Positions 1 to 64,000 of a stretch of 64,000 nucleotides of DNA are shown piece by piece (the stretch's first letter is position 1; every line of letters begins with the position of its first letter). A program made the position numbers and the translations under genes. Source of the stretch: Streptosporangium sp. NBC_01495 (GTDB lineage Bacteria > Actinomycetota > Actinomycetes > Streptosporangiales > Streptosporangiaceae). The DNA lies in assembly GCF_036250735.1 (NCBI RefSeq), contig NZ_CP109430.1, forward strand, positions 1,302,001 to 1,366,000. Direction: 5' to 3'. The notes beneath the pieces were generated by a model that had not been told where the DNA came from, ran no database searches, and saw nothing but the letters and a program-made list of their open reading frames with translations.

Positions 1-1
1 C

Positions 2-1258
2 CTGGCCAACCGGATGGAGGTGGCCTTCCGGCTGCCCGACGGGCGGGTACGCCAGGCGGTGGGCGAGCACACGGCGGTGATCTCGACCGAGGGCGAGGTC
101 GAGCTGTCGTGGTGGCACGGGGACAAGAGACTCAAGTCCGTCCCAGCGGCGGTCAGACGCGAGCACGCGGACGAGGTCAAGCGGCTGCGGGGGCTGGCCA
201 AGCAGGTTCGGCAGCAGCAGGCGACCTTGGTCAGAGCGCTGGAGGCCGGATACGCGAGCGAGAGCGCGCCGCCGTACCGGCGGTTGGCAGGGCAGCCGCT
301 CACCGAGCGGCTGATCTGGGAGTTCGAGATCTCCCCTGGTGTGTGGCGGAGCGAGCTGGGGCTGGGCCTGCCGGACACGCCGGTGCGGCTGTGGCATCCG
401 GCCCGCGCGTCGCTGGAGGAGGTGATCGCCTGGCGGGAGGTCGTGCAGGAGAAGGAGCTGCGGCAGCCGTTCAAGCAGGCGTTCCGTGAGGTGTATCTGC
501 TCACGCCCGCCGAGGAGGCGACCGAGATCTACTCCAACAGGTTCGCCGGGCACGTGGTCGACTACCGAAAGTTGTACGCGCTGTTCAAGCAGCGGGGCTG
601 GCACGCCGACTACATGGGGCCCTGGGATGGCGGTCGTTCCGGAGAGGCGCGACGTGTGCTGACCGGTGGACGATGGCGGGCGGAGCTCCACCACGAGTAC
701 CTCTCGTACGACGAGGGGTACGCGGTCACCGATCAGGTCCGCTTCCACCGGCTCACGGAGGGCGAGTGGCACCCGGCGCCGCTGACCGAGGTGCCGCGGC
801 TGGTGTTCAGCGAGGCGATGCGAGACGTGGACCTGTTCGTCGCGGTCACCTCGATCGCGACCGATCCCGAATGGGCCGACCGTGGGCCGGATCGGCTGCG
901 GGACTACTGGCGGACGGGTTCGTTCGGGCCGCTGCCACCGTCCGCCGAGGTGCGCCGGGACGCGCTGTCCCGGCTGATCGGCCGCACGACCATCGCCGGC
1001 CGGTGCACGTTGACCGGCCGTTTCCTGGTGGTCCGGGGCGACCTGCGCACCTACAAGATCCACCTCGGCTCGGGCAACATCCTCATGGAGCCCAACGACG
1101 CCTACCTCTGCATCGTCCCTCGGGGCGGCGGCGACCAGCTCTTCCTGCCTTTCGAGGAGGACGGCGGGATGCTGTCGATCATCCTGTCCAAGGCGTTCCT
1201 GCTGGCCGCCGACACCGCCATCACCGATCCGTCCATCACCCACCAGCTCCGCAACTGA
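2..1258 (+). CDS. DUF4132 domain protein, C-terminal part
   Basis: The reading frame is open to the left edge, so this is the last about 418 residues of a larger protein. The segment with WEFE, the LWHPARAS stretch, REVYLLTPAEE and the ending ILSKAFLLAADTAITDP is characteristic of the C-terminal region of actinobacterial DUF4132 proteins, which often sit behind a WGR-like or MolR-like region. Their biochemical role is not established. No signal peptide or membrane segment is visible in the part present. The ATG at 14 is probably internal rather than the true start. The next gene converges from the other strand after about 140 bases of G-rich spacer. Family assignment is fairly sure; function is unknown. 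Confidence 0.8.
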   Translation: MANRMEVAFRLPDGRVRQAVGEHTAVISTEGEVELSWWHGDKRLKSVPAAVRREHADEVKRLRGLAKQVRQQQATLVRALEAGYASESAPPYRRLAGQPLTERLIWEFEISPGVWRSELGLGLPDTPVRLWHPARASLEEVIAWREVVQEKELRQPFKQAFREVYLLTPAEEATEIYSNRFAGHVVDYRKLYALFKQRGWHADYMGPWDGGRSGEARRVLTGGRWRAELHHEYLSYDEGYAVTDQVRFHRLTEGEWHPAPLTEVPRLVFSEAMRDVDLFVAVTSIATDPEWADRGPDRLRDYWRTGSFGPLPPSAEVRRDALSRLIGRTTIAGRCTLTGRFLVVRGDLRTYKIHLGSGNILMEPNDAYLCIVPRGGGDQLFLPFEEDGGMLSIILSKAFLLAADTAITDPSITHQLRN

Positions 1259-1400
1259 CCCGACCATGGGCCGAGGCGGCGTGTGCGGCAGTCTGCCCAG
1301 GATCACGGCGACTCATCGACGACCGCTTTTCTACAGTCCCCCGGCCCCGGCCCCGGGTGGGAATCGGGGTCGGGGTCAGGGGCGGGAAACCCGAGGGTGG

Positions 1401-2501
1401 CTAACGCTCCTCGGCCAATCCCAGGTACATCAACTCCGGCATCCTGGGGTGGAACGCGATGGAGGGAACCTTGTCGTACGAGTTGTGGGCCACGGTGACC
1501 TTCCTCCGGCGGGAGTCGTACCGGTAGATGTCGGTGCCGTACGCCTGGAACGAGGTTCCGAACACGAAGTAGACGACGTTGGGGTTGGTCGGGTGGGCGG
1601 CCATCACCGGCCCGTTGACGATGGTGACCTCGTTGGTCTGGTCCACGACGGGGGTGAAGTTCCGGCCGCCGTCGGTCGACCGGTAGATGTGTCGGCCGCC
1701 GGACGGTGCGCCCGCGTCCATCTCCGCGGTGTCCAGGCCCATCGCGTACACGACGTTCGGCGCGGCCGGAGAAATCGTGACGCTGAACGCGCTGATCTTG
1801 CCACCCTTCTCGCTCAGCCCGGAGGACGCGATCCACGAGCGTCCACCGTCGAAGGTGACGTGGGCGCCGGTCCCCATGCCGCCCACCACCACATGATCGA
1901 TGTTGGACGGGTCGAACGCCGCGGTGTAGAAGGCGTTCAGCGGCCCGGAGGGTACTCCGATGGGCTTCCAGCTGCGCCCGCCGTCGTTCGAGTCGTAGAG
2001 CCGCCCGTCGTTGTTGGACACCCGCACGTGGTCGCCGTTGCGCCGGTCGGTGCCGAGCCCGCTGACCTCACTGACCGGTGAGGTCAGCGGGGTGGAGCCG
2101 GAGGGCGTGGCGAGCGTGAGGTTGCCGTCGCGGTCCCAGGCGTAGGCCCGGCCGCCGCGGGCCGCGGCCAATCCGAGGTACCAGCCGTTCACCTTGCCCA
2201 CCTGCGTCCAGGTGCAGCCGGCATCACGCGAGCTCAACAGTACGTTGTTCGACAAGGCGAGTAGTGCGTCGGGGCGATCGAGGGTTACCAGCCCGGTGGT
2301 GTAGACAACCGGGCGCAGCACCTGACTGGTCGCCGTGAGCGTCCTGCCCTCGTTCCGGGTGAACGTCACAGACCCGTCACCGGTGACCGTTCTGCACCGT
2401 GGCTGCTTCCAGTCGTCAACGCCGCCACCGGCGACAGCGGGTGTGGCGGCTGACAGGACCGCGAGAGCGGTCGTGAATCCGATGATGAACGCCTTCTTCA
2501 A
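1401..2501 (-). CDS. Secreted BNR/Asp-box beta-propeller protein
   Basis: A 366-residue exported protein. The start is TTG at 2501, preceded by AGGGGGACAG at good spacing. Residues 1-24 form a signal peptide (KK, hydrophobic core, ending near ATPAVAG). The mature part carries repeated Asp-box motifs of the S-x-D-x-G-x-x-W type: SRDAGCTW, SNDGGRSW, TFDGGRSW and STDGGRNF. These mark a sialidase-like or sortilin-like beta-propeller. The catalytic Arg triad and Tyr/Glu pair of true sialidases are not obvious, so a binding or structural propeller is as likely as an enzyme. It is divergent from the regulator beginning at 2644, across about 140 bases of AT-richer promoter DNA, which suggests co-regulation but does not prove it. 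Confidence 0.75.
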   Translation of the reverse strand: MKKAFIIGFTTALAVLSAATPAVAGGGVDDWKQPRCRTVTGDGSVTFTRNEGRTLTATSQVLRPVVYTTGLVTLDRPDALLALSNNVLLSSRDAGCTWTQVGKVNGWYLGLAAARGGRAYAWDRDGNLTLATPSGSTPLTSPVSEVSGLGTDRRNGDHVRVSNNDGRLYDSNDGGRSWKPIGVPSGPLNAFYTAAFDPSNIDHVVVGGMGTGAHVTFDGGRSWIASSGLSEKGGKISAFSVTISPAAPNVVYAMGLDTAEMDAGAPSGGRHIYRSTDGGRNFTPVVDQTNEVTIVNGPVMAAHPTNPNVVYFVFGTSFQAYGTDIYRYDSRRRKVTVAHNSYDKVPSIAFHPRMPELMYLGLAEER

Positions 2502-2643
2502 AGCTGTCCCCCTGGCAGACTGTGCTTGTGAGAGGTCGAAATTTCCCCCTGTACGTCTTATCGGACATATGACCGTTTAAGCTATGACCGGCTACTGGCA
2601 GATCTATGCCGTTGCAGGTATCCGACAGGCAGGAGGTCGCAGG

Positions 2644-3681
2644 GTGATGGACGGCAACGGGCTCCTGGCCGTCGGGGTCGCCGCCGATGACGAACGGGTG
2701 TACCGGGACCTGCTGCACCGGCCCTGCGCCACACTGTCCGAGCTCGCCGCGCACACCGGCCGTACGACGATGGCGCTGCGCCGCGCCTTCACCCGGCTTG
2801 AGGAGCTCGGGCTGGTCAGCCGCCTGGCGGGCCGGCCGGTCCGGTTCCTGCCGACCCGGCCGGACGTCGCGGTGGCCGCCCTCATCTCACGCAGGGAGGA
2901 GGAACTGGCCCAGGCGCGGCTGGCCGCCCTCGCGCTGCTCGCCGAGGTGCCGCCGCCGGTGCACCGCGCCCCCGAGGAACTGGTCGAGGTTCTGAGTGGC
3001 CGAGCGGCCGTGGCACAGCGGTTCACACAGTTGCAACAAACCGCGACCGAAGAGTTACTGGTGCTGGACCGACCGCCTTACGCCCAGGACCCCGACCGGC
3101 AGAACGTCGGCGAGCTGGAGCGTCTCGTGCGCGGTGTCCGAGTACGCGGGATCTACGCCGTCTCGGCCCTGGAGATTCCGGGCAAGCTGCGCCTCGCCCA
3201 GGAGTCGGTAGCAGCCGGTGAAGAGGCCCGGATAAGCCCGGACGTACCCATGAAGCTGGCCATCGTCGACCGGAGGAGCGCGATCCTGCCGCTGAGCACC
3301 GAGGCGTCCGCCCTCGCCGACAGCGCGGTCATCGTGCACTCCTCGACGCTGCTCGACGCGCTGGTCACTCTTTTCGAGGTCCTGTGGCGGTCGGCGTTGC
3401 CGCTGCCGGCCAAGCCCTTTGAAACCACTCCCGTCAGCCCGGCGAACCCGCCGGACCTGGAGCTGTTCACGCTGCTGGCGGCCGGACTCAAGGACGAGGC
3501 CGTCGCCCGCCAGCTTGGTGTGAGCCTGCGGACGGTGCACCGGCGGGTCAGCGAACTGATGGACGAACTCGGCGCGCGTACCCGGCTCCAGGCCGGACTG
3601 CTCGCCGCCCGCCGCGGCTGGTTGGGGCCCGACCAGAACAGGCGGACTGCCAACGACCCCGGCCCGAACGCCGGGGCTTGA
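2644..3681 (+). CDS. TrmB-like/LuxR-type HTH transcriptional regulator
   Basis: About 345 residues. The start is taken at GTG 2644 (or ATG 2647) because AGGAGG lies at 2631-2636; an ATG at 2584 has no such site. The N-terminal 60 residues form a winged helix with ELAAHTGRTTMALRRAFTRL as recognition region (TrmB-like). A middle domain of about 190 residues resembles the phospholipase D-like effector part of this actinobacterial family. The last 65 residues are a LuxR-type HTH (LLAAGLKDEAVARQLGVSLRTVHRRV). Proteins with this double-HTH layout are usually regulators of nearby genes. The divergent secreted propeller gene is the obvious candidate target. The ligand is unknown. Confidence 0.75.
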   Translation: MMDGNGLLAVGVAADDERVYRDLLHRPCATLSELAAHTGRTTMALRRAFTRLEELGLVSRLAGRPVRFLPTRPDVAVAALISRREEELAQARLAALALLAEVPPPVHRAPEELVEVLSGRAAVAQRFTQLQQTATEELLVLDRPPYAQDPDRQNVGELERLVRGVRVRGIYAVSALEIPGKLRLAQESVAAGEEARISPDVPMKLAIVDRRSAILPLSTEASALADSAVIVHSSTLLDALVTLFEVLWRSALPLPAKPFETTPVSPANPPDLELFTLLAAGLKDEAVARQLGVSLRTVHRRVSELMDELGARTRLQAGLLAARRGWLGPDQNRRTANDPGPNAGA

Positions 3682-3902
3682 GGTGCCGAACGGACGACCG
3701 CGGATACGACCCGCTCCTCCCGAACGTGTCCCGGCAGCCATCTGGTACGGCGGATCCACCCTCGCCGCCCACCTCGGCCTGCCCAATCTACGCCGCCACC
3801 GGCCGTCGCCATGAGCATCGACTCACCCGTCCGGCGCCGCCGCACCTATGTGTTCCCGGGCCGACAGAAACGCCTGTCCATCAGATTCGTGCGGAGGGGC
3901 TC

Positions 3903-6400
<2,498 letters not shown>

Positions 6401-6431
6401 CCCAGACGTCCGTGCGGGGCCTGTACGGGGC

Positions 6432-7706
6432 TCAGTGGGCCTCGGCGGCGAGTTCCTTCCGCGGGAACAGGCCGTCGAAGACCGCGGCCCGGTCGAACGC
6501 CATCGCGCGGGCGCGGGCGCGACGTTCCAGGTCCTGCCGCTCGGCGGCGGACATGTCCAGGACCACCCGGTCCACGGCCGCGGCCAGACCGTCGACGTCC
6601 CTGGGCTCGACGATGACGGCGGTGTCGCCGACCGCCTCCAGGGTCCCGCCCGTCATGGTGGTGATGATCGGTCCACCTCCGGCCAGCATCTTCTCGGCCA
6701 GGGCGATGCCGAACGTCTCGACGAAGTCGGGCTCGGGCTTGGTCGGCAGGGCGTAGGCCGCACAGCCGCGCATGAGCAGCGGTTTCTCGTGGTCGTCGAC
6801 GTCGGTGAGGACCACCACCCGCTCGTCCTCCTTGGCCATCGCCTGTATCTCCTCCAGCGAGGGCCCGGTGCCGACGACGACCAGTTTCACCCGTGACCGG
6901 CAGCGCATCCGGCCGTAGGCGGCGAGCAGGTCGTGGATGCCCTTGGCCCGGGTCACCCGGGACAGGAACAGGATGTACCCGTCACGCTCCAGGCCGCGTC
7001 TCGCGAGTGCGGCGTCCACCTGTGCCGGATCCAGGTCGAGAAAGGCGCTGGAGTCGATCGGCGGGTAGCTGACGGTCACGCGGCGCCGGCACTGCTCGGC
7101 GAACCCGGTGCCGCAGTGGGCGTCCACCTGCTCGGCCGAGGCGATGATCTCCTCCCGGGTGTACTCGGAGACCGCGACGACCTCGTCATTGGCCAGGAAC
7201 GTGGTGAACAGCACGGTCGCCGCGCCGAACCGGCCTTCCCGCAGGCACGAGCGGATCACGTTGGTCACGTCGGAGCCGACCGCCTTCACGACGGTGTGCA
7301 CGTTGGGCGCGAACCCGGCCGCGCGCGCGGCCGTGACCGCGTCCATGACCACCGAGGCGTGCGGGACGATGTACATGGACAGGCAGATCGTGGGTACCGG
7401 TTCGGCGAGCAGCTCGACGAGGCGGCCGGTGAGGCCGGCCTGGTAACGCCCGTCCGGCACCCGGTAGTCCCCGACCGCCTCCGGGCGCTCCACGGTGATC
7501 CCGGGGCTGTACGGCAGCAGCCGGTCGAGCGGCTTGAGCGGCAGCCCGGCCGCCTGCAGCGCCGGAATCGGCCAGGTCAGCAGCCGTACGTCGTCGAACC
7601 CGCGGGTCAACGCGACCTCGGCGAGGTTACGGGCCTCGCCGGAGTGGCCGCATATGACCGGGTCGGCCCTGACAACGATGACGAGACGGCGACGGGGGGT
7701 GATCAT
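6432..7706 (-). CDS. Family 4-type glycosyltransferase
   Basis: 424 residues. The start is ATG 7706 (MITPRRRLVIVV), because the reverse strand carries CCGGAGGAAACACG directly before it. N-terminal Rossmann half with GHSGEARNLAEVAL. C-terminal half with FLSRVTRAKGIHDLLAAY, VVVGTGPSLEEI and the E-x7-E region ETFGIALAEKMLAGG of GT-B retaining enzymes. These use nucleotide-sugar donors, but donor and acceptor are not predictable here. The start codon overlaps the stop of the GH92 gene upstream (ATGA), so the two are translationally coupled. The pair suggests turnover and rebuilding of mannose-containing glycans, an inference from context only. No signal peptide. Confidence 0.85.
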   Translation of the reverse strand: MITPRRRLVIVVRADPVICGHSGEARNLAEVALTRGFDDVRLLTWPIPALQAAGLPLKPLDRLLPYSPGITVERPEAVGDYRVPDGRYQAGLTGRLVELLAEPVPTICLSMYIVPHASVVMDAVTAARAAGFAPNVHTVVKAVGSDVTNVIRSCLREGRFGAATVLFTTFLANDEVVAVSEYTREEIIASAEQVDAHCGTGFAEQCRRRVTVSYPPIDSSAFLDLDPAQVDAALARRGLERDGYILFLSRVTRAKGIHDLLAAYGRMRCRSRVKLVVVGTGPSLEEIQAMAKEDERVVVLTDVDDHEKPLLMRGCAAYALPTKPEPDFVETFGIALAEKMLAGGGPIITTMTGGTLEAVGDTAVIVEPRDVDGLAAAVDRVVLDMSAAERQDLERRARARAMAFDRAAVFDGLFPRKELAAEAH

Positions 7707-9847
7707 CGTGTTTCCTCCGGTCTGGCGGGCGGATCGGAAAGGGACGGCGGGCGGACGTTCCGCCCCCATCCGGACGGCTCCGGGCCCAGCCGCAGGTGCA
7801 ACACGCCGCCCCGGTGCACGGTGGCGGCGCTCAGGTGCGTCGCGTGCAGAGGCCTGCCGTTGAGGGTCGCCGACTGGACGTACTGCGCCGGTAGGTCGCG
7901 CTCGGCGCCGTCGACGCCGATCGGTGTCTCGCGGTGCCCGCTGGTCTCGATGACGAACTCCTCGCCGCCGGTCCTGAGCACGGCCCCGGCGAACGCGGGC
8001 GCGTTGACCAGGAACAGGTTCTGCCCGGCGATCGGGAACAGCCCCAGCGACGCCCAGACGTACCAGGAGCTCAGGCCGCCGGAGTCGTCGTTACCGGGCA
8101 GCCCGCCGGGTCCGGTGCCGAACTGCCAGGTCAACGCCGCGTGTACCACCTGGGCCGTACGGTCGGGCCGTCCCGCGTAGTGGTACGCCCACGGCGCTTC
8201 CATGTCGGGCTCGTTGTTCAGCCCCTCGAACCGGTTCAGGGCGTATCCGGCGGCCATCTCCGCCGCCTGCGGGCGCCGTCCGGGCTGCGTCACCGGTGCG
8301 GCGTCGAAGCCGAAGAACCTGTCCAGCATGCCGGTGAAGGCCCGGTCGCCGCCTGCCAGGGCGATTCTCGCGGCCATGTCGTGCAGCAGGCGGAACGAGT
8401 AGTTCCACTTGCCGCCCTCGTAGAACTCCGAGTCGCGCAGCAGCCCCGTGCCCGGGTCGAAGGCGTTGGACCACTGGCGGCTGCGGTTCTCCAGGTCGTC
8501 GGCCAGGCGCCGGTCGTTCAGCGCGCGGGCGACCTTCGCCGCGCAGTGGTGGCCGTAGGCGAGGTCGAGGGTGTGGGTGATCGGGTGCACCACCCCGTGC
8601 TCGAAGAACTCCTCGCCGTACATGCGACGCAGGTCGTCGACCATGTGCACGAGCGCCCAGTTCCAGTCCAGACCCGCCCGGCCGAGCGCGTGGGCGTCCG
8701 CCAGCGCGGTGTGCACGAGCGCGCTCCCCTGGCGGTAGAACCGGTCGGCGCCGCGGGCCATCCGGTACCCGATGGGGAAGTTGCCCTCCTCCTCGCATAC
8801 CCGGATCAGCGACTCCAGCAGGTCCGCGGCCCGGTCCGGGACGATGGCCGCGAGCAGCGGCAGCTGTGTCTTGTAGATGTCCCACATGGTGCACACGTCG
8901 AACGCGAACGGTCCGGAGGTCGGCCAGAACGGGCTCTCGTCGTCGGCGAAACACGGCTTGATCAGCGAATGGTAGAGCGCCGTCGCGAACACGGTACGGC
9001 GGGCCGGTGTGCCGCCCTCGACCTGGACACGGCCGAGATGGTCGCCCCAGCGGGCCCGGGTTTGGGAGCGTACCGCGTCGAACGCCGGCCGCGCGCTCCC
9101 GCACTCGCGTTCCAGGTTCTCGCGCGCCTGGTCGCACCCGCGCAGTGAGAACCCCAGCCGTATCTCAACGGTCTGTCCCGGTTCGGTGGGGCCCATGAAG
9201 AGCATGCCGAAAGGTCGCAGCGTGGTGTGCCGGATGCTGTCGAAGTCCAGGCGGGTGCCGCCGTCGATGAGCCGCCGGTCGTACCAGAGCATCTGCCGCC
9301 ATCCCGGGCTGTCGGCCTCCAGGTACACCGACAGCGGGACGCCCTCCATCGCCACCGTGCCCTGGGCGCGGCCGTGGCCCATGCTCTCCACCTGCGCCCG
9401 CAACGGCACGGTACGGCCGTGCTCGATGGCCAGGCCGCCACAGGACAGGTCGACCACCACGCGGGCGCTGCTGTGCTCGGGGAACGTGTACCGGTGCACG
9501 GCGACCTTGGTGCCCACGGTGAGCTCACAGCGGACCCCGGTGTCCAGGGTGGCCGCGTAGTAACCCGCCTCCGCCACCTCGTCGCGCAGTGGCCAGGACT
9601 CTCCCAGCACGTCCAGCGGCTGGACCATCGGGGTGACCCGGACGTAGTTGTAGTACTTGCGGATCGCGCCGGTGCCGGACTGCTGGAAATGGGTGAACCC
9701 GGATGCCTGCAGCCGCTCGAACATCTCCTCGGGCACGCCCTCGGTGTTCTTCGTGTACCGTCCGTACCCGGTTGGGTACGCGCCGGAGTAGGCGCAGGCC
9801 GACACCATGCCCAGCGGCGACGTGGCACCCGGGTGGGTATTGCCCAC
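7703..9847 (-). CDS. GH92 alpha-mannosidase, start region damaged or non-standard
   Basis: At least 714 residues. The GH92 family hydrolyses alpha-mannosides with inversion, using calcium. GNTHPGATSPLGMV, SGTG, the NNEPDMEAPWAYHYAGRP stretch with the general acid Glu, and GNDDSGGLSSWYVW with the base aspartates are all present. The only ordinary in-frame start is GTG 9847, yet the frame upstream (to 9952) encodes 35 more codons including the conserved family N-terminus VDPFIG, then meets TAG at 9955-9953 with no ATG, GTG or TTG between. A GTG at 9972 in another frame could join by a one-base shift. So either the N-terminus is frameshifted (or a base is miscalled), or an unusual start is used. 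No signal peptide is visible. The stop overlaps the start of the glycosyltransferase. Confidence 0.8.
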   Translation of the reverse strand: MGNTHPGATSPLGMVSACAYSGAYPTGYGRYTKNTEGVPEEMFERLQASGFTHFQQSGTGAIRKYYNYVRVTPMVQPLDVLGESWPLRDEVAEAGYYAATLDTGVRCELTVGTKVAVHRYTFPEHSSARVVVDLSCGGLAIEHGRTVPLRAQVESMGHGRAQGTVAMEGVPLSVYLEADSPGWRQMLWYDRRLIDGGTRLDFDSIRHTTLRPFGMLFMGPTEPGQTVEIRLGFSLRGCDQARENLERECGSARPAFDAVRSQTRARWGDHLGRVQVEGGTPARRTVFATALYHSLIKPCFADDESPFWPTSGPFAFDVCTMWDIYKTQLPLLAAIVPDRAADLLESLIRVCEEEGNFPIGYRMARGADRFYRQGSALVHTALADAHALGRAGLDWNWALVHMVDDLRRMYGEEFFEHGVVHPITHTLDLAYGHHCAAKVARALNDRRLADDLENRSRQWSNAFDPGTGLLRDSEFYEGGKWNYSFRLLHDMAARIALAGGDRAFTGMLDRFFGFDAAPVTQPGRRPQAAEMAAGYALNRFEGLNNEPDMEAPWAYHYAGRPDRTAQVVHAALTWQFGTGPGGLPGNDDSGGLSSWYVWASLGLFPIAGQNLFLVNAPAFAGAVLRTGGEEFVIETSGHRETPIGVDGAERDLPAQYVQSATLNGRPLHATHLSAATVHRGGVLHLRLGPEPSGWGRNVRPPSLSDPPARPEETR

Positions 9848-10033
9848 CTGGGGTTTCGGCCACCACCAGGTAGCGGCCAGACCGTGTGCCCGAGGCAGGT
9901 CGGTGGCCGCGATGCCGATGAAGGGATCAACGTTGTCGAGGATGGCGGGACTCTACCCAGCCGCGCTACCACCGTAGGTTTCGGTGAGGTGAAATCCTTC
10001 CTTTTCTCACCGGTCCGCCGCAGCTTCGTGGAT

Positions 10034-10933
10034 TCAGCCCTCGGCGGCCCGGCGGTGCGGGGTGTCCCCGGGATGAGCGGGCCGCATGACGGCGGACAGC
10101 TTCGAGAGACCTTCGACGGTGGCGTTCGAGACCCCGACGATCTCGGCGAGAGAGGGGCCGCGCCCGGAGATGCTCTCCAGAACCGCCTCGAACGGTCCGT
10201 TGAGGTGTGCGGGCGAGGCGCTTCCGACGGCCGCCACGCTCACCTCGCCCCGGTGCTCCGAGATCTCGTACACACCGTCGGGGCTGCCCATGAGATGGAA
10301 GGACACCCGGGGGAGCTCGCCGAACAGCGCGGCGACACCTCCGGCGATCAGCAGGCTGTAGAGAGTGATGAGACGCTGGACGGTGGCATCCGGCGGTTCG
10401 TCCACCCGAAGGGTCTCCGACATGTCGCGCTCGTGAAGCCAGGCGTCCCACAGCACGTGCAGAGATCGCACCGACCACAGATTCTCGCGACCGGCGACGC
10501 TGCGTTCCAGGGTGGCGCCGCCCTCCTGGATGCGGGCACCGAGGCTGTCGTGCTCGTCCTCCATGACCCTCAGGAACGCCTCGACCGTCTGCTCCGGGGA
10601 CTGGCCGGCGGAGTCCTGGAGCCACAGACCGGGAGTCGAGGCGGGATCGAACGGCCCGAATCTGTCGAAGCGGCTGTGCTCTGACCGGTTGGTGAGGTGG
10701 GCGACGTGATATTCGGCCACATCGACAAGGTGGCGGACGACTTCGTGAACGGACCACCGCGTGCAGCGCGTCGGAGCCGTCCAGTCGGACGGCGTGAGCT
10801 CGGCAAGGCGACCGACGAGCCTCTTACGCTGTGTGTACAGCGCTTTGTGCAGCGCCTCCGGGCCGCAACTCAAGCCCGTCTTCTCAGTCAGTGTCAGCCG
10901 GCTCGAATCAACGGTCACAAAGACTCCGTTCAT
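10034..10933 (-). CDS. Maleylpyruvate isomerase-type mycothiol-dependent domain protein
   Basis: 299 residues. The N-terminal domain has the DinB-like four-helix fold of mycothiol-dependent enzymes (MDMPI_N). Visible are RKRLVGRLAELTPSDW, TRCTRWSVHEVVRHLVDVAEYH (first metal His) and the SVRSLHVLWDAWLHERDM segment with the further His and acidic metal ligands. A C-terminal SCP-like or MDMPI_C region follows. Members catalyse mycothiol-assisted isomerisation or thiol-transfer reactions. The true substrate cannot be read from sequence. The start is ATG 10933 or GTG 10918; the latter has GGAG five bases upstream. Stands alone. Cytoplasmic. Confidence 0.75.
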   Translation of the reverse strand: MNGVFVTVDSSRLTLTEKTGLSCGPEALHKALYTQRKRLVGRLAELTPSDWTAPTRCTRWSVHEVVRHLVDVAEYHVAHLTNRSEHSRFDRFGPFDPASTPGLWLQDSAGQSPEQTVEAFLRVMEDEHDSLGARIQEGGATLERSVAGRENLWSVRSLHVLWDAWLHERDMSETLRVDEPPDATVQRLITLYSLLIAGGVAALFGELPRVSFHLMGSPDGVYEISEHRGEVSVAAVGSASPAHLNGPFEAVLESISGRGPSLAEIVGVSNATVEGLSKLSAVMRPAHPGDTPHRRAAEG

Positions 10934-11063
10934 TTCCTCGGTGGTGCGCAGAGTACCCGACCGGATTTGAGCCTGTCGAGGATCTCCGTGACCGTCCGTC
11001 CATCGAATGTGTCGTACGTGAAAGGCCGCCGAATCGCACTTCCGCGGTTATCGGGCCACGCGC

Positions 11064-11246
11064 CTATTCCCTACGGATGCGAGAGACCTCGCCGGGGCGT
11101 CGGGGACACAGGGGGGAGCTCCGGGTCTTCTCCCGCCCGGGAGGCAGCAATTCGGCGATCCATCCGTAATCGATCTCGGCGGGGCTCATCGCCACCAACT
11201 CCACCGCCAGGTCGAGCACCTGGTCATATCTGTTCCTGGAAAGCAT
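11064..11246 (-). CDS. Small hypothetical protein, 60 residues
   Basis: ATG at 11246, preceded on its strand by AGGGGGTCCG, opens a frame that starts MLSRNRYDQVLDLAVELVAM and continues SPAEIDYGWIAELLPPG before a basic tail and TAG at 11064. The helical acidic N-terminal part looks like real protein, and the ribosome site is good. I do not recognise a family. It lies alone in the 415-base gap between two better-supported genes. The rest of that gap, 10934-11063 and 11247-11348, shows no other gene. Confidence 0.5.
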   Translation of the reverse strand: MLSRNRYDQVLDLAVELVAMSPAEIDYGWIAELLPPGREKTRSSPLCPRRPGEVSRIRRE

Positions 11247-11348
11247 CGGACCCCCTGAGGCTCTACGTACTTCCGCGTATATCGCGACGTGCGACGCATG
11301 CCAACAATTTCGTGGAAGAACGTCCGGCGAAACGAAAGGGAAAGTCTC

Positions 11349-11789
11349 ATGCGCGATATCCGCAGGACGGTGGGCGCGGTCGCGGCCACCCTGGCCCTGG
11401 CCATCGGGCCGGCGCTTCCGGCCACGGCGACGGCCCACACGCTCGCCTCCAGGACCTTCACCTGGAACAAGGTGATGAGGGCGGGCGACTGCACGATGTT
11501 CGAGGGCGCGCGGTGGACGCTGTACTCGGACGGCACGGCGACGTTCGACGGTACGGTCACCAGCGGCGACGACAACGATGCTTGGCTGATGTGGGCGTAT
11601 CTCAAGGACGCCGACAACGCCGTCCTCGGCACACTGACCAACTACCGCGTCCAGGACCCCGCCGACCGGAACAAGTTCGTCAAGAACCTGCCCAGCGAGA
11701 CCCAGCGGTACCGGTGGTTCGCCTCCGGCCGATTCGACGCCCGCAAGTTCCCCCTCATCCGGCGCATGTCGCTGGGCAAGCACTGCTGA
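11349..11789 (+). CDS. Small secreted protein, DUF6294-like
   Basis: 146 residues from ATG 11349, chosen because GAAAGGGAAAG lies just upstream and the protein then begins with a signal peptide (MRDIRRT, hydrophobic core, cut near PATATAHT). The mature part of about 115 residues includes FTWNKVMRAGDCTMFEGARW and TLYSDGTATFDGTVTSGDDN. Two Cys (in GDCTM and the final KHC) could form one disulfide. This pattern resembles the actinobacterial secreted family DUF6294, recalled from memory and unverified. Role unknown. The gene is monocistronic with its own strong terminator. Confidence 0.7.
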   Translation: MRDIRRTVGAVAATLALAIGPALPATATAHTLASRTFTWNKVMRAGDCTMFEGARWTLYSDGTATFDGTVTSGDDNDAWLMWAYLKDADNAVLGTLTNYRVQDPADRNKFVKNLPSETQRYRWFASGRFDARKFPLIRRMSLGKHC

Positions 11790-11800
11790 GCCCGAACCGG

Positions 11801-11846
11801 CGTGGGCGAAGGTCCCCCGGCTGTCGCCAGGGGACCTTCGCCCACG
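11801..11846 (+). terminator. Strong hairpin terminator
   Basis: Perfect 17-base arms: CGTGGGCGAAGGTCCCC at 11801-11817 and its complement at 11830-11846, with a 12-base loop. It begins 12 bases after the stop of the secreted protein gene. Confidence 0.85.
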
Positions 11847-11962
11847 GGTACATCGTTGTCGGCCGTATGGCCGGTGGTGCGTTGACGCCGGTTCTGGAGG
11901 AGTGTCTCGCCGAGGAGCGTCATGACCCGGGCCGGGGAGTCGCCCGGCCCGTGGTGCGATCG

Positions 11963-12088
11963 TCAGTCCATGACCGCGCCGCAACTCATGTTGATCGCCG
12001 CACCCGTTACGGTGCGGGCCCAGTCGGAGGCGGCGAAGACGGCCACGTTGCCGACGTCCTCCAGTGACGCCGCACCTGGCGTCGAGAT
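11963..12088 (-). pseudogene. C-terminal stump of a short-chain dehydrogenase
   Basis: Reading from 12088 to TGA at 11963 gives 41 codons that match the end of SDR or enoyl-ACP-reductase-like proteins: a STPGAASLEDVGNVAVFAAS segment, then DWARTVTGAAINMSCGAVMD. That is the last helix plus the dimerisation tail found after the active site. The Rossmann fold and the YxxxK site are absent. Upstream lies the end of the sigma factor gene at 12118. The stump is therefore what remains after a deletion or insertion replaced the first about 200 codons. Confidence 0.7.
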
Positions 12089-12117
12089 CCGCCGACGTCG
12101 AGCTCGCCGGCGCCGGA

Positions 12118-13110
12118 TCAGTTCGCGATCTCGTCCGGGAGGCCGAACATGGCGAATATCTCCGGCATCAGGAATGAGACGACCTCGGAGATCTTCGTGT
12201 CCCGCAGGGCGAGCAGCTCGAGCCCCGCCGCGACGTAGGCCTTCCTGTCCTCGTCCCACATGTAGGTGCCGAACGCGAGCTGCCCGTTCGCGTACGCAGG
12301 CAGGAAGCGCCACCGGTAGGTCAGCGGCTTCTCGACCAGGAAGGCCCTGATCCCTTCGTGACCCTCGTACCATTCCGTCAACGGCGGCATCGCGTATCTG
12401 GCGTCGTCGGTCAGCATCGCCACGATGGCCTCGACGTCTCCGGCCTCCCACGCGGTGGCGTACCGGTCCGCGATCTCCCGGAGCCCCTTCTCGTCCAGGG
12501 AACGCCGGCCGCTGTCGGGAAGCCGGGGGCCGAGGACCTTGCGGGCGCGCTGCAGCGCGCTGTTGACCGACGCGACCGTGGTCTCCAGCAGGTCCGCGAC
12601 CTCGCGCGCCGAGAATCCGAGGACCTCACGCAGGACCAGGACGGCTCGCTGGCGGGCGGACAGGTGCTGGAGAGCGGCGACGAAGGCCAGCTCCATGCCT
12701 TCACGCGCCATGTAGCGGGCCTCGGGGCCCGGTCTCTCGTCGGGATACGGCTCGATCCACGAGGTCTCGGCGAGCGGTGCGGCACCCGGGCTGAGATCGG
12801 TGGGGAGCTCCCTGCGGCCCCGGCGTTCGATCAGCGTCAGGCACCTGTTGGTCGCGATCTTGTACAGCCACGGCCGGATCGAGCCGCGGTTCTCGAACCG
12901 CTCCAGGCCCCGCCAGGCGCGCACCAGCGCCTCCTGCACGGCGTCCTCGGCGTCGTGGACCGATCCGAGCATCCGGTAACAGTGCGCCTGCAGCTCACCG
13001 CGGAACGGATCGACCAGACGCCCGAAGGCGTCGGAGTCACCCCTCCTCGCGGCGTCCAGGAGCCGTGCTCCCGGCGTGTCGTTCCCCGATCCCCACCCAC
13101 GCTCGCTCAT
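12118..13110 (-). CDS. ECF sigma factor with SnoaL-like C-terminal domain
   Basis: 330 residues. Region 2 (residues about 20-90) with [39 protein letters not shown] and [12 protein letters not shown]. Region 4 (about 150-200) with [20 protein letters not shown] and [20 protein letters not shown]. Residues about 210-330 are a SnoaL/NTF2-like domain ([23 protein letters not shown]), which in this class (TIGR02960-like, SigG-type) replaces a separate anti-sigma protein and modulates activity. It directs RNA polymerase to a small regulon, not identifiable here. No anti-sigma gene lies beside it, consistent with the fused-domain class. Confidence 0.85.
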
Positions 13111-13309
13111 CTCGCGGAACCTTACCGGCGAGCCCCGACGGTTCGCCGGGTGGTGGAGCGATCTTCGAGCGTGTCACGGGTGTCGGCCTGGATCGCCGGG
13201 CCGGTCCGCGCCGGCCTCCCGGCGACCGCCACCGCCGGGGAATCCGGAACGATGTCACCGCGGACGACCCGCCCGTGAGCCGGTGAGGTGGCCGGGGCGG
13301 CCGGGGTGA

Positions 13310-14359
13310 TCAGGCCTCCAGCGCGATCCACGAGTCCGCCGCCAGGGACCCGAAGGAGCGCAGCGGTGCCTTCGCGAACTCGCCCGCGTGCGCGTGGCCC
13401 TGGGCCCGGATCGATCGCTCCCAGACCAGGGTACGAGTGATCTTGCCGACCCGGCAGGCCAGCTCCAGCTCCTCGACGAGTTCCGCGTGCGGGGCGAGGT
13501 CGCCGAACACCTCCAGGTAGGCGTCCCTGGGGCGCAGGATCGCCGGGTCGTCGGGGGCGGCTCCCAGATGGAGGCGCAGGAATCCCAGGGCGACCAGCAT
13601 GCCGGCGAACGGGTGGGCCACGACGCTGTCGCCCCAGTCGTAGAACCGTATCCGGCCGGTCGGCTCGGCCCCGGACACCAGGATGTTCCAGGGGTGCAGG
13701 TCGTTGTGGTCAAGGCTCGGCGGTACGGACGCGGCGGCCAGCCGTTCGCTCCACGAGGCGAAGGTGCCGCGCATGGCGGTCACGCGCCGGTGGGTCTCCC
13801 TGTCGGACGTGTCGCCGTACCGCTCCACGTACTCTCCGACCGCGTGCGCCGCCTCGTCGAACCGCCGGGGCATGACGGCGGCGCGCATGTCGGCGACACC
13901 CAGCGGCGGCAGGTCCTCGACGTGCGGCATGAGGTCACGCTGGAGCCGGCCGTACTCCGGCAGGACCGTCACCAGGGCGTCGGCCAGGGCGGCGCCGTCC
14001 ACGCGCTCTCCCAGGGGCGTCCCGCCGTCGGGGAGCACGAGCCACCCTCGCTCGACGTCAACGGCGATCGGGGGCAGGATCCGGTCCGGCGCGACCCGCA
14101 GCAGGAGCCGGTAGAGCCCCACCTCGAACGCGGTGTCCGGTCCGGGGGCCTTCAGCCACACCGGGCCGCGGGTGGTGGGCGCCCTGAGCACCGTCCCCCA
14201 CGGCCGCAGGTGCGGCTGGGTGACCTCGCCGGTCCGCTCCATCCCGGCCGCAGCGAGCCGCTCGTCCAGCCACGACACCGCGCTCCTCCGCCAGGCCGCC
14301 GACGACCAGAGAGCGGTTCCGTGCCCGGGGTCCGCCTCGCGGTTCTCCGTGCTCAACAT
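13310..14359 (-). CDS. APH-family phosphotransferase
   Basis: 349 residues from ATG 14359, which has AGGAGG five bases upstream; the longer open frame beyond it is antisense to low-complexity DNA. The kinase-like fold of the APH family shows PPSLDHNDLHPWNILV (catalytic loop HNDLHPWN with Asp and Asn) and IRFYDWGDSVVAHPF (metal-binding DWGD in place of DFG). A nucleotide-binding N-lobe (RGPVWLKAPG) precedes it. The family covers antibiotic, choline and small-molecule kinases. Nothing in the sequence or neighbours names the substrate, so a resistance role should not be assumed. Cytoplasmic. Confidence 0.8.
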   Translation of the reverse strand: MLSTENREADPGHGTALWSSAAWRRSAVSWLDERLAAAGMERTGEVTQPHLRPWGTVLRAPTTRGPVWLKAPGPDTAFEVGLYRLLLRVAPDRILPPIAVDVERGWLVLPDGGTPLGERVDGAALADALVTVLPEYGRLQRDLMPHVEDLPPLGVADMRAAVMPRRFDEAAHAVGEYVERYGDTSDRETHRRVTAMRGTFASWSERLAAASVPPSLDHNDLHPWNILVSGAEPTGRIRFYDWGDSVVAHPFAGMLVALGFLRLHLGAAPDDPAILRPRDAYLEVFGDLAPHAELVEELELACRVGKITRTLVWERSIRAQGHAHAGEFAKAPLRSFGSLAADSWIALEA

Positions 14360-14460
14360 GTCTGCCTCCTGCGAGCCGATGAGGTCCGTCACCGCGTACA
14401 ACCCGCGGAAGTCCGGGGAGTCATCGCCCGCGGCGGAGCACTTCGGGCCGAGGGAACGCG

Positions 14461-15315
14461 CTAGTCGAAGAACTGCCAGATGCTGAACCTTCGCACGTAG
14501 AGGGGGGTGGAGTCCCGGCCGAGCACCCGGATCCGCCTGATGCGGGTCTCCTGGTTCATCGTGACCTTCACGCACGTCAGGCACGCCTCGTGGAATCCCG
14601 GAAGAGCGTAGTAGGAGATGGACGCGGCGCGGTGCCCCAGCCCCCGGTCGGAGAGTCCCAGCCCCACCTCCCGGTAGATGCGTCTCGACCCCTTCAGGTT
14701 GAACGCGGTGGAACCGATGATCGCGTGGTTCGACTTCGGAGGGCAGTGCGCGAAGATCCGGACATGGCTGGCCTGGCGGGGCCACAGGGGGCGGATACGG
14801 AGCGACGGGACCTTTTTCAGTGCCGGAGGGATGGTGTTCCTGCCGCCGATCGGAGGCAGTGAAACCGTGTGGTTGGTCTTGGTGGTAAGAGTCGCGGTCG
14901 AGGTCGCACTCGCGCTCGCGATCGCAGTGGCGCTGGCGCTGGCGCTGGGTGTCGGGGTGGGGGCGGCCATGGCGACGGGGGTGGGAGTGGGGGTGGCTTT
15001 GGCGTTGGCCGTGGCGACAGGCGTGGGAGCGGCCTTGGCGGTCGCCGTGGCGACGGGAGTGGTTTTGGCGGTTGCCGTGGCAACGGGGGTGGCATTGGCC
15101 GTGGCGGCAGGCGTGGGAGCGGCTTTGGCGGTTGCCATGGCGACGGGAGTGGTTTTGACGGTCGCCGTGGCAACGGGGGTGGCTTTGGCGACGGGGGTGG
15201 CTTTGACATTGGTCGTGGCGGCAGGCGTGGGAGCGGGTGGGGCGGCCGGCTCGGCCGGGGCGCTCGGGGCCGCCATGAGGCTGGTGGCCACTCCGATTCG
15301 TATGGCGAGATGCAT
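14461..15315 (-). CDS. Secreted stalk protein with Ala/Thr/Lys/Pro repeats and Cys-containing domain
   Basis: 284 residues with AGGAGG-type site before ATG 15315. N-terminal hydrophobic stretch (MHLAIRIGVATSLMAAPSAP) is a probable signal peptide. Residues about 20-145 are low complexity, built from short units such as ATAKAAPTPVATANAKATP and KTTPVATATAK, positively charged and extended. The last about 140 residues form a compact domain with Cys at AHCPP and CLTC and end in FSIWQFFD. The layout suggests a wall-spanning stalk presenting a folded head. No LPxTG or C-terminal membrane anchor is seen. No known family was recognised for the head domain. Confidence 0.65.
   Translation of the reverse strand: MHLAIRIGVATSLMAAPSAPAEPAAPPAPTPAATTNVKATPVAKATPVATATVKTTPVAMATAKAAPTPAATANATPVATATAKTTPVATATAKAAPTPVATANAKATPTPTPVAMAAPTPTPSASASATAIASASATSTATLTTKTNHTVSLPPIGGRNTIPPALKKVPSLRIRPLWPRQASHVRIFAHCPPKSNHAIIGSTAFNLKGSRRIYREVGLGLSDRGLGHRAASISYYALPGFHEACLTCVKVTMNQETRIRRIRVLGRDSTPLYVRRFSIWQFFD
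14945..15235. repeat. Coding low-complexity tandem repeats
   Basis: Plus-strand units such as GTGGCGACGGGGGTGG and TTGGCGGTTGCCGTGGCAAC recur many times at irregular 18-to-54-base steps. They encode the Ala/Thr/Lys/Pro stalk of the overlapping minus-strand gene. The plus strand also stays open in two frames here, which is a composition effect. Confidence 0.75.
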
Positions 15316-15671
15316 ACGCTCCTCCTGCCGGACGCTCGGGGCGCTCTACGGTCGTCACGTGGCGTGACGTGGGTGTCGGTGGAGGGGGATCCGCCCGGGA
15401 CGACCCGGATGAGGACATCGCGTGTGCGTTCTGACCAGGCTGATCGTCTCGATTATGTCGGTTGTGGTGCACAACGGGGGGAGCCACGCTGATACGAACT
15501 TGATCGTGGCCGTCTGCGGGGCACGGTCCGTGTCCCCGGCGCTGTGACCGGTAAGGGGCGCCCGGTCCGTGGGGGGCGTTCGTACGGGAGGGCGGGCTCA
15601 GGCCTGTCGCGACGCGCCGCAGGAGGGGCCCCGCGTCACCCGGCCTGTGCCGGTGGGCGACGCGTCCCGTG

Positions 15672-16526
15672 TCAGCCGGACACCGCGTGCAGCGCGCCCG
15701 GACGGAGGCCGGCGAGGCGGTCGAGCGCGGCGGAGGTGGCGTCGTCGGCGGAGAGATGGACGATGAGGCGCTGGTCGTCGTCGGCGGGCAGTTCGAGGGT
15801 TTCGTACGCCAGGCGCAGCTCGCCCGCGTCGGGGTGGACCAGCCGCGTGACGCCGCTGGATTCCGGGAGGCCAGGCAGGGTGTCCACGCGTCCGGTGAAA
15901 GCCGCCCCGGCGGTGACGGTCAGCTCGTCGGCGAGCATCGCGATGTGCCGGTCCGCCAGGAAAGGTCCCTGCTTGAGGGCGGCGACCTGTTCGTCGGCGA
16001 CACGGTCCCAGTCGGGGTAGGCGATCCGTGCCCGGTCGTCGGCGAACACGAAGCGGGCGAGGTTCGGCGGGTTGCCGTCCAGCAGGCCGATCGGTCCCGC
16101 CAGCCGCTCGTACCCGGCGGTCCAGGCGAGGATCTCGCTCAGCCGGTTGAGCAGCAGGGCGGGCGCGGGCTCCAGCCGGTCGAGCAGTGCCCGCACGGTG
16201 GGGCGCACCGCGCGGGCCGGCATCGCGTCGCCCATGCAGGTGAAGCCGCCGTCGGCCGCCTTGGTGATCCGGTGCAGGTGGATGTGTTCGCTCGCGGTCA
16301 GCCGCAGCGCGCCGGCCAGTGCGGAGAGTACGGGCGCCGACGGGCGGCGGTCGCGCCCCTGCTCCAGCCGGGTCAGGTACTCGACGCTGACTCCGGCGAG
16401 CGTGGCCAGCTCGGCTCTGCGCAGGCCCGGCGTGCGGCGGCGAGGGCCGGTGGGCAGTCCCACTTCGGCGGGTGTGACGGCTTCACGGCGGATGCGCAGG
16501 AACATGCCCAGCTCGTTGTCGCTCAC
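15672..16526 (-). CDS. XRE-family regulator with MmyB-like ligand domain
   Basis: 284 residues. Residues about 5-80 are an XRE HTH (RRAELATLAGVSVEYLTRLE, preceded by GPRRRTPGLR, typical of the family). Residues about 105-280 are the MmyB-like PAS-type ligand-binding domain (ALLLNRLSEILAWTAGYERL, the DDRARIAYPDWDRVA region, HPDAGELRLAYETLELP). In actinobacteria such genes are commonly divergent from a short-chain dehydrogenase or flavin reductase that they regulate. Here the divergent partner is a truncated FMN reductase, so the regulator may have lost its target. About 350 bases downstream, 15316-15671, hold no recognisable gene. Confidence 0.85.
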   Translation of the reverse strand: MSDNELGMFLRIRREAVTPAEVGLPTGPRRRTPGLRRAELATLAGVSVEYLTRLEQGRDRRPSAPVLSALAGALRLTASEHIHLHRITKAADGGFTCMGDAMPARAVRPTVRALLDRLEPAPALLLNRLSEILAWTAGYERLAGPIGLLDGNPPNLARFVFADDRARIAYPDWDRVADEQVAALKQGPFLADRHIAMLADELTVTAGAAFTGRVDTLPGLPESSGVTRLVHPDAGELRLAYETLELPADDDQRLIVHLSADDATSAALDRLAGLRPGALHAVSG

Positions 16527-16610
16527 GTTCCGAACGTAACAGCTGTGGCGGCCGGGGTCGTGGCCCTGCCACTACCAGTCTTGGTCCGGTCTTCCTGGTC
16601 TCCGCCCCGC

Positions 16611-16931
16611 CCGGCCTCGCTGAAGGCCGCCATCGACTGGCACTACACCGAGTGGGAGGCCAAGGCGATCGGCTTCGTCGGCTACAGCGGGGGGAGCGGC
16701 GGCCTCTTGGCGGTGGAGCAGCTGCGCCAGGTCTTCGGCGAGTTGTACGCCCACACGGTCCGCAACTACGTCACCTTCCCCCGGTACTACGAGCTGTTCA
16801 GTCCCGACGGCGCTCTCAAGGATCCCGAGGGCCCCAACGGGGCCGCGAAGGCGATGCTCGACGAGCTCCTCTGGTGGGGCTCGATCCTCCACGACGCCCG
16901 CCGCGACCGTCCGTACGCCCCTCGGGGGTAG
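16611..16931 (+). pseudogene. 5'-truncated NADPH-dependent FMN reductase
   Basis: From 16611 the frame reads PASLKAAIDWHYTEWEAKAI, then GFVGYSGGSGGLLAVEQLRQ, and ends with MLDELLWWGSILHDARRDRP before TAG. This is the C-terminal half of an NADPH-dependent FMN reductase, covering the part after the flavin-phosphate loop. The first roughly 80 residues, including the GSxR phosphate-binding loop, are missing. Upstream sequence runs directly into the start of the divergent XRE gene at 16526. There is no credible start codon or ribosome site for the remainder. A deletion between the divergent promoter and the middle of the reductase explains the arrangement. Confidence 0.75.
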
Positions 16932-17079
16932 GGCCCGCCAGAAAAGCCGTTTGCCGCAGCCGCGCGCCGGGTTAGGCTGCCGCCACGCTCTGACTGATCT
17001 TCACGGATTTTCGTGAGTCCTCGCGGGGAGGTGGGGCGCTTCTGGAAGACCGGATGTCATATCCCGGAGGGCAGACCCC

Positions 17080-17660
<581 letters not shown>

Positions 17661-17664
<4 letters not shown>

Positions 17665-18173
17665 GTTCCGGCTCGTGGCACGGTCCCGACGGTGGCCCCC
17701 CGGAGGGCCTGGCCGAGCTTGACGGCCGTCTCGTCCATCTGTTCGGCGGTGACGTGCTCGCCGCACGTACGGTTCATGAACCCGAACACCCTGGGTCCCC
17801 GCAGTTCGCCCGGCAGGTCGCTCATGCGCGGCACGATGTGGAAGTGCACGTGGCTGAAGCCCTCCAGCTCGGCGAACTGCACCACGTACGTCTTCACGCA
17901 GCCGGTCACCTCGTGGAGCGCCTGCGACAGCCGGGTCTGCCAGAGGCCGAGGGAGGACGCCTCGGCGTCGGTCAGGGTCGCGATGGTCGTGACATGGCGG
18001 CGGGGGACGAGCACCAGCCACCCGGGCAGCGCCGTGTTGATCGCGTGTGCCACCCGCCAGTGGTCGTCGAACGCGATCCGCTCCCGCGGAGGCGACACGT
18101 CGAACCGCGCTTCCTGATCGCACGGATAACAATCCGTGGAAGTCATCATGAGGCCGATGTTACGAGATCTCAT
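17661..18173 (-). CDS. HIT-family nucleotide hydrolase/transferase
   Basis: 170 residues from ATG 18173, or 162 from ATG 18149. The HIT signature HVHFHIVPR (H-x-H-x-H) sits at about residue 130. The N-terminal CYPCDQEARF and DDHWRVAHAINTALPGWLVL with PRRHV follow the usual HIT strand order. Members hydrolyse or transfer on nucleoside-phosphate conjugates such as AMP-lysine or Ap4A. The short CxxC near the start could bind zinc as in several HIT proteins. Converges on the acidic-tailed gene. Cytoplasmic; exact substrate unknown. Confidence 0.85.
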
Positions 18174-18336
18174 GACTCCACTTCCCGCTCCGGGTCAATC
18201 CGGCTCCTGCTCCGGCAGACGGAAGCGGCCGGCAAAGGTGGGATGTCGTTTTTCGGGGGTCCCGTTCGTCGTACAGGTGGGAGCCCCCGGGTCCGGCCGC
18301 CGGGGCGGGCCGGACCCGGGGTTCCCAGGTGTTTGT

Positions 18337-19167
18337 TCAGTGGAGCAGCTCGAAGAGCGTCAGCCACCGGTCGGGATGGACGAACGCCACCACGGTGTCA
18401 CGGTCCACCCGCGCCTCCGCGAACGCGGCGTCGACCCGGTGGGGCGCGTACCGCATCCGCAGTGAGGCGTGCAGCGAACCGCCCAGCCCGGTGAAGCCGT
18501 ACTCGACGAACTCCCGCCAGGCCGCGTCCCGGCCGCCGGGCAGCAGCGGGACGGGACGCGACTCGATCCGCAGGATCGCGGAGTCGACGGCGGGCACCGG
18601 CCGGAAGCTCGCGCGGCCGACGCGCCCGGCCAGCTCCCAGGAGTGGCCGGGCCACGTCAGCACGGTCAGCTTGCTCCAGCGGCCGTAGTCGCCGGAACGC
18701 TTGCGCGCGTACTCCAGCTGGGTGAGCAGGGTCGCCGAGGTGAGCGCGGGCGCGCGCAGACACCAGTCGACGATCCTTGAGGTGATCGAGTACGGGATGT
18801 TCCCGGCGACCGCGAACGGCTCGCGCGGGACCCGCGCGGTCAGGAAGTCACCCCTGACCACCTCGATCCTGTCGTCGCCGCGGGTGCGGGCGGCGAGCCT
18901 GCCCGCGTGCAGCGGGTCGATCTCGTACGCCACGATCCTGGCGCAGTTTCTCGCGAGGGCGAGGGTGAGGGCACCCTCGCCCGCGCCCGGCTCCAGGAGC
19001 AGCTCGTGCGACCCGGCCGCCCCGGCCATCTGCCGGACGGCGTGCGGATCGACGAGGAAGTTCTGCGAGAGAGTGCGCCTGGCCCGGTCGCGGTCACTGC
19101 GGCCACCGCCGTTCCTGACCTTTCTCTGGGTGTGTGAATGGTTTCCGTGCGCGAAGGAGTGCGCCAC
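18337..19167 (-). CDS. erm: Erm 23S rRNA adenine-N6 methyltransferase
   Basis: 276 residues, GTG 19167. It methylates the macrolide-binding adenine of 23S rRNA (A2058 in E. coli numbering), giving macrolide, lincosamide and streptogramin B resistance. Seen are RRTLSQNFLVDPHAVRQMA, motif I LLEPGAGEGALTLALAR, acidic VAYEIDPLHA, DDRIEVVRGDFL, motif IV VAGNIPYSITSRIV, and the basic C-terminal domain (FRPVPAVDSAILRI). The NIPY motif and long N-terminal basic tail set it with the actinobacterial ErmE-type enzymes rather than KsgA, which methylates 16S rRNA at two adenines. It has an upstream leader ORF and hairpins, so expression is probably inducible. No macrolide biosynthesis genes lie in the window, so an intrinsic resistance role is likely. 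Confidence 0.9.
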   Translation of the reverse strand: MAHSFAHGNHSHTQRKVRNGGGRSDRDRARRTLSQNFLVDPHAVRQMAGAAGSHELLLEPGAGEGALTLALARNCARIVAYEIDPLHAGRLAARTRGDDRIEVVRGDFLTARVPREPFAVAGNIPYSITSRIVDWCLRAPALTSATLLTQLEYARKRSGDYGRWSKLTVLTWPGHSWELAGRVGRASFRPVPAVDSAILRIESRPVPLLPGGRDAAWREFVEYGFTGLGGSLHASLRMRYAPHRVDAAFAEARVDRDTVVAFVHPDRWLTLFELLH

Positions 19168-19182
19168 AGCTTTCGCCCTTTC

Positions 19183-19234
19183 GGGTCCGAGGTGAGAGAA
19201 GGTCTCGGAGGCCCTGGGCGCGCGTCGGGACGCG
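19183..19234 (-). promoter_or_regulatory. Putative attenuator hairpins between leader and erm
   Basis: Two dyads lie in the leader between the short ORF and the erm start. TCCGAG (19186-19191) pairs with CTCGGA (19204-19209), and CGCGT with ACGCG around a CGGG tetraloop at 19221-19234. The first could sequester sequence just upstream of the erm start. Position fits translational or transcriptional attenuation; pairing strength and alternatives were not computed. Confidence 0.5.
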
Positions 19235-19260
19235 TGGAGAAGGAGAAGGGGTGAGCGTCC

Positions 19261-19335
19261 CTAGCGGGCCGGAGGCCGGCTGTCGCGGGGACGGATCACA
19301 TAGCCGAACATGTTGCCGGCGAAGTACATGCACAT
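19261..19335 (-). CDS. 24-residue erm leader peptide
   Basis: ATG at 19335 opens a frame of 24 codons to TAG 19263-19261. It begins MCMYFAGNMFGYVIRPRD and ends SRPPAR. It starts only a few bases after the predicted -10 box, so it would be translated from a nearly leaderless transcript. Short leader peptides whose translation stalls with macrolides control many erm genes. The FGYVIRP segment is a plausible stalling region by analogy with IFVI-type leaders, but the sequence is not a recognised one. The stop is 93 bases before the erm start, leaving room for the hairpins. Confidence 0.6.
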   Translation of the reverse strand: MCMYFAGNMFGYVIRPRDSRPPAR

Positions 19336-19343
19336 GGCCCTAT

Positions 19344-19372
19344 ACGGTACGACCCGTCTCGTTTCCTCGCAA
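19344..19372 (-). promoter_or_regulatory. Promoter of leader-erm transcript
   Basis: On the minus strand TTGCGA (19372-19367) and TACCGT (19349-19344) are separated by exactly 17 bases. The predicted transcription start falls just before the leader ATG at 19335. No other gene lies between the promoter and the preceding stop at 19423. Confidence 0.6.
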
Positions 19373-19422
19373 CGGGTTTTCCGCCGGCTCCGATCGGGCG
19401 GTGTGGCCGGTGAACGCCGGGG

Positions 19423-20103
19423 TCAGGTCATGAACAGGCGGGTCGCCGCATCACGGGCGACGAGGAAGCCGACGATGCCCAGGGTCCAGCCGATCGCGGA
19501 GGCCGAGTGCCTGCGCATCCAGGTGCGCAGCCGTTCCAGCTTCGGGTCCAGCCAACCTCCGGCGACGGTTTTGACGCCGAGCAGCACGAGCGACGGCAGG
19601 ATCATGACGACCACGTAGCCCGCGAGCAGCGGCACCCACCGGGCGGCGGGCAGGCTCGCGCCGGTCATGAAACCGATCGCGCCGAGATAGGGGAGCATCG
19701 TCGCGACCTCCAGCAGGGCGGCGGTCAGCCCCAGGAGGACCATCGTCCCCGGCCCGCCGAGGCGAGGCTCCCAGCGACTCGGGCCCTCCTTCTCCTTCCG
19801 CCGCCTGGAGTCGAAACGGAAGCTGAGCAGGAACAGCCCCACGCCGATCGCCAGCTGGATCCAGTTGGCGGTGCGGCTGTACAAAGCCTCCTCGAAGGCG
19901 TCGAGGGCCGCGGCCAGCCCGAGCATCAGCGCGACGCCGACGGCGAAGTAGAAGGTGGCGACCGTGGCGAGGTAGACCAGCAGGCGGCCGGCCGGTGACC
20001 GGTCCGAGGCGAGCAGCAGGTAGGCGGGAATGCCGAGGGTCCCGAAGCTCGTGCTGTCGACGAGCGCCAGGGCTCCCAGGGTCAGTACCAGTTCGGTGGT
20101 CAA
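19423..20103 (-). CDS. GAP/LysE-like family membrane protein
   Basis: 226 residues with six hydrophobic segments. The start is TTG 20103, with GGAGAG five bases upstream; the longer frame to 20226 lacks membrane character and has no ribosome site. The first helix LVLTLGALALVDSTSFGTLG then IPAYLLLAS is the family mark of GAP proteins (relatives of mycobacterial Sap, involved in glycolipid or lipid export). A charged cytoplasmic loop (RFDSRRRKEKEGPSRW) sits mid-protein. The LysE superfamily link suggests a transporter. The substrate is unknown. It precedes erm on the same strand, but the promoter between them makes a shared transcript unnecessary. Confidence 0.75.
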   Translation of the reverse strand: MTTELVLTLGALALVDSTSFGTLGIPAYLLLASDRSPAGRLLVYLATVATFYFAVGVALMLGLAAALDAFEEALYSRTANWIQLAIGVGLFLLSFRFDSRRRKEKEGPSRWEPRLGGPGTMVLLGLTAALLEVATMLPYLGAIGFMTGASLPAARWVPLLAGYVVVMILPSLVLLGVKTVAGGWLDPKLERLRTWMRRHSASAIGWTLGIVGFLVARDAATRLFMT

Positions 20104-20357
20104 CTTCGCTCTCCGTCGGTGATGCCCGGGGCACGGCGGCCCCGCGTACCCCGCGTGGTCCGCGCGTCCGGTCACGGCCGTGGGGGCGGGTACGGGGGTG
20201 ATCGGTTGGGTTCCGGTTCTTCTCACTTCCGATCATGTGATGTCGGACCCCGTATGACCTCCTGCGTGACGCCGAAGCCGCCGTACATCTTTCGGACTAC
20301 GGTGGCCGTTCCGCGGTGCGGCCGGGCGCGGCGGGGAGTTCCGCCCGCGCCGTGCCG

Positions 20358-21683
20358 TCACGGCGGGGAGGGCGTGCCGGGCCGGCTCCGTGAGATGCGA
20401 TCGCGCAGCCAGTGGTAGGAGGCCTTCGGGGTGCGCGTACCGGTGGGGAAGTCGACGTGCACGAGCCCGAAGCGCTGGCTGAAGCCCTCGGCCCACTCGA
20501 AGTTGTCCAGCAGGGACCAGACGTAGTAGCCGCGCACGTCCACCCCCTCGGCCCGCGCCCGCTCGACGGCCCCGATGTGGCCGTCGAGGAAGGCGATCCT
20601 GTCCTGGTCGTCCACCGTCCCGCCGGTGCCGGGCTCGTCGGGCTGGGAGCAGCCGTTCTCGGTGACGTAGACCGGCGGGAGGGCGTCGCCGTACCGGGCC
20701 CTGAGGCCGGAGAGGAGCTCGCGCAGGCCGTCGGGAACGACGGGCCAGCCGAAGGCGGTGGTGGGGTAGCCGGTGACGCCCGCGTCCTCGAAGGGAAGGC
20801 CCTCGCCGGTGGGCGCGGCGATCCGGGTGGGGTTGTAGTAGTTGATACCGATGCCGTCGAGGGGCGTGCCGATCAGGCCCAGGTCGCCGTCGCGGACGCA
20901 GTCGAGGCTCACCCCGTACGCGGACAGGTCGGGATAGGCGCCGAGGAGTACGGGGTCGTTGAACAGGCGGTTGTGCAGGGTGTCGTAGGCGTCGGCGGCG
21001 GCCAGGTCGGCGGGGTCCGGGGAGGCGGGCCAGACCGGGGTGCAGTTGTTGGTGATCAGGACCTTCTCCGCGCCGCGCGCCCTGAGCTCCCGTACGGCCA
21101 GGCCGTGTCCGAGCAGCTGGTGGTGGGCGGCCGGGAGTGCGTCCAGGATCAGGGTCCTGCCGGGGGCGTGGGTGCCCAGGGCGTAGCCGAAGACCATGTG
21201 GATGAAGGGCTCGTTCAGGGTGATCCACAGGGGGATCCGGTCCGCGAGCCGGTCGGCCACGGCCGCGGCGTACTCGGCGAAACGGTAGGCGGTGTCGCGG
21301 TTCAGCCAGCCGCCCTCGTCCTCCAGTGGCTGGGGCAGGTCCCAGTGGAAGAGCGTGGCGGCGGGGACGATGTCCCTCTCGCGGAGCGCGTCGGTCAGCC
21401 GGTCGTAGAAGTCGAGGCCCGCCTGGTTGATCGCGCCCCTCCCGTCGGGCTGGACGCGCGGCCAGGCGATGGAGAAGCGGTAGGAGTTCACCCCGAGATC
21501 GGACATCAGCGCGAGGTCCTCCGGCCAGCGGTGGTAGTGGTCGCAGGCCACGTCGCCGGTGTCGCCGTCGCGGACGCGGCCGGGCTCGCGGGTGAAGGTG
21601 TCCCAGATCGAGATGCCCCGCCCGTCCTCGGCGACGGCCCCCTCGATCTGGTAGGACGCGGTCGCCGTGCCCCACAGAAACAT
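20358..21683 (-). CDS. GH1 beta-glucosidase
   Basis: 441 residues. ATG 21683 is chosen because TTGGAGGCCGGG in front of it is its ribosome site; the TTG at 21695 is part of that site. A complete GH1 barrel: FLWGTATASYQIEGA, FSIAWPRVQP, FHWDLPQPL, WITLNEPF with acid/base Glu158, ITNNCTP, NYYNP, VYVTENG with nucleophile Glu342, and WSLLDNFEWAEGFSQRFGL. It cleaves terminal beta-glucosides (cellobiose-type) with retention. No signal peptide, so it acts on imported sugars. It is divergent from a TetR regulator at 21753; no sugar transporter is adjacent. Confidence 0.92.
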   Translation of the reverse strand: MFLWGTATASYQIEGAVAEDGRGISIWDTFTREPGRVRDGDTGDVACDHYHRWPEDLALMSDLGVNSYRFSIAWPRVQPDGRGAINQAGLDFYDRLTDALRERDIVPAATLFHWDLPQPLEDEGGWLNRDTAYRFAEYAAAVADRLADRIPLWITLNEPFIHMVFGYALGTHAPGRTLILDALPAAHHQLLGHGLAVRELRARGAEKVLITNNCTPVWPASPDPADLAAADAYDTLHNRLFNDPVLLGAYPDLSAYGVSLDCVRDGDLGLIGTPLDGIGINYYNPTRIAAPTGEGLPFEDAGVTGYPTTAFGWPVVPDGLRELLSGLRARYGDALPPVYVTENGCSQPDEPGTGGTVDDQDRIAFLDGHIGAVERARAEGVDVRGYYVWSLLDNFEWAEGFSQRFGLVHVDFPTGTRTPKASYHWLRDRISRSRPGTPSPP

Positions 21684-21701
21684 CCCGGCCTCCAAATAGT
21701 G

Positions 21702-21714
21702 TGAGTCTGGCTCA
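21702..21714. promoter_or_regulatory. Short dyad between GH1 and TetR genes
   Basis: TGAG-TCTGG-CTCA, a 13-base interrupted palindrome, sits between the two divergent starts. It could be the TetR operator, but four-base arms are weak evidence. Confidence 0.3.
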
Positions 21715-21752
21715 TGTTAATCCCCCGGCTTGTCGTGGGGGATGATGGGGAG

Positions 21753-22409
21753 ATGACGAACGTCTCCGGGGGAACGCTTCGCCGCCGACCCGCTCAGCGC
21801 CGCAGCCTGGAACGGGTGGAGCGCATGTTGGACGAGTGCGCGCGGTTGTTGGACGAGGTCGGCTACGAGGCGCTGACCACCAAGGAGGTCGCGCGCCGCG
21901 CAGAGGTGCCGATCGGCACTTTCTACCAGTTTTTCCCCGACAAGCAGGGGCTTGTACGCGCGCTGGCGATACGCAATCTGGAGGCGTTCCTCGGCCGGGT
22001 CACGGCCAGGCTCTCCGAGGTGCGGCTGTCCGAGTGGACGGAGATGGTCGACCTCGCGATCGACGAGTTCGTCGCGATGAAGCGGTCCACGCCGGGGTTC
22101 GCGGTCGTCGACTTCGGGGGAGTGCTCGCCGCGCCCGGCGGTCCCATCCTCAAGGGGACCAACCGCATGCTCGACGCCGCGCTGGAGAACAACGCCATCG
22201 TGGCCGACCGGCTCCGCACCATCACCGTCGACCTGCTCGGCGCCCCGATCGGACCCGAGCTGGATCGGGCGCTCTTCGTCGCGGTCGAGGCCGCCGACGC
22301 GGTGCTCAAGCTCGCCTTCCGCTCCCTGCCCGACGGGGACCCCGAGCTGATCGCCGAGTGCAAGCACCTGGTCCGCCGCTACCTGTCGGCGCACCTGCCC
22401 CAGGAATGA
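21753..22409 (+). CDS. TetR-family regulator
   Basis: 218 residues from ATG 21753 (GGGGAG just upstream); ATG 21714 would overlap the presumed operator. N-terminal HTH: LDEVGYEALTTKEVARRAEV then PIGTFYQFFPDKQGLV. The C-terminal helical domain (to HLVRRYLSAHLPQE) would bind an effector and mediate dimerisation. It is divergent from the GH1 beta-glucosidase, the probable target. Repression relieved by a sugar or aglycone is an inference. Confidence 0.82.
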   Translation: MTNVSGGTLRRRPAQRRSLERVERMLDECARLLDEVGYEALTTKEVARRAEVPIGTFYQFFPDKQGLVRALAIRNLEAFLGRVTARLSEVRLSEWTEMVDLAIDEFVAMKRSTPGFAVVDFGGVLAAPGGPILKGTNRMLDAALENNAIVADRLRTITVDLLGAPIGPELDRALFVAVEAADAVLKLAFRSLPDGDPELIAECKHLVRRYLSAHLPQE

Positions 22410-22413
22410 CGGT

Positions 22414-22448
22414 TCCCGCCGGCCCGTCGGCGGGGTCGGCCGGCGGGA
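22414..22448. terminator. Bidirectional hairpin between converging genes
   Basis: TCCCGCCGGCC at 22414-22424 and its exact complement at 22438-22448, five bases after the TetR stop and 50 before the aldo-keto reductase stop. It would serve both strands. Confidence 0.8.
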
Positions 22449-22497
22449 CCGGCCGTCGTCGGTGAGTGCTGACGGTGAGCGCCATCAGCGGACGCCG

Positions 22498-23436
22498 TCA
22501 GCGGGCGGCGTCCAGGCGGGCGCGGTGCTCGCCGTCGAGCTTGAGGTCCAGGGCGCCCAGGGCCTCCTCCAGCTGGGCCAGGGAGCTCACGCCGACGATC
22601 GGGACCGTGGTCACGTCACCGCCGACCAGCCAGGCCAGCACCACCTGGTTGACGGTCGCGCCCAGCTCGCCCGCGATCTCCCGGAGCACGGCGAGCCCGC
22701 GCACGGTGCCGGGGTGGTCGTAGACGTCCTGGATCGGCCGGTCCTCGCGGGTGTAGGCGCCGAACATGAGCGTGTTGTACGCCCACAGGGTCAGGCCGGG
22801 CTCCGAGCGCAGATAGTCGAGCATGTCGTCCTGGACCAGGACGTGACCCGACTCCGGCAGCCGTACCCCGGGCCGGGGCCGCAGGTAGGTGTGGCGGAGC
22901 TGCACGTTGGTGTAGAGCGGCCAGCCGTTCGCCCGCGAAGTGGCGCGGGCGCGCTCCAGGCGCCAGGCCGGCACGTTGCTCGCGCCGATCTCGCGGACCT
23001 TGCCCGCCTGGGCCAGCTCGGCGAAGGCGCCCAGGGTCTCCTCCAGGGGAACGGAGCGGTCCTCGATGTGCGCCCAGTACACGTCGACGTGGTCGGTGCC
23101 CAGCCGCCGCAGGCTGCCCTCGGCGGCGGCGGCGATCGCCGTGGCGGACAGGCCCTCGGCGGAGTCCAGGGTCCGGTCACCAGGGACGGTCGGCCGTCCG
23201 CCGCACTTGGTGCTCAGCACCATCCGGTCGCGGTTGCCCCGGGCGGCCAGCCAGCGGCCGATGGCCAGCTCGCTCTCGTCGCCGGTGGCGCCCTCGTTCC
23301 AGAACGGGTAGTTGTTCGCGGTGTCCAGCAGGGCGCCTCCGGCGTCGGCGAACCGGTCGAGGATCGCGAAGACGGCCCTGTCGTCGAGGATCGTGCCGAA
23401 GGGGATGGTGCCCAGGGCGAGGGGGATGTGTGTCAT
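22498..23436 (-). CDS. Aldo/keto reductase
   Basis: 312 residues from ATG 23436 (MTHIPLALGTIPFG). TIM-barrel AKR with NADPH: DTANNYPFWNEGATGDESEL holds the catalytic Asp (D of DTA) and Tyr, LSTKCGG gives the Lys, and VDVYWAHIEDRSVPLEETL the His. The later REIGASN and VGVSSLAQLEEAL segments are the cofactor loops. Such enzymes reduce aldehydes and ketones. The substrate is not predictable. It is divergent from a MerR gene, with a palindromic MerR-type operator inside its promoter, so induction by small electrophiles or drugs is plausible. Confidence 0.88.
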   Translation of the reverse strand: MTHIPLALGTIPFGTILDDRAVFAILDRFADAGGALLDTANNYPFWNEGATGDESELAIGRWLAARGNRDRMVLSTKCGGRPTVPGDRTLDSAEGLSATAIAAAAEGSLRRLGTDHVDVYWAHIEDRSVPLEETLGAFAELAQAGKVREIGASNVPAWRLERARATSRANGWPLYTNVQLRHTYLRPRPGVRLPESGHVLVQDDMLDYLRSEPGLTLWAYNTLMFGAYTREDRPIQDVYDHPGTVRGLAVLREIAGELGATVNQVVLAWLVGGDVTTVPIVGVSSLAQLEEALGALDLKLDGEHRARLDAAR

Positions 23437-23453
23437 GGACACCACCCTGGATG

Positions 23454-23469
23454 CTGGAGTGGACTCCAG
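23454..23469. promoter_or_regulatory. MerR-type operator in the aldo/keto reductase promoter
   Basis: CTGGAGTGGACTCCAG is a perfect dyad (six-base arms, four-base centre). On the minus strand it follows CTTGCCC, a -35-like element, so it would fill the long spacer typical of MerR-activated promoters. A second half site CCTGGAGTG follows TTGACC (23500-23505) in front of the MerR gene. Confidence 0.65.
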
Positions 23470-23525
23470 GGCAAGTGGGCCGCCCGGAGAGGGTGGAATT
23501 TGACCTGGAGTGGGTTTCGGGTGAA

Positions 23526-23900
23526 ATGCTGCCCGGTGTGAGTGTCTACACACCGGGACAGGTGGTGGAGGAGACCGGCTTCAGCCTCGACACGCTTCGT
23601 TACTACGAGCGGATCGGGTTGCTTGAGTCGATCGGCCGCAACGCCGCCGGGCAGCGCCGGTTCACCCAGGAGGACGTCGGCTGGCTCGGCATGGTCCGCT
23701 GCCTGCGCGACACCGGCATGCCGATCGCGGAGATGCTCCGCTTCGCCGAGATGACCAGGGCGGGTGACCACACGGTCCGCGACCGCATCGCGCTGCTCGA
23801 AGCCCACGACCGGCGGGTGCAGGAGCAGGTCGAGAACCTGCGCGAGAAGCAGGTGGCGATCCGAAACAAGATCGCTTACTACCGCTCGGTGGTCGACTAG
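23526..23900 (+). CDS. MerR-family regulator
   Basis: 124 residues from ATG 23526; GTG 23538 (VSVYTPGQ) is an equal candidate. Winged HTH YTPGQVVEETGFSLDTLRYY then ERIGLLESIGRN, then a long dimerisation coiled coil (AHDRRVQEQVENLREKQVAI). No Cys pair for metal binding is present, so it belongs to the small-molecule responsive MerR proteins that partner aldo/keto reductases. It would activate the divergent reductase by untwisting its promoter. Confidence 0.85.
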   Translation: MLPGVSVYTPGQVVEETGFSLDTLRYYERIGLLESIGRNAAGQRRFTQEDVGWLGMVRCLRDTGMPIAEMLRFAEMTRAGDHTVRDRIALLEAHDRRVQEQVENLREKQVAIRNKIAYYRSVVD

Positions 23901-24165
23901 AAACCGCGCGGCTGGAAACCGCGCGGTCCGCGTCGCCGGGAGCCGGGAGCCGGAAGCCGGAAGCCGGAAGCCGCGTGACTCGCGTCGGCGGGAGGGCGGG
24001 AGCCACGCGGCTCGCGTCGCGGGAGGCTGAGAGCCGCGTGACTCGTGCCGGTGGAAGAGCGGGAACCGCGCCGTCCGTGTCGGCGGGAGGCCGGAAATCG
24101 TGTGACTCGCGTCGGCGGGGGCCGGATGACCGCGCGGTTCGTGCCGGACGTGAGCCCTGAGGCTT
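23901..24165. repeat. About 31-bp degenerate tandem repeat
   Basis: Six to seven imperfect copies of a unit like CCGCGTGACTCGCGTCGGCG plus GGAGGCCGGA, at roughly 31-base steps (near 23940, 23971, 24003, 24034, 24065, 24096 and 24127). Five 7-base units GGAAGCC/GGGAGCC are embedded at 23937-23972. The whole 390-base gap between the MerR and penicillin-binding protein genes is filled by this and the following hairpin. No gene was found in it. Confidence 0.7.
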
Positions 24166-24169
24166 GCCG

Positions 24170-24185
24170 TAAGCCCTGAGGCTTA
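24170..24185. terminator. Small perfect hairpin before the PBP gene
   Basis: TAAGCC-CTGA-GGCTTA, six-base arms with a four-base loop. A second GCCCTGAGGCTT lies at 24154-24165, so an alternative pairing exists. Possible terminator for the MerR transcript. Confidence 0.45.
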
Positions 24186-24287
24186 TGGCCGTTCAGAAGC
24201 CGTACGACGGCTTTGCCCCTGGTCGAGGTGCCCTTTTCGGTCCGGCTGTTAAACCGGTATTCGGGGTCGGGTGTCCGGGGAGGGGCC

Positions 24288-25760
24288 ATGGTCGCACCGC
24301 GCGCGCGCCGGATCAACATTCCGCTGCGCCACGTCGCCCTGATGTGCGGGGGGATGCTGTTCGCCCTTCTCGCCAACGTGACCTACCTCCAGGCGCTGGA
24401 CTCCGAGCGGCTCAACGAGGACCCGCGCAACCAGCGGACGATGATCGCGCGCTTCGAGAGCCCCCGGGGCAGGATCCTGCTCCGCGACGGCACCGTCATC
24501 GCGACCAGCCGCAAGGCCAGGAGCGCCACCTACCGATACCGAAGGGTCTATCCCGGTGGTCCGCTCTACGCCGCGATCACCGGGCACTTCTCGCTCTACG
24601 GCACCGGCACCGGCGGCGTCGAGCAGGCCGAGGAGGCCCTGCTGTCCGGGAACGACCCCCGGGTGAAGGTGCGCGGGCTGGTCGACGGCACCCGCGGCGG
24701 CGCCACACTCAGGCTCACCGTCGACCGCGGCGCCCAGCGGGCCGCCTACGACGGGCTGCGCGCCACGGGAAAACCCGGCGCCGTCGTCGCGATCGATCCC
24801 CGCACCGGCGCGATCCTCGCCATGGTCTCGCTGCCCTCGTACGACCCGAACCTCTACACGAGCTTCGACGCGGCCGGGCTCGACAGGGTGGACAAGCGGC
24901 TGCAGGGCGACCCCGCGGACCCGCTGCTGAACCGGGCGATCCAGCGGAACTACCCGCCTGGATCCACCTTCAAGATCATTACCAGTGCGGCGGCGCTCGG
25001 CTCCGGGCGGTACGACCTCGACACCCGCGTCAGCGCCCCGAAGGCCTTCCGCCTTCCCGGCACCGGCACCTACCTGCGCAACTCCGGCGGCGCCGCCTGC
25101 GGTGACGGCGCCCTCCCGCTGCTCCGGGCGTTCAAGCTCTCGTGCAACACCCCCTTCGCGAAGATCGGGGTCGACCTCGGCCAGGACGCGCTGCGTGAGC
25201 AGGCCGAGGCCTTCGGATTCGACACCGACGACCTGGAGGTGCCCATGCCGGTGGCCAGGAGCGTCTATCCCCCCGTGCTGGACGACGCGCAGACCGCGAT
25301 GTCAGCGCTGGGCCAGTTCGACGTCCGGGCCACCCCGCTCATGATCGCGATGATCGCGGCGGCGGTGGCCAACGACGGCTCGCTGATGCGCCCCCACCTC
25401 GTGGACGAGGTCAGCCTCGTCGACGGCACGGTGATCGACGTGACCGAGCCCTCGCCGTACCGCCGCGCGCTCAGCGCCGAGGAGGCCGAACGGCTCACGG
25501 AGATGATGATCGCCGTCACCGGGAGGGGAGGGACCGGCGCCGCCGCGGCCGTCCGGGGGGGAAAGGTCGCGGGGAAGACCGGTACCGCGGAGAACGCCGT
25601 CTCGGGCGAGGACCACGCCGTCTTCAGCGGTTTCGCCCCGGCCGCCTCCCCCCGGATCGCCGTCGGGGTCCTGGTCGAGGGCGGCGGGCCGGGCGGGCGG
25701 GTGGCGGCACCCATCGCCAGGGCCGTCATCGAGGCCTTCCTGGGCGGCCAGGCCGAGTAG
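24288..25760 (+). CDS. Penicillin-binding protein transpeptidase (PbpA type)
   Basis: 490 residues from ATG 24288 with GGGGAGGGG just upstream. A single N-terminal membrane helix (HVALMCGGMLFALLANVTYL) anchors it outside the membrane. The dimerisation region begins RNQRTMIARFESPRGRILLR. The transpeptidase domain has Ser226 in PPGSTFKI (S-x-x-K), S285-C-N, and Lys430 in AGKTGTAEN (KTG). It cross-links peptidoglycan and is inhibited by beta-lactams. PbpA homologues work with an RodA/FtsW partner, normally beside them in the actinobacterial dcw-distant operon. Here no RodA gene is adjacent, so this looks like a stand-alone paralogue of that family. Confidence 0.9.
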   Translation: MVAPRARRINIPLRHVALMCGGMLFALLANVTYLQALDSERLNEDPRNQRTMIARFESPRGRILLRDGTVIATSRKARSATYRYRRVYPGGPLYAAITGHFSLYGTGTGGVEQAEEALLSGNDPRVKVRGLVDGTRGGATLRLTVDRGAQRAAYDGLRATGKPGAVVAIDPRTGAILAMVSLPSYDPNLYTSFDAAGLDRVDKRLQGDPADPLLNRAIQRNYPPGSTFKIITSAAALGSGRYDLDTRVSAPKAFRLPGTGTYLRNSGGAACGDGALPLLRAFKLSCNTPFAKIGVDLGQDALREQAEAFGFDTDDLEVPMPVARSVYPPVLDDAQTAMSALGQFDVRATPLMIAMIAAAVANDGSLMRPHLVDEVSLVDGTVIDVTEPSPYRRALSAEEAERLTEMMIAVTGRGGTGAAAAVRGGKVAGKTGTAENAVSGEDHAVFSGFAPAASPRIAVGVLVEGGGPGGRVAAPIARAVIEAFLGGQAE

Positions 25761-25763
25761 CCC

Positions 25764-25883
25764 CTGGCCCGAAGGCGACGTCGGGCCGAGGGGTCCTGGC
25801 CCTGGACGACGTCGGAGCGAGGAGGTTCTCGCCCGGAGGCGATGTCGAAGCGGGAAGGTTCCCGCCCGGAGGTGACGGAGGCC
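25764..25883. repeat. About 32-bp degenerate tandem repeat
   Basis: Four copies start at 25764, 25796, 25828 and 25861 (steps of 32, 32 and 33). Shared core is GCCCGGAGGCGATGTCGGAG with GCGAGGAGGTT. It fills the spacer between the convergent PBP and ABC transporter genes. Confidence 0.7.
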
Positions 25884-25904
25884 GTCGTCGAGGCCGTCCC
25901 GGAG

Positions 25905-27782
25905 TCAGGCGGAGTAGGCCCTGGCCTGGAGACCGTAGAGGTCGGCGTAGAGGCCGTCGAGGCCCATGAGCTCGTCGTGGGTGCCGTGCTCGACGACCTT
26001 GCCATGGTCGAGGACGTAGATCCGGTCGGCGTAGCGGACGCTCGCCAGCCGGTGGGTGATCAGGAGCACGGTGCGCCCGTCCGCGTGCTGCCGGATGCGT
26101 TCGAACAGGGCGTGCTCGGCGCGGGCGTCCAGGGCCGCGGTGGGCTCGTCGCAGATCAGCAGCGGGGCGTCCCGGTGGAAACCGCGGGCCACCGCGATCC
26201 GCTGCCACTGGCCGCCGGACAGCTCGTGGCCGTCCTTGAAACGCCGGTCGAGCAGGGTGCTGTAGCCGTGCGGCAGCTCGGCCACCACCTGGTCGGCACC
26301 CGCGACCTCGGCCGCGGCGACGAGCGCGGGCTCTCCCTTGTCGGTGCCCATGCTGATGTTGTAGCGGGCGGTCAGCGGCCAGCGCGTGTGGTCCTGGGCG
26401 ATGACCGCGATGTGGTTGCGCAGCTCGTCGGGGTCGACGTCCGCCAGGTCCGTGTCGTCCCAGCTGACCCGGCCGCTGTCCGGTTCGTACAGCCCTGACA
26501 GGATCTTGGCCAGCGTGGTCTTGCCCGAGCCGTTCTCCCCGACGAGGGCGATCACCTCGCCCCTGTCGATGGTCACCGTGAGCCCCTGGAGCGCTGGGCC
26601 GGTGGAGCCCGGGTAGGTGAAGACGACGTCCTCGGCGGTGATCCGCTCGAAGCTCTCCGGGGCACTCGCCGGGCGTCCGGCGGGCAGCCTGCTCTCGGCC
26701 TCGGCGCAGAAGTCGAGGAAGTCGGTGAAGTAGAGGCCCTCCTCGTAGAGGCGGTTCGTGGCGTACATCAGGTTGGCCAGATAGGTCTGGCCGGAACGGA
26801 TCGCCAGCACGGCGGTGCCCGCGACCGCCAGGGGGACAGCGCCCACCGCGAGCAGCACGCCCAGGGCGACGTAGACCACGGCCGTGCCGATGCCGCCCAG
26901 CGCCTCGCCGACGACCCGCGCGAGGATCTGCCGCCGGGCCAGGCCGAGCATGACGGTCTGCTCGGCCGTGGCCACCGCGTCGTACATCCGCATCAGGAAG
27001 CCGCGCATGGTGAACGAGCGCACCTCCGCGGCCGGGTCGCGCTCCGCCAGCAGTTCCGCGATGATCCACTTACGGCGTCTGGCCGGTATCAGGGAGTACA
27101 TGGTCGTGTAGCGCATGCGTGCCGAGCGGACCGCCGCCCACGCGTCGGGCAGCACCGCCAGCACCAGCAGCGGCAGCAGGACCGGATGGAGCACCCCCAG
27201 CACGCCCGCCGCGGCGACGATGCCGATGATCGCGGTCAGCGTGTTGATGGCCGTGCCCACCACCTCGTCCGCCATGGAGACCCCGCGCGCCCTGGCCCGC
27301 TGGAGCGCGTCGTGGAAGTCGGGGTCGTCGAAGGCCGCGAGGCCGACCCGGCTGGTCAGCCCGTACAGGCGTTCCTCGGCGATCCGGCCGACCTGGGGCT
27401 CCAGTCGCGACTGTGCCCAGCCCGCGCCCGCCTGCGTGAGGGTGCGCAGGGTCGCGGCCACCCCCACCATGATCAGGCTGGGCAGGGCGGCCCGCACCCG
27501 GTCGGGGGTCGGTCCCGCCTCGAACAGCGCCGACAGCACCCCGGTCGTGGCGAGCAGCCCGAACGCGGTGAACACCCCGCTCAGCAGGCTCAGGGTGATC
27601 GCGACGGCGGTGTCACGGGGGCTGGCCAGCCAAGCCAGCCTGACGGCCTGCGACACCAGCGCCGGAAGCCTGCGGGCGATGGTCAGGAAGCCGACCTTCG
27701 TCATCTTGTCGGTGTGCGCGTACCACTCGGAGAGGCTGAGCTCGCCAAGCTCGGGGGCCGGGGCGGCGGGGGAGTCTGTCAT
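25905..27782 (-). CDS. ABC exporter, fused permease and ATPase
   Basis: 625 residues from ATG 27782; ATG at 27818 or 27839 would add 12 or 19 unlikely residues. Residues about 60-330 have six membrane helices of the type I exporter fold (VAITLSLLSGVFTAFGLLAT, GVLGVLHPVLLPLLVLAVLP, GTAVVYVALGVLLAVGAVPL). Residues about 365-600 are the nucleotide-binding domain: Walker A LVGENGSGKTTLAKIL, signature HELSGGQWQRIAVAR, Walker B LLICDEPTAALD, and the switch His in ITHRL. It works as a homodimer or with an unlinked partner to export a small molecule, lipid or peptide. No maturation genes adjacent. Confidence 0.85.
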   Translation of the reverse strand: MTDSPAAPAPELGELSLSEWYAHTDKMTKVGFLTIARRLPALVSQAVRLAWLASPRDTAVAITLSLLSGVFTAFGLLATTGVLSALFEAGPTPDRVRAALPSLIMVGVAATLRTLTQAGAGWAQSRLEPQVGRIAEERLYGLTSRVGLAAFDDPDFHDALQRARARGVSMADEVVGTAINTLTAIIGIVAAAGVLGVLHPVLLPLLVLAVLPDAWAAVRSARMRYTTMYSLIPARRRKWIIAELLAERDPAAEVRSFTMRGFLMRMYDAVATAEQTVMLGLARRQILARVVGEALGGIGTAVVYVALGVLLAVGAVPLAVAGTAVLAIRSGQTYLANLMYATNRLYEEGLYFTDFLDFCAEAESRLPAGRPASAPESFERITAEDVVFTYPGSTGPALQGLTVTIDRGEVIALVGENGSGKTTLAKILSGLYEPDSGRVSWDDTDLADVDPDELRNHIAVIAQDHTRWPLTARYNISMGTDKGEPALVAAAEVAGADQVVAELPHGYSTLLDRRFKDGHELSGGQWQRIAVARGFHRDAPLLICDEPTAALDARAEHALFERIRQHADGRTVLLITHRLASVRYADRIYVLDHGKVVEHGTHDELMGLDGLYADLYGLQARAYSA

Positions 27783-27849
27783 GGGAGCAGTGTGAGTCGC
27801 CGTATCGGTGATGGCCATCGGATGGCCATGGGCGGTCACGGCACCGCCT

Positions 27850-27967
27850 CACCCAAGCCGAGTTCCACTGTCAGCGGTGCGCTCATGCGGCGCACGCCGA
27901 CGTCAACGCGGCGATCAACATCCTCAGGGCAGGGCTTGCCCTTCGCGACGTCGCGCAAGCGGCTTAA
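27850..27967 (+). pseudogene. TnpB C-terminal relic (IS200/IS605 family)
   Basis: In one frame the DNA reads TQAEFHCQRCAHAAHADVNA, then AINILRAGLALRDVAQAA and TAA at 27965. This is the second half of the TnpB zinc finger (C-x-x-C), the last RuvC motif (HADVNAA.NIL) and the C-terminus. Everything before it is missing: the divergent ABC gene begins within 70 bases. A conserved right end follows directly. Hence the remains of an insertion sequence, not functional. Confidence 0.75.
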
Positions 27968-28003
27968 CGAGAAGCCGCTCCCTTCAGGAAGCGGAGGAGT
28001 CAC
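27968..28003 (+). mobile_element. Right end of the TnpB element, omega-RNA-like hairpin
   Basis: The bases after the TnpB stop include GAAGCCGCTCCCTTCAGGAA and GCGGAGGAGTCAC. CCGCT pairs with AGCGG around CCCTTCAGGA. This layout with a GGAGGAGTCAC ending resembles the right ends of streptomycete IS605-type elements, which template the 3' part of the TnpB guide RNA. Recognition is from memory of the family. Confidence 0.55.
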
Positions 28004-28091
28004 AGGCCGGAAAAGGTCTAAGACTGGGCATGGTTCGGTAATTGATGTCACACTTTCTGTGACGGTTCTGTCCGCTACCTGTTAAGAGCCG

Positions 28092-30596
28092 ATGACCCAG
28101 GACACCGCACACGCCTCCCTCACCGGAGGCAACCTTCCCCTCGAACCCAACGGCTTCGTGGGGCGTGAAGCCGACGTGGAAGAGCTCACCGACCTGCTGG
28201 GCGTCGCCCGGGTGGTGACGCTCTGCGGGGCGGGCGGCATCGGCAAGAGCAGGCTGGCGGTCCGGGTCGCGAGCCAGGTGGCGGGGGAGTTCCCCGGCGG
28301 TGTCTGGCTGGTCGAGCTGGCCGACGCGGTGCGCGGCGACCAGATCGAGCCCCGGGTGGCCGCCGTGCTCGGGGTCAAGGCCGAGCCGTCCCGCGCGCTG
28401 GCCGACACCCTGATCGACGCGCTCGGCGACCGGCGGCTGCTGCTGGTCATGGACAACTGCGAGTCGCTCATCGAGGAGTCCGCGAGATTCTGCCGCGCCG
28501 TGCTCACCGTCTGTCCCCACGTGCGCGTCCTCACGACCAGCCGCGAGCCGCTCCGGGTGGCGGGGGAGACCGTGTGGCGGGTGCCGCCGCTCACCCTGCC
28601 CAGGAGTGGCGAGCACGACCTCGGCACCGGCGAGGCGGTGCGGCTCTTCCTGGGCACCAGCGAGGCGGTGCGCCTGTTCGCCGACCGCGCCGCCGCCGCC
28701 TCGCGGGCCTTCTCCGTCACCGAGCAGAACGCGGCCGACATCGCCGGGCTCTGCGAGGCGCTCGACGGGATGCCGCTCGCCATCGAGCTCGCCGCCGCCC
28801 TGTGCAGGGTGCTGACCGTCGAGCAGATCAACGCCAGGATCAGGGACAGGTTCCGGCTGCTGTCCGCGGGCGACAGGACGGCCCCGGCCAGGCAGCAGAC
28901 GCTCAGGGCCACCGTCGACTGGAGCTACCAGCAGCTCAACGAGCCCGAGCGGATCCTCCTGCGCCGGCTGGCGGTCTTCACCGGCGGGTGGACGCTCGAC
29001 ATGGCCGAGCAGGTCTGCGCGGGCAACGCGCTGTGGGCGGAGGACGTCCTGGGGGTGCTCTGCGACCTGGTCGACAAGTCGCTGGTCCTGGCCGACGCAG
29101 AGGTGGCGGGCGAGACGCGCTACCGCATGCTGGAGACGATCCGCGAGTACGCCACCGAGCAGCTCGACGCCTCGGGCGAGGAGCCCGAGTTCCGGCGGCT
29201 GCACCGCGACCACATGATCGAGGTCGCCGCCCGGATCCACCAGACGATCGTCCGGCGCCCCCGCCCGACCTGGCCGGAGATCTGCCCGATGCTGGTCATG
29301 CTGGACGAGCTCCAGGCCAACGTGTGGGCGGCGGTGCGCTGGTCGGTCGAGTCCGCGGGCGACCCCGAGAGCGCGCTGCGCCTCCTCGTCCTGCTGCGCT
29401 GGCCGATCATCGCCGGGGGGAGGTTCACCCCGGCCGACAAGTGGCTCGACCGCCTGCTCGACGCCGCCCCCGAGGAGCTGACGTCGTGCGTACGCGGCGA
29501 CGCCCTCGCGCTGCGCGGGCAGGTGGCCTTCGGGCAGGGCGACCCCGACACCGCGCAGATCGCCTGCACCGCCGCGGTCGACCTGTGCCGCGAGGCCGGC
29601 CTGTACGGGCCGCTCAGCGGTGCGCTGGCCATCCTCGCCTGGGTGGCCATCTACCAGCGGCGCCCCGAGAGGGCCAGGTCCCTGCTGGACGACGCGCTGG
29701 AGGCCGTGGGCACGGTCGACGACCCCTGGCACGAGACGGTCATCCGCTCCATGGAGGGCACGTTCGCGCTGTCCGAGGGCAGGGCGAAGGAGTCACAGCG
29801 ATCCTTCGAGGCCGCGCTCGCCATCGCCCACGAGCTCGACAACCACTGGGCCGCGCCGGTCGCCCTCATCGGCCTGGCCCAGGTCGCCTGGCTCCGCGGC
29901 GACCTGGCCGAGGCCCGTGCCCACTACGAGCGCGCCCTCGACATGCTCCAGGACATCACCGCGCACTGGCAGGCCATCACCTGCCTGTCGGGGCTGGGCC
30001 GGATCGCGCTGGCCCAGGGAGACCTCGCCACCGCGCGGATCAGGCTGGTCGAGAGCCTGCGACTCTGCATCGGGACCGGCCAGCGGCTCGGCGTGGCCCG
30101 TCGCATCGAGACGCTCGCGCAGCTCGCGCTCGCCGAGGAGGACGACCGCCGGGCGGTGCGCCTGGCCGGGGCCTCCGCCGCGATCAGGAGCGCGATGAGC
30201 GGCGCCGTGCTGCCGCCCGGGTTCGGGGCGCGGATGGAGGAGCTGCTCCAGCCCGCCCGGGTGCGTCTCGGTGACGCGCTGGTCGCCCAGCTGTGGGCGC
30301 ACGGCCAGGAGATGTCCCAGGAGCAGGCGGTCCGCTACGCGCTGCAGTTCGACGAGCCGTACGAGACGCCCATGCTCGGCAAGCATCCGGTCGTGGCCCC
30401 GCTGACCACGCTGACCTGCCGGGAATGGGAGATCGCCGAGCTGATCGCGAGGGGAATGAGCAACAAGGCCATCGCCGACGACCTGGTGATCAGCCCCGCC
30501 ACCGCGGCCCGGCACGTCGCCAACATCCTGGCCAAGCTCGGCTTCTCCTCCCGCACCCAGGTGGCCACCTGGGTCATCGAGCAGAACCGCTCCTAG
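28092..30596 (+). CDS. STAND-type ATP-binding LuxR regulator with TPR region
   Basis: 834 residues. Residues 25-300 form an NB-ARC/AAA-like nucleotide switch with VVTLCGAGGIGKSRLAVRVA (Walker A), LLLVMDNCESL (Walker B), TTSREPLRVAGE (sensor) and GMPLAIELAA (GxP). Residues about 400-730 are helical TPR-type repeats. Residues about 770-834 form a LuxR HTH (LTCREWEIAELIARGMSNKA, SPATAARHVANILAKLGFSS). It belongs to the large ATP-dependent LuxR regulator class, probably multimerising on signal. A 10-residue direct duplication, GEAVRLFLGTSEAVRLF at about residues 178-194, lies in the switch domain. No obvious target next to it. Confidence 0.88.
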   Translation: MTQDTAHASLTGGNLPLEPNGFVGREADVEELTDLLGVARVVTLCGAGGIGKSRLAVRVASQVAGEFPGGVWLVELADAVRGDQIEPRVAAVLGVKAEPSRALADTLIDALGDRRLLLVMDNCESLIEESARFCRAVLTVCPHVRVLTTSREPLRVAGETVWRVPPLTLPRSGEHDLGTGEAVRLFLGTSEAVRLFADRAAAASRAFSVTEQNAADIAGLCEALDGMPLAIELAAALCRVLTVEQINARIRDRFRLLSAGDRTAPARQQTLRATVDWSYQQLNEPERILLRRLAVFTGGWTLDMAEQVCAGNALWAEDVLGVLCDLVDKSLVLADAEVAGETRYRMLETIREYATEQLDASGEEPEFRRLHRDHMIEVAARIHQTIVRRPRPTWPEICPMLVMLDELQANVWAAVRWSVESAGDPESALRLLVLLRWPIIAGGRFTPADKWLDRLLDAAPEELTSCVRGDALALRGQVAFGQGDPDTAQIACTAAVDLCREAGLYGPLSGALAILAWVAIYQRRPERARSLLDDALEAVGTVDDPWHETVIRSMEGTFALSEGRAKESQRSFEAALAIAHELDNHWAAPVALIGLAQVAWLRGDLAEARAHYERALDMLQDITAHWQAITCLSGLGRIALAQGDLATARIRLVESLRLCIGTGQRLGVARRIETLAQLALAEEDDRRAVRLAGASAAIRSAMSGAVLPPGFGARMEELLQPARVRLGDALVAQLWAHGQEMSQEQAVRYALQFDEPYETPMLGKHPVVAPLTTLTCREWEIAELIARGMSNKAIADDLVISPATAARHVANILAKLGFSSRTQVATWVIEQNRS

Positions 30597-31124
30597 CCCG
30601 TCGGCCCCGCGCGACCGGTCGACGCGTTCACGCGTCTCGTCCGGCGTGTGTGAGTTCTACATACTCCGGACTACACATTCGGGGGTGTGAAGATACATCT
30701 CGGGATACGCAGTCCGGAGCATGTGTCGTGCCCGCCGCGCGCCGTACGTTTTCCTGGTGTTCGACCGATGACGTCCAGCCTTCCGCACCGTGCCGGTCAC
30801 AGTTCCGGTCCGGAACGGCAGGTCCACACCATCCCGGGCGTCTCGGTCGAGCACGCTGCGGACGTCGCGTGTCCCTGCTTGATGGCCGAGGTCTCCTCGG
30901 AGGGGTGGGGACCTGGGCCATGGGTCATGCGACAGCGGGCTCGAGTCGCGCAGGGCTCGGGCCCGCCCATCGCTTTTTCAGGTCCTTCTCCTGGCTCCTC
31001 CTTTTGGCCGCGGCCTCGGAATCCACGGAGCGGGCGCCCGTCACGGGGCAGGGGATCGAATACACAGTCATCTACATACATCTGCGGATGCCCGCGCGGA
31101 TGGAACGGCCCTACCGTCGGCGGA
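30597..31124. other. 528-base intergenic region with inverted repeat
   Basis: No gene is evident here. CTCCGGACT (30664-30672) and AGTCCGGAG (30711-30719) are exact complements 38 bases apart, flanking AT-richer DNA. Related motifs TACATCTCGGG (30691 region) and TACATCTGCGG (31076 region) occur twice. The region probably holds regulatory signals for the gene at 31125. No -10/-35 pair could be fixed with confidence. Confidence 0.45.
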
Positions 31125-31901
31125 ATGAGACCCACCTCCCCGTCAACCAGCTGCACCCTCACCGAAGCGGTGTTCGGCTACGCACACGGTCGAGGTGATC
31201 GACCCGCACTCATCGACCTCGGTGCCGGGGTGGTGTACGGCTACCGCCGTCTGGCCGCGGAGGTGACGCGGGGAGCGTCGGGCCTGGTGAGGCGGGGGGC
31301 CAGGCGGCGCCAGGTGGCCGGGATCCACGTGGACAGCGCGGTGGCCCAGACGCTGGCGGTGCACACGGTCATCGCGGCGGGAGGGGTGGCGGCGCCGATC
31401 ACCTCCGGATGCGAGGAGATGGCCGACCTGCTGGCCGAGTGGGACGCGCGGCTGCTCATCACCACCCCGCGCCTGGCGGACGCGTCGCTGCGGGCCGTGG
31501 AGGACTCACGGGTCCGGCAGGTGATCGCGTTCGGCCAGGCCCGTGACACCGTCGACTTCGCCGACCTGCTGCTCCTCGAGCCCGTCCCGCTGCCCTTCCT
31601 CGATCCGGCGGTGCAGCCCGCCCTTCTGATCGACGACGGGGGCGTGCTCACCCACCACGACCTGATCACACGGATGAACGCGCTCGACGAGGGCGTCGAG
31701 CTGGGGAAGTCCGACGTCCTCCTGGTGACCTGGCCCCTGAGGTGCAGCCTGGCCATGACGACGCTGCTCGGGCTGGCGCTGATGCGCGGCTCCCTGGTCG
31801 TCGTGGCCCCCGGCCTCTCGCCCGACGAGCTGTCGGCGACAATCCACGACTTCGGCGTCACCGTCGTGGCACTGTCCGACGGGGCCATTCAGCGCGTCTG
31901 A
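31125..31901 (+). CDS. Acyl-CoA synthetase-like N-domain protein lacking the P-loop
   Basis: 258 residues, against 500 or more for intact members. From ATG 31125 it follows the AMP-binding fold: LIDLGAGVVYGYRRLAAEVT, GVAAPITSGCEEMADLLAEW, and later LLVTWPLRCSLAMTTLLGLA and FGVTVVALSDGAIQRV. At the place of the family P-loop (usually SSGTTGxPKG) it reads PALLIDDGGVLTHHDLITRM, so that about ten residues are cleanly absent. The C-terminal adenylation core and lid are missing too. It is therefore a truncated, non-adenylating relative. Whether it is a decaying gene or has a new binding role is open. No frameshifted continuation was found downstream. Confidence 0.65.
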   Translation: MRPTSPSTSCTLTEAVFGYAHGRGDRPALIDLGAGVVYGYRRLAAEVTRGASGLVRRGARRRQVAGIHVDSAVAQTLAVHTVIAAGGVAAPITSGCEEMADLLAEWDARLLITTPRLADASLRAVEDSRVRQVIAFGQARDTVDFADLLLLEPVPLPFLDPAVQPALLIDDGGVLTHHDLITRMNALDEGVELGKSDVLLVTWPLRCSLAMTTLLGLALMRGSLVVVAPGLSPDELSATIHDFGVTVVALSDGAIQRV

Positions 31902-31909
31902 GACCTCTG

Positions 31910-32110
31910 CCCGGGGCGGCCAGTGTGTCTGAGGCGTCGTGTCTGAGGCGTCACCCGGAGCGTCCAGCGCGTCCGTGGTGTGTCCGGTCCAGATATTTCC
32001 GTAGATGCCGTCCGGGTTCCCGGCGCGTCCGTGGTGCCGTCCGGGTCCCCGGGTGTGTTCGTAGGTGCTGTCCGGGCCGCCAGTGTGTCCGTTTTTGTCC
32101 ATCCGGAGCC
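31910..32110. repeat. About 30-bp degenerate tandem repeat
   Basis: Imperfect copies of a unit like CCGGGTCCCCGGTGTGTCCG followed by TGGTGCCGT recur across the 437-base gap (copies near 31956, 32015, 32041 and 32069). The remainder to 32338 has no recognisable gene. A ribosome site AAAAAGGGGA sits at its end. Confidence 0.5.
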
Positions 32111-32338
32111 CCTTTCGTCGCCACGATGTCCCCTTCGTGTGGCGGTAAGAGACGATCATGCCTGTCGCGTCGGCGGACGTCTCGGAGGCGTGTCCCCGCG
32201 CCGGGCCGGCGGTGGTTCCTGGGCTTCAGAAAACGGCCTGTCAGGGGTCCGACCTGGCCTGATGTCCGTCCGACGGCGTGTGCTCCCGTCCCGTGGGTAG
32301 TTAACGACAAGCATGTTCTGAAAAAGGGGATCGTTTTC

Positions 32339-33121
32339 ATGGCGCGCATTCTGATCACCGGCTCCACCGACGGCCTCGGGCTCATGGCCGCCCGGCTGCT
32401 GGCTCACGACGGCCACGGAGTCACCCTGCACGCGCGCGACGACGCCCGCGCCGGTGACGCGCGCGACGCGCTGCCGGAGGCGGAGGCCGTCCTCATCGGC
32501 GACCTGACCACCATCGAGGGAATGCGGTCCGTGGCCGTTCAGGCGAACAAGCTCGATCGCTACGACGCGGTCATCCACAACGCCGCCGTCGGATACCGGG
32601 AACCGGGCAGGATCGAGACCGCAGACGGCCTGGCCCACGTCTTCGCGGTCAACGTGCTCGCCCCGTACCTGCTCACGGCACTCATCACCCCGCCCGCCCG
32701 GCTGGTCTACCTGAGCTCCGGTATGCATCGCGGCGGGGACCCCAGGCTGGACGATCTTCAGTGGACCGCCCGGCCCTGGGACGGTTCGCGGGCGTACGCC
32801 GACAGCAAGCTGCTGGACGTCGTCCTGGCGTTCGCGGTCGCCCGCCGATGGCCGGACGTGCTGTCCAACGCGCTCGAACCCGGCTGGGTCCCGACGAAGA
32901 TGGGGGGGCCGGGCGCGCCCGACGACCTCTCCCTCGGGCCCGTGACGCAGGCATGGCTGGCCACGAGCCAGGACCCCGAGGCCACCGTGACCGGCGGCTA
33001 CTTCCATCACCAGGAACCGTGTTTCGCCCATCCCGCCGCGCGGTCGCCCGAGGTGCAGGACGGCCTCCTCGACGAGTGCGCCAAGCTGACCGGCGTCTCG
33101 CTCCCGTCGCACGCGGCGTGA
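32339..33121 (+). CDS. Short-chain dehydrogenase/reductase
   Basis: 260 residues from ATG 32339 with AAAAAGGGGA upstream. Rossmann start ARILITGSTDGLGLMAARLL (GxxxGxG), HARDD for cofactor choice, IHNAAVGYRE in the NNAG position, VFAVNVLAPYLLTALI, VYLSSGMHRGGD (catalytic Ser), and SRAYADSKL (Tyr-x-x-x-Lys). The C-terminus CAKLTGVSLPSHAA resembles NmrA-free atypical SDRs. It oxidises or reduces an unknown carbinol or ketone. Neighbours give no clue. Confidence 0.88.
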   Translation: MARILITGSTDGLGLMAARLLAHDGHGVTLHARDDARAGDARDALPEAEAVLIGDLTTIEGMRSVAVQANKLDRYDAVIHNAAVGYREPGRIETADGLAHVFAVNVLAPYLLTALITPPARLVYLSSGMHRGGDPRLDDLQWTARPWDGSRAYADSKLLDVVLAFAVARRWPDVLSNALEPGWVPTKMGGPGAPDDLSLGPVTQAWLATSQDPEATVTGGYFHHQEPCFAHPAARSPEVQDGLLDECAKLTGVSLPSHAA

Positions 33122-33305
33122 GCGCGTCGGCGCGGACGGAACCGGTGGTGCCACGGGTCTTCGGCCCGTTCCCGTTCCCGCGGCGGTCGTCCACGTCCTT
33201 CCCACCACGGTCGCGCACGCCCTCGCGGGCCGGGTTTTTCGCGCGGCTCCACGATCCGGCCGTTGAAAGGCTGAACCTGACAGAGCCTGCCGACGTCTCA
33301 TCATC

Positions 33306-34025
33306 ATGCGACTGGTTGTCCTCCCGCTTCTCCTCGCGCTGACCGCCTGCGGCGCGCCCGCGACCGCGGCTCGAAGTACGGACGCGTCGGCTGCTCCCGC
33401 TTCCGCCCTGACCTCGGCTCCGGCCCCGATGAAGACGGAGTCGGGATCCGAGTGTGCTCCGGCCCCCTCCAGGAAGCTGAACGTCAGGCCGCTCCGGCAG
33501 GTCGCCTTCGACTACGACCCCTTCCACTCCCCGGAGGAACTCGCGGCGAAGGCCCCGCTGGTCGTCGCGGGAACCGTCAAGGACTTCGTACCGGGACCGG
33601 TCGTCGAGGAGGGCATCCCCGGCGACCGCACGCACTACGTGCTGATGCCGGTGCGGGTGACCGAGCGGTTCAAGGGGAAGGCGGCGGGGCTGGTCCACGT
33701 GAAATTCTTCCAGGGCGGGCTGAGGGACGGGAAACCGATCTACTCGGTGGCCGACTTCCGGCGGGCGGTGCCCGAGGGCACCCGGATCCTGCTGTTCGCC
33801 TATCCGGACACCCGCGAGGGAACCGTGATCAGGAATCGCACGGCCCTTCCGGCCCGGACGCCGATCTACGCGGCCCACCCGCAGGGGGTGCTCCTCGGCA
33901 GTGGCCTGAAGGTGATAGGGGGCACGGAGGAGATCGATCCGGACTCCCGCTGGGTCGATCCCTGCGGTCTGGACGGCATCGTCACGCGGCTGCGCGCAGC
34001 CGGGTATCGCGGTACCACTCCCTGA
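33306..34025 (+). CDS. Lipoprotein, function unknown
   Basis: 239 residues with a lipoprotein signal peptide MRLVVLPLLLALTACGAPAT; the lipobox is LTAC, so Cys15 is the lipidated residue. A Ser/Ala/Pro linker leads to a globular domain of about 170 residues, including FDYDPFHSPEELAAKAPLVV, AGTVKDF, MPVRVTERFKGKAAG and LFAYP, and two Cys (SECAP and DPCGL) that may pair. The VVAGTVKDF... VRVTERFKG layout resembles secreted domains in which a beta sandwich carries a transport-like surface, but no family was recognised. Anchored to the outer face of the membrane. Confidence 0.7.
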   Translation: MRLVVLPLLLALTACGAPATAARSTDASAAPASALTSAPAPMKTESGSECAPAPSRKLNVRPLRQVAFDYDPFHSPEELAAKAPLVVAGTVKDFVPGPVVEEGIPGDRTHYVLMPVRVTERFKGKAAGLVHVKFFQGGLRDGKPIYSVADFRRAVPEGTRILLFAYPDTREGTVIRNRTALPARTPIYAAHPQGVLLGSGLKVIGGTEEIDPDSRWVDPCGLDGIVTRLRAAGYRGTTP

Positions 34026-34049
34026 ACCCGGTCTTGATGTTCCGGCTTC

Positions 34050-35039
34050 TCAGGACCGGAGGCCCGAGGGGCTGACCAGGGAGTCGCCCAGCGCGGTGCG
34101 GTGGTACAGGACACCGCGGCCGGTGCGGCTTCCGGTGACCAGGCCCGCCCTGCGCAGGGCGGAGACGTGACCGCCCACGGTCCCCAGGCTCAGCTCCAGC
34201 AGGGTCACGAGCTGGGTGGTGGTCGCCGGGGTCGCCAGCTCCAGCAGGAGGCGGGTCCTGGTCCTGCCGATCAGCCCGGCCAGGCCGTCCGGCGTCTCGG
34301 GCGGGATGCCGGTGCCCCGGGCCGGATAGCTGATCGCGTACGGCCAGTGGGTCTCCAGGTAGGAACCGACCCCGGTGGGGAAGACGGTCGGGATGAAGAG
34401 CAGCCCGCGCCCGCCGAGCCGGTAGGTTGTCTCGTCCGGGCTTCTGGAGAGCACCTCGATGACACCGTCGGGACGCCAGCGGACCCGGGGGTTGAGATCG
34501 TCGAGTGCCGCGGCCCAGCCGTAGGTCGCCAGGCGGCCCGCCCGCTGGACCACGTCCCGCTCCAGGATCGCGTGGAAGCGCGGCCACGCGGGGGAGACGA
34601 TCTCCCTCCAGGTCGCGGTCAGTGCCTCGGCGAACAGCCGTACGACGTCCGGTGAGAACAGCACGTCCCTGACGGGCTCCGTGGGGTGCGGCATCCCCTT
34701 CAGGTTCCTGACGATCTCGGCGTGCGCCCGCGCCATCGGGGTGGCGCGCACCACCGCGATCTCCGCCTCGAACGGGGTGTTCACCCCGGTCGGCGGTGGC
34801 GCGGGGAAGTCGGCGTTGTAGTCCCGTTCGCGGAACAGCGCCACCATGGGGCCCAGCCCGGGGTGCGCGAGCAGCAGTTTCCGGTACGGCTCCCGCATCC
34901 TGCCGGCCCACGTCCGCCACTCCCCGGCCTCCCGCATGCCGGAGAGGATCCAGAGCGTGTGATGGGTCACGATGAGCGGGGAGATGGCGAACCTGCTGGC
35001 CATGATGTCGTGCGGGGTGACCTCTATGCGGAAGACCAT
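34050..35039 (-). CDS. ArsR-type regulator with large N-terminal domain (DUF5937-like)
   Basis: 329 residues from ATG 35039 (MVFRIEVTPHDIMASRFAIS), AAAGG upstream. Residues 1-235 are the actinobacterial domain found before ArsR helices (HTLWILSGMREAGEWRTWAG and ATWREIVSPAWPRFHAILER). Residues about 245-310 are a winged helix: LGRTRTRLLLELATPATTTQ-like start, LVTLLELSLGTVGGHVSALR and AGLVTGSRTGRGVLYHRT. No metal-binding Cys motif is seen. It is divergent from an MFS gene with a perfect palindrome between them, so it probably represses both itself and the transporter. Confidence 0.8.
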   Translation of the reverse strand: MVFRIEVTPHDIMASRFAISPLIVTHHTLWILSGMREAGEWRTWAGRMREPYRKLLLAHPGLGPMVALFRERDYNADFPAPPPTGVNTPFEAEIAVVRATPMARAHAEIVRNLKGMPHPTEPVRDVLFSPDVVRLFAEALTATWREIVSPAWPRFHAILERDVVQRAGRLATYGWAAALDDLNPRVRWRPDGVIEVLSRSPDETTYRLGGRGLLFIPTVFPTGVGSYLETHWPYAISYPARGTGIPPETPDGLAGLIGRTRTRLLLELATPATTTQLVTLLELSLGTVGGHVSALRRAGLVTGSRTGRGVLYHRTALGDSLVSPSGLRS

Positions 35040-35047
35040 TGGGCGAC

Positions 35048-35067
35048 CTTTCGGATATATCCGAAAG
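35048..35067. promoter_or_regulatory. Perfect 20-bp palindrome, ArsR operator
   Basis: CTTTCGGATATATCCGAAAG is fully symmetric, without spacer. It starts 9 bases before the ArsR gene and ends 39 bases before the MFS start. An AT-rich centre with GC arms is typical for ArsR-type operators. Confidence 0.8.
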
Positions 35068-35105
35068 CTTAGCCAGCCGTCCGAGCGCCTTCCAGCATCG
35101 TGTCC

Positions 35106-36440
35106 ATGACCACACAAGAGCGCGGCGCGACCTACACGGAGGTCTTCGCGAGCCGGGAGTTTCGTGTCCTGTTCGGAAGCTTCGCCCTCCTGGTGGCGGG
35201 GGACCAGGTCAAGATGCTGGCCCTGTCGGCGCTGGTCTACGCGCGGACCGGCTCGGCGGGGTTGTCGGCGGCGACGTACATGGCGGGTTTCCTCCCCTAC
35301 ATCGTCGGCGGCACGTTCCTGCTCTCGCTGGCCGACCGGATCCGGCCGCGTGCGCTGATGGTCGCCGGTGAGCTGCTGCGGGTGGTGACCTGTCTGCTCC
35401 TGGCCTTCGCCGGGATGCCCGTCTGGGCGATGCTCGTCCTGGTCCTGGCCACCGGGCTGTTCTCGCCGGTCTTCGGGGCGGCGCGCAGCGCTCTCCTGCC
35501 CGACCTGTTGCCGGGCGACGCGTTCGTCCTGGCCAGGTCCGTACTGAACGTGACGGCCGCCGGGGCCCAGATCGGCGGCCTGGCGGCGGGCGGCGCCATC
35601 CTCGCCCTCGCGGGACCCGCGGGGGCACTGGCCGTCACCGCCGCGCTGTCCGCCCTGGCGGCCGTGATACTGCGCTACGGCCTGCCCGACTTCCCCGCCA
35701 GGAACACGGAGGACGCCGGTGTTCCCGGCGCCGGTACGGAGGACGGCGGCCTTCCCGGTGACGGCCTTCCCGACGATGGTCTCCCTGGTGAAGGCCTTCC
35801 CGGCGACGGTGATTCCCCCGCCGGGGGGACGAGGAACGCGAGTGCCGGAAACCCGACGAGTGACGGCGCCGTACGGGAGACGCTGCGGGTCAACCGGGCC
35901 CTGCTGGCGAACCCCCGGATACGCGGCCTGCTGCTCGCGCAGTGGCTGCCGGTCTCGCTCGTGGTGGGTGCCGAGGCGATGATGATCCCCTACCTGGGGA
36001 ACACCGCCGGGCTCGCCCTCGCCGCCGCCTCCGTCGGCCTGGCGGCCGGAAACTTCGTCGTCGGCCGGTTCGTCTCGCCCACCGGCAGGGAACGGCTGGC
36101 GTTTCCCTTCGCGGTCGTGTCGGGTGTTCCGCTGCTCGCCTTCGCCGTTCAGCCGGGGCTCGCCGGAGCCGCGCTGATCGTGCTGCTCGCCACCGCGGCG
36201 TCGACCGCCTGCCAGCTCGGGTTGCAGCGGTGGTTCGTGGACGCGGTGCCGGAACCAGTCAGGGGTCAGGCTTTCGGCCTGGCCTCGGCGGGAATGATGA
36301 CCGGCCAGGCCGTGGGCGGCGCCCTGGTCGGCGTCGCCGCCGAGCTGACCTCCCCGCACACGGCCATCGTCATCACGGGAGCCGCGACCGTCATCTGCGC
36401 GCTCGCTCTGCACCGATCCCTAAGGCCGGAGCCCTCTTGA
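35106..36440 (+). CDS. MFS efflux transporter with repeat-expanded central loop
   Basis: 444 residues from ATG 35106 (GTG 35100 possible). Ten to twelve membrane helices; no signal peptide. FALLVAGDQVKMLALSALVY then the ADRIRPRALMVAGELLRV motif (A-type loop between helices 2 and 3) mark the major facilitator family. A hydrophilic central loop of about 55 residues (about 200-255) contains four GLPGDG/GLPDDG/GLPGEG units, encoded by imperfect 15-bp repeats, and is longer than in related exporters. Export of a toxic compound is a fair guess; the repressor and its palindrome suggest induction. Confidence 0.82.
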   Translation: MTTQERGATYTEVFASREFRVLFGSFALLVAGDQVKMLALSALVYARTGSAGLSAATYMAGFLPYIVGGTFLLSLADRIRPRALMVAGELLRVVTCLLLAFAGMPVWAMLVLVLATGLFSPVFGAARSALLPDLLPGDAFVLARSVLNVTAAGAQIGGLAAGGAILALAGPAGALAVTAALSALAAVILRYGLPDFPARNTEDAGVPGAGTEDGGLPGDGLPDDGLPGEGLPGDGDSPAGGTRNASAGNPTSDGAVRETLRVNRALLANPRIRGLLLAQWLPVSLVVGAEAMMIPYLGNTAGLALAAASVGLAAGNFVVGRFVSPTGRERLAFPFAVVSGVPLLAFAVQPGLAGAALIVLLATAASTACQLGLQRWFVDAVPEPVRGQAFGLASAGMMTGQAVGGALVGVAAELTSPHTAIVITGAATVICALALHRSLRPEPS

Positions 36441-36622
36441 CCGGGCTTGATCGCGTACGAACTTCTGTGTCCCCTGACCATTGGTCAGCCGCCGCCCAGC
36501 GGGTGCGTCGACGTCCTCGCGCCGGGCGTGGCGCACTCGCGGGAAGAAGATCCTGGCTTGCGGCGAAGTACGGGTGATCGTAACCACCACCCAGAAAGCA
36601 GGCTTATGCCGGAGACAAGACC

Positions 36623-37195
36623 ATGATCGCCGAAGTGGGCGAACAGGTGACCGACGCCGAACTCGTCGCCGGGTACCGGCAGAACCCCGAGCTGTTCACC
36701 GCCGTGCACGACCGCTACTACCGCGACATCTACCGGTACGTGACCGGTCGGCTGGACACGCAGATCGCCGAGGACATCACGGCCGAGACGTTCCTGCTGG
36801 CCTTCGACCGGCGTGACCGGTTCGACCCGGAACGCGGTGGCCTACGGCCCTGGTTGTTCGGTTTCGCCACCAACCTGGTCGCCAGGCATCGGCGCAAGGA
36901 GTCACGCCACTACAGGGCGCTGGCCCGGCTGGATCCGGAGTCCGTGGTGGAAGGCCACGAGAACCGGGTCGTCACCTCCGTCGCCGCTCAGCGCATGCGG
37001 CCGTACCTGGCCAAGGCGCTCGCCACCCTGTCCGGCGGCGAGCGTGACGTCCTGCTGCTCGTGGCCCTGGGCCAGCTCGACTACGACGAGGTGGCCCAGG
37101 CGCTCGGCATCGCCACCGGCACGGTGGGCTCCAGGCTCAGCCGGGCGCGCGCGAAGATCCACGCCCTCATCGACAAGGAGACAGTCCATGGATGA
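36623..37195 (+). CDS. ECF-family RNA polymerase sigma factor
   Basis: 190 residues, ATG 36623 behind GCCGGAGA. Region 2: HDRYYRDIYRYVTGRLDTQI then AEDITAETFLLAFDRRDRFD and PWLFGFATNLVARHRR. Region 4: LATLSGGERDVLLLVALGQL and DYDEVAQALGIATGTVGSRL. The eight-base overlap with the next gene means the two are coupled. The partner is a single-span CU044_5270-type protein, which replaces a ZAS anti-sigma factor here. Promoter specificity is not readable. Confidence 0.9.
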   Translation: MIAEVGEQVTDAELVAGYRQNPELFTAVHDRYYRDIYRYVTGRLDTQIAEDITAETFLLAFDRRDRFDPERGGLRPWLFGFATNLVARHRRKESRHYRALARLDPESVVEGHENRVVTSVAAQRMRPYLAKALATLSGGERDVLLLVALGQLDYDEVAQALGIATGTVGSRLSRARAKIHALIDKETVHG

Positions 37196-38036
37196 CCTGA
37201 ACACGCTCGCCACCCTGCTGACCAAGCCCGAGCCGTCCAGTGAGGCGATCACCCGCAGCAGGGAGCGGCTCCAGGACAGGGCGCGAGGCCGCGCGCGACG
37301 GCGGATCGGGTGGCTCGTGCCGGGACTCGGTCTGGCCACCGCCGCCGCGGCGGCCGTCGCCGTGATCGCCACGGGCGTGGTCACGCCCGCCGGCGCCCCG
37401 GCCTCGGGCCGGGAGGTCCTGCTCATGGCCGCTGCCAGCGCGGAACGTACGCCTCAAGGTTCCGGGACCTACTGGCACGTCGAACGGGAGTGGTCGAACG
37501 TGGAGATTCCACGGGTGGAGAGCTGGACCGGGCGCGACGGCCGGCGCTGGACCAAGGGCGAGCCGGGCGACTCTCCCGACGTCGTCGTACCAGCGCGGAC
37601 CACGCTCATGCTCAAGGGGGCCGAGGTGAGCTTCGAGGACCTCGAAAGGCTGCCGGCGGATCCGGAGGCGTTGAAAGCGCGGATCGCCGAGATCAAGGGG
37701 CCTGACAGCGACATGAGCGAATCTGAACAGCGAGATGACTCTCTCTTCCCGCTGATGGCGCTGATCTCGGAGCTGCCGACGCCTCCGGAGGTCCGTTCCG
37801 CGGCGTTCCGGGCACTCGCCGCGACGCCGGGGGTCGAGAATACGGGCGCGGTCGAAGGCGGGCAGGAACTGCTGATCCCCGGTTCTGAAGAGGGGGATGA
37901 GACCAAACTGGTTGTCGACCCCGAGACCGCTCAGGTGAGTCGCACCAACTTTCTCATCACCGCCGAGGGAGGCGTGGCGAGCAGCAATGGATCCATCCGG
38001 GTGACCACCGGCTGGACGGACCAGCCCCCTCAGTAG
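37188..38036 (+). CDS. CU044_5270-family membrane-anchored partner of the sigma factor
   Basis: 282 residues, ATG 37188, AAGGAG seven bases before, overlapping the sigma stop. An N-terminal cytosolic piece (about 45 residues, arginine-rich) and one membrane helix (GLATAAAAAVAVIATGVVTP) precede an outer domain with VLLMAAASAERTPQGSGTYW and HVEREWSNVEIPRVESW. The architecture and the position after an ECF sigma gene match the CU044_5270 family. Regulation of the sigma factor by membrane tethering is inferred from the pairing only. The outer domain has no recognised catalytic motif. Confidence 0.7.
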   Translation: MDDLNTLATLLTKPEPSSEAITRSRERLQDRARGRARRRIGWLVPGLGLATAAAAAVAVIATGVVTPAGAPASGREVLLMAAASAERTPQGSGTYWHVEREWSNVEIPRVESWTGRDGRRWTKGEPGDSPDVVVPARTTLMLKGAEVSFEDLERLPADPEALKARIAEIKGPDSDMSESEQRDDSLFPLMALISELPTPPEVRSAAFRALAATPGVENTGAVEGGQELLIPGSEEGDETKLVVDPETAQVSRTNFLITAEGGVASSNGSIRVTTGWTDQPPQ

Positions 38037-38218
38037 GGCCTCTGTGACGGCGGCTACCCCCCACGAAGACCGACCGTGGCCGTGTGGGTCGCCGCCGCGC
38101 TCGGGGATGGAGTTCGAGCGCGCGGCGGCCCGGCGGGGTTTCGAGCCTCGGGGGCGCGTGGTCGTGGCCCTGGGCGAACGCGGAAAAACACCATTTCCCC
38201 TCACACGCAAGGCGGATC

Positions 38219-41200
38219 ATGATTTTAGGTAAGTCGCTCCTCGCCGCTGCCATGGCGGCGACGATCGTCGGCAGCACACCGGCACCGGCACCGGCACCGC
38301 AGGCTCCCTCTCAGCAGGCGAACGGGGTGACCCTGATCACCGGTGACCGTGTCGTGGTCACCGGCCGCAGGCACCGGGTGGAGCCCGGCCCCGGCCGGCA
38401 GGAAGTCGGCTTCACGAGCCAGATACGCGAAGGGCACCTGTATGTGATCCCGTCCGACGCGCAGTCACTGATCGCTCAGGGAGTGCTGGACCGGCGGCTG
38501 TTCGACGTCACCCAACTGCTGCGGTGGCACTACGGCGACGCCGACAGGGGGGACATCCCCTTGATCACGCAGTCGGCCGCGGGTCCGGTTCCCGCGCTCA
38601 GGGGCGCGCGGGATGCCCGGCAGCTCGCCGGCCTCGGTATGACCACGCTTCGTCTGCCCAAGAGCGGCGCGGCTCAGACGTGGAAGGAGATGGTGGGCGG
38701 CGTCCGCACCTCGGCCGCGGGGACGAAGATCTGGCTGGACGGCCGCCGGTCCTTCATCCTCGACCAGAGCACCAAGCAGATCGGCGCCCCCGAGGCGTGG
38801 AAGCAGGGGATGACCGGTAAGGGTGTCACGGTCGCCGTGCTCGACTCCGGCTACGATCCCGACCATCCCGATCTGAAAGGCGTGGTCACGCAGGAACGCA
38901 ACTTCAGCGAGGACCCCGACATCCGCGACACCGTCGGCCACGGCACCCACGTCGCCTCGATCGTCGCCGGTGCCGGGGAGAGGTACCGGGGGGTGGCGCC
39001 GGACGCGAAGATCGCCGTGGGCAAGGTGGGCGACGCCTTCGGCCCGACCGAATCCGCCATCCTGGCCGGAATGGAATGGGCCGCCGTCGAGGTCAAGGCC
39101 AAGGTCGTCAACATGAGCTTCGGTGCGCCGGACATGGTGGAGATCGACCCCGTGGAGCAGGCGGTGAACACTCTGTCGGCCCAGACCGGCACGCTGTTCG
39201 TCGCCGCCGCGGGCAACGATGGCAGTAGGCAGGTGAACAGCCCCGGCAGCGCCGACGCCGCCCTCACGGTCGGCGCCGTCGACCGGCTGGACCAGGTGGC
39301 CTCGTTCTCCAGCACAGGCCCGCGCGAGGGCGACCACGCCGTCAAACCGGACCTCACCGCACCGGGGGTCGACATCGTCGCGGCGGCGGCGGCAGGCACC
39401 GCCGACGGCGCCCACGTCGCGATGAGCGGCACCTCCATGGCGACCCCGCATGTGGTCGGAGCCGCGGCCATCCTCGCCCAGCGCCACCCCGAGTGGACCG
39501 GCGAGCAGCTCAAGGCCGCGCTCACCGGCAGCGCCGCTCCTTCACCCGGCACCACGCCGTACCAGCAGGGCGCCGGGCGGGTGGACCTGGTCCGCGCCCT
39601 GAAGCAGCAGGTCGTGGCCCAGACGACGGACACCTGGGCCGCCTTCCCCTGGGACGGCCCGGACGAACGCACGAAGACCGGGACCATCACCTACACCAAC
39701 TCCGGCGACGCCCCTATCAGCCTCGACCTGACCGCCGAGGGAGAAGTGCTCGAACTCGGCACCCGGCGGCTCGACGTGCCCGCCGGAGGACAGGCGTCGG
39801 TCACGCTCACCATCGACGCGAGCGGCAAAGCCCCCGGCGACTATCCCGGAACCGTCACCGCCACCTCGGGCGACGCCGCGATCCGCACCGTGGCCGGCGC
39901 GTACGTCGAACCCGAGTCCTACGACGTCACCATCAACGTCATCGGCAGGCAGGGCCAACCGGCCGACCCCTGGGTCGCTGAGATCTACGACGCGAAGACC
40001 GAGACCGTCATCAAGCCGGTGTTCCGGAACGGCGTGGCCACGGTACGGCTTCCCAGAGGCGACTGGAATCTCCACACCGAGGTCATGGAAAGGGTCGACG
40101 GGAAGCTGAACCATACCGTCGCCAACTCCCCGCTGCTGGTCGATGACGGCGACCGCCGGTTGACGGTGGACGCACGCCAGGGCAAGGCGACCAAGATCAC
40201 AATCGACGATCCGGGTGCCGAGCTTGAGCCTGGTTTCGAGTTCGGGCTGGCCCATGGCGCATGGAACATGTCGACGTTGACGAGCTGGGACGTCAACAGC
40301 CAGTTCTTCGTCGTTTCCGCTCACCAGCCAGGTCTGACCTACACGTTGAGAACCACATGGCTGAGCAAGGACGTGTCTCCCAGCCCATATGTCTACGACC
40401 TCGTCGACCGTCGCACCGACGGTATTCCGGAAAATCCCACCTACAACGCCAGGCGGAAGGATCTGGCGAAGGTCTCCACGACCTACCGAGCCTCGGGAGC
40501 GGCAGCCACGGGGACGCCGATGGCAGGACCGCTCTTCGGTGATTTCCCCGGCGGGTCAATGGGCTGGCTGGTCGGTGACCTCCCCCTTCCCAGCACGCTC
40601 ATCCACTACCGGACCTCCGGGCTGACCTACGAAAGCGGGCTCCAGGTCGGTACCTCCCTGACCTTCGACGGTGGCAGGCTCACGAAGCGCGGACAGACCA
40701 GTGAAGTCTGGAACCCCGCGGTCACCGGGCCGTCGTTCCTGCTGCCGGGCGGCAGCCGTACCGGCGACAGGCTGACCTTCTCCGGGGTGGGGCTGTTCGC
40801 CGACGGGGGGCCGGGCAGAACGGGCTCGGACTCCGCCGCCACCGGCACCGCCACCCTCGCCAAGGACGGGGAGGTGCTGGCGAAGGCCGACATCGCCAAC
40901 TGTGAGGTCTACCAGAAGGAAGGGTGCGAGCTCCACGCCGACCTTCCCGCCGGGCCCGGTGCCTACACACTGACCGCGTCGACGCGCAGGCAGGTCCCGT
41001 ACTCGACGCTCTCCACCGGCGTGGAGTCCGTATGGAGATTCGGGTCCGAGACCACGGCGAAGGAGCGGCCACTGCCGCTGATGGCGGTCCGTTACAGCCC
41101 CGAGGGCCTGGATGAGTCGAACCGCGCCAAGCCGGGCGGCACGACCCGCCTGCCCCTGTGGATCGAGCGCAACCCCGGGTCCACCGAGGCCGAGGTGAAG

Positions 41201-41395
41201 TCGGTCCAGCTGGAGATGTCCACCGACGACGGCGCGAACTGGCGCCGGATCCCGGTCGTCCGCACCGGCTCGGGCTGGACCGCCGCGGTGCCGAACCCGC
41301 GTACGGCCGGATTCGTCTCCCTCCGCGCGGTGGTGACCGACACGGCGGGCAGCGGCCTGACCCAGACGATCACTCGCGCCTACGCCGTCGGCTGA
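38219..41395 (+). CDS. Large secreted subtilisin-type serine protease
   Basis: 1058 residues. ATG 38219 with AAGG upstream. Signal peptide MILGKSLLAAAMAATIVGST, Pro/Ala linker, propeptide-like region to about 185, then S8 domain about 190-480. Triad: Asp209 in VAVLDSGYDPDHP, His241 in DTVGHGTHVASIVAG and Ser406 in AMSGTSMATPHVVGAAA; the oxyanion Asn lies in VAAAGNDG. About 570 further residues form several beta-sandwich modules without a clear catalytic motif, which probably bind substrate or wall. No membrane anchor at the end. Acts outside the cell, with probable self-processing. A terminator follows. Confidence 0.92.
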   Translation: MILGKSLLAAAMAATIVGSTPAPAPAPQAPSQQANGVTLITGDRVVVTGRRHRVEPGPGRQEVGFTSQIREGHLYVIPSDAQSLIAQGVLDRRLFDVTQLLRWHYGDADRGDIPLITQSAAGPVPALRGARDARQLAGLGMTTLRLPKSGAAQTWKEMVGGVRTSAAGTKIWLDGRRSFILDQSTKQIGAPEAWKQGMTGKGVTVAVLDSGYDPDHPDLKGVVTQERNFSEDPDIRDTVGHGTHVASIVAGAGERYRGVAPDAKIAVGKVGDAFGPTESAILAGMEWAAVEVKAKVVNMSFGAPDMVEIDPVEQAVNTLSAQTGTLFVAAAGNDGSRQVNSPGSADAALTVGAVDRLDQVASFSSTGPREGDHAVKPDLTAPGVDIVAAAAAGTADGAHVAMSGTSMATPHVVGAAAILAQRHPEWTGEQLKAALTGSAAPSPGTTPYQQGAGRVDLVRALKQQVVAQTTDTWAAFPWDGPDERTKTGTITYTNSGDAPISLDLTAEGEVLELGTRRLDVPAGGQASVTLTIDASGKAPGDYPGTVTATSGDAAIRTVAGAYVEPESYDVTINVIGRQGQPADPWVAEIYDAKTETVIKPVFRNGVATVRLPRGDWNLHTEVMERVDGKLNHTVANSPLLVDDGDRRLTVDARQGKATKITIDDPGAELEPGFEFGLAHGAWNMSTLTSWDVNSQFFVVSAHQPGLTYTLRTTWLSKDVSPSPYVYDLVDRRTDGIPENPTYNARRKDLAKVSTTYRASGAAATGTPMAGPLFGDFPGGSMGWLVGDLPLPSTLIHYRTSGLTYESGLQVGTSLTFDGGRLTKRGQTSEVWNPAVTGPSFLLPGGSRTGDRLTFSGVGLFADGGPGRTGSDSAATGTATLAKDGEVLAKADIANCEVYQKEGCELHADLPAGPGAYTLTASTRRQVPYSTLSTGVESVWRFGSETTAKERPLPLMAVRYSPEGLDESNRAKPGGTTRLPLWIERNPGSTEAEVKSVQLEMSTDDGANWRRIPVVRTGSGWTAAVPNPRTAGFVSLRAVVTDTAGSGLTQTITRAYAVG

Positions 41396-41408
41396 CCGAC
41401 GACCACGT

Positions 41409-41458
41409 CACGCTCACCCAGGCCCGGCTCCCTTCCGGACCGGACCTGGGTGAGCGTG
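41409..41458. terminator. Hairpin terminator between converging genes
   Basis: CACGCTCACCCAGG at 41409-41422 and its exact complement at 41445-41458, 14-base arms and a 22-base loop. It sits between the stops of the protease (41395) and the DUF1707 gene (41465). Confidence 0.85.
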
Positions 41459-41464
41459 GCGGGC

Positions 41465-42037
41465 TCATCGGCGGGTGCCGGACCATTCGCGCGAGGTACG
41501 GACGCGCAGGCGGCCGTATTCGAGCTCTCCGGTGATCCGGACGTGCAGCTCGCCCGGACGCGCGTGGCCGGGCAGTGCGCAGGTCACGCTGCCCCATCCG
41601 GTGCGTACCCCGTCGACGTTCGCGGTCGCCCCGGGCGGCAGGATGATCGTGGCGGAGCCGTAGGGGAGCCGGAGCTCGATGTCGATCTCGGGATGCCGGA
41701 CGAGGGCCTGGGACAGGTCGAGCCGCACCCCGCCGTACTCGGACTCGACGCGCAGCAGGCGCGGGACCTGCCAGTCGCCCGACCGCCTGATACGCCCGCC
41801 CGTGGACATCAGTCGGAGTACGTCGTCCGGGGCGTCCGTGCCGTCCGTGCCGTCCGGCAGGTCGGCGATCAGCGGCAGCAGATCGCCGTGGGATTTCGCC
41901 GTGAGCGCGAGTTCGAGCCGTTCCTCCATCTCGCCGGGGCCGAGGCGTCCGTCGGCGAACGCCTGCTGGAGCTGTCGCACGACCCTGTCGCGTTCTCCGT
42001 CGGAGACGCGTATCCGTGGTTCCATCTGCGTCCTCAT
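41465..42037 (-). CDS. DUF1707 (SHOCT-like) protein with LiaF/YvqF-like tail
   Basis: 190 residues from ATG 42037, GAGGAAAGG upstream. Residues 5-60 are DUF1707: RIRVSDGERDRVVRQLQQAF then ADGRLGPGEMEERLELALTA. The rest is a beta-rich domain (GGVRLDLSQALVRHPEIDIE, LRLPYGSATIILPPGATANV, GWGSVTCALPG) like cell-wall-active antibiotic response proteins. No membrane helix. It is last in an operon with a DrrA/DrrB-like ABC transporter, 24 bases after the permease stop. Role unknown; a stress-response link is inferred from the family. Confidence 0.75.
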   Translation of the reverse strand: MRTQMEPRIRVSDGERDRVVRQLQQAFADGRLGPGEMEERLELALTAKSHGDLLPLIADLPDGTDGTDAPDDVLRLMSTGGRIRRSGDWQVPRLLRVESEYGGVRLDLSQALVRHPEIDIELRLPYGSATIILPPGATANVDGVRTGWGSVTCALPGHARPGELHVRITGELEYGRLRVRTSREWSGTRR

Positions 42038-42060
42038 CTGCCTTTCCTCGCCGACCCGGG

Positions 42061-42864
42061 TCACTGGCTGACCGCCCTCTTGTACAGCCGGATGGACAGG
42101 GGCACGAACACGACCAGGAGCAGTGCCGACCAGAGCAGCGTCGCCGGAACCGCGTGCTGGAGCGGCCAGGCGCTGGGCGTCGGCATGGCCGCGTTGGTGT
42201 TGCCGAAGAGCTCGCGGGCGGCCTGGACGACCGTGGAGACGGGATTCCACTCGGCGACGACCTGCAGCGGTCCTGGCAGGCGGGTGCTGTCGACGAAGGC
42301 GTTGGACAGGAAGACCAGCGGCATCGACACGATGGTGGCGATGTTGTTGAAGACCTCGGGCTTGCGCAGGGCGAGCGCGACCGCCGCGGTCACCCACGAG
42401 AACGCGTACGCGAACAACAGGAGCAGCAGGAAGCCCAGCACCGCCCGGTACGGTTCCGAGTGGATGCGCCAGCCGACGACGAGCCCGACGAGGGTCATCG
42501 CGATGACGCTGCTCGCGTTCATGAGGACATCGCTGGAGGTCTGGCCGGTCAGCACCGCCGACGGGGACATGGGCAGCGTGCGGAACCGGTCGAAGATGCC
42601 TTTCTGCAGGTCCAGGGTGAGCGTGTAGCCGGTGATCTGCGCGCTCGTCACGATCGTCTGGACGAAGATCCCGGGAATCATGTACTCCTGGTACGACATG
42701 CCCGGCAGGCTCATCATGCTGCCGAAGACGTACGCGAACAGCAGCACGAACACGATCGGGAGAATGATCACGCCGCCCAGCAGGTCGGGCGCTCGCTTGA
42801 TCTTGAGGACGTTGCGTTTGGTGATCGTCATGCCGTCGGCGACCGCCATCTGGAGGGCGTTCAT
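42061..42864 (-). CDS. ABC-2 type permease, DrrB-like
   Basis: 267 residues from ATG 42864, whose ATGA overlaps the stop of the ATPase gene. Six membrane helices: VIILPIVFVLLFAYVFGSMM, then PGIFVQTIVTSAQITGYTLT, VIAMTLVGLVVGW and VLGFLLLLLFAYAFSWVTAA. The signature GIFDRFRTLPMSPSAVLTGQ is typical of DrrB/ABC-2 permeases that export anthracyclines and other antibiotics. It pairs with the ATPase directly upstream. The substrate is not known. Confidence 0.88.
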   Translation of the reverse strand: MNALQMAVADGMTITKRNVLKIKRAPDLLGGVIILPIVFVLLFAYVFGSMMSLPGMSYQEYMIPGIFVQTIVTSAQITGYTLTLDLQKGIFDRFRTLPMSPSAVLTGQTSSDVLMNASSVIAMTLVGLVVGWRIHSEPYRAVLGFLLLLLFAYAFSWVTAAVALALRKPEVFNNIATIVSMPLVFLSNAFVDSTRLPGPLQVVAEWNPVSTVVQAARELFGNTNAAMPTPSAWPLQHAVPATLLWSALLLVVFVPLSIRLYKRAVSQ

Positions 42865-43838
42865 CGGGTGTGCTCCTTCGTCTTCGCCGTGGTGAGTTCG
42901 CCGGCCTGGTGTCCGGTGAGGGTGAGGAACACCTCGTCCAGCGTCGGCCGCCGCAGTCCGGCGTCGCGTACGGCGACGCGTTCGGCGGCCAGGTGGCCCA
43001 GGGCCGTGGTGAGTGAGGCCGTGCCGTCGCTGACCGGGATCGTCAGCTGGAGTGCGGTGGCGTCGGTTCGCATCTCCCCGACGGCCAGCGGAGCCAGGGT
43101 GCGCCGCACGACGTCCAGGTCGGCGGCGCTGGTCATGGTCAGCTCGATGCGGTCGCCACCGACCTGGTCCTTGAGCTCGTCGGCGGTGCCGAGCGCGATC
43201 ACGCGGCCGTGGTCGACCACCGCGATCGTCCTGGCCAGCCGGTCGGCCTCCTCCAGATACTGCGTGGTGAGCAGCACGGTGGTGCCGTCGGCGACGAGCT
43301 CGGAGATGACGTCCCACAGGCTCGCGCGGGCTCGGGGGTCGAGGCCGGTGGTGGGCTCGTCGAGGAACAGCACCGGCGGGTCGGCGACCAGCGCTCCGGC
43401 CAGGTCGAGGCGGCGCCGCATGCCGCCGGAGTAACCCTGTACGGGGCGGTCGGCCGCCTCGGCCAGGCCGAAGCGTTCCAGCAGCTCGCGGGCCCGCTGC
43501 CTGCTGCGCTTGACGCCGAGGTGGTAGAGGCGGCCGACCATCTCCAGGTTCTCGGCACCGGTGAGGTGGTCGTCGACGGCGGCGTACTGGCCGGAGGCGC
43601 CGATGTGGGCGCGCAACCGGTGCGCGTCGGCGACGACGTCGAACCCGGCGACCGTGGCGCGGCCGGAGTCCGGTTTCAGGAGGGTGGTCAGGATTCGCAC
43701 GGTCGTGGTCTTGCCTGCGCCGTTGGGGCCGAGCAGGCCGAACACCGTGCCCTGGGGGACGGACAGGTCCAGCCCGTCGAGGGCGACGACGTCGCCGTAC
43801 TTCTTGACCAGCCCTTCGGCCATGATCGCGGGGGGCAT
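42861..43838 (-). CDS. ABC transporter ATPase, DrrA-like
   Basis: 325 residues, ATG 43838 with AAGGAG eight bases upstream. Walker A LLGPNGAGKTTTVRILTTLL, Q-loop IGASGQYAAVDDHLTG (the GQ..AVD mark of the DrrA daunorubicin-resistance group), signature YSGGMRRRLDLAGAL, Walker B VLFLDEPTTGLD and TTQYLEEADRLA. The C-terminal 80 residues are the DrrA-type regulatory extension ending in RRPTLDEVFLTLTGH. First gene of the operon with permease and DUF1707 protein; the EXLDI gene lies just upstream on the same strand. Confidence 0.92.
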   Translation of the reverse strand: MPPAIMAEGLVKKYGDVVALDGLDLSVPQGTVFGLLGPNGAGKTTTVRILTTLLKPDSGRATVAGFDVVADAHRLRAHIGASGQYAAVDDHLTGAENLEMVGRLYHLGVKRSRQRARELLERFGLAEAADRPVQGYSGGMRRRLDLAGALVADPPVLFLDEPTTGLDPRARASLWDVISELVADGTTVLLTTQYLEEADRLARTIAVVDHGRVIALGTADELKDQVGGDRIELTMTSAADLDVVRRTLAPLAVGEMRTDATALQLTIPVSDGTASLTTALGHLAAERVAVRDAGLRRPTLDEVFLTLTGHQAGELTTAKTKEHTR

Positions 43839-43953
43839 GCGGCTTTCTCCTTCGTTCGCGTTCGCTTGTATCGAGGGGGATGAGGGCGTGACGGGGTAGC
43901 GGGCGATCGCCTGTGGACCGTCCGGCCGCGTGTGTCAGATGGAGTTGGTGGAG

Positions 43954-44502
43954 TTAGATGTCGAGGTCCTCCACGACGGGACGCTCGGCCATGTCGGCGA
44001 TCAGGTCGTAGAACTCGTCCGGGATCCTGCCGCGCAGCTCCTGGAAGGTGTTCACGACCTCAAGCGTGGCCTCGCCCTGGACGAAGCCCCAGCTTGAGTC
44101 GGCCAGGCCGAGATAGCTCCGCCACGCGCCGCGAGAGAGAAGACCCTCCAGCCAGTTGTCGGACCCCGACGTCAGGCTGTCCGTCCAGTCGGGCGAGCGG
44201 TCCACGTGCAGGACGTATTTGTCCTTACGGGAGCGGTACACCCGGAACATCTCCATCCGGCTGCCCGTCGTGCGTCCCCACTCGCCGAGCAGCACCCCGG
44301 AGAAGCGCTGCTTGCGGCCCGTGCCGCCTTGGCCGACCTGCACGATGATCTCTTCGTAGCCCTCCTGGCGGCCCTCCTCCATCTCGACGTAGCGTCGCAA
44401 CGCCACGCTGATCGCCGTCGACAGCTTGCCTCCGGCGAGCTCCTGTGCCCGCTGGAACAGCGGCAGATCCTCGTCCGAGACGTAGATCGTTTTATTGGGC
44501 AT
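43954..44502 (-). CDS. EXLDI family protein, probable ribbon-helix-helix repressor
   Basis: 182 residues, ATG 44502. The C-terminus VVEDLDI matches the E-x-L-D-I signature that names the family (TIGR04342), commonly found near DrrA-type transporters in actinobacteria. Residues 1-45 (NKTIYVSDEDLPLFQRAQEL, then LSTAISVALRRYVEMEE) have the strand-helix-helix look of a ribbon-helix-helix DNA-binding domain. The middle is beta-rich (FSGVLLGEWGRTTGSRMEMF). A near-perfect dyad overlaps its promoter. I infer that it represses itself and the downstream transporter operon and is released by the transporter substrate. Confidence 0.75.
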   Translation of the reverse strand: MPNKTIYVSDEDLPLFQRAQELAGGKLSTAISVALRRYVEMEEGRQEGYEEIIVQVGQGGTGRKQRFSGVLLGEWGRTTGSRMEMFRVYRSRKDKYVLHVDRSPDWTDSLTSGSDNWLEGLLSRGAWRSYLGLADSSWGFVQGEATLEVVNTFQELRGRIPDEFYDLIADMAERPVVEDLDI

Positions 44503-44520
44503 CGTTCCATCCTCATCCCG

Positions 44521-44542
44521 TATACGTATAAGCCTACGTATA
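44521..44542. promoter_or_regulatory. Operator dyad upstream of the EXLDI gene
   Basis: TATACGTA (44521-44528) and TACGTATA (44535-44542) are exact complements with the six-base spacer TAAGCC. It lies 19 bases before the EXLDI start. TACGTA-type half sites suit ribbon-helix-helix repressors. Confidence 0.75.
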
Positions 44543-44639
44543 GAGTGAGGTGCACGGCAAGACTCTTTAGGAATTTCGCGTTATGTCGCGTCTTCTCACC
44601 GGTCGGCCGGTGTCTTGGAGGAAGATCGGCCCAGGTGCC

Positions 44640-44777
44640 TCAGGCGTCGTCCTGGGTGAGTAGCCGTGACCCCTCGTAGGGGTTGACGAGAACGGTGCCG
44701 CTGACGAGCGACGGGGTGTACGACCAGGTGTTGCGACCCCTCGCATAGGTGATGAGGATCGCTGTGGTCTCCTCCAA
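44640..44777 (-). CDS. Short unrecognised coding-like stretch
   Basis: In the 313-base gap 44543-44855, one minus frame encodes EFRRPLEETTAILITYARGR, then NTWSYTPSLVSGTVLVNPYE and GSRLLTQDDA before a stop at 44640. The amino acid mix looks like real protein, but the only start in frame is TTG 44777 without ribosome site, and the frame is closed about 30 codons further up. It may be the end of a decayed gene. No family recognised. Nothing else was seen in the gap. Confidence 0.3.
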   Translation of the reverse strand: MEETTAILITYARGRNTWSYTPSLVSGTVLVNPYEGSRLLTQDDA

Positions 44778-44855
44778 CGGTCGGCGAAACTCGATATCTC
44801 CCGCGAGCGGGAAGCGGAATTTCTCGCGGCGCGGGAACGAGAAGAATCAGAAAGG

Positions 44856-45335
44856 TCAGTGGTCGGACCAGAGCCCTGTGACCGCCAGCGCCTCCGCCGG
44901 GGAGGAAACGTGCCTGACACCGGCAACTGGATGCCCCTCGCGATCGAGGAGCCTCCAGCCGCCGAGCTGGACCACGGGGATCCGGCCGCGACGCATCGCG
45001 AGCGCCAGCTCCGACAGTGTGCCCCACGATCCGCCGACGACGATCACGGCATCACCCGAGTTGACGATGATGTTGTTCCGTGCCTCCCCAACGCCGGTCG
45101 GAATCACGATCGAGAGGTCCGGGTTGGCGTGCTCTTTGTCTGCCCGGGACAGGATGCCGACCACTGTCCCGCCCGCCGAGCGGGCACCGGACGCCACGGC
45201 GGCCATCACCCCCGTGTAGCCACCGCAGATCACCACCGCGCCGCGCTCCGCCAGTAGCCGACCGACCTCGCGGGCGTTGAACCTGTCTTCGTCTGTGCAG
45301 TCGCGCGGACCACAGACTGATACCTGAATCGTCAC
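44856..45335 (-). CDS. LOG/SLOG-family nucleotide-binding protein (TIGR00725-like)
   Basis: 159 residues, ATG 45335. Rossmann-like fold: TIQVSVCGPRDCTDEDRFNA, then LLAERGAVVICGGYTGVMAA, ARNNIIVNSGDAVIVVGGSW and GTLSELALAMRRGRIPVVQL. GGxxG and the GGSWGTLSE (compare PGGxGTxxE) are the phosphoribohydrolase-like pocket of the LOG family. Members bind nucleotides; some split cytokinin ribotides, others sense. A role is unknown. It follows the TPR regulator gene by 27 bases on the same strand, so both are probably one transcript. Confidence 0.82.
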   Translation of the reverse strand: MTIQVSVCGPRDCTDEDRFNAREVGRLLAERGAVVICGGYTGVMAAVASGARSAGGTVVGILSRADKEHANPDLSIVIPTGVGEARNNIIVNSGDAVIVVGGSWGTLSELALAMRRGRIPVVQLGGWRLLDREGHPVAGVRHVSSPAEALAVTGLWSDH

Positions 45336-45361
45336 GGTGAGATCTTGCCAGCAGGTAATAA

Positions 45362-46696
45362 CTACCGGCCAGGGATCTCCGGAGTGACCGCAGGGTGAGC
45401 AATGAACAACATGGTCTGCTCGCGCAGGTCGAGGATGAGGGGCGTGGACTCGGTAAGGGCCAGTTGCTTGTCGATACGCTGAACCCGCTGTACGACTGGG
45501 ACTGTCCGCAACTCCGGCCGGGTGTCGAGTACACCTCGAAGCGACTCGGCTGCTCCATCCAGTTCGCCAGCTGTCAGCTGTGCTGCCACCAGGTCGAGAG
45601 TCGCCGCGGCGAGCAGGCTTGGCCCCTGGTCATTGGGATCGGTGGACAGCAGATACACCGACTCCCGCGCATGCTCTTGGGCGTGCTGCAGGTCCTCGCG
45701 ACTCCCCATTGCGTGGTATGCCTCGCTCGCGTAGTACGCAGCCTTGCCGGTTGAAAAGCGAAATACGCCCGGCTCTTCGATGAGCTCTGTCTCAGTCCCG
45801 GCCTCCCGGACATCAATGGCGGCTGCGATGACCCGAGAGAACTCGGAACGATCTTGCATCGCCGCGACGGCGCGGGCCTGCTGGCTCACCAGCCGCAGCA
45901 TGTCTGATCCGGCCGTGGCGGTCTCGCGCGCCGTGTTGGCAATGTCAGCGGCGCGACGGTAGTCGCCTCGCCAGTAGGCGACGTTGGACTGCACCCACCG
46001 AGCGTAGCTGCGCAGGCGGTTGTCTTCGGTGAGCTCGGCGCATACGAGGGCGGTACGGATGTGTGTCTCCGCCTCGTACGGGTGATTCAGGTCGGCGCTG
46101 ATGTGGGCGAGCAGCGCGCACAACTTACCCACCACGAGGTATAGGCGTCGTTCCTGATCGAGTGGGTGGCGGCTGTCCAGCACGGTGAAGACTTCGTTGC
46201 GCAGCTCGGCGACGTGGCGGAATGCGACGTATGGCGGGCGGCGCAGGTACTCCACCGCGAGCTGGCCCACGTCGGCGTCGAATTGGTCAAGGGTATGCTC
46301 GTCCACCCGGCGGATGCGCCGGGTGAATTGGGCCGAGTCGTCAGCGACCGTGACTATCTCCTCATGGGCTGTGGGGCCTGGCCTGGTTTCGTATGGTTCT
46401 CTCCAGTATGCGTGGTCACCTTCGCTAGGAACTGCCCGGGGTGGCATAGGCGTCATAAGCGGTGGAGGCGCGAACAGCTCATTAACGGAATGTTCGAACA
46501 GGTGCTCCAGAATGCGGCAGCATAAGGGGCGAGGAAGCCTCTTGATCTCTCCGGCGCGCCAGCGTTCCCACTGCCGTTCACTGACTACGTACGTGCTGTT
46601 CATGCTTCGGGACGCCTCTCCGAAGGCAGCAATGGCGTCGGCCGATGTCCAGTGGCGTCGCGCTGCCAGCGACGCGAGCAGTGTGGGATAGCCCAT
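45362..46696 (-). CDS. Helix-turn-helix/TPR regulator
   Basis: 444 residues from ATG 46696; AAGGAG lies in front, and 46729 has no site. Residues 1-80 hold an unusual HTH (TSADAIAAFGEASRSMNSTY, VVSERQWERWRAGEIKRLPR). Residues about 150-430 are a TPR-like helical array (AELRNEVFTVLDSRHPLDQE, HPYEAETHIRTALVCAELTE, EHARESVYLLSTDPNDQGPS). This resembles actinobacterial regulators that sit near secondary-metabolite genes. It is divergent from the radical SAM cluster, across about 210 bases, and so is the best candidate for controlling it. Confidence 0.72.
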   Translation of the reverse strand: MGYPTLLASLAARRHWTSADAIAAFGEASRSMNSTYVVSERQWERWRAGEIKRLPRPLCCRILEHLFEHSVNELFAPPPLMTPMPPRAVPSEGDHAYWREPYETRPGPTAHEEIVTVADDSAQFTRRIRRVDEHTLDQFDADVGQLAVEYLRRPPYVAFRHVAELRNEVFTVLDSRHPLDQERRLYLVVGKLCALLAHISADLNHPYEAETHIRTALVCAELTEDNRLRSYARWVQSNVAYWRGDYRRAADIANTARETATAGSDMLRLVSQQARAVAAMQDRSEFSRVIAAAIDVREAGTETELIEEPGVFRFSTGKAAYYASEAYHAMGSREDLQHAQEHARESVYLLSTDPNDQGPSLLAAATLDLVAAQLTAGELDGAAESLRGVLDTRPELRTVPVVQRVQRIDKQLALTESTPLILDLREQTMLFIAHPAVTPEIPGR

Positions 46697-46907
46697 TCTT
46701 TTCTGCTTTCTCCTTAGACGGGGCGGCATGGCCGGCGCGCTTCTCTAGTAATGCCGAGATTCAGTTAGAGCGCTATGGCATCGACGCGGTATGTCGTCCA
46801 AGCGTCGAAAGATGACGCCCTTATGTCGTCGTGTTGTCACTCTCCGTGCGGTCATGGTGTAGAGGGACGCTGCAAGACGGATTCCGATCGCATGCGGAGG
46901 CGTAACC

Positions 46908-47600
46908 GTGATGCCCGACCTGGCAATGATCTCTACGGAATCGCTGGCCGCCGAGATGCGATTGGCTCTGCGCCTCGCCACAGCTTCGACCCAGTACGGC
47001 GCCTTTGCTGTCCCCTCGGTGGGGCATCGTAGAGGCCTGCCGTTCCCAGATGGCCCTGGGACGCACCACCGGTTTTCCTTCCGGGGAGGCGTCCCGCAGC
47101 AGCTCGCGCTGACCGTGCTGGACGACGGAACAGCGGCCGGGCGCTTCCACGGCGGGGCGGGGTTCATGATGCTCCGCTCCCAACGTCGAGCTGAGCACGC
47201 CGAAGCGGAGGAGGCGGGGCGCCCTTTGGTGACCCGGTTCGACCCTCGCACCCTGAAGGACCTGACCGGACGGCGGGATGGCGCGATGCTGATGCTCGCC
47301 GCTTTGTGCCCGGGCATCCTCACCGACGCCGGACGAGAACAGCACGGCAGCCAGTGGCGACACACTGTACGGTTACGCGACCTGGCCAGCACCGCCTCAG
47401 CGGTGTGCGCGGTCACGCCTGGGGCGGCGGAGTTAGAGGTCACCCAGTACGGGGATCGGGATCTGTGGGACGAGTTGCAGGCCGCCTACATGGCCTGGGG
47501 TCGTGCTGGTCAGCCCGGCCGAGACAGGTTCGGCATGACCGTGAGCCTCGATGGCCAGCGGATATGGCTAGATCACCCCATGAAAGTTCTCACGCCCTAA
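46908..47600 (+). CDS. Protein resembling the C-terminal domain of PCMT-like RiPP methyltransferases
   Basis: 230 residues from GTG 46908 (or ATG 46911) with GGAGG seven bases upstream, so it is a stand-alone gene. The ending YGDRDLWDELQAAYMAWGRA, GQPGRDRFGMTVSLDGQRIW, LDHP is like the tail domain of actinobacterial protein-isoaspartyl-type methyltransferases associated with lanthipeptide and FxLD clusters (a WDE...W...G.P...RFG.TV...GQ..WLD pattern). The methyltransferase domain itself is absent. The middle (GRFHGGAGFMMLRSQRRAEH) is not familiar. It might be a substrate- or partner-binding module. A hairpin terminator follows, so it may be transcribed apart from the radical SAM genes. Confidence 0.5.
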   Translation: MMPDLAMISTESLAAEMRLALRLATASTQYGAFAVPSVGHRRGLPFPDGPGTHHRFSFRGGVPQQLALTVLDDGTAAGRFHGGAGFMMLRSQRRAEHAEAEEAGRPLVTRFDPRTLKDLTGRRDGAMLMLAALCPGILTDAGREQHGSQWRHTVRLRDLASTASAVCAVTPGAAELEVTQYGDRDLWDELQAAYMAWGRAGQPGRDRFGMTVSLDGQRIWLDHPMKVLTP

Positions 47601-47611
47601 GCCGGTCGTGA

Positions 47612-47637
47612 CACGGAGAAAGCAGACTCTCTCCGTG
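47612..47637 (+). terminator. Hairpin before the radical SAM operon
   Basis: CACGGAGA at 47612-47619 and TCTCCGTG at 47630-47637 are exact complements, with a ten-base loop, 12 bases after the preceding stop. Confidence 0.6.
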
Positions 47638-47745
47638 CCGCCGTGATCAGACCCGTGAGCGGCGAGGAGTATCGGACCGCTTGCCCTGTGGGACTGAGCT
47701 CGACAGGAGTTTTGTTGCCTGGATCTCCTAACCGCGAGGAGGATC

Positions 47746-48939
47746 ATGCCGCCGGACCTGCTTCAAACGTCGCCTTACCTCACTCATGTCGCGCCGGGTA
47801 CCGATCCATCGGTCATCTACCTGACCGACACCTTCGGACCGACCTTTCCCCAGGGGGATCCTCCGGCGGCCGACGTAGTTTTCGGGATCATCGGGCTCGA
47901 CCGCCAGATTGTGTGGCAAAACGACCAGCGGGTGCTGGAGCTGCTCACGACGTGCGCGCCGCAGCCCTACAGTGTCCAGCAGCTGGTGGGACGATTCGGG
48001 GCCGATCGGGTCGGCGCGGCTGTTGGCCGCACCTGGCTGCAGAGGCCCGACGATCTGTGCCGGGAGTATCGGCTGGTGTCAGGGGAGATCGAGGTCACCG
48101 CCCATTGCAACTGGGGTTGTCGTTTCTGCCCCGTCGCCAATGACCCGAAGCCCCGTCAGACCATGCCGATGGACCTGTTCGAGGAGATCATCGCCAAGTT
48201 GGCCGAGGTCGAAACGATCGACTACGTGACCTTCCAGTTCTTCAACGAACCCACCTTGGACAAGTACTTCACCGACCGTGTCGCGGTGCTGGCCCGGTAC
48301 GGCCTTCAGCTCGCGCTCTACACCAACGCCTCAGGACTCAACCGCGACAAAATCGACGCTCTGAGCCGCCACGGCGTTCTCCGGCATCTCATCGTCAACC
48401 TGCCCAGCACCGACCCACAGGAGTTCGCGGAGCTCACCGGATCACGCAGTTACCGGCGTACCGTGCAGAACCTAGAGCAGGCGATCCGCGCCGGATTCCG
48501 CGTCCAGATCGTGGTAAACGGTGTCGGTGAACGCCTGGTGCGCAACCTCACCGAAGTGGCTCGCCGGTATGAGCCACTCGGGGTTGAGGTCTCCCCGAGT
48601 CTGACGTGCGACCGGGTAGGCGAAGTGGGGGCGGAGTACTTCCAGGATGTGCGGATGGGCGGCCGACTCACTGGATGCGGGTGGCCGGTCCACCACGCCA
48701 ACGTCAGCGTTCGCGGTGACCTGTTCTTGTGCTGCAACGACTACTACCAGCGCGAGGTGTTCGGGAACATCCGCGACGGCTCGATCGACGACCTCATGAG
48801 CAATGACGACGCGGTGCGCCTGCGAAGGCGTGTTTTTGGGGTGGCCGAGGCCGCCGACGATTTCCTGTGCCGACGCTGCCACAACCAGAAACTCGACTTT
48901 CCCGGCCGGGACTTCCGGCCCATCGCGACCTTCGGATAA
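47746..48939 (+). CDS. Radical SAM/SPASM protein with N-terminal RRE-like domain
   Basis: 397 residues; ATG 47746 with GAGGAGG five bases upstream. C121-N-W-G-C125-R-F-C128 binds the SAM-cleaving 4Fe-4S cluster. VTFQFFNEPTLDKYF fits the GGE-like SAM region. The C-terminal 80 residues have GCGWPVHHANVSVRGDLFLC, CNDYYQREVFGNIRDGSIDD and CRRC, a SPASM/twitch pattern with further Cys ligands for an auxiliary cluster. Residues 50-105 (QRVLELLTTCAPQPYSVQQL and VGRFGADRVGAAV) look like a PqqD/RRE winged helix, which would bind a leader peptide. It probably modifies a peptide or related substrate. First gene of the operon. Confidence 0.78.
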   Translation: MPPDLLQTSPYLTHVAPGTDPSVIYLTDTFGPTFPQGDPPAADVVFGIIGLDRQIVWQNDQRVLELLTTCAPQPYSVQQLVGRFGADRVGAAVGRTWLQRPDDLCREYRLVSGEIEVTAHCNWGCRFCPVANDPKPRQTMPMDLFEEIIAKLAEVETIDYVTFQFFNEPTLDKYFTDRVAVLARYGLQLALYTNASGLNRDKIDALSRHGVLRHLIVNLPSTDPQEFAELTGSRSYRRTVQNLEQAIRAGFRVQIVVNGVGERLVRNLTEVARRYEPLGVEVSPSLTCDRVGEVGAEYFQDVRMGGRLTGCGWPVHHANVSVRGDLFLCCNDYYQREVFGNIRDGSIDDLMSNDDAVRLRRRVFGVAEAADDFLCRRCHNQKLDFPGRDFRPIATFG

Positions 48940-48955
48940 TCGGATAAGAGGCATC

Positions 48956-49918
48956 ATGTCGCAGCCAGTGCGGGTCTGGTACGTCGCCGCCCAGCGGCTA
49001 TGCAACTTCGACTGCCCATACTGCGTGTCCATCGGGTCCTGGGCCAAGAGCCGCCGCTATGACTGGAAAGACCCCGGCGACCGGGAGACGTTCACTGCGA
49101 TCACGGCCTGGCTCGGGTCGCGGCCCTTCGAGGTCGAGGTGCGCCTAGGCAGTCTGGGCGAGCCTTTTGCCTCGCCGTTCTTCCTGGAAAGGGCGGGCTG
49201 GCTCACCCAACGACCGGGCGTGCGGTATGTGGAACTGCTGTCCAACGCCTCCTTGTTGAAGCAGCGGCTGCCCACCATCGAATCTGCGGCCAACCTCGGG
49301 AAGCTGTCGCTGTGGCTCACCTGGCACGAGGACCAGATGAGTCTGGAGAAGTTCATCGGCGCCGCCCGCTTCGCGCAAGAGGAGTACGGCTGCTTCGTCG
49401 TGGTGAACGCTCTGCTGTTCAACGACACCGCGACGGTCGACCGGGTGAAGATCGCGGCGCTGGAGGCTGGACTGCGGTTCAACGCCGACCTCGGCTACGA
49501 CCCCTTCGCCCCGTCTGAGTCCTTCGAGCACACCGGCGACGCCGCAGCGGCGGTCCCGCTGATGCGGACCGCGGATGCGCTGAGCGCTGTGGTCGCCTGC
49601 GGCGGCGACGGCGCGCTCACCGAGGTTGCCCTACTGGGTCTGACCTCCCCGCTGGGCCGTCCCTGCCGCGCCGGCCACGACTACCTGTTCATCGACATCC
49701 ACGGTCAGATCTACCGGTGTTCGCGATACGCGGTCATGGACCGGAACTCCGATGGCAACATCTTGGACCCGGCGTTCGAGCTGAGCCTGCGCCCCGAGCG
49801 GTGGGCGCCGTGCGAGGCGGCCAGCGGCTGCTGCAACAAAGAGGATTTCCTGAACCTTCAGGCAGCTGACGGTCTACGAAGAGACGGCATTCCCAGTCTC
49901 GGCTGGACCGACGCCTGA
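48956..49918 (+). CDS. Second radical SAM enzyme
   Basis: 320 residues, ATG 48956 with AAGAGG upstream, 16 bases after the first radical SAM gene. C16-N-F-D-C20-P-Y-C23 near the N-terminus, then VRLGSLGEPFASPFF (GGE-like) and a barrel-type middle. The C-terminus has PCRAGHDYLFIDIHGQIYRC and ASGCCNKEDFL, a Cys-rich end like a short SPASM. It has no N-terminal extension. Two different radical SAM enzymes in a row suggest two radical steps on one substrate. The reaction is unknown. Confidence 0.78.
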   Translation: MSQPVRVWYVAAQRLCNFDCPYCVSIGSWAKSRRYDWKDPGDRETFTAITAWLGSRPFEVEVRLGSLGEPFASPFFLERAGWLTQRPGVRYVELLSNASLLKQRLPTIESAANLGKLSLWLTWHEDQMSLEKFIGAARFAQEEYGCFVVVNALLFNDTATVDRVKIAALEAGLRFNADLGYDPFAPSESFEHTGDAAAAVPLMRTADALSAVVACGGDGALTEVALLGLTSPLGRPCRAGHDYLFIDIHGQIYRCSRYAVMDRNSDGNILDPAFELSLRPERWAPCEAASGCCNKEDFLNLQAADGLRRDGIPSLGWTDA

Positions 49919-49946
49919 GCACCGATAACCCCTTGTGGAGGAACCC

Positions 49947-50756
49947 ATGCTGCTCGGTGACCTGTCTTGGCCGGACTTTGAGTCCCGGGCCCACGACGGC
50001 TACGCCATCGTGCCCGTCGGAGCCGTGGAACCCCACGGCCCTCATCTGCCGCTCGCGACCGACACAATGATCAGCGAGTACTTCGCCAGGCGGCTCGCGG
50101 CCGACCTGGACGGCGGGTATGTCACGCCCTCGATCGGCTACGGCGTCGCCACCCCGCCGTTCCGTCTCGGAGGAACCTTTCCCGGTGTCATCAGCATCAG
50201 CGGATCGACGTTCATGAACCTCATTGGCGACGTGTTGGTGGCACTCGCCCGCGACGGCGTCCGCAGGTTCGTCATCGTCAACTCCGCGATCGACAACGTG
50301 AGTTTCCTGTGCGAGGCAGCGCGGCTGCTGACCGCCGGTGTCCCCCACGCCCGCGTCATGATCGTCAACTGGTGGGACGTCGTCGGCGAACAGTTCCGTG
50401 ACGACCTGGCCGACGAGACCGGCGTTGCCCGTGACAACGATCACCACGCGGCGCTGGTCGAGTCGAGCCTGGTCATGCACATCGCCCCCGACTCTGTTCA
50501 GCCTGACCAGCTCTCCAGCGCCTCCCCCTCCGAGCGGGCACCGCGCAGGATGCGCTATCACGTTTTCCCCCTGCCAGCAGATGCCACGACCGACTCCGGC
50601 ATCGTCTACATCGCGGACAAGGCCAGTGCTGGCATCGGCGAGCGAGTCGCCGAACAGGTCGCTACGCAGATGAGGGCCGCGGTTCGCCGGGAGTTTGCCG
50701 ACCACGACCAGAGCCACCAGGCCCCGCTCGCGGACAGGCAAGGAGCCATCCCATGA
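49947..50756 (+). CDS. Creatininase-family protein with altered metal site
   Basis: 269 residues from ATG 49947, GTGGAGG upstream. Start of the family: VPVGAVEPHGPHLPLATD with Glu28, His30 and Asp39, spaced as in creatininase. Where relatives read NGHGGN or NGHYEN, residues 112-117 are NSAIDN. So the metal-binding His becomes Ala114 and the acidic ligand Asp116. A later VESSLVMHIAPDSV matches the ETS helix. Relatives include creatininase, FAPy deformylase and MftE, the protease that trims the mycofactocin precursor. The placement next to radical SAM and GT2 genes favours a MftE-like role, but the site loss suggests changed or lost catalysis. Overlaps the next gene (ATGA). Confidence 0.72.
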   Translation: MLLGDLSWPDFESRAHDGYAIVPVGAVEPHGPHLPLATDTMISEYFARRLAADLDGGYVTPSIGYGVATPPFRLGGTFPGVISISGSTFMNLIGDVLVALARDGVRRFVIVNSAIDNVSFLCEAARLLTAGVPHARVMIVNWWDVVGEQFRDDLADETGVARDNDHHAALVESSLVMHIAPDSVQPDQLSSASPSERAPRRMRYHVFPLPADATTDSGIVYIADKASAGIGERVAEQVATQMRAAVRREFADHDQSHQAPLADRQGAIP

Positions 50757-51997
50757 GACGATCACAAACCGGCGAGGACACCAAAGACAGCGGCGTGTTC
50801 TTCTTGTTCTCCCCGTCTGCTTCCTACCCACAGCCTTTCGCCTGTCTGATCGACCGTCGCGCCCGGATCGTGCACGCCTGGAGCAGCGCGCTCGAACAGC
50901 CCGACCCCGCGCTCGACCCGCCGACCTACCTGCGGGGCTGGAATCATGTGGAACTGGACGGCGAGGGAAACCTGTATGCCCTGGTTCCGCTTCATTCGTT
51001 GCTGAAACTCCGCCCGGACTCCACTCTCGCCTGGAGGGCCCAGCTGCCGGTGCATCACGACCTGGACATCGGCTTGACCGGTGTCCATGTGCTCACCGAG
51101 GAGCCTCGGTTGATCCCATGGCGCGGCGGCACCCACGTCCTGCTGGACAACACGGTGACGATTCTCAGCCGCGACGGTGACTTCCTCGTAGCCCATTCAC
51201 TGTACGACGTACTCATCTCCCACCCCACCCTGCGGTCGCTGATCGACGACGAGATCGGGCGCCGCAGAGCGAGTTCACCGGATCTCGACGCCGTAGCACG
51301 CTCCTACATCCTGAACCGGTCGAGCGGCTATCACCGGGGACGAGAGGTTTCCCGGCTTCTACGGGACCTGCCTGGCTCGCCCGCCGATGTGCTGCACGCC
51401 AACACGGTCGAGATCCTTGACGCCCATCCTGCTGGGATATGGGGACACGGCGATGTGCTGGTCTCCTTGCGAGATCTCAACCTGATCGCGGTGCTTGACC
51501 TGGCGGCCCGGTCGGTGCGGTGGTGGTGGGGGCCTGGTGAGCTGTCGGGCCAGCATCAGCCCTCCGTCCTGCCCGGCGGCACCGTACTCGTCTTCGACAA
51601 CGGTCACGGGGTGGGCCGCTCCCGAGGGCTGGAGATCGACCCGAGCAGTAACTCGATCGTGTGGCAGTACACAGCCGACCCACCGGAAAGTCTGTTCTGC
51701 GCGATGGCCGGCGGCTGCGAAAGGCTCCCGAACGGCAACATCCTGATCAGCGACGCCCAAGCCGGCCGGGCCATCGAAGTGACCCGCGATGGGAGAACCG
51801 TATGGGCCGTCCAGATCCGCACTATCCGATCGTCGTCCGCCGTCTCCCGCACAGAGCTCTACCGCATCTCAGCGGTCCCCGCCCCGGTCGTCACGACCCT
51901 GTACGGTGGCGACGAGGCGGCCCGGCGTCTGGCTCACGAACGGGTGCGGTGCGAGCTCGGCGACGATGTCCGTCTCGATCTCAGGAGCGCTCCGTGA
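50753..51997 (+). CDS. Arylsulfotransferase (ASST)-like beta-propeller protein
   Basis: 414 residues, start overlapping the previous stop. Repeated propeller strands: HVELDGEGNLYALVPLHSLL, LDIGLTGVHVL, DVLHANTVEILDAHPAGIWG, DVLVSLRDLNLIAVLDLAAR and HQPSVLPGGTVLVFDNGHGV, then CERLPNGNILISDAQAGRAI. This is the pattern of bacterial arylsulfotransferases, in which a catalytic His carries the sulfuryl group from one phenol to another. Candidate His residues are in LHANT and GQHQP. It has no signal peptide, unlike secreted ASST, so it acts in the cytoplasm and may have another role. Next gene overlaps (GTGA). Confidence 0.68.
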   Translation: MRRSQTGEDTKDSGVFFLFSPSASYPQPFACLIDRRARIVHAWSSALEQPDPALDPPTYLRGWNHVELDGEGNLYALVPLHSLLKLRPDSTLAWRAQLPVHHDLDIGLTGVHVLTEEPRLIPWRGGTHVLLDNTVTILSRDGDFLVAHSLYDVLISHPTLRSLIDDEIGRRRASSPDLDAVARSYILNRSSGYHRGREVSRLLRDLPGSPADVLHANTVEILDAHPAGIWGHGDVLVSLRDLNLIAVLDLAARSVRWWWGPGELSGQHQPSVLPGGTVLVFDNGHGVGRSRGLEIDPSSNSIVWQYTADPPESLFCAMAGGCERLPNGNILISDAQAGRAIEVTRDGRTVWAVQIRTIRSSSAVSRTELYRISAVPAPVVTTLYGGDEAARRLAHERVRCELGDDVRLDLRSAP

Positions 51998-52968
51998 TCA
52001 GTGTGATCATCCCTACCGCCGACCGTCCGGGGCCACTGCACCGGGCACTACGCAGCCTGTCGCGCCAGAGGTTCCGCGACTTCGAGGTCATCGTCGTACG
52101 CGACGGCGGCCGATCGTCGCGTCCAGTCGTGGACAGCTGGAGGTTTGAGCTGCGGCTGACACTGCGCGACGTCGATCCTCGCCAGGGTGTCTCCCACGCC
52201 CGCAACGTTGGCCTGGCCGCAGCCTCGGGGGAGTACGTCGCCTTCCTCGACGATGACGACATCTACCTGCCCGGCCACCTGGAGGTGGCCCACCGGATCC
52301 TGCGCCGGGGCGACGCCGACACCGTCTACGGCGGAGCGCTGGTCAGCCCCCGCTGGATCGAGGCCATTCCCCGCTCCCCGCACACACTGCCTCGCAAGGA
52401 CTATCCCTTCGACGACCTGTTCCTCCTGGTCGCCAACTTCATCCACACCGGCTCGGTCGTCACCCGCAACTTCACCCCCACGACGGTCCGCTTCGACGAG
52501 CAGATGACGCATTGTGAGGACTGGGACATGTGGCTATCACTGCGGCGGACCCTTGGCCACCGCTTCGCGTTCCTTGGCGAGATCACCTGCGTCTACCACC
52601 AGGTCCCACAGGCCACCAGCGCGGTCTCTGCGGCATACCGAACCAGTCCCACCCCCTTCACCCTCGCCCGCGCCCGCCTGTACGACAAATGGCCGACCGC
52701 AAACCCGCTCGTCGCCGCCCACCGCGATTGGTTCCGGCAGTTCGACGACCGCCTCGACACCTGCATCGAGCTCGAACACCCCATCCCCGCGCACAGCTAC
52801 GAACATGCTGTCCGCGCGCTCCACACCGACTTCACCTTCGCCGTCCCGCCCAGCGCGGCCCTGCTAGACGCTCTCTTGCCCGAAACTTCCCTCGCCCCAA
52901 GCGTCCCTGGATCCTCTTCTCCCGAGACCGATGGTCACTTGCGCGCGGCAGCCCATGTCTCGCGGTGA
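51994..52968 (+). CDS. Family 2 glycosyltransferase
   Basis: 324 residues from GTG 51994, AGGAG seven bases upstream; the longer frame is antisense or unrelated. GT-A fold: SVIIPTADRPGPLHRALRSL, FEVIVVRDGG, GVSHARNVGLAAASGEYVAF then LDDDDIYLPGHLEVA with the metal-binding D-x-D. The segment HCEDWDMWLSLRRT supplies the ED acceptor motif. Inverting, nucleotide-sugar dependent. No membrane helix. In mycofactocin a GT2 protein (MftF) glycosylates the product. A similar late tailoring role here is inferred. Overlaps the methyltransferase gene by 14 bases. Confidence 0.85.
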   Translation: MISVIIPTADRPGPLHRALRSLSRQRFRDFEVIVVRDGGRSSRPVVDSWRFELRLTLRDVDPRQGVSHARNVGLAAASGEYVAFLDDDDIYLPGHLEVAHRILRRGDADTVYGGALVSPRWIEAIPRSPHTLPRKDYPFDDLFLLVANFIHTGSVVTRNFTPTTVRFDEQMTHCEDWDMWLSLRRTLGHRFAFLGEITCVYHQVPQATSAVSAAYRTSPTPFTLARARLYDKWPTANPLVAAHRDWFRQFDDRLDTCIELEHPIPAHSYEHAVRALHTDFTFAVPPSAALLDALLPETSLAPSVPGSSSPETDGHLRAAAHVSR

Positions 52969-53674
52969 CAGCGTGGCAGCACCCTACGATGGCTTCGCCG
53001 AGACCTTCGCCGACGAAGCATCCGGCAGCGCTTACAACGCCTTCTACGACCGGCCCACCGTCCTCGATCTCATCGGTGACGTCAACGGCCAACGCGTTCT
53101 GGACGCCGGGTGTGGGCCCGGTCTGTACCTGGCCGAACTAGTCGCGCGAGGCGCCGATGCCATCGGATTCGACCAAAGCGCCGACATGGTCCGGTACGCC
53201 CGCCGACGCCTTGGCCCCGGCGTATCCGTATACCAACACGACCTTGATGACCCCCTTGACCGGATGCCCGACGCCACTGTTGACCTCATCCTCGCGACGT
53301 TGGTCATCCACTACGTCCGCGACCGCGTTGCCGCCCTGCGCGAACTACATCGTGTCCTGCGCCCGTGGGGACGGCTTGTCCTGTCCACCAGCCACCCGGC
53401 TGCTGACTGGCTTGCCGACGGCGGCAGCTACTTCGACGCCCGACACGTCGAAGAGACCTGGTCCTGTGGCCTGCTCCACAGATACTGGCGTCAGCCCCTC
53501 CAGCGCTGGGTCGAGGAGTTCACCGCCGCGAACTTCACCATCGAACACCTGGTGGAACACCGGCCCGTACCGAAAATGGCGCACCGGCACCCAGCCGAAT
53601 ACATCAAACTCTCCCGCGAGCCCGGATTCATCGCTTTCCGTCTCGTCAAGCGCCCTACCCAAGCCCCATGCTGA
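52955..53674 (+). CDS. Class I SAM-dependent methyltransferase
   Basis: 239 residues from ATG 52955 (GTG 52973 also possible). Motif I VLDAGCGPGLYLAELVARGA, acidic GFDQSADMV, motif II/III VDLILATLVIHYVRDR and VLRPWGRLVLSTSHPAADWL. The C-terminal part, including WVEEFTAANFTIEHLVEHRP, is the substrate lid. The AdoMet site is complete. The target cannot be stated; placed in this operon it probably O-, N- or C-methylates the product. Confidence 0.86.
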   Translation: MSRGDSVAAPYDGFAETFADEASGSAYNAFYDRPTVLDLIGDVNGQRVLDAGCGPGLYLAELVARGADAIGFDQSADMVRYARRRLGPGVSVYQHDLDDPLDRMPDATVDLILATLVIHYVRDRVAALRELHRVLRPWGRLVLSTSHPAADWLADGGSYFDARHVEETWSCGLLHRYWRQPLQRWVEEFTAANFTIEHLVEHRPVPKMAHRHPAEYIKLSREPGFIAFRLVKRPTQAPC

Positions 53675-53719
53675 CCGAGAAGTAGACAGAACAGCTGTGC
53701 TGAACTGCAAAAATACACT

Positions 53720-54301
53720 ATGACATTGCCGACGCTGGCCGTCGTGAGCGGTCCACCCGGAACGGGCAAGACGACGCTCGCACACGAGCTCGCCCATCAG
53801 CTCGGGTGCCCTGCGATCATCCGGGATGAAATCAAACAAGGGATGGTCCTGGCCACCCCGGGATTCACGCCCAGCTCAGAAGACCCGCTTAATCTTCCCA
53901 CGTTGACCGCGTTCTTCACCGTGCTGCAGGTCCTGCTCCGTGCTGGCGTGACAGTGGTCGCCGAGGCCGCTTTCCAGGACCGGCTGTGGCGCCCGAACCT
54001 GGAACAGCTCGCTGATCTCGCACATATCCGGGTCATCCGCTGCACGGTTCCGGCAGAGATCGCCCAGGGGCGGATCGCTCAGCGCGCCGAGCACAGCAAA
54101 CACCGGGCGGCACACGCTGATCACGATCTCCTCAAAGCCATCGCGGCGGGACAACACTCAATCGAGTCCTTCGCGCCGATCTCTCTGAACGTCCCCACGC
54201 TGATAGTGGACACCGCGAACGGCTACAGCCCCGATATTCAGCACATCGCCGCCTTTGTCGGACCATCGCCACAGAACGGTTCCCCAGCCAACGCAAGATG
54301 A
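53720..54301 (+). CDS. P-loop kinase-like ATPase (zeta-toxin/AAA-like)
   Basis: 193 residues, ATG 53720. VVSGPPGTGKTTLAHELAHQ is Walker A (residues 8-27). PAIIRDEIKQGM and VTVVAEAAFQDRLWRPNLEQ resemble small-molecule and zeta-type kinases; IRVIRCTVPAEIAQGRIAQR gives the lid Arg residues. No Walker B with DExx is clear. It would phosphorylate a small molecule, possibly the product of the preceding enzymes. It is 45 bases after the methyltransferase and last in the run, before a terminator. Confidence 0.75.
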   Translation: MTLPTLAVVSGPPGTGKTTLAHELAHQLGCPAIIRDEIKQGMVLATPGFTPSSEDPLNLPTLTAFFTVLQVLLRAGVTVVAEAAFQDRLWRPNLEQLADLAHIRVIRCTVPAEIAQGRIAQRAEHSKHRAAHADHDLLKAIAAGQHSIESFAPISLNVPTLIVDTANGYSPDIQHIAAFVGPSPQNGSPANAR

Positions 54302-54359
54302 CCTGTTGCGACCCCTCGCAGGGAGTGACGAGGACGTGATGTGAGGCTCCGCTGGCGTC

Positions 54360-54393
54360 CCAGCACCCGATTGGTGGACTGTTCGGGTGCTGG
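54360..54393. terminator. Hairpin terminator between converging genes
   Basis: CCAGCACCCGA at 54360-54370 pairs with TCGGGTGCTGG at 54383-54393, perfect 11-base arms. It ends the kinase transcript and faces the DUF397 genes. Confidence 0.85.
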
Positions 54394-54406
54394 TGATGCC
54401 TGGAAT

Positions 54407-54640
54407 TCAAGCCAGGGTGTCGAACTCGCCGCTCTTGACGCCGCCGATGAAGGCTCGCCACTCGCCGGGAGTGAAGGCCAGGCGGGGGCCGTCGGGGTTC
54501 TTCGAGTCACGCACCGCGTACGCGCGGTCGTGCCGCTCGTTCCCGACCTTCGAGATCACCGCGACCTCGACGCAATTTTGTCCGTTTCCGCTTCGCGAGC
54601 TCTTGCGCCACACTTCGCCGGCCGGTTCTGACGCGGACAT
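54407..54640 (-). CDS. DUF397 protein 1
   Basis: 77 residues, start ATG 54640 (AGGAGG four bases upstream; ATG 54643 would be one base away). Family pattern: WRKSSRSGNGQNCVEVAVIS, VRDSKNPDGPRLAFTPGEW and FIGGVKSGEF. DUF397 proteins are small partners of DUF5753/XRE regulators (the abaA/whiJ type) and modulate their DNA binding in development and antibiotic control. It is third in the minus-strand run with the XRE gene and a paralogue. Confidence 0.88.
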   Translation of the reverse strand: MSASEPAGEVWRKSSRSGNGQNCVEVAVISKVGNERHDRAYAVRDSKNPDGPRLAFTPGEWRAFIGGVKSGEFDTLA

Positions 54641-54662
54641 CATGCCTCCTGACATCAGGTCT

Positions 54663-54872
54663 TCAATCTAGGTCGAAAGCGCCGACCTTGACACCGTTGA
54701 CGAAGGTCTGCCAGTCACCGGGAGAGAAGATCAACGCGGGACCGTGTGGGTTCTTGCTGTCGCGAACAGCCACGATGCCGGTGAGGTTACCGGCGACCTC
54801 GACGCACTGGCCGTTGCCACCGCTGCGGCTGCTCTTACGCCACTCGGCGCGGGACAGATCTGGTGCGGTCAT
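54663..54872 (-). CDS. DUF397 protein 2
   Basis: 69 residues, ATG 54872 with AGGAGG upstream. AEWRKSSRSGGNGQCVEVAG, VAVRDSKNPHGPALIFSPGD and WQTFVNGVKVG repeat the pattern of the neighbouring paralogue at about 50% identity. A recent duplication is likely. Lies just after the XRE gene; partner role as for the paralogue. Confidence 0.88.
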   Translation of the reverse strand: MTAPDLSRAEWRKSSRSGGNGQCVEVAGNLTGIVAVRDSKNPHGPALIFSPGDWQTFVNGVKVGAFDLD

Positions 54873-54886
54873 CCCGCCTCCTAACA

Positions 54887-55741
54887 TCAGGTTTTCTGCG
54901 CGAAGTCGGCAGTCAGCTTACGTGAGGCTTCGGGGCTGAGTGCCAGGCCGCGAAGATAGTCAAAGACCAGGTTATACCGGTTAATCTCGACCTCTGCCTC
55001 CAGGAAAAGATCACCGGCCATGCTTTCGAGGTACACGATATCTGGGTCAGGTGCCGGGAAGTGAAGGACGGCGAACGAACCTTGTATACCAGGGTGGGCA
55101 CCGACATCGAACGGGATGACCTGGAAGGTCACGTTAGGTATGGCACTCACTTCGATCAGGTGCTCAAGCTGCTTCCGCATGATCTTCGCGCCGCCGACGC
55201 GACAGTGCAGGGAAGCTTCGGAGACGATGGCCGACAGTTGAAGAGGAGTGCTGCTCGTTAGAAGCTTCTGGCGTTCCATCCGCGCTTGCACCCGGCTGTC
55301 AACGTCGTCACCGCTGATGGCAGGTAGTACGCCCCTGACGAGTGCCTCGGCGTACTCCTGGGTTTGGAGAAGGCCGGGCATGTAAAGCGACTCGTAGTTT
55401 CGTACGGATTCCGCTTCTGACTCGAACCCGATGTAGGTCGTGTAGTGCTCAGGCAGTTCGGAGGGGAAGGAGTGTAGCCATCCGCGCTGTGCGGCTTCCC
55501 GAGACAGCGCTATGAGTTCCGTGCGATGGGGCTCCGGGACGCCGTAAAGATCGAGAAGTGTCTGAAGGGTGCGGGCCTGCGGACGGGCTTTGGCGGTCTC
55601 GATCCGGTACAGGGTGACGGTGTTGATGGACGTGCGAGCTGTCACGTCCTCTCGCGTCATCTGCGCAGAGTCGCGGAGTTGCCGCAGCTCAGCGGCGAGG
55701 CGGCGGAGCCGAACGGTTGAGACGTGGCGACGGCCGGACAC
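54887..55741 (-). CDS. XRE-family regulator with DUF5753
   Basis: 284 residues from GTG 55741, preceded by AAGGGG; the longer frame up to 55882 looks non-coding. HTH (residues about 10-70): LRRLAAELRQLRDSAQMTRE and DVTARTSINTVTLYRIETAK. The rest is DUF5753 with YIGFESEAESVRNYESLYMP, GLLQTQEYAEALVRGVLP, RQKLLTSS and FQVIPFDVGAHPGIQGSFAV. These regulators (WhiJ-like) act with DUF397 partners, both of which follow here. Targets unknown. Confidence 0.88.
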   Translation of the reverse strand: MSGRRHVSTVRLRRLAAELRQLRDSAQMTREDVTARTSINTVTLYRIETAKARPQARTLQTLLDLYGVPEPHRTELIALSREAAQRGWLHSFPSELPEHYTTYIGFESEAESVRNYESLYMPGLLQTQEYAEALVRGVLPAISGDDVDSRVQARMERQKLLTSSTPLQLSAIVSEASLHCRVGGAKIMRKQLEHLIEVSAIPNVTFQVIPFDVGAHPGIQGSFAVLHFPAPDPDIVYLESMAGDLFLEAEVEINRYNLVFDYLRGLALSPEASRKLTADFAQKT

Positions 55742-55954
55742 GGGGTCCCCTTCTGGCTGGATGGCGCAACCCGAGTTTGCCGGTGATCTCGTCGCAAGAC
55801 AACTTAGGTAAAGATGAGTTCGCAGTGTTGCGAAAGTAAGGCAGCGCATGCAAACTTGTGTCGAGGTTTCCAGGCTTGGCAATCACAAGCACGGAAAGTC
55901 ATCAGACGGTTACCTGTCGACGATTTCGGGCTGTCCAGCGGGGAGTGAGGCGAA

Positions 55955-56239
55955 GTGCGCGATCCGCAGCAAGAGCAGTACATCCACCTGGTACGACTCG
56001 GTTGGGACCTGCGGGTTCTCGGGGTTTCCAGCTCGTTGGTCGTTCCGGCCGCCGGGGCGCCGCTGCTGGAGGTCATGACCACTGATGGGGTACGGGTGCG
56101 TGTACAGGTGACCCGCCGCGCGTGTGGGTGGGCCTTCGTCTGGCGGCCGTGGTGGTCGGTGATCTGGCGGCGCGGTGAGTGGGTCTCAGCGGGGGCCGAC
56201 AACGCGGCCGACATGATCGCGTCGGCGGTGGCCGCGTGA
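55955..56239 (+). CDS. Small hypothetical protein with DNA-linked locus position
   Basis: 94 residues from GTG 55955, GAGGCGAA upstream. Two halves: YIHLVRLGWDLRVLGVSSSL with hydrophobic strands, and VTRRACGWAFVWRPWWSVIW with an unusual Trp-rich end. No family recognised. It overlaps the start of the ATPase gene (GTGA), so they are co-translated. This small gene is often seen before RsbW-like ATPases in abaA-type loci, but that is from memory. Confidence 0.65.
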   Translation: MRDPQQEQYIHLVRLGWDLRVLGVSSSLVVPAAGAPLLEVMTTDGVRVRVQVTRRACGWAFVWRPWWSVIWRRGEWVSAGADNAADMIASAVAA

Positions 56240-56727
56240 GCGCGCCGGAGCGGACCGGCCACGGCGCGATGGTCGCGGTGATCAGGCGCTGGGACGGGCT
56301 GCGCATCGTAGGGCAGCGTGATTTTCGAGGAGTCGCGCAGTCGGCGGGGGCCGCTCGCAGGTGGGTGGTGGAACTGCTGGGCGGCCACGCGCCCGCCGAA
56401 CTGCTGGAGACGGTCGAGCTGCTGGTCAGCGAGGTGGTGACGAACGCCGTGCTGCACAGCGACTCGGCCGGGCCCGAGGGGCTGGTGACGGTCTGCGTGG
56501 GCCTCGGCCGCGACCTGATCCACGTCGAGGTGATTGACGACGGCTCGGCCGTCAACGTTCCCGAGGTACGGGCGACCGACGGCGAGAGCCTCAGCGGGCG
56601 CGGCCTGGGCTGGGTGAACCTGCTGGCGAGCGTCTGGGGCAGCAGCCAGGACGAAGGCGGCGGAGCGGTCTGGTTCCAGCTCGCGAACGATCATGCCTCG
56701 GGACCCGGTTCTCACCTTTCCAACTGA
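56236..56727 (+). CDS. RsbW-like ATP-binding (HATPase) protein
   Basis: 163 residues from GTG 56236, overlapping the previous stop. GHKL fold: N box ELLVSEVVTNAVLHSDSA, G1 VIDDGSAVNVPEV (D-D-G), and RGLGWVNLLASVWGSSQDEG as G2. The N-terminal part gives a RAARRWVVELL-like helix. Proteins of this kind are anti-sigma kinases or orphan ATPases of the BldG/AbaA systems. Divergent from the DUF5753 regulator. Specific partner unknown. Confidence 0.8.
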   Translation: MSAPERTGHGAMVAVIRRWDGLRIVGQRDFRGVAQSAGAARRWVVELLGGHAPAELLETVELLVSEVVTNAVLHSDSAGPEGLVTVCVGLGRDLIHVEVIDDGSAVNVPEVRATDGESLSGRGLGWVNLLASVWGSSQDEGGGAVWFQLANDHASGPGSHLSN

Positions 56728-56787
56728 TGTCCTTCACGGCCGGATCCGAGCATTCGAAGTGATCGCGGACGGTAAGTCGTGGCCAGG

Positions 56788-57240
56788 TCAGGGATGGGTC
56801 AGGCGGTCGTAGACCACAGCGGCCGTCAGGCCGTAGGCCAGGTGCGGGACGATGTCGGAGACCCATGACGGCGCGCTCCAGTCGCGCGGGTCGGTCAGGC
56901 CGAGCGCGGCGAGCGGGACGACGCTCGCGGTCATCGCCATCGCCGACAACCCCAGGGCGGCCACCGGCAGCGGAACACGCCGGTCTTCGGCGAGCAGCCC
57001 GTAGAGGGCGCCGACTCCCAGACCCGTCGCGTACCCGAGCAGCGCGCCCAGGCCCTCGCGCCTGCTGTCGGCGGTCTCTCCCGAACCGAGGTCGGTACCG
57101 GCACGGTCGGCCAGCTTGCCCGCCGCCTGGGCCGGTAACCCACTCGCCGGACGGCCGCGTACGGTCATGTCCAAATAACCCGCGAGGTCCAGCGCGGTGG
57201 TGCCCGCCGCACCCGCGAGGATTCCCGCCGTCAGGCTCAC
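56788..57240 (-). CDS. Small membrane protein, unknown
   Basis: 150 residues, GTG 57240. Four hydrophobic segments: SLTAGILAGAAGTTALDLAG, ALLGYATGLGVGALYGLL, PVAALGLSAMAMTASVVPLA and IVPHLAYGLTAAVVYDRL. Between the first two, a charged stretch (LDMTVRGRPASGLPAQAAGK) faces the cytoplasm. No family could be named. The following 330 bases (57241-57574) hold no recognised gene, only the TetR operator and a GC-rich tract. Confidence 0.6.
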   Translation of the reverse strand: MSLTAGILAGAAGTTALDLAGYLDMTVRGRPASGLPAQAAGKLADRAGTDLGSGETADSRREGLGALLGYATGLGVGALYGLLAEDRRVPLPVAALGLSAMAMTASVVPLAALGLTDPRDWSAPSWVSDIVPHLAYGLTAAVVYDRLTHP

Positions 57241-57535
57241 GGCCGCCGTCTTTCCGCCGGTGCGGTACCACCGGACATCGGTGCGGCGTCACCGGACCGG
57301 AGCGGTACGACCGGATCGTGGACGCGTCCCGGTCTCGCGGTGGTATCGCCGCGGGTCGGCGTCTGCGGGCGTCTAGGTCCCGCGATGGTCTCGCCGCCGG
57401 TCCGCGCCGCCGGGTGTCGCCGCCGCACGACCGTGTTCCGTCCCTGTGACATGCGTTCTCCCTCGAGTCGGCAGTGAGGTCGATATGCCCGCCGCCGTCA
57501 TGACCAATCTCGCACCGGACACGTGCCCCCGGAGG

Positions 57536-57548
57536 TCTACGATGTAGA
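57536..57548. promoter_or_regulatory. TetR operator at the tetR promoter
   Basis: TCTAC-GAT-GTAGA, five-base arms and a three-base centre, 27 bases before the TetR start. The same dyad occurs twice in front of the SRPBCC gene at 60756-60790. Confidence 0.75.
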
Positions 57549-57574
57549 ACAGTGATTCGGACGCGGGGAGAAAA

Positions 57575-58222
57575 GTGAGTGCGGGGGAGCGCGGAAACAC
57601 GCACGGGCGGCTCAGCCGTGAGCTGTTCGTCGAGGCAGCCCTCACCCTGATCGATCGCGACGGAGTGGACCGGCTGTCGATGCGCCGGCTCGGCACCGAA
57701 CTCGGCGTCGATCCCATGGCCGTCTACTACTACCTCCCCAACAAGGCCGCGGTGTTCGACGCGGTCGTCGAGGCGTTGTACGCGGAGATGGAGCGGGAGC
57801 CCGCACCGGAGAGCCTGTCGTGGCGCGAATACCTGGTCTGGTTCTTCTCGCGGATGCGCTCGGTGCTCAGACGTCATCCGCACGCGATCGGCACTTTCGC
57901 CACCCGCCCCTCGTACGCCCCGTCCACGCTGCGGAGCGGTGACCGGGCACTCGGGGTCGTCATGCGATCCGGCCTGTCCGCCCGGCAGGCGCTGATCCTG
58001 GTCAACTGTCTCAGGGGCTTCACGATCGGCCGGTTGCTGGCGGAGGTCTCCGATCCCGTCGGCGGCCCGACCCTGGAGTCGGAAGAGGCCCGGTCGGCGA
58101 TGGACGCGGAGACGTTTCCCCACCTGGCACTCGCCATAGCCGAGGGCTACGACGCCGACGAGCAGTTCGAGCTGGGGATCGAAGCCCTGATCGCGGGCTT
58201 CGAGCAGACGATGCCGCCATAG
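57575..58222 (+). CDS. TetR-family regulator
   Basis: 215 residues from GTG 57575. HTH: ALTLIDRDGVDRLSMRRLGT then ELGVDPMAVYYYLPNKAAVF. A TetR_C_1-like ligand domain follows. Its own promoter has the dyad TCTACGATGTAGA, and the same dyad lies upstream of the SRPBCC gene, so that gene is a likely remote target. The ligand is unknown. Monocistronic. Confidence 0.85.
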   Translation: MSAGERGNTHGRLSRELFVEAALTLIDRDGVDRLSMRRLGTELGVDPMAVYYYLPNKAAVFDAVVEALYAEMEREPAPESLSWREYLVWFFSRMRSVLRRHPHAIGTFATRPSYAPSTLRSGDRALGVVMRSGLSARQALILVNCLRGFTIGRLLAEVSDPVGGPTLESEEARSAMDAETFPHLALAIAEGYDADEQFELGIEALIAGFEQTMPP

Positions 58223-58498
58223 TGCTCCAGCGGCGCTTTGGGATCTATGCCGGTAGTGGCGTCGGCGAACCTGGGCTTGATGACGACGTCGCCACCGTGA
58301 CCATCGCGAAATATCCTCGATGAATCGAGCCGAGGACGGGTACGGCGAGCAGCCGGCTGGTTCTGGAGATGAGTGCTGGAAGCGCCTGTCGGTTATGCCG
58401 GTACAAGCTCCTGACCGACGCCTGGTCCCGCCGCCGCGTTACCCGACCGATACGCTGACGTTCCAACCTGGAACCCTTCGGCAGAGTTGTTCAGATAC

Positions 58499-58990
58499 AT
58501 GGACCGTTACGAGGGGTTCCAGGAGTTCGTACGCGTTCGTCAGCAATCGCTGATGCGGACGGCGTACCTGCTCACCGGGAACGCCCATCTCGCCGAGGAT
58601 CTGCTGCAGACGGTCCTTGTCCGTGTCGCCGCGCACTGGGCCAAGATCGCCGACGGTAATCCCGAGGCGTACGCCCGCAAAGCCCTGGTGAACCAGACCA
58701 TCTCGTGGCGCCGACGCAAGCAGGTCGAGCTGCCCGGGGCCGAACTGCCCGAGCAGGCCGAGTCCGGGCAGTCGCATGACGAGGCGACCGTGCGCCGCAT
58801 CGCCCTGCGCCACGCGCTGGCCCAGCTCACGCCGAAGCAGCGGGCCGTGATCGTGCTGCGCTTCTACGAGGATCGTACCGAGCACGAGACCGCGCAGCTC
58901 ATGGGCGTCTCAGTCGGCACCGTCAAGAGCCAGACCAACTACGCGCTGTCGAAACTGCGCGCGCTCGCCCCTCAGGAGGTGTATCGATGA
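58499..58990 (+). CDS. SigE-family sigma factor
   Basis: 163 residues from ATG 58499 (TTG 58487 in frame). Region 2 starts GFQEFVRVRQQSLMRTAYLL and TGNAHLAEDLLQTVLVRVAA; region 4 has LTPKQRAVIVLRFYEDRTEH, ETAQLMGVSVGTVKSQTNYA. This is the compact SigE class of Streptomyces (ECF without a C-terminal extension). It overlaps the next gene (ATGA), which encodes a membrane partner. Probably envelope-stress linked by family, not by evidence here. Confidence 0.9.
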   Translation: MDRYEGFQEFVRVRQQSLMRTAYLLTGNAHLAEDLLQTVLVRVAAHWAKIADGNPEAYARKALVNQTISWRRRKQVELPGAELPEQAESGQSHDEATVRRIALRHALAQLTPKQRAVIVLRFYEDRTEHETAQLMGVSVGTVKSQTNYALSKLRALAPQEVYR

Positions 58991-60078
58991 AAACGCTACG
59001 CGAGGATCTGCGGACGCTGGCCGAGCAGGCGCCCACCGTCGATCTGGCGGCTCGGGCGGTTCAGGGCGCCCGCAGAAGGCGAGCGAACCGCATGGCCGTG
59101 GTCACGGCCGTCGTGCTGTGCGTGATCTCCGGTGGCGGCGTCGCGCTGTTCCAGCAGGTGTCCCCCGCACCCCAGATTCTGCTCGCGCCTCCGGAGACCA
59201 CGGTGCTCCCACTGCCGGGGAAGGGAATCGGACCGGTCGAGCAGGCGTACCGGCCCAGTTGCCAAGGCAACAGCGAGTCGTGCGCCAAGGACGCCTGGCG
59301 GATCGTGACGCGTGAAGGCGACACCTACGAGCTGGCCGAGGCGGCGACGGGGCCGCTGGCGGTCACGGCGGACGGCCGCAGGGTCGCGTACTACAGCTCG
59401 AAGCAGCGCGGGATCGTGGTACGCGACCTGGCGAGCGGCCGGGTCTGGAAGTCACCGCTGAAACAGCCCGAGGAGGACTTCGCGGTCGAGTACACGCTGC
59501 GACTGTCGCCCAGCGGGCTACGGTTCATCGTGTCGGGGTGGGGTGGGCGTCGAGAGCCGAACAAGCTGGTGGACGTGGAGCGCAAGACCGTGACCGACCT
59601 CGCCCGGGGATGGTGGCCGGTGAGCGTGTCGGACGGATCCGGACCCGTCGTGCTGGCCAAGCCGTATTACAGGACCAGCCGGGTGTGGGTGCTCGGCCAC
59701 GATCCGATCACCATCCAAGACTTCACGTACTACTACAGCGCCCTCGCACCCGACGGGCGGACGCTCGCCCGGCTGGGGCAGACCTTCGATCGGAATCGAG
59801 AGCCGATGGTTCAGCTGGACGGCTCGATCGTCGTCTTCGACGCGATTCGTGGCGGCGGGGAGACCCGTGTTCCGATAGCCGGCCTTCCGGAAGGGGTCGT
59901 TCCCTCAAAGCTCGGGAGCTGGCTGAACGACACGGAACTGACCGTGCTCGCCGGATTTCAGGGGGGGAACGAGCCGGCGTCGGTGGTGTACGCGGTGAAC
60001 GTGCGGACGGGCGAGAGCCGGGAGCTGTTCGCGCTGCGTGACGGTGACTCGATCGTGGTGCCGGGACTCATCCGCTGA
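58987..60078 (+). CDS. Membrane-anchored propeller-like partner of SigE-type factor
   Basis: 363 residues, start overlapping the sigma stop. Short cytosolic part (DLRTLAEQAPTVDLAARAVQ and an Arg-rich stretch), then one membrane helix (AVVTAVVLCVISGGGVALFQ). The outer domain has strands like LAVTADGRRVAYYSSKQRGI and TLRLSPSGLRFIVSGWGG, as in WD40/TolB-type propellers. No ZAS zinc motif. Likely modulates the sigma factor; inferred from coupling. Confidence 0.72.
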   Translation: MKTLREDLRTLAEQAPTVDLAARAVQGARRRRANRMAVVTAVVLCVISGGGVALFQQVSPAPQILLAPPETTVLPLPGKGIGPVEQAYRPSCQGNSESCAKDAWRIVTREGDTYELAEAATGPLAVTADGRRVAYYSSKQRGIVVRDLASGRVWKSPLKQPEEDFAVEYTLRLSPSGLRFIVSGWGGRREPNKLVDVERKTVTDLARGWWPVSVSDGSGPVVLAKPYYRTSRVWVLGHDPITIQDFTYYYSALAPDGRTLARLGQTFDRNREPMVQLDGSIVVFDAIRGGGETRVPIAGLPEGVVPSKLGSWLNDTELTVLAGFQGGNEPASVVYAVNVRTGESRELFALRDGDSIVVPGLIR

Positions 60079-60110
60079 CCGCGGCCGTATCCGCGCATCA
60101 CCAGGTGCAG

Positions 60111-60141
60111 GGCGAGGTCGGCCTCAACAGGCGGCCTCGCC
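60111..60141. terminator. Weak hairpin between converging genes
   Basis: GGCGAGG (60111-60117) pairs with CCTCGCC (60135-60141) across 17 bases. No T-tract follows. Confidence 0.35.
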
Positions 60142-60263
60142 GGCAGGACGTGCCGACACCGGAACGACGGTGGTCGTGCCGGTGGCAGGATGAAGCCGAG
60201 GTGAAGGTGGAGGGTCTCATGGGTCAGGCGGACGCGTTTCAACGACTTACCTGACCTCTCAGG

Positions 60264-60755
60264 TCAGTGCGACCGGCCGCCGGATGGCTTGTCCGTCGAG
60301 CACTCCTCCGCGAGGGCCTCCTCGAACCACCTCATGTCCCGCACCAGCTGGTGCCGGTTCAGTCGCATGATCAGCGTCAGCAGCGGATATCTCGCCTTCG
60401 CGGTGAGCTCGACGTTCCACACGACGCGCGTGCCTCCCGGGACCTGCTCGAACCGGAAATCCCACACCGCGCGCCTGAAGGTCGGCGAGTTCGTCACCTC
60501 GATCCGCGCGTGCCGCTCCGGCTCGTACTCGGCCACCCGGTACGACGTCGTGATGCCCGCCCGCCGGTCTCCTGATCTCTTCGGGCCGACGGTGTCGAAC
60601 GTGTAGCCCGCTCTCACCGGCCCGTCGCTGGTGAGCACGACCTCGGCCACGCTCCGGTCCCACTTCAACTGGTTCATGGGGTCGACGGAGAAGTCCCACA
60701 CCTGTGTCCTGGGGTAGGGGACGTCCAACTCTGTGTGGATGCGCATGAAACCCAC
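60264..60755 (-). CDS. SRPBCC-family protein
   Basis: 163 residues from GTG 60755, or 160 from ATG 60746. START/SRPBCC fold: ELDVPYPRTQVWDFSVDPMN, QLKWDRSVAEVVLTSDGPVR and FEQVPGGTRVVWNVELTAKA. These proteins bind hydrophobic ligands or act as aromatases or cyclases. It is alone on its strand next to a TetR gene. Its promoter holds a pair of dyads like the operator of the TetR regulator at 57575, which probably controls it. Confidence 0.82.
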   Translation of the reverse strand: MGFMRIHTELDVPYPRTQVWDFSVDPMNQLKWDRSVAEVVLTSDGPVRAGYTFDTVGPKRSGDRRAGITTSYRVAEYEPERHARIEVTNSPTFRRAVWDFRFEQVPGGTRVVWNVELTAKARYPLLTLIMRLNRHQLVRDMRWFEEALAEECSTDKPSGGRSH

Positions 60756-60790
60756 TTTCTACGGTGTAGAGCGATTCTACACCGTAGAAA
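60756..60790. promoter_or_regulatory. 35-bp double palindrome operator before the SRPBCC gene
   Basis: TTTCTACGGTGTAGA at 60756-60770 and TCTACACCGTAGAAA at 60776-60790 are exact complements with the spacer GCGAT. Each arm contains a dyad of the TCTAC-nnn-GTAGA type. It touches the SRPBCC start, so bound protein would block expression. Confidence 0.85.
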
Positions 60791-60838
60791 AGCAGTCGCG
60801 AGCCGGTCCGGCTTCGGCCTTGGTGCCGGGGGAGTGGG

Positions 60839-61525
60839 CTACTTCTCGTCTCGGTGCGATGGGCGTGCGAGCAGGCCCGCGATCAGGATCTCGAGGGTCT
60901 CGCGGAGGGCCGTGGTGAAGTCCAGCCGCATGGAGGCCAGCGACGGGTCGGCCTCGTAGGCGGCCAGCATCGCGGCCGCCGGGCGCGAGTGGGTCCATAC
61001 GGCGCCGGTCACCATGAAGGTGGCGCCGGCGAGCCTGATCGTGTCGTGCTCGCCGAGCTCGCGGAGGTGTTCGCCGATCAGCCGGCCCAGGGTGGTGGCG
61101 TTGGCGATGGCGGTGCGCTTGTACTGCGCGGCGACCTGCGGGGAGACGTTGTGCTCCAGCACCGCCGCCTGGGAGGCGAGCAGGTCGCACAGGGCCGGGC
61201 GGTCGGCCAGCGAGGTCGCGAGCGTGGCGGCCACCTGGTCGCCGCGCTCGTACGGCGTGCCGGCGTCGACCGCGGTGGTGAGCGCGTCGCCGAGCCGCCC
61301 CAGCCACTCCTGTGAGGCGACGTCGAGCAGTTCGAGCAGCACGGCCTCGCGGGACTCGAAGTAGCGCAGCACGTTCGACTTGGCCAGGCCGACGCGCCGG
61401 CTCAGCTCGTTGAGGCTTATCTGTGCCACCGGCATCTCGGCCAGCATCGCGGCCGCGGTGTCCAGGATGGCCCGCCTGCGCACCGCGCGCTGCTCCTCGC
61501 TGCGCGCGCGTTGGAACGTCGTCAT
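60839..61525 (-). CDS. TetR-family regulator
   Basis: 228 residues, ATG 61525. HTH: AAAMLAEMPVAQISLNELSR then RVGLAKSNVLRYFESREAVL. The TetR C-terminal domain runs to TLEILIAGLLARPSH. It is divergent from an SDR gene, and three copies of one operator lie between them. Its own recognition site therefore differs from the TCTAC type. Ligand unknown. Confidence 0.86.
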   Translation of the reverse strand: MTTFQRARSEEQRAVRRRAILDTAAAMLAEMPVAQISLNELSRRVGLAKSNVLRYFESREAVLLELLDVASQEWLGRLGDALTTAVDAGTPYERGDQVAATLATSLADRPALCDLLASQAAVLEHNVSPQVAAQYKRTAIANATTLGRLIGEHLRELGEHDTIRLAGATFMVTGAVWTHSRPAAAMLAAYEADPSLASMRLDFTTALRETLEILIAGLLARPSHRDEK

Positions 61526-61538
61526 CCCCGCAGTCTAC

Positions 61539-61604
61539 AGACCGGCGGTCCCTTGTTAAGAGACCGGCAGTCTGCTAGTTTTCACATCAACAGACCGCCA
61601 GTCT
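61539..61604. promoter_or_regulatory. Three TetR operator copies in the divergent promoter
   Basis: AGACCGGCGGTC at 61539-61550, AGACCGGCAGTCT at 61561-61573 and AGACCGCCAGTCT at 61592-61604. The consensus AGAC-CGSCR-GTCT is a dyad with four-base arms. Three sites in 66 bases between the TetR and SDR starts. Confidence 0.75.
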
Positions 61605-61629
61605 TTAAGCGAGATCCCAAGGAGTCGCC

Positions 61630-62559
61630 ATGTACGCCGTCCCTGACCAGAGCGGGAAGTTCGTCGTCGTCACCGGCGCCAACAGCGGCACGGGCAGGGA
61701 GGCCGCCCGGCGCCTCGCCGACGCCGGGGCGCGTGTCGTGATGGCCGTCCGCACGGTGGCCAAGGGCGAGCGGGCCCGCGCCGAGATCCTGGCCCGGCAC
61801 CCGCACGCCCGGCTTGAGGTGCGCAGGATCGACCTGGCCGACCTGGCGTCGGTCAAGGAGTTCGCCGACGGGATCATCGCCGAGGGCACCCCGCTGGACC
61901 TGCTGGTCAACAACGCCGGGGTGATGGCCCCGCCCACCCGCATGACCACGGCCGACGGTTTCGAGCTGCAGTTCGGCAGCAACTATCTCGGCCCCTTCGC
62001 CCTGACGGTCCGGCTCCTGCCGACGGTGCTCGCCGCCGAGGCGCCGCGGGTGGCCACCATGAGCAGCGGCACGGCCAACTTCGGCCGGATCCACTTCCAC
62101 GACCTGCAGCGTGAGCGCCGCTACAGCCCCGGTCTCGCCTACGCCCAGTCCAAGCTCGCCGACCTCATGCTGACCCGGCACCTCGCCGCCCTCGCCGTCC
62201 AGCGGAACTGGAACCTGCTGAGCACCGCCGCCCACCCCGGCTACACCCGCACGAACCTGCAGACGGCGGGCGCGAGCCTCGGACGCGAGAGGCCGTCGCG
62301 CCTGCGCACCCTGTTCAACGGCATCGACTTCCTGCCCTCGCAGGACGTCGAGCCGGGCACCGAGCCGCTGCTGTACGCCGCGACCAGCCCCGATGCCGTC
62401 GCGGGCGGCTACTACGGCCCCGGCGGGCGATTCGGCCTGGTCGGCCCCACCGTCACCGCCCGGCCGCCCCGCAGGGCTCTGGATCCCGTGGTCAACGCCC
62501 GGCTGTGGGCCGAGGCCGAGCGCCTCACCGGCGTCACCCTGGCCGCCCACGTCGCCTGA
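61630..62559 (+). CDS. Short-chain dehydrogenase (retinol dehydrogenase-like)
   Basis: 309 residues, ATG 61630 with AAGGAG five bases upstream. [20 protein letters not shown] (TGxxxGxG, with Thr in place of the usual Ile), [34 protein letters not shown] (Ser), and [20 protein letters not shown] (Tyr-x-x-x-Lys). The segment [11 protein letters not shown] is typical of the RDH-like group. Uses NADP by family. Repressed, presumably, by the divergent TetR protein. Substrate unknown. Confidence 0.9.
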
Positions 62560-62583
62560 GCGTACGGATCGCACGGAAGCCGG

Positions 62584-63573
62584 TCACGGCGGGAGCTCTC
62601 CCGACCCCCGGGGGATGAGCCGGGTCGGCAGCTCGATCCGCTCGGAAGGGCCGAGGTCGCCGGAGAGGCGGCGGAAGAGCAGTTCGGCGGCGGTGCCGCC
62701 GAGCCGGACCGGGTCCTGGGCCACCACGGTCACCCCGGGGTCCAGCAGGTCGGCCAGCTCGAAGTCGTCGAAGCCCACCAGGGCGGGGCGGTGTCCCGCG
62801 CGCAGCGCGGCCACGGTGATCCTGCCGGTGCCGGTGAACACCGCCGTGGGCGGGTCGTCGCCGGAGAACATCCGGGTCAGTGCGGCGTCCGCCTGCTCGG
62901 CGGGGCCGGTCGCGACCAGGGAGGGGTCGAAGGCCAGGCCCGCCTCTCGGAGGGCGCGGCGGTAGCCGCTCAGGCGTTCGCCGGTGGTGAAGATGGACAC
63001 GCTGTCGCCGACGAAGGCGACCCGGCGATGGCCGTGCCGGATCAGGTGGGCCACCCCCGCGTGCGCGCCCCCGGAGTTGTCGCAGAGCACCGTGTCGGCG
63101 TCCAGCCCGCCCGGCCGGTCGGCGAAGACCGCGACGACCCCCGCGTCAAGCTCGGGCCGCAGGTAGTCGTGGTCGGTCCCGGTGGGCACGATGATCAGGC
63201 CGTCGACCCCTCGGGAGCAGAAGGCGAGGACCAGTTCCCGTTCGCGCCGGGGATCCTCCCAGGAGGAGCCGCTGAACACCAGCGAGCCGTGCCGGAGCGC
63301 CACGTCCTCGACCGCGCGGCTGAGCCCCGCGTAGAAGGGGTCGGCCACGTCCTCGATCACCAGGCCGATGCTCGCGGTCCTGCCCCGGCGCAGGACGCGG
63401 GCGCTCTCGTTGCGCCGGTAGCCGAGCCGCTCGATGGCGGCCGTGACCCGCCCGGCGGTGGCGGGGTTGACCCCCGGCTCGCCGTTGACGACCCGGGAGA
63501 CGGTCTTCAGCGCCACCCCGGCCGCCGTCGCGACGTCCTTCATGGTGGGACGTCCCCGCGAACTCTCTGTCAC
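62584..63573 (-). CDS. LacI-family regulator
   Basis: 329 residues from GTG 63573; the ATG at 63618 would put the start on the operator. HTH: TMKDVATAAGVALKTVSRVV then NGEPGVNPATAGRV, hinge RNESARVLRRGRTASIGLVI, and a sugar-binding two-lobe domain (VDGLIIVPTGTDHDYLRPEL, HGHRRVAFVGDS, PALVGFDDFELADLLDPGVT). It acts on a sugar operon not in the window. It probably represses itself via the palindrome just upstream. Confidence 0.9.
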   Translation of the reverse strand: MTESSRGRPTMKDVATAAGVALKTVSRVVNGEPGVNPATAGRVTAAIERLGYRRNESARVLRRGRTASIGLVIEDVADPFYAGLSRAVEDVALRHGSLVFSGSSWEDPRRERELVLAFCSRGVDGLIIVPTGTDHDYLRPELDAGVVAVFADRPGGLDADTVLCDNSGGAHAGVAHLIRHGHRRVAFVGDSVSIFTTGERLSGYRRALREAGLAFDPSLVATGPAEQADAALTRMFSGDDPPTAVFTGTGRITVAALRAGHRPALVGFDDFELADLLDPGVTVVAQDPVRLGGTAAELLFRRLSGDLGPSERIELPTRLIPRGSGELPP

Positions 63574-63603
63574 GGCCCGATCATCGCCCAGGTTCAGCCA
63601 CGT

Positions 63604-63617
63604 TGACAACGTTGTCA
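63604..63617. promoter_or_regulatory. LacI operator
   Basis: TGACAACGTTGTCA is a perfect 14-base palindrome with the central CG typical of LacI/GalR operators. It lies 31 bases before the GTG start. Confidence 0.8.
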
Positions 63618-63718
63618 TCGAAGTGATGCGTCAGCCGGCGTCGGTCAAGGCCGACAGAAGGGCGGCGGGCAGGGGCGAGCGGGGACGGCGGCCAGCGCCG
63701 GAGGGGTGACGGTCAGGG

Positions 63719-64000
63719 TCAGCGGTGGGACAGGGCGCTGCCCTTGACACCCGACGCGTGCAGGTCGGCCTCCACCCGGGCGGCGGTGGCGAGCAGCGGC
63801 GGGAGCAGGTGGCGGCGGGCGGACTCGGGGGTCGTACGGCTCGCGTGGGAGGAGATGTTGATCGCGGCGGTCACCCGCCCCGAGCGTTCCCTGACGGGGA
63901 CGGCGATCGAGCGCAGGCCCTCCTCCAGCTCCTGGTCGACCATGGACCACCCCTGGGCGCGGACCCTGTCGAGCTCGGCCCTGAGGGCGGCGGGGGAGGT
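63719..64000 (-). CDS. IclR-family regulator, C-terminal part
   Basis: The frame is open to the right edge, so this is the last about 93 residues. QGWSMVDQELEEGLRSIAVP then VRERSGRVTAAINISSHASR is the conserved effector-domain segment of IclR-type regulators of the PcaR/PobR branch. The HTH lies outside the window. The family often controls aromatic or sugar acid catabolism; the target is not visible. Confidence 0.85.
   Translation of the reverse strand, partial: TSPAALRAELDRVRAQGWSMVDQELEEGLRSIAVPVRERSGRVTAAINISSHASRTTPESARRHLLPPLLATAARVEADLHASGVKGSALSHR

Follow-up and report, generated by a model that had tools for sequence, protein, structure and literature searches.

Organization of the seven-gene operon

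The window, a stretch of 64,000 nucleotides from Streptosporangium sp. NBC_01495, contains a run of seven open reading frames on the forward (+) strand at positions 47746–54301, namely rS1, rS2, crea, asst, gt2, mt, and kin, which together occupy 6.6 kb. An earlier note on this DNA had described seven closely spaced genes on one strand, and the positions of the open reading frames bear this out. Neighbouring genes are separated by 16 nt (rS1/rS2), 16 nt (rS2/crea, or 28 nt if the ATG at 49947 is the start), 5 nt (asst/gt2), and 45 nt (mt/kin), while crea/asst and gt2/mt overlap by 4 and 38 nt, respectively; with the GTG at 51994 as the start of gt2, the asst/gt2 gap becomes an overlap of 4 nt. 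The G+C content of the operon is 65.3%, compared with 69.3% for the window. A divergent gene (45362–46729, − strand) encodes a TPR-like regulator of the NsdA family (NF053720, 124 bits against a cut-off of 75), and its family alone suggests a possible role in controlling the operon. NsdA-family regulators also adjoin the cassette in loci L011, L051, and L052. Against such a role, the regulator region of the window shows no DNA similarity to L012 and L015–L017, and the window lacks the operator-like repeats that other lineages have between the regulator gene and rS1.

The two radical SAM enzymes

rS1 (47746–48939, + strand) encodes a radical SAM/SPASM enzyme of 397 residues (Pfam Radical_SAM, 6e-17; SPASM, 5e-8). 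Its best solved relative by sequence is BtrN (1.1e-16), with an alignment in two stretches that is confined to the radical SAM and SPASM parts. The CxxxCxxC motif and the C-terminal cysteines are invariant in 16 rows, and the Fe-S cysteines of a BtrN-type dehydrogenase are all present. In the 25 of 29 NCBIfam matches listed, rS1 scores under every cut-off. The structural model (pLDDT 76.5) matched SuiB, DesII, BtrN, TigE, SkfB, and BlsE in Foldseek, with SuiB ranked first and SkfB giving the highest TMq (0.54) among the 50 matches listed. In the model, the N-terminal region (about residues 1–105) is predicted to form strands followed by helices, as in the PqqD/RRE fold, and may constitute a winged-helix/RRE-like domain. 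The Pfam search of rS1 returned no match to PqqD, and MftB is not among the NCBIfam matches listed. Comparison of the PqqD profile with the rS1 N-terminus by hhalign, using a profile built from 16 of 17 loci, gave a probability of 2.4%, which is not significant even though it is the best of 17 comparisons, the positive control aside.

rS2 (48956–49918, + strand) encodes an STM4011-like radical SAM enzyme with an extra conserved C-terminal Cys, scoring 59.5 bits against the STM4011 radical-SAM model NF038073, below the cut-off of 200. The Pfam radical-SAM search returned no match for rS2; the CxxxCxxC motif is present, and C16/C20/C23, C237, C255, C286, and C292 are invariant in 16 rows. The rS2 model (pLDDT 86.2) matched folds of the radical SAM superfamily only, viperin among them, with TM values of about 0.5.

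The creatininase-fold protein and the remaining enzymes

crea (49935–50756, + strand) encodes a creatininase-fold protein with an altered metal site (PF02633, 1.5e-51; creatininase structures at 3e-40), which carries NSAIDN where creatininase has NGHYEN. We take the creatininase metal ligands to be E34, H36, D45, H120, and E122, with positions read from the alignment. In the window, E34, H36, and D45 are kept, while H120 is replaced by Ala and E122 by Asp, and the same substitutions occur in the other 11 rows compared from canonical loci, those with the seven-gene order. Among all 17 rows (one locus entered twice), none has Glu at the E122 position, and H120 is retained in L013, L014/L024, and L025. 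The protein therefore lacks the full ligand set of a metal-dependent amidohydrolase of the creatininase type, although the Asp at the E122 position could still bind metal.

asst (50753–51997, + strand) encodes an ASST-like (Arylsulfotran_2) protein (PF14269, ASST_2, 1.5e-14), in which a signal peptide is not obvious by eye. Residues H41, H102, N217, R240, and H268 are invariant in all ten rows compared, four of them from outside the cassette. H102, N217, R240, and H268 presumably correspond to the ASST active-site His/Asn/Arg set, all of which asst possesses. Known ASST enzymes depend on an aryl sulfate donor, and no such donor was identified here. In 11 cassette genomes, a search at 1e-10 gave a single asst-type match per genome, which in one of them is a fragment at a contig end.

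gt2 (52003–52968, + strand, GTG start with 51994 as the alternative) encodes a family 2 glycosyltransferase (PF00535, 4.3e-21) that aligns with the PglI structure at 2.5e-63 over profile positions 2–291 of 309. mt (52931–53674, + strand) encodes a class I SAM-dependent methyltransferase (PF08241, Methyltransf_11, 3.3e-20); it is found at the same position in 15 other loci and has no match in L013/L014. kin (53720–54301, + strand) encodes a small P-loop kinase (AAA_33, PF13671, 2.8e-16), which matches the structure 2rhm, a 'putative kinase' (7.9e-20).

Distribution and mobility of the cassette

A gene-order search in other genomes, which the earlier note had put forward as a check, recovered all seven genes, arranged identically, at 15 further loci, on actinomycete chromosomes and three plasmids. 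This conservation goes far beyond chance, and the outcome that the note had named as refuting its reading, an order shared with no relative, did not occur. Some of the 16 canonical loci are near-duplicates of one another (L011/L020, L019/L026, and probably L021/L049), which leaves fewer independent cases. L024 is on the same contig as L014, and the two count as one locus; L022, which breaks off within rS1, was left out; and L027–L029 (3 of the 14 loci in one search) were dropped, their rS1 match covering about a quarter of the length with no other core gene present. Five rearranged loci, one of them in Bradyrhizobium, retain a core of rSAM1, rSAM2, the creatininase-fold protein, the ASST-like protein, and GT2. 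Their tailoring genes include a carbamoyltransferase, a GT4, a HAD protein, and an epimerase in L013/L014; an Asn-synthase-like protein, an ABC ATPase, and a His-phosphatase in L025; and an MFS exporter, an EcKL kinase, and a pyrimidine 5'-nucleotidase in L023. L023 and L025 lack the P-loop kinase; each has instead a kinase of the unrelated EcKL type within the cluster or close to it, in L025 about 1 kb past it on the opposite strand.

The cassette is patchily distributed, with all genome counts including the already known loci. Within the order, 5 of 345 genomes have it, one of them as a decayed copy; the class gave 2 of 394, the L025 genus 7 of 148, the L017 genus 4 of 295, and the L023 family 1 of 248, this being L023 itself. 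The decayed copy is in a congener. DNA similarity to four relatives is confined to the operon and ends no more than 46 bases from its ends, and these sharp edges indicate that the operon moves as a unit. Divergence is concerted among the five core proteins, whose pairwise distances correlate at 0.88–0.96 across 18 loci, values that fall to 0.65–0.93 for 13 canonical loci alone. The operon behaves as the single block that it had been proposed to be, and it is probably a compact mobile cassette for a sugar-bearing small molecule.

Comparison with known systems

The literature search, whose scope was open-licence papers as distinct from other-licence papers and preprints, found no description of this seven-gene set, and within that scope the earlier view that it matches no described pathway holds. 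The cassette shares with mycofactocin (mftABCDEF) the grouping of genes for a radical SAM/SPASM enzyme, a family 2 glycosyltransferase, and a protein of the creatininase fold; it differs in having two radical SAM enzymes, an ASST, a methyltransferase, a kinase, and an altered creatininase metal site. Scores against the Mft models are far below cut-off for rS1 (MftC, TIGR03962, 21.5 bits against 265), crea (MftE, TIGR03964, 90.1 against 172), and gt2 (MftF, TIGR03965, 64.5 against 280), and MftC is not among the four families listed for rS2. MftA (TIGR03969) has no match in 8 of the 12 cassette genomes, the genome of the window included, and is present in the other four; no MftD was found among the genes scanned. 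The absence of an MftB equivalent, also stated in the earlier note, is less certain, given that the predicted topology of the rS1 N-terminus fits the PqqD/RRE fold and that the profile comparison with PqqD was not significant. Identity with mycofactocin was rejected on these low scores and on the absence of MftA from the genome. Of the product suggested in the earlier note, a glycosylated small molecule is still plausible, while the mycofactocin parallel extends to shared superfamilies and no further.

rS1 resembles BtrN, the 2-deoxy-scyllo-inosamine dehydrogenase of butirosin, in its core, SPASM-type C-terminus, and fold; SpeY, BlsE, and DesII are other sugar-acting radical SAM enzymes grouped with BtrN in this comparison. 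In contrast to BtrN, rS1 has an additional N-terminal domain of about 105 residues, and the cassette lacks aminocyclitol pathway genes. A parallel to asst is the Cpz4-type ASST of caprazamycin, which is reported to work independently of PAPS in the pathway for an actinomycete specialised metabolite (PMC4257720). The seven genes include neither a PAPS-dependent partner sulfotransferase nor a pyrone synthase, and that pathway is otherwise unrelated. Ascamycin-type clusters were rejected because their gene content differs. Anti-phage defence was rejected as well, since the PADLOC models gave partial superfamily matches only (pVip, 30 bits on rS1; mad2, 78 bits on mt over part of the model; P-loop models, up to 23 bits on kin). 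A viral origin was also rejected, with 0 relatives among 55 pattern matches in viral contigs.

Search for a precursor peptide

The conserved small open reading frame that the earlier note had suggested looking for beside the operon did not emerge: among 321 small open reading frames around 11 of the 17 loci, none was a convincing recurrent peptide. Strong recurrent matches were confined to regulator genes except in L009, L018, and L050, where they also covered the stretch between the regulator and rS1. Three weak matches were L017/L052 (6.8e-4), L009/L018 (18 residues, 0.002), and L018/L052 (0.003), the last falling inside the methyltransferase gene of L018. When aligned as DNA across eight Nocardia-type loci, the regulator–rS1 stretch is near-invariant beside the regulator and then shows gaps whose lengths are not divisible by three. 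This pattern suggests a promoter, and the frame-breaking gaps led us to reject the stretch as a peptide gene.

Proposed role of the cassette

On balance, we favour the reading that the operon is a self-contained cassette that spreads horizontally and directs the biosynthesis of a single specialised small metabolite. In this scheme, rS1 and rS2 would oxidise or rearrange a small substrate from primary metabolism; the nearest sequence match of rS1 is BtrN, a sugar/cyclitol dehydrogenase. GT2 would attach a sugar, the methyltransferase would methylate the molecule, and the ASST-like protein would probably attach sulfate. The altered creatininase-fold protein might carry out a step on an amide or a ring through unconventional chemistry, and the kinase could add a phosphate as a passing tag or for self-protection, a role that we infer. 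The rearranged relatives would extend the scheme by a carbamoylation step, another glycosyltransferase, phosphatases, and exporters, and such varied tailoring is as expected for a family of related secreted products. The seven genes include neither an exporter nor a scaffold-making enzyme, so the substrate is a guess. Further points against this reading are the possible RRE-like domain of rS1, the restriction of the BtrN similarity to two parts of the protein, the lack of an identified aryl sulfate donor, the missing mt match in L013/L014, and the lower distance correlations among canonical loci.

A peptide-derived product, either a RiPP or a mycofactocin-like redox cofactor made from an unrecognised or distant precursor, is an unlikely alternative in which the RRE-like domain of rS1 would bind a leader, the radical SAM enzymes would modify the core, crea would trim it, and GT2 would glycosylate it. 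The predicted N-terminal strands and helices of rS1, if RRE-like, do point to a peptide, as do the SuiB and SkfB matches, and rS1 shares the overall architecture of SkfB/SuiB-type RRE-radical SAM-SPASM maturases in the fold comparison; the cassette's enzyme families likewise resemble MftC/E/F. Unlike the clusters of such maturases, however, the cassette has no detected precursor peptide, and the non-significant PqqD comparison, the low Mft scores, the missing MftA, and the two altered ligand places in crea also argue against this route. We give slightly less credence to a pyrimidine nucleotide or nucleoside as the substrate, in which case a phosphorylated nucleoside would be glycosylated and radical-modified before a phosphatase released it, in the manner of cytosylglucuronate-type pathways. 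The HAD protein of L023 exceeds the curated pyrimidine 5'-nucleotidase cut-off (162.3 against 142.9 bits), and the fold matches of rS2 to viperin and of rS1 to BlsE, DesII, and BtrN fit such a substrate, that of BlsE being cytosylglucuronic acid (PMC3715490). However, the nucleotidase occurs in one of the five rearranged clusters and has no match in the other locus stretches searched, a set distinct from the window; the viperin/BlsE-type matches are at the superfamily level, and the core has no nucleoside-specific enzyme. That ordinary or housekeeping neighbours with separate roles came together by coincidence is highly improbable: each gene family is common alone, but the order is kept in 15 other loci, the core survives rearrangement, and the single asst-type match per cassette genome, the patchy spread, and the decay in a congener all oppose it.

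Seven genes within 6.6 kb stay linked in different genera and on plasmids, and another phylum has a rearranged relative. The cassette looks like a complete pathway that is small enough for whole transfer to a laboratory host. Because it is missing the scaffold enzymes used to class clusters, class-based genome mining could well overlook it. More speculatively, it may represent a new class of radical-SAM natural product without a peptide precursor, polyketide, or non-ribosomal scaffold, in which a common metabolite would become a glycosylated, sulfated, and kinase-guarded signal or antibiotic, the creatininase fold would be reused for new chemistry, and a tailored family would extend from actinomycetes to Bradyrhizobium. 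For enzymology, the cassette is a ready-made genetic unit that supplies a pair of uncharacterised radical SAM enzymes and a creatininase fold whose metal site is altered, together with natural variants for comparison.

A seven-gene operon with its order conserved at 16 loci

The plus strand of the window, which comes from an 11.1-Mb genome, carries seven frames in head-to-tail order at 47746-54301; they overlap briefly or are separated by at most 45 bases, just as the earlier note had described. They encode two radical SAM enzymes (rS1 and rS2), a creatininase-fold protein, an ASST-like protein, a family 2 glycosyltransferase (GT2), a methyltransferase, and a small P-loop kinase, and the operon has a G+C content of 65.3% versus 69.3% for the window. 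Between the regulator and the operon, a frame of approximately 230 aa (46908-47600, plus strand) is probably a remnant. Its match to TIGR04188, the methyltransferase of ATP-grasp peptide maturase systems, is restricted to the C-terminal portion of the model (positions 215-362 of 363) and scores 69.7 bits, the cut-off being 380. Convergent with the operon end, two small proteins (54407-54655 and 54663-54887), which we take to be DUF397-like, and a Sco1979-type HTH-DUF5753 regulator (54887-55882) are adjacent to each other on the minus strand. The two small proteins resemble those adjoining HTH regulators in the comparison loci L016 and L017.

rS1 was found in 5 of 345 genomes of the order, counting the window's own genome and one decayed copy; a plasmid scan gave three good matches and a GTDB contig scan gave 11 true loci among 14 listed. 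Searches with rS2, each tally including loci already known, returned 2/394 genomes at the class level, 7/148 in the genus of Nocardia gamkensis, 4/295 in the genus of Streptomyces hiroshimensis, and 1/248 in the family of Bradyrhizobium macuxiense, namely B. macuxiense itself. The full set occurs in the same order at 16 loci, near-duplicates among them; the gene order that the earlier note proposed to compare is thus kept in 15 loci besides the window (L009-L012, L016-L021, L026, L036, and L049-L051). L022 was left out of this count because its contig end falls inside rS1. Downstream of the intact methyltransferase and kinase genes, L021 (17473-17831) and L049 (15429-15787) carry short repeated pieces of both, as if left by a decayed partial duplication.

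The cassette as a mobile unit

The DNA match of the window to L012, L015, L016, and L017 is limited to 47731-54304, and the rest of the 64 kb has no DNA match to these stretches (17-21 kb) at 1e-10. The left edges of similarity lie no more than 15 bases from the first start codon, and the right edges fall at the last stop codon or at most 46 bases ahead of it. L015 holds a decayed copy in a congener (9803-13960), with three clean internal gaps relative to the window: one runs from the end of rS2 through the whole creatininase gene into the beginning of the ASST gene, and the others remove most of GT2 and the methyltransferase/kinase junction. The rS1 match in this copy is broken into two pieces. 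Similarity confined to the operon, together with the decayed copy, indicates that the cassette is acquired and lost as a whole.

Regulators and candidate operators

The regulators alongside the cassette vary with lineage. An NsdA-family TPR regulator adjoins the operon in the window, L011, L051, and L052; relatives of the L011 regulator are present in L010 and L020, and L012 encodes a divergent protein below the family cut-off. Eight Nocardia-type loci (L009, L018, L019, L021, L022, L026, L049, and L050) share a conserved, divergently oriented protein of 501 aa (L009 10295-11797, minus strand) with HTH and peptide deformylase domains, as read in L009. The window's Sco1979-type HTH protein has relatives near L012, L016, L017, and L036, that of L016 being recovered by profile as well.

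A doubled GCGGGACCCCC lies between the NsdA-type regulator and rS1 in L010 (11775-11796), L011 (11777-11798), L020 (9777-9798), and L051 (12550-12572), and among the other loci compared it was found only in L046 and L047, which are short, overlapping, and from two of the same genomes. The Nocardia-type loci have a separate, nearly invariant stretch between regulator and rS1 with a repeated CGTGAGTA. Both repeats resemble operators of the local regulator, and the doubled GCGGGACCCCC is a likely operator in the L010/L011/L020/L051 lineage. Neither repeat was found in the window, so its NsdA-type regulator would be linked to the operon by family only.

Rearranged relatives define a five-gene core

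rS1, rS2, creatininase, ASST, and GT2 are retained in other orders at five loci. In L013 and L014 the additions are a carbamoyltransferase, a GT4, a HAD phosphatase, an epimerase, and an unassigned protein given the working label ROK-like, and tblastn gave no match to the methyltransferase there. L025, from the N. gamkensis genus, adds a long methyltransferase, an Asn-synthase-like protein, an ABC ATPase, and a histidine phosphatase; between the two halves of its cassette, on the minus strand opposite to them (6834-9703), lie a decarboxylase and an AMP-forming ligase with best scores, below cut-off, for the exosortase A-associated TIGR03099 and TIGR03098. The Bradyrhizobium locus L023 adds a long methyltransferase, an MFS exporter, an EcKL-type kinase, and a HAD protein scoring above cut-off for pyrimidine 5'-nucleotidase. 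In L052, the order is ASST-GT2-long methyltransferase-rS1-rS2-creatininase with a convergent kinase. No match to the P-loop kinase was found in L023 or L025, and a relative of the L023 EcKL kinase (32% identical) lies approximately 1 kb past the L025 cluster. A phosphatase is encoded in these two unrelated-kinase variants and also in L013 and L014, which retain the P-loop kinase. Retention of the core amid varying extra genes shows that the five genes are the unit and the remaining genes are tailoring. Pairwise distances for the five core proteins show correlations of 0.88-0.96 across 18 loci, falling to 0.65-0.93 for the 13 canonical loci among them.

Enzymes and proposed function

The creatininase-fold protein aligns over its full length with creatininase; at H120 and E122, which are metal ligands in creatininase, the window and the 11 other canonical rows compared have Ala and Asp, and Glu occupies the E122 position in 0 of 17 rows. 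Asp at this position might nonetheless bind metal. The ASST-like protein retains H41, H102, N217, R240, and H268, which are invariant also in four non-cassette relatives. The closest structure to GT2 is the glucosyltransferase PglI (2.5e-63), and the best solved match of the kinase is the putative kinase 2rhm. The radical SAM model of rS2 is good (pLDDT 86.2), and no close relative of rS2 was found among solved structures.

For rS1, the nearest solved structure by sequence is BtrN (1.1e-16), and a fold search ranked SuiB, DesII, BtrN, TigE, and SkfB. Its N-terminal domain, modeled as strands and helices (overall pLDDT 76.5), would suit an RRE domain and is the feature that speaks for a peptide-derived product (RiPP). 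The PqqD profile reached a non-significant probability of 2.4% against this region, the best of 17 comparisons apart from the positive control, and the small ORFs scanned near the loci, which the earlier note had suggested inspecting, included no convincing precursor peptide. A RiPP is a less probable alternative. Mycofactocin membership was rejected, the cassette failing for MftA, MftC, MftE, and MftF by component definitions taken from PMC3023750. Radical SAM metabolite clusters are a known kind; the open-licence literature searched contained no description of the seven-gene set, in keeping with the earlier note, which knew of no described pathway with it.

The cassette most likely encodes a specialised-metabolite pathway. 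Since none of the seven genes encodes a scaffold-building enzyme, the substrate is probably drawn from primary metabolism; a nucleoside, for which L023 is the basis, is possible as a special case. Two radical SAM steps would act on the substrate, and the product would be glycosylated, methylated, and probably sulfated. An unrelated kinase takes the place of the P-loop kinase in two variants, and on this basis the P-loop kinase is interpreted as serving self-protection or adding a temporary tag.
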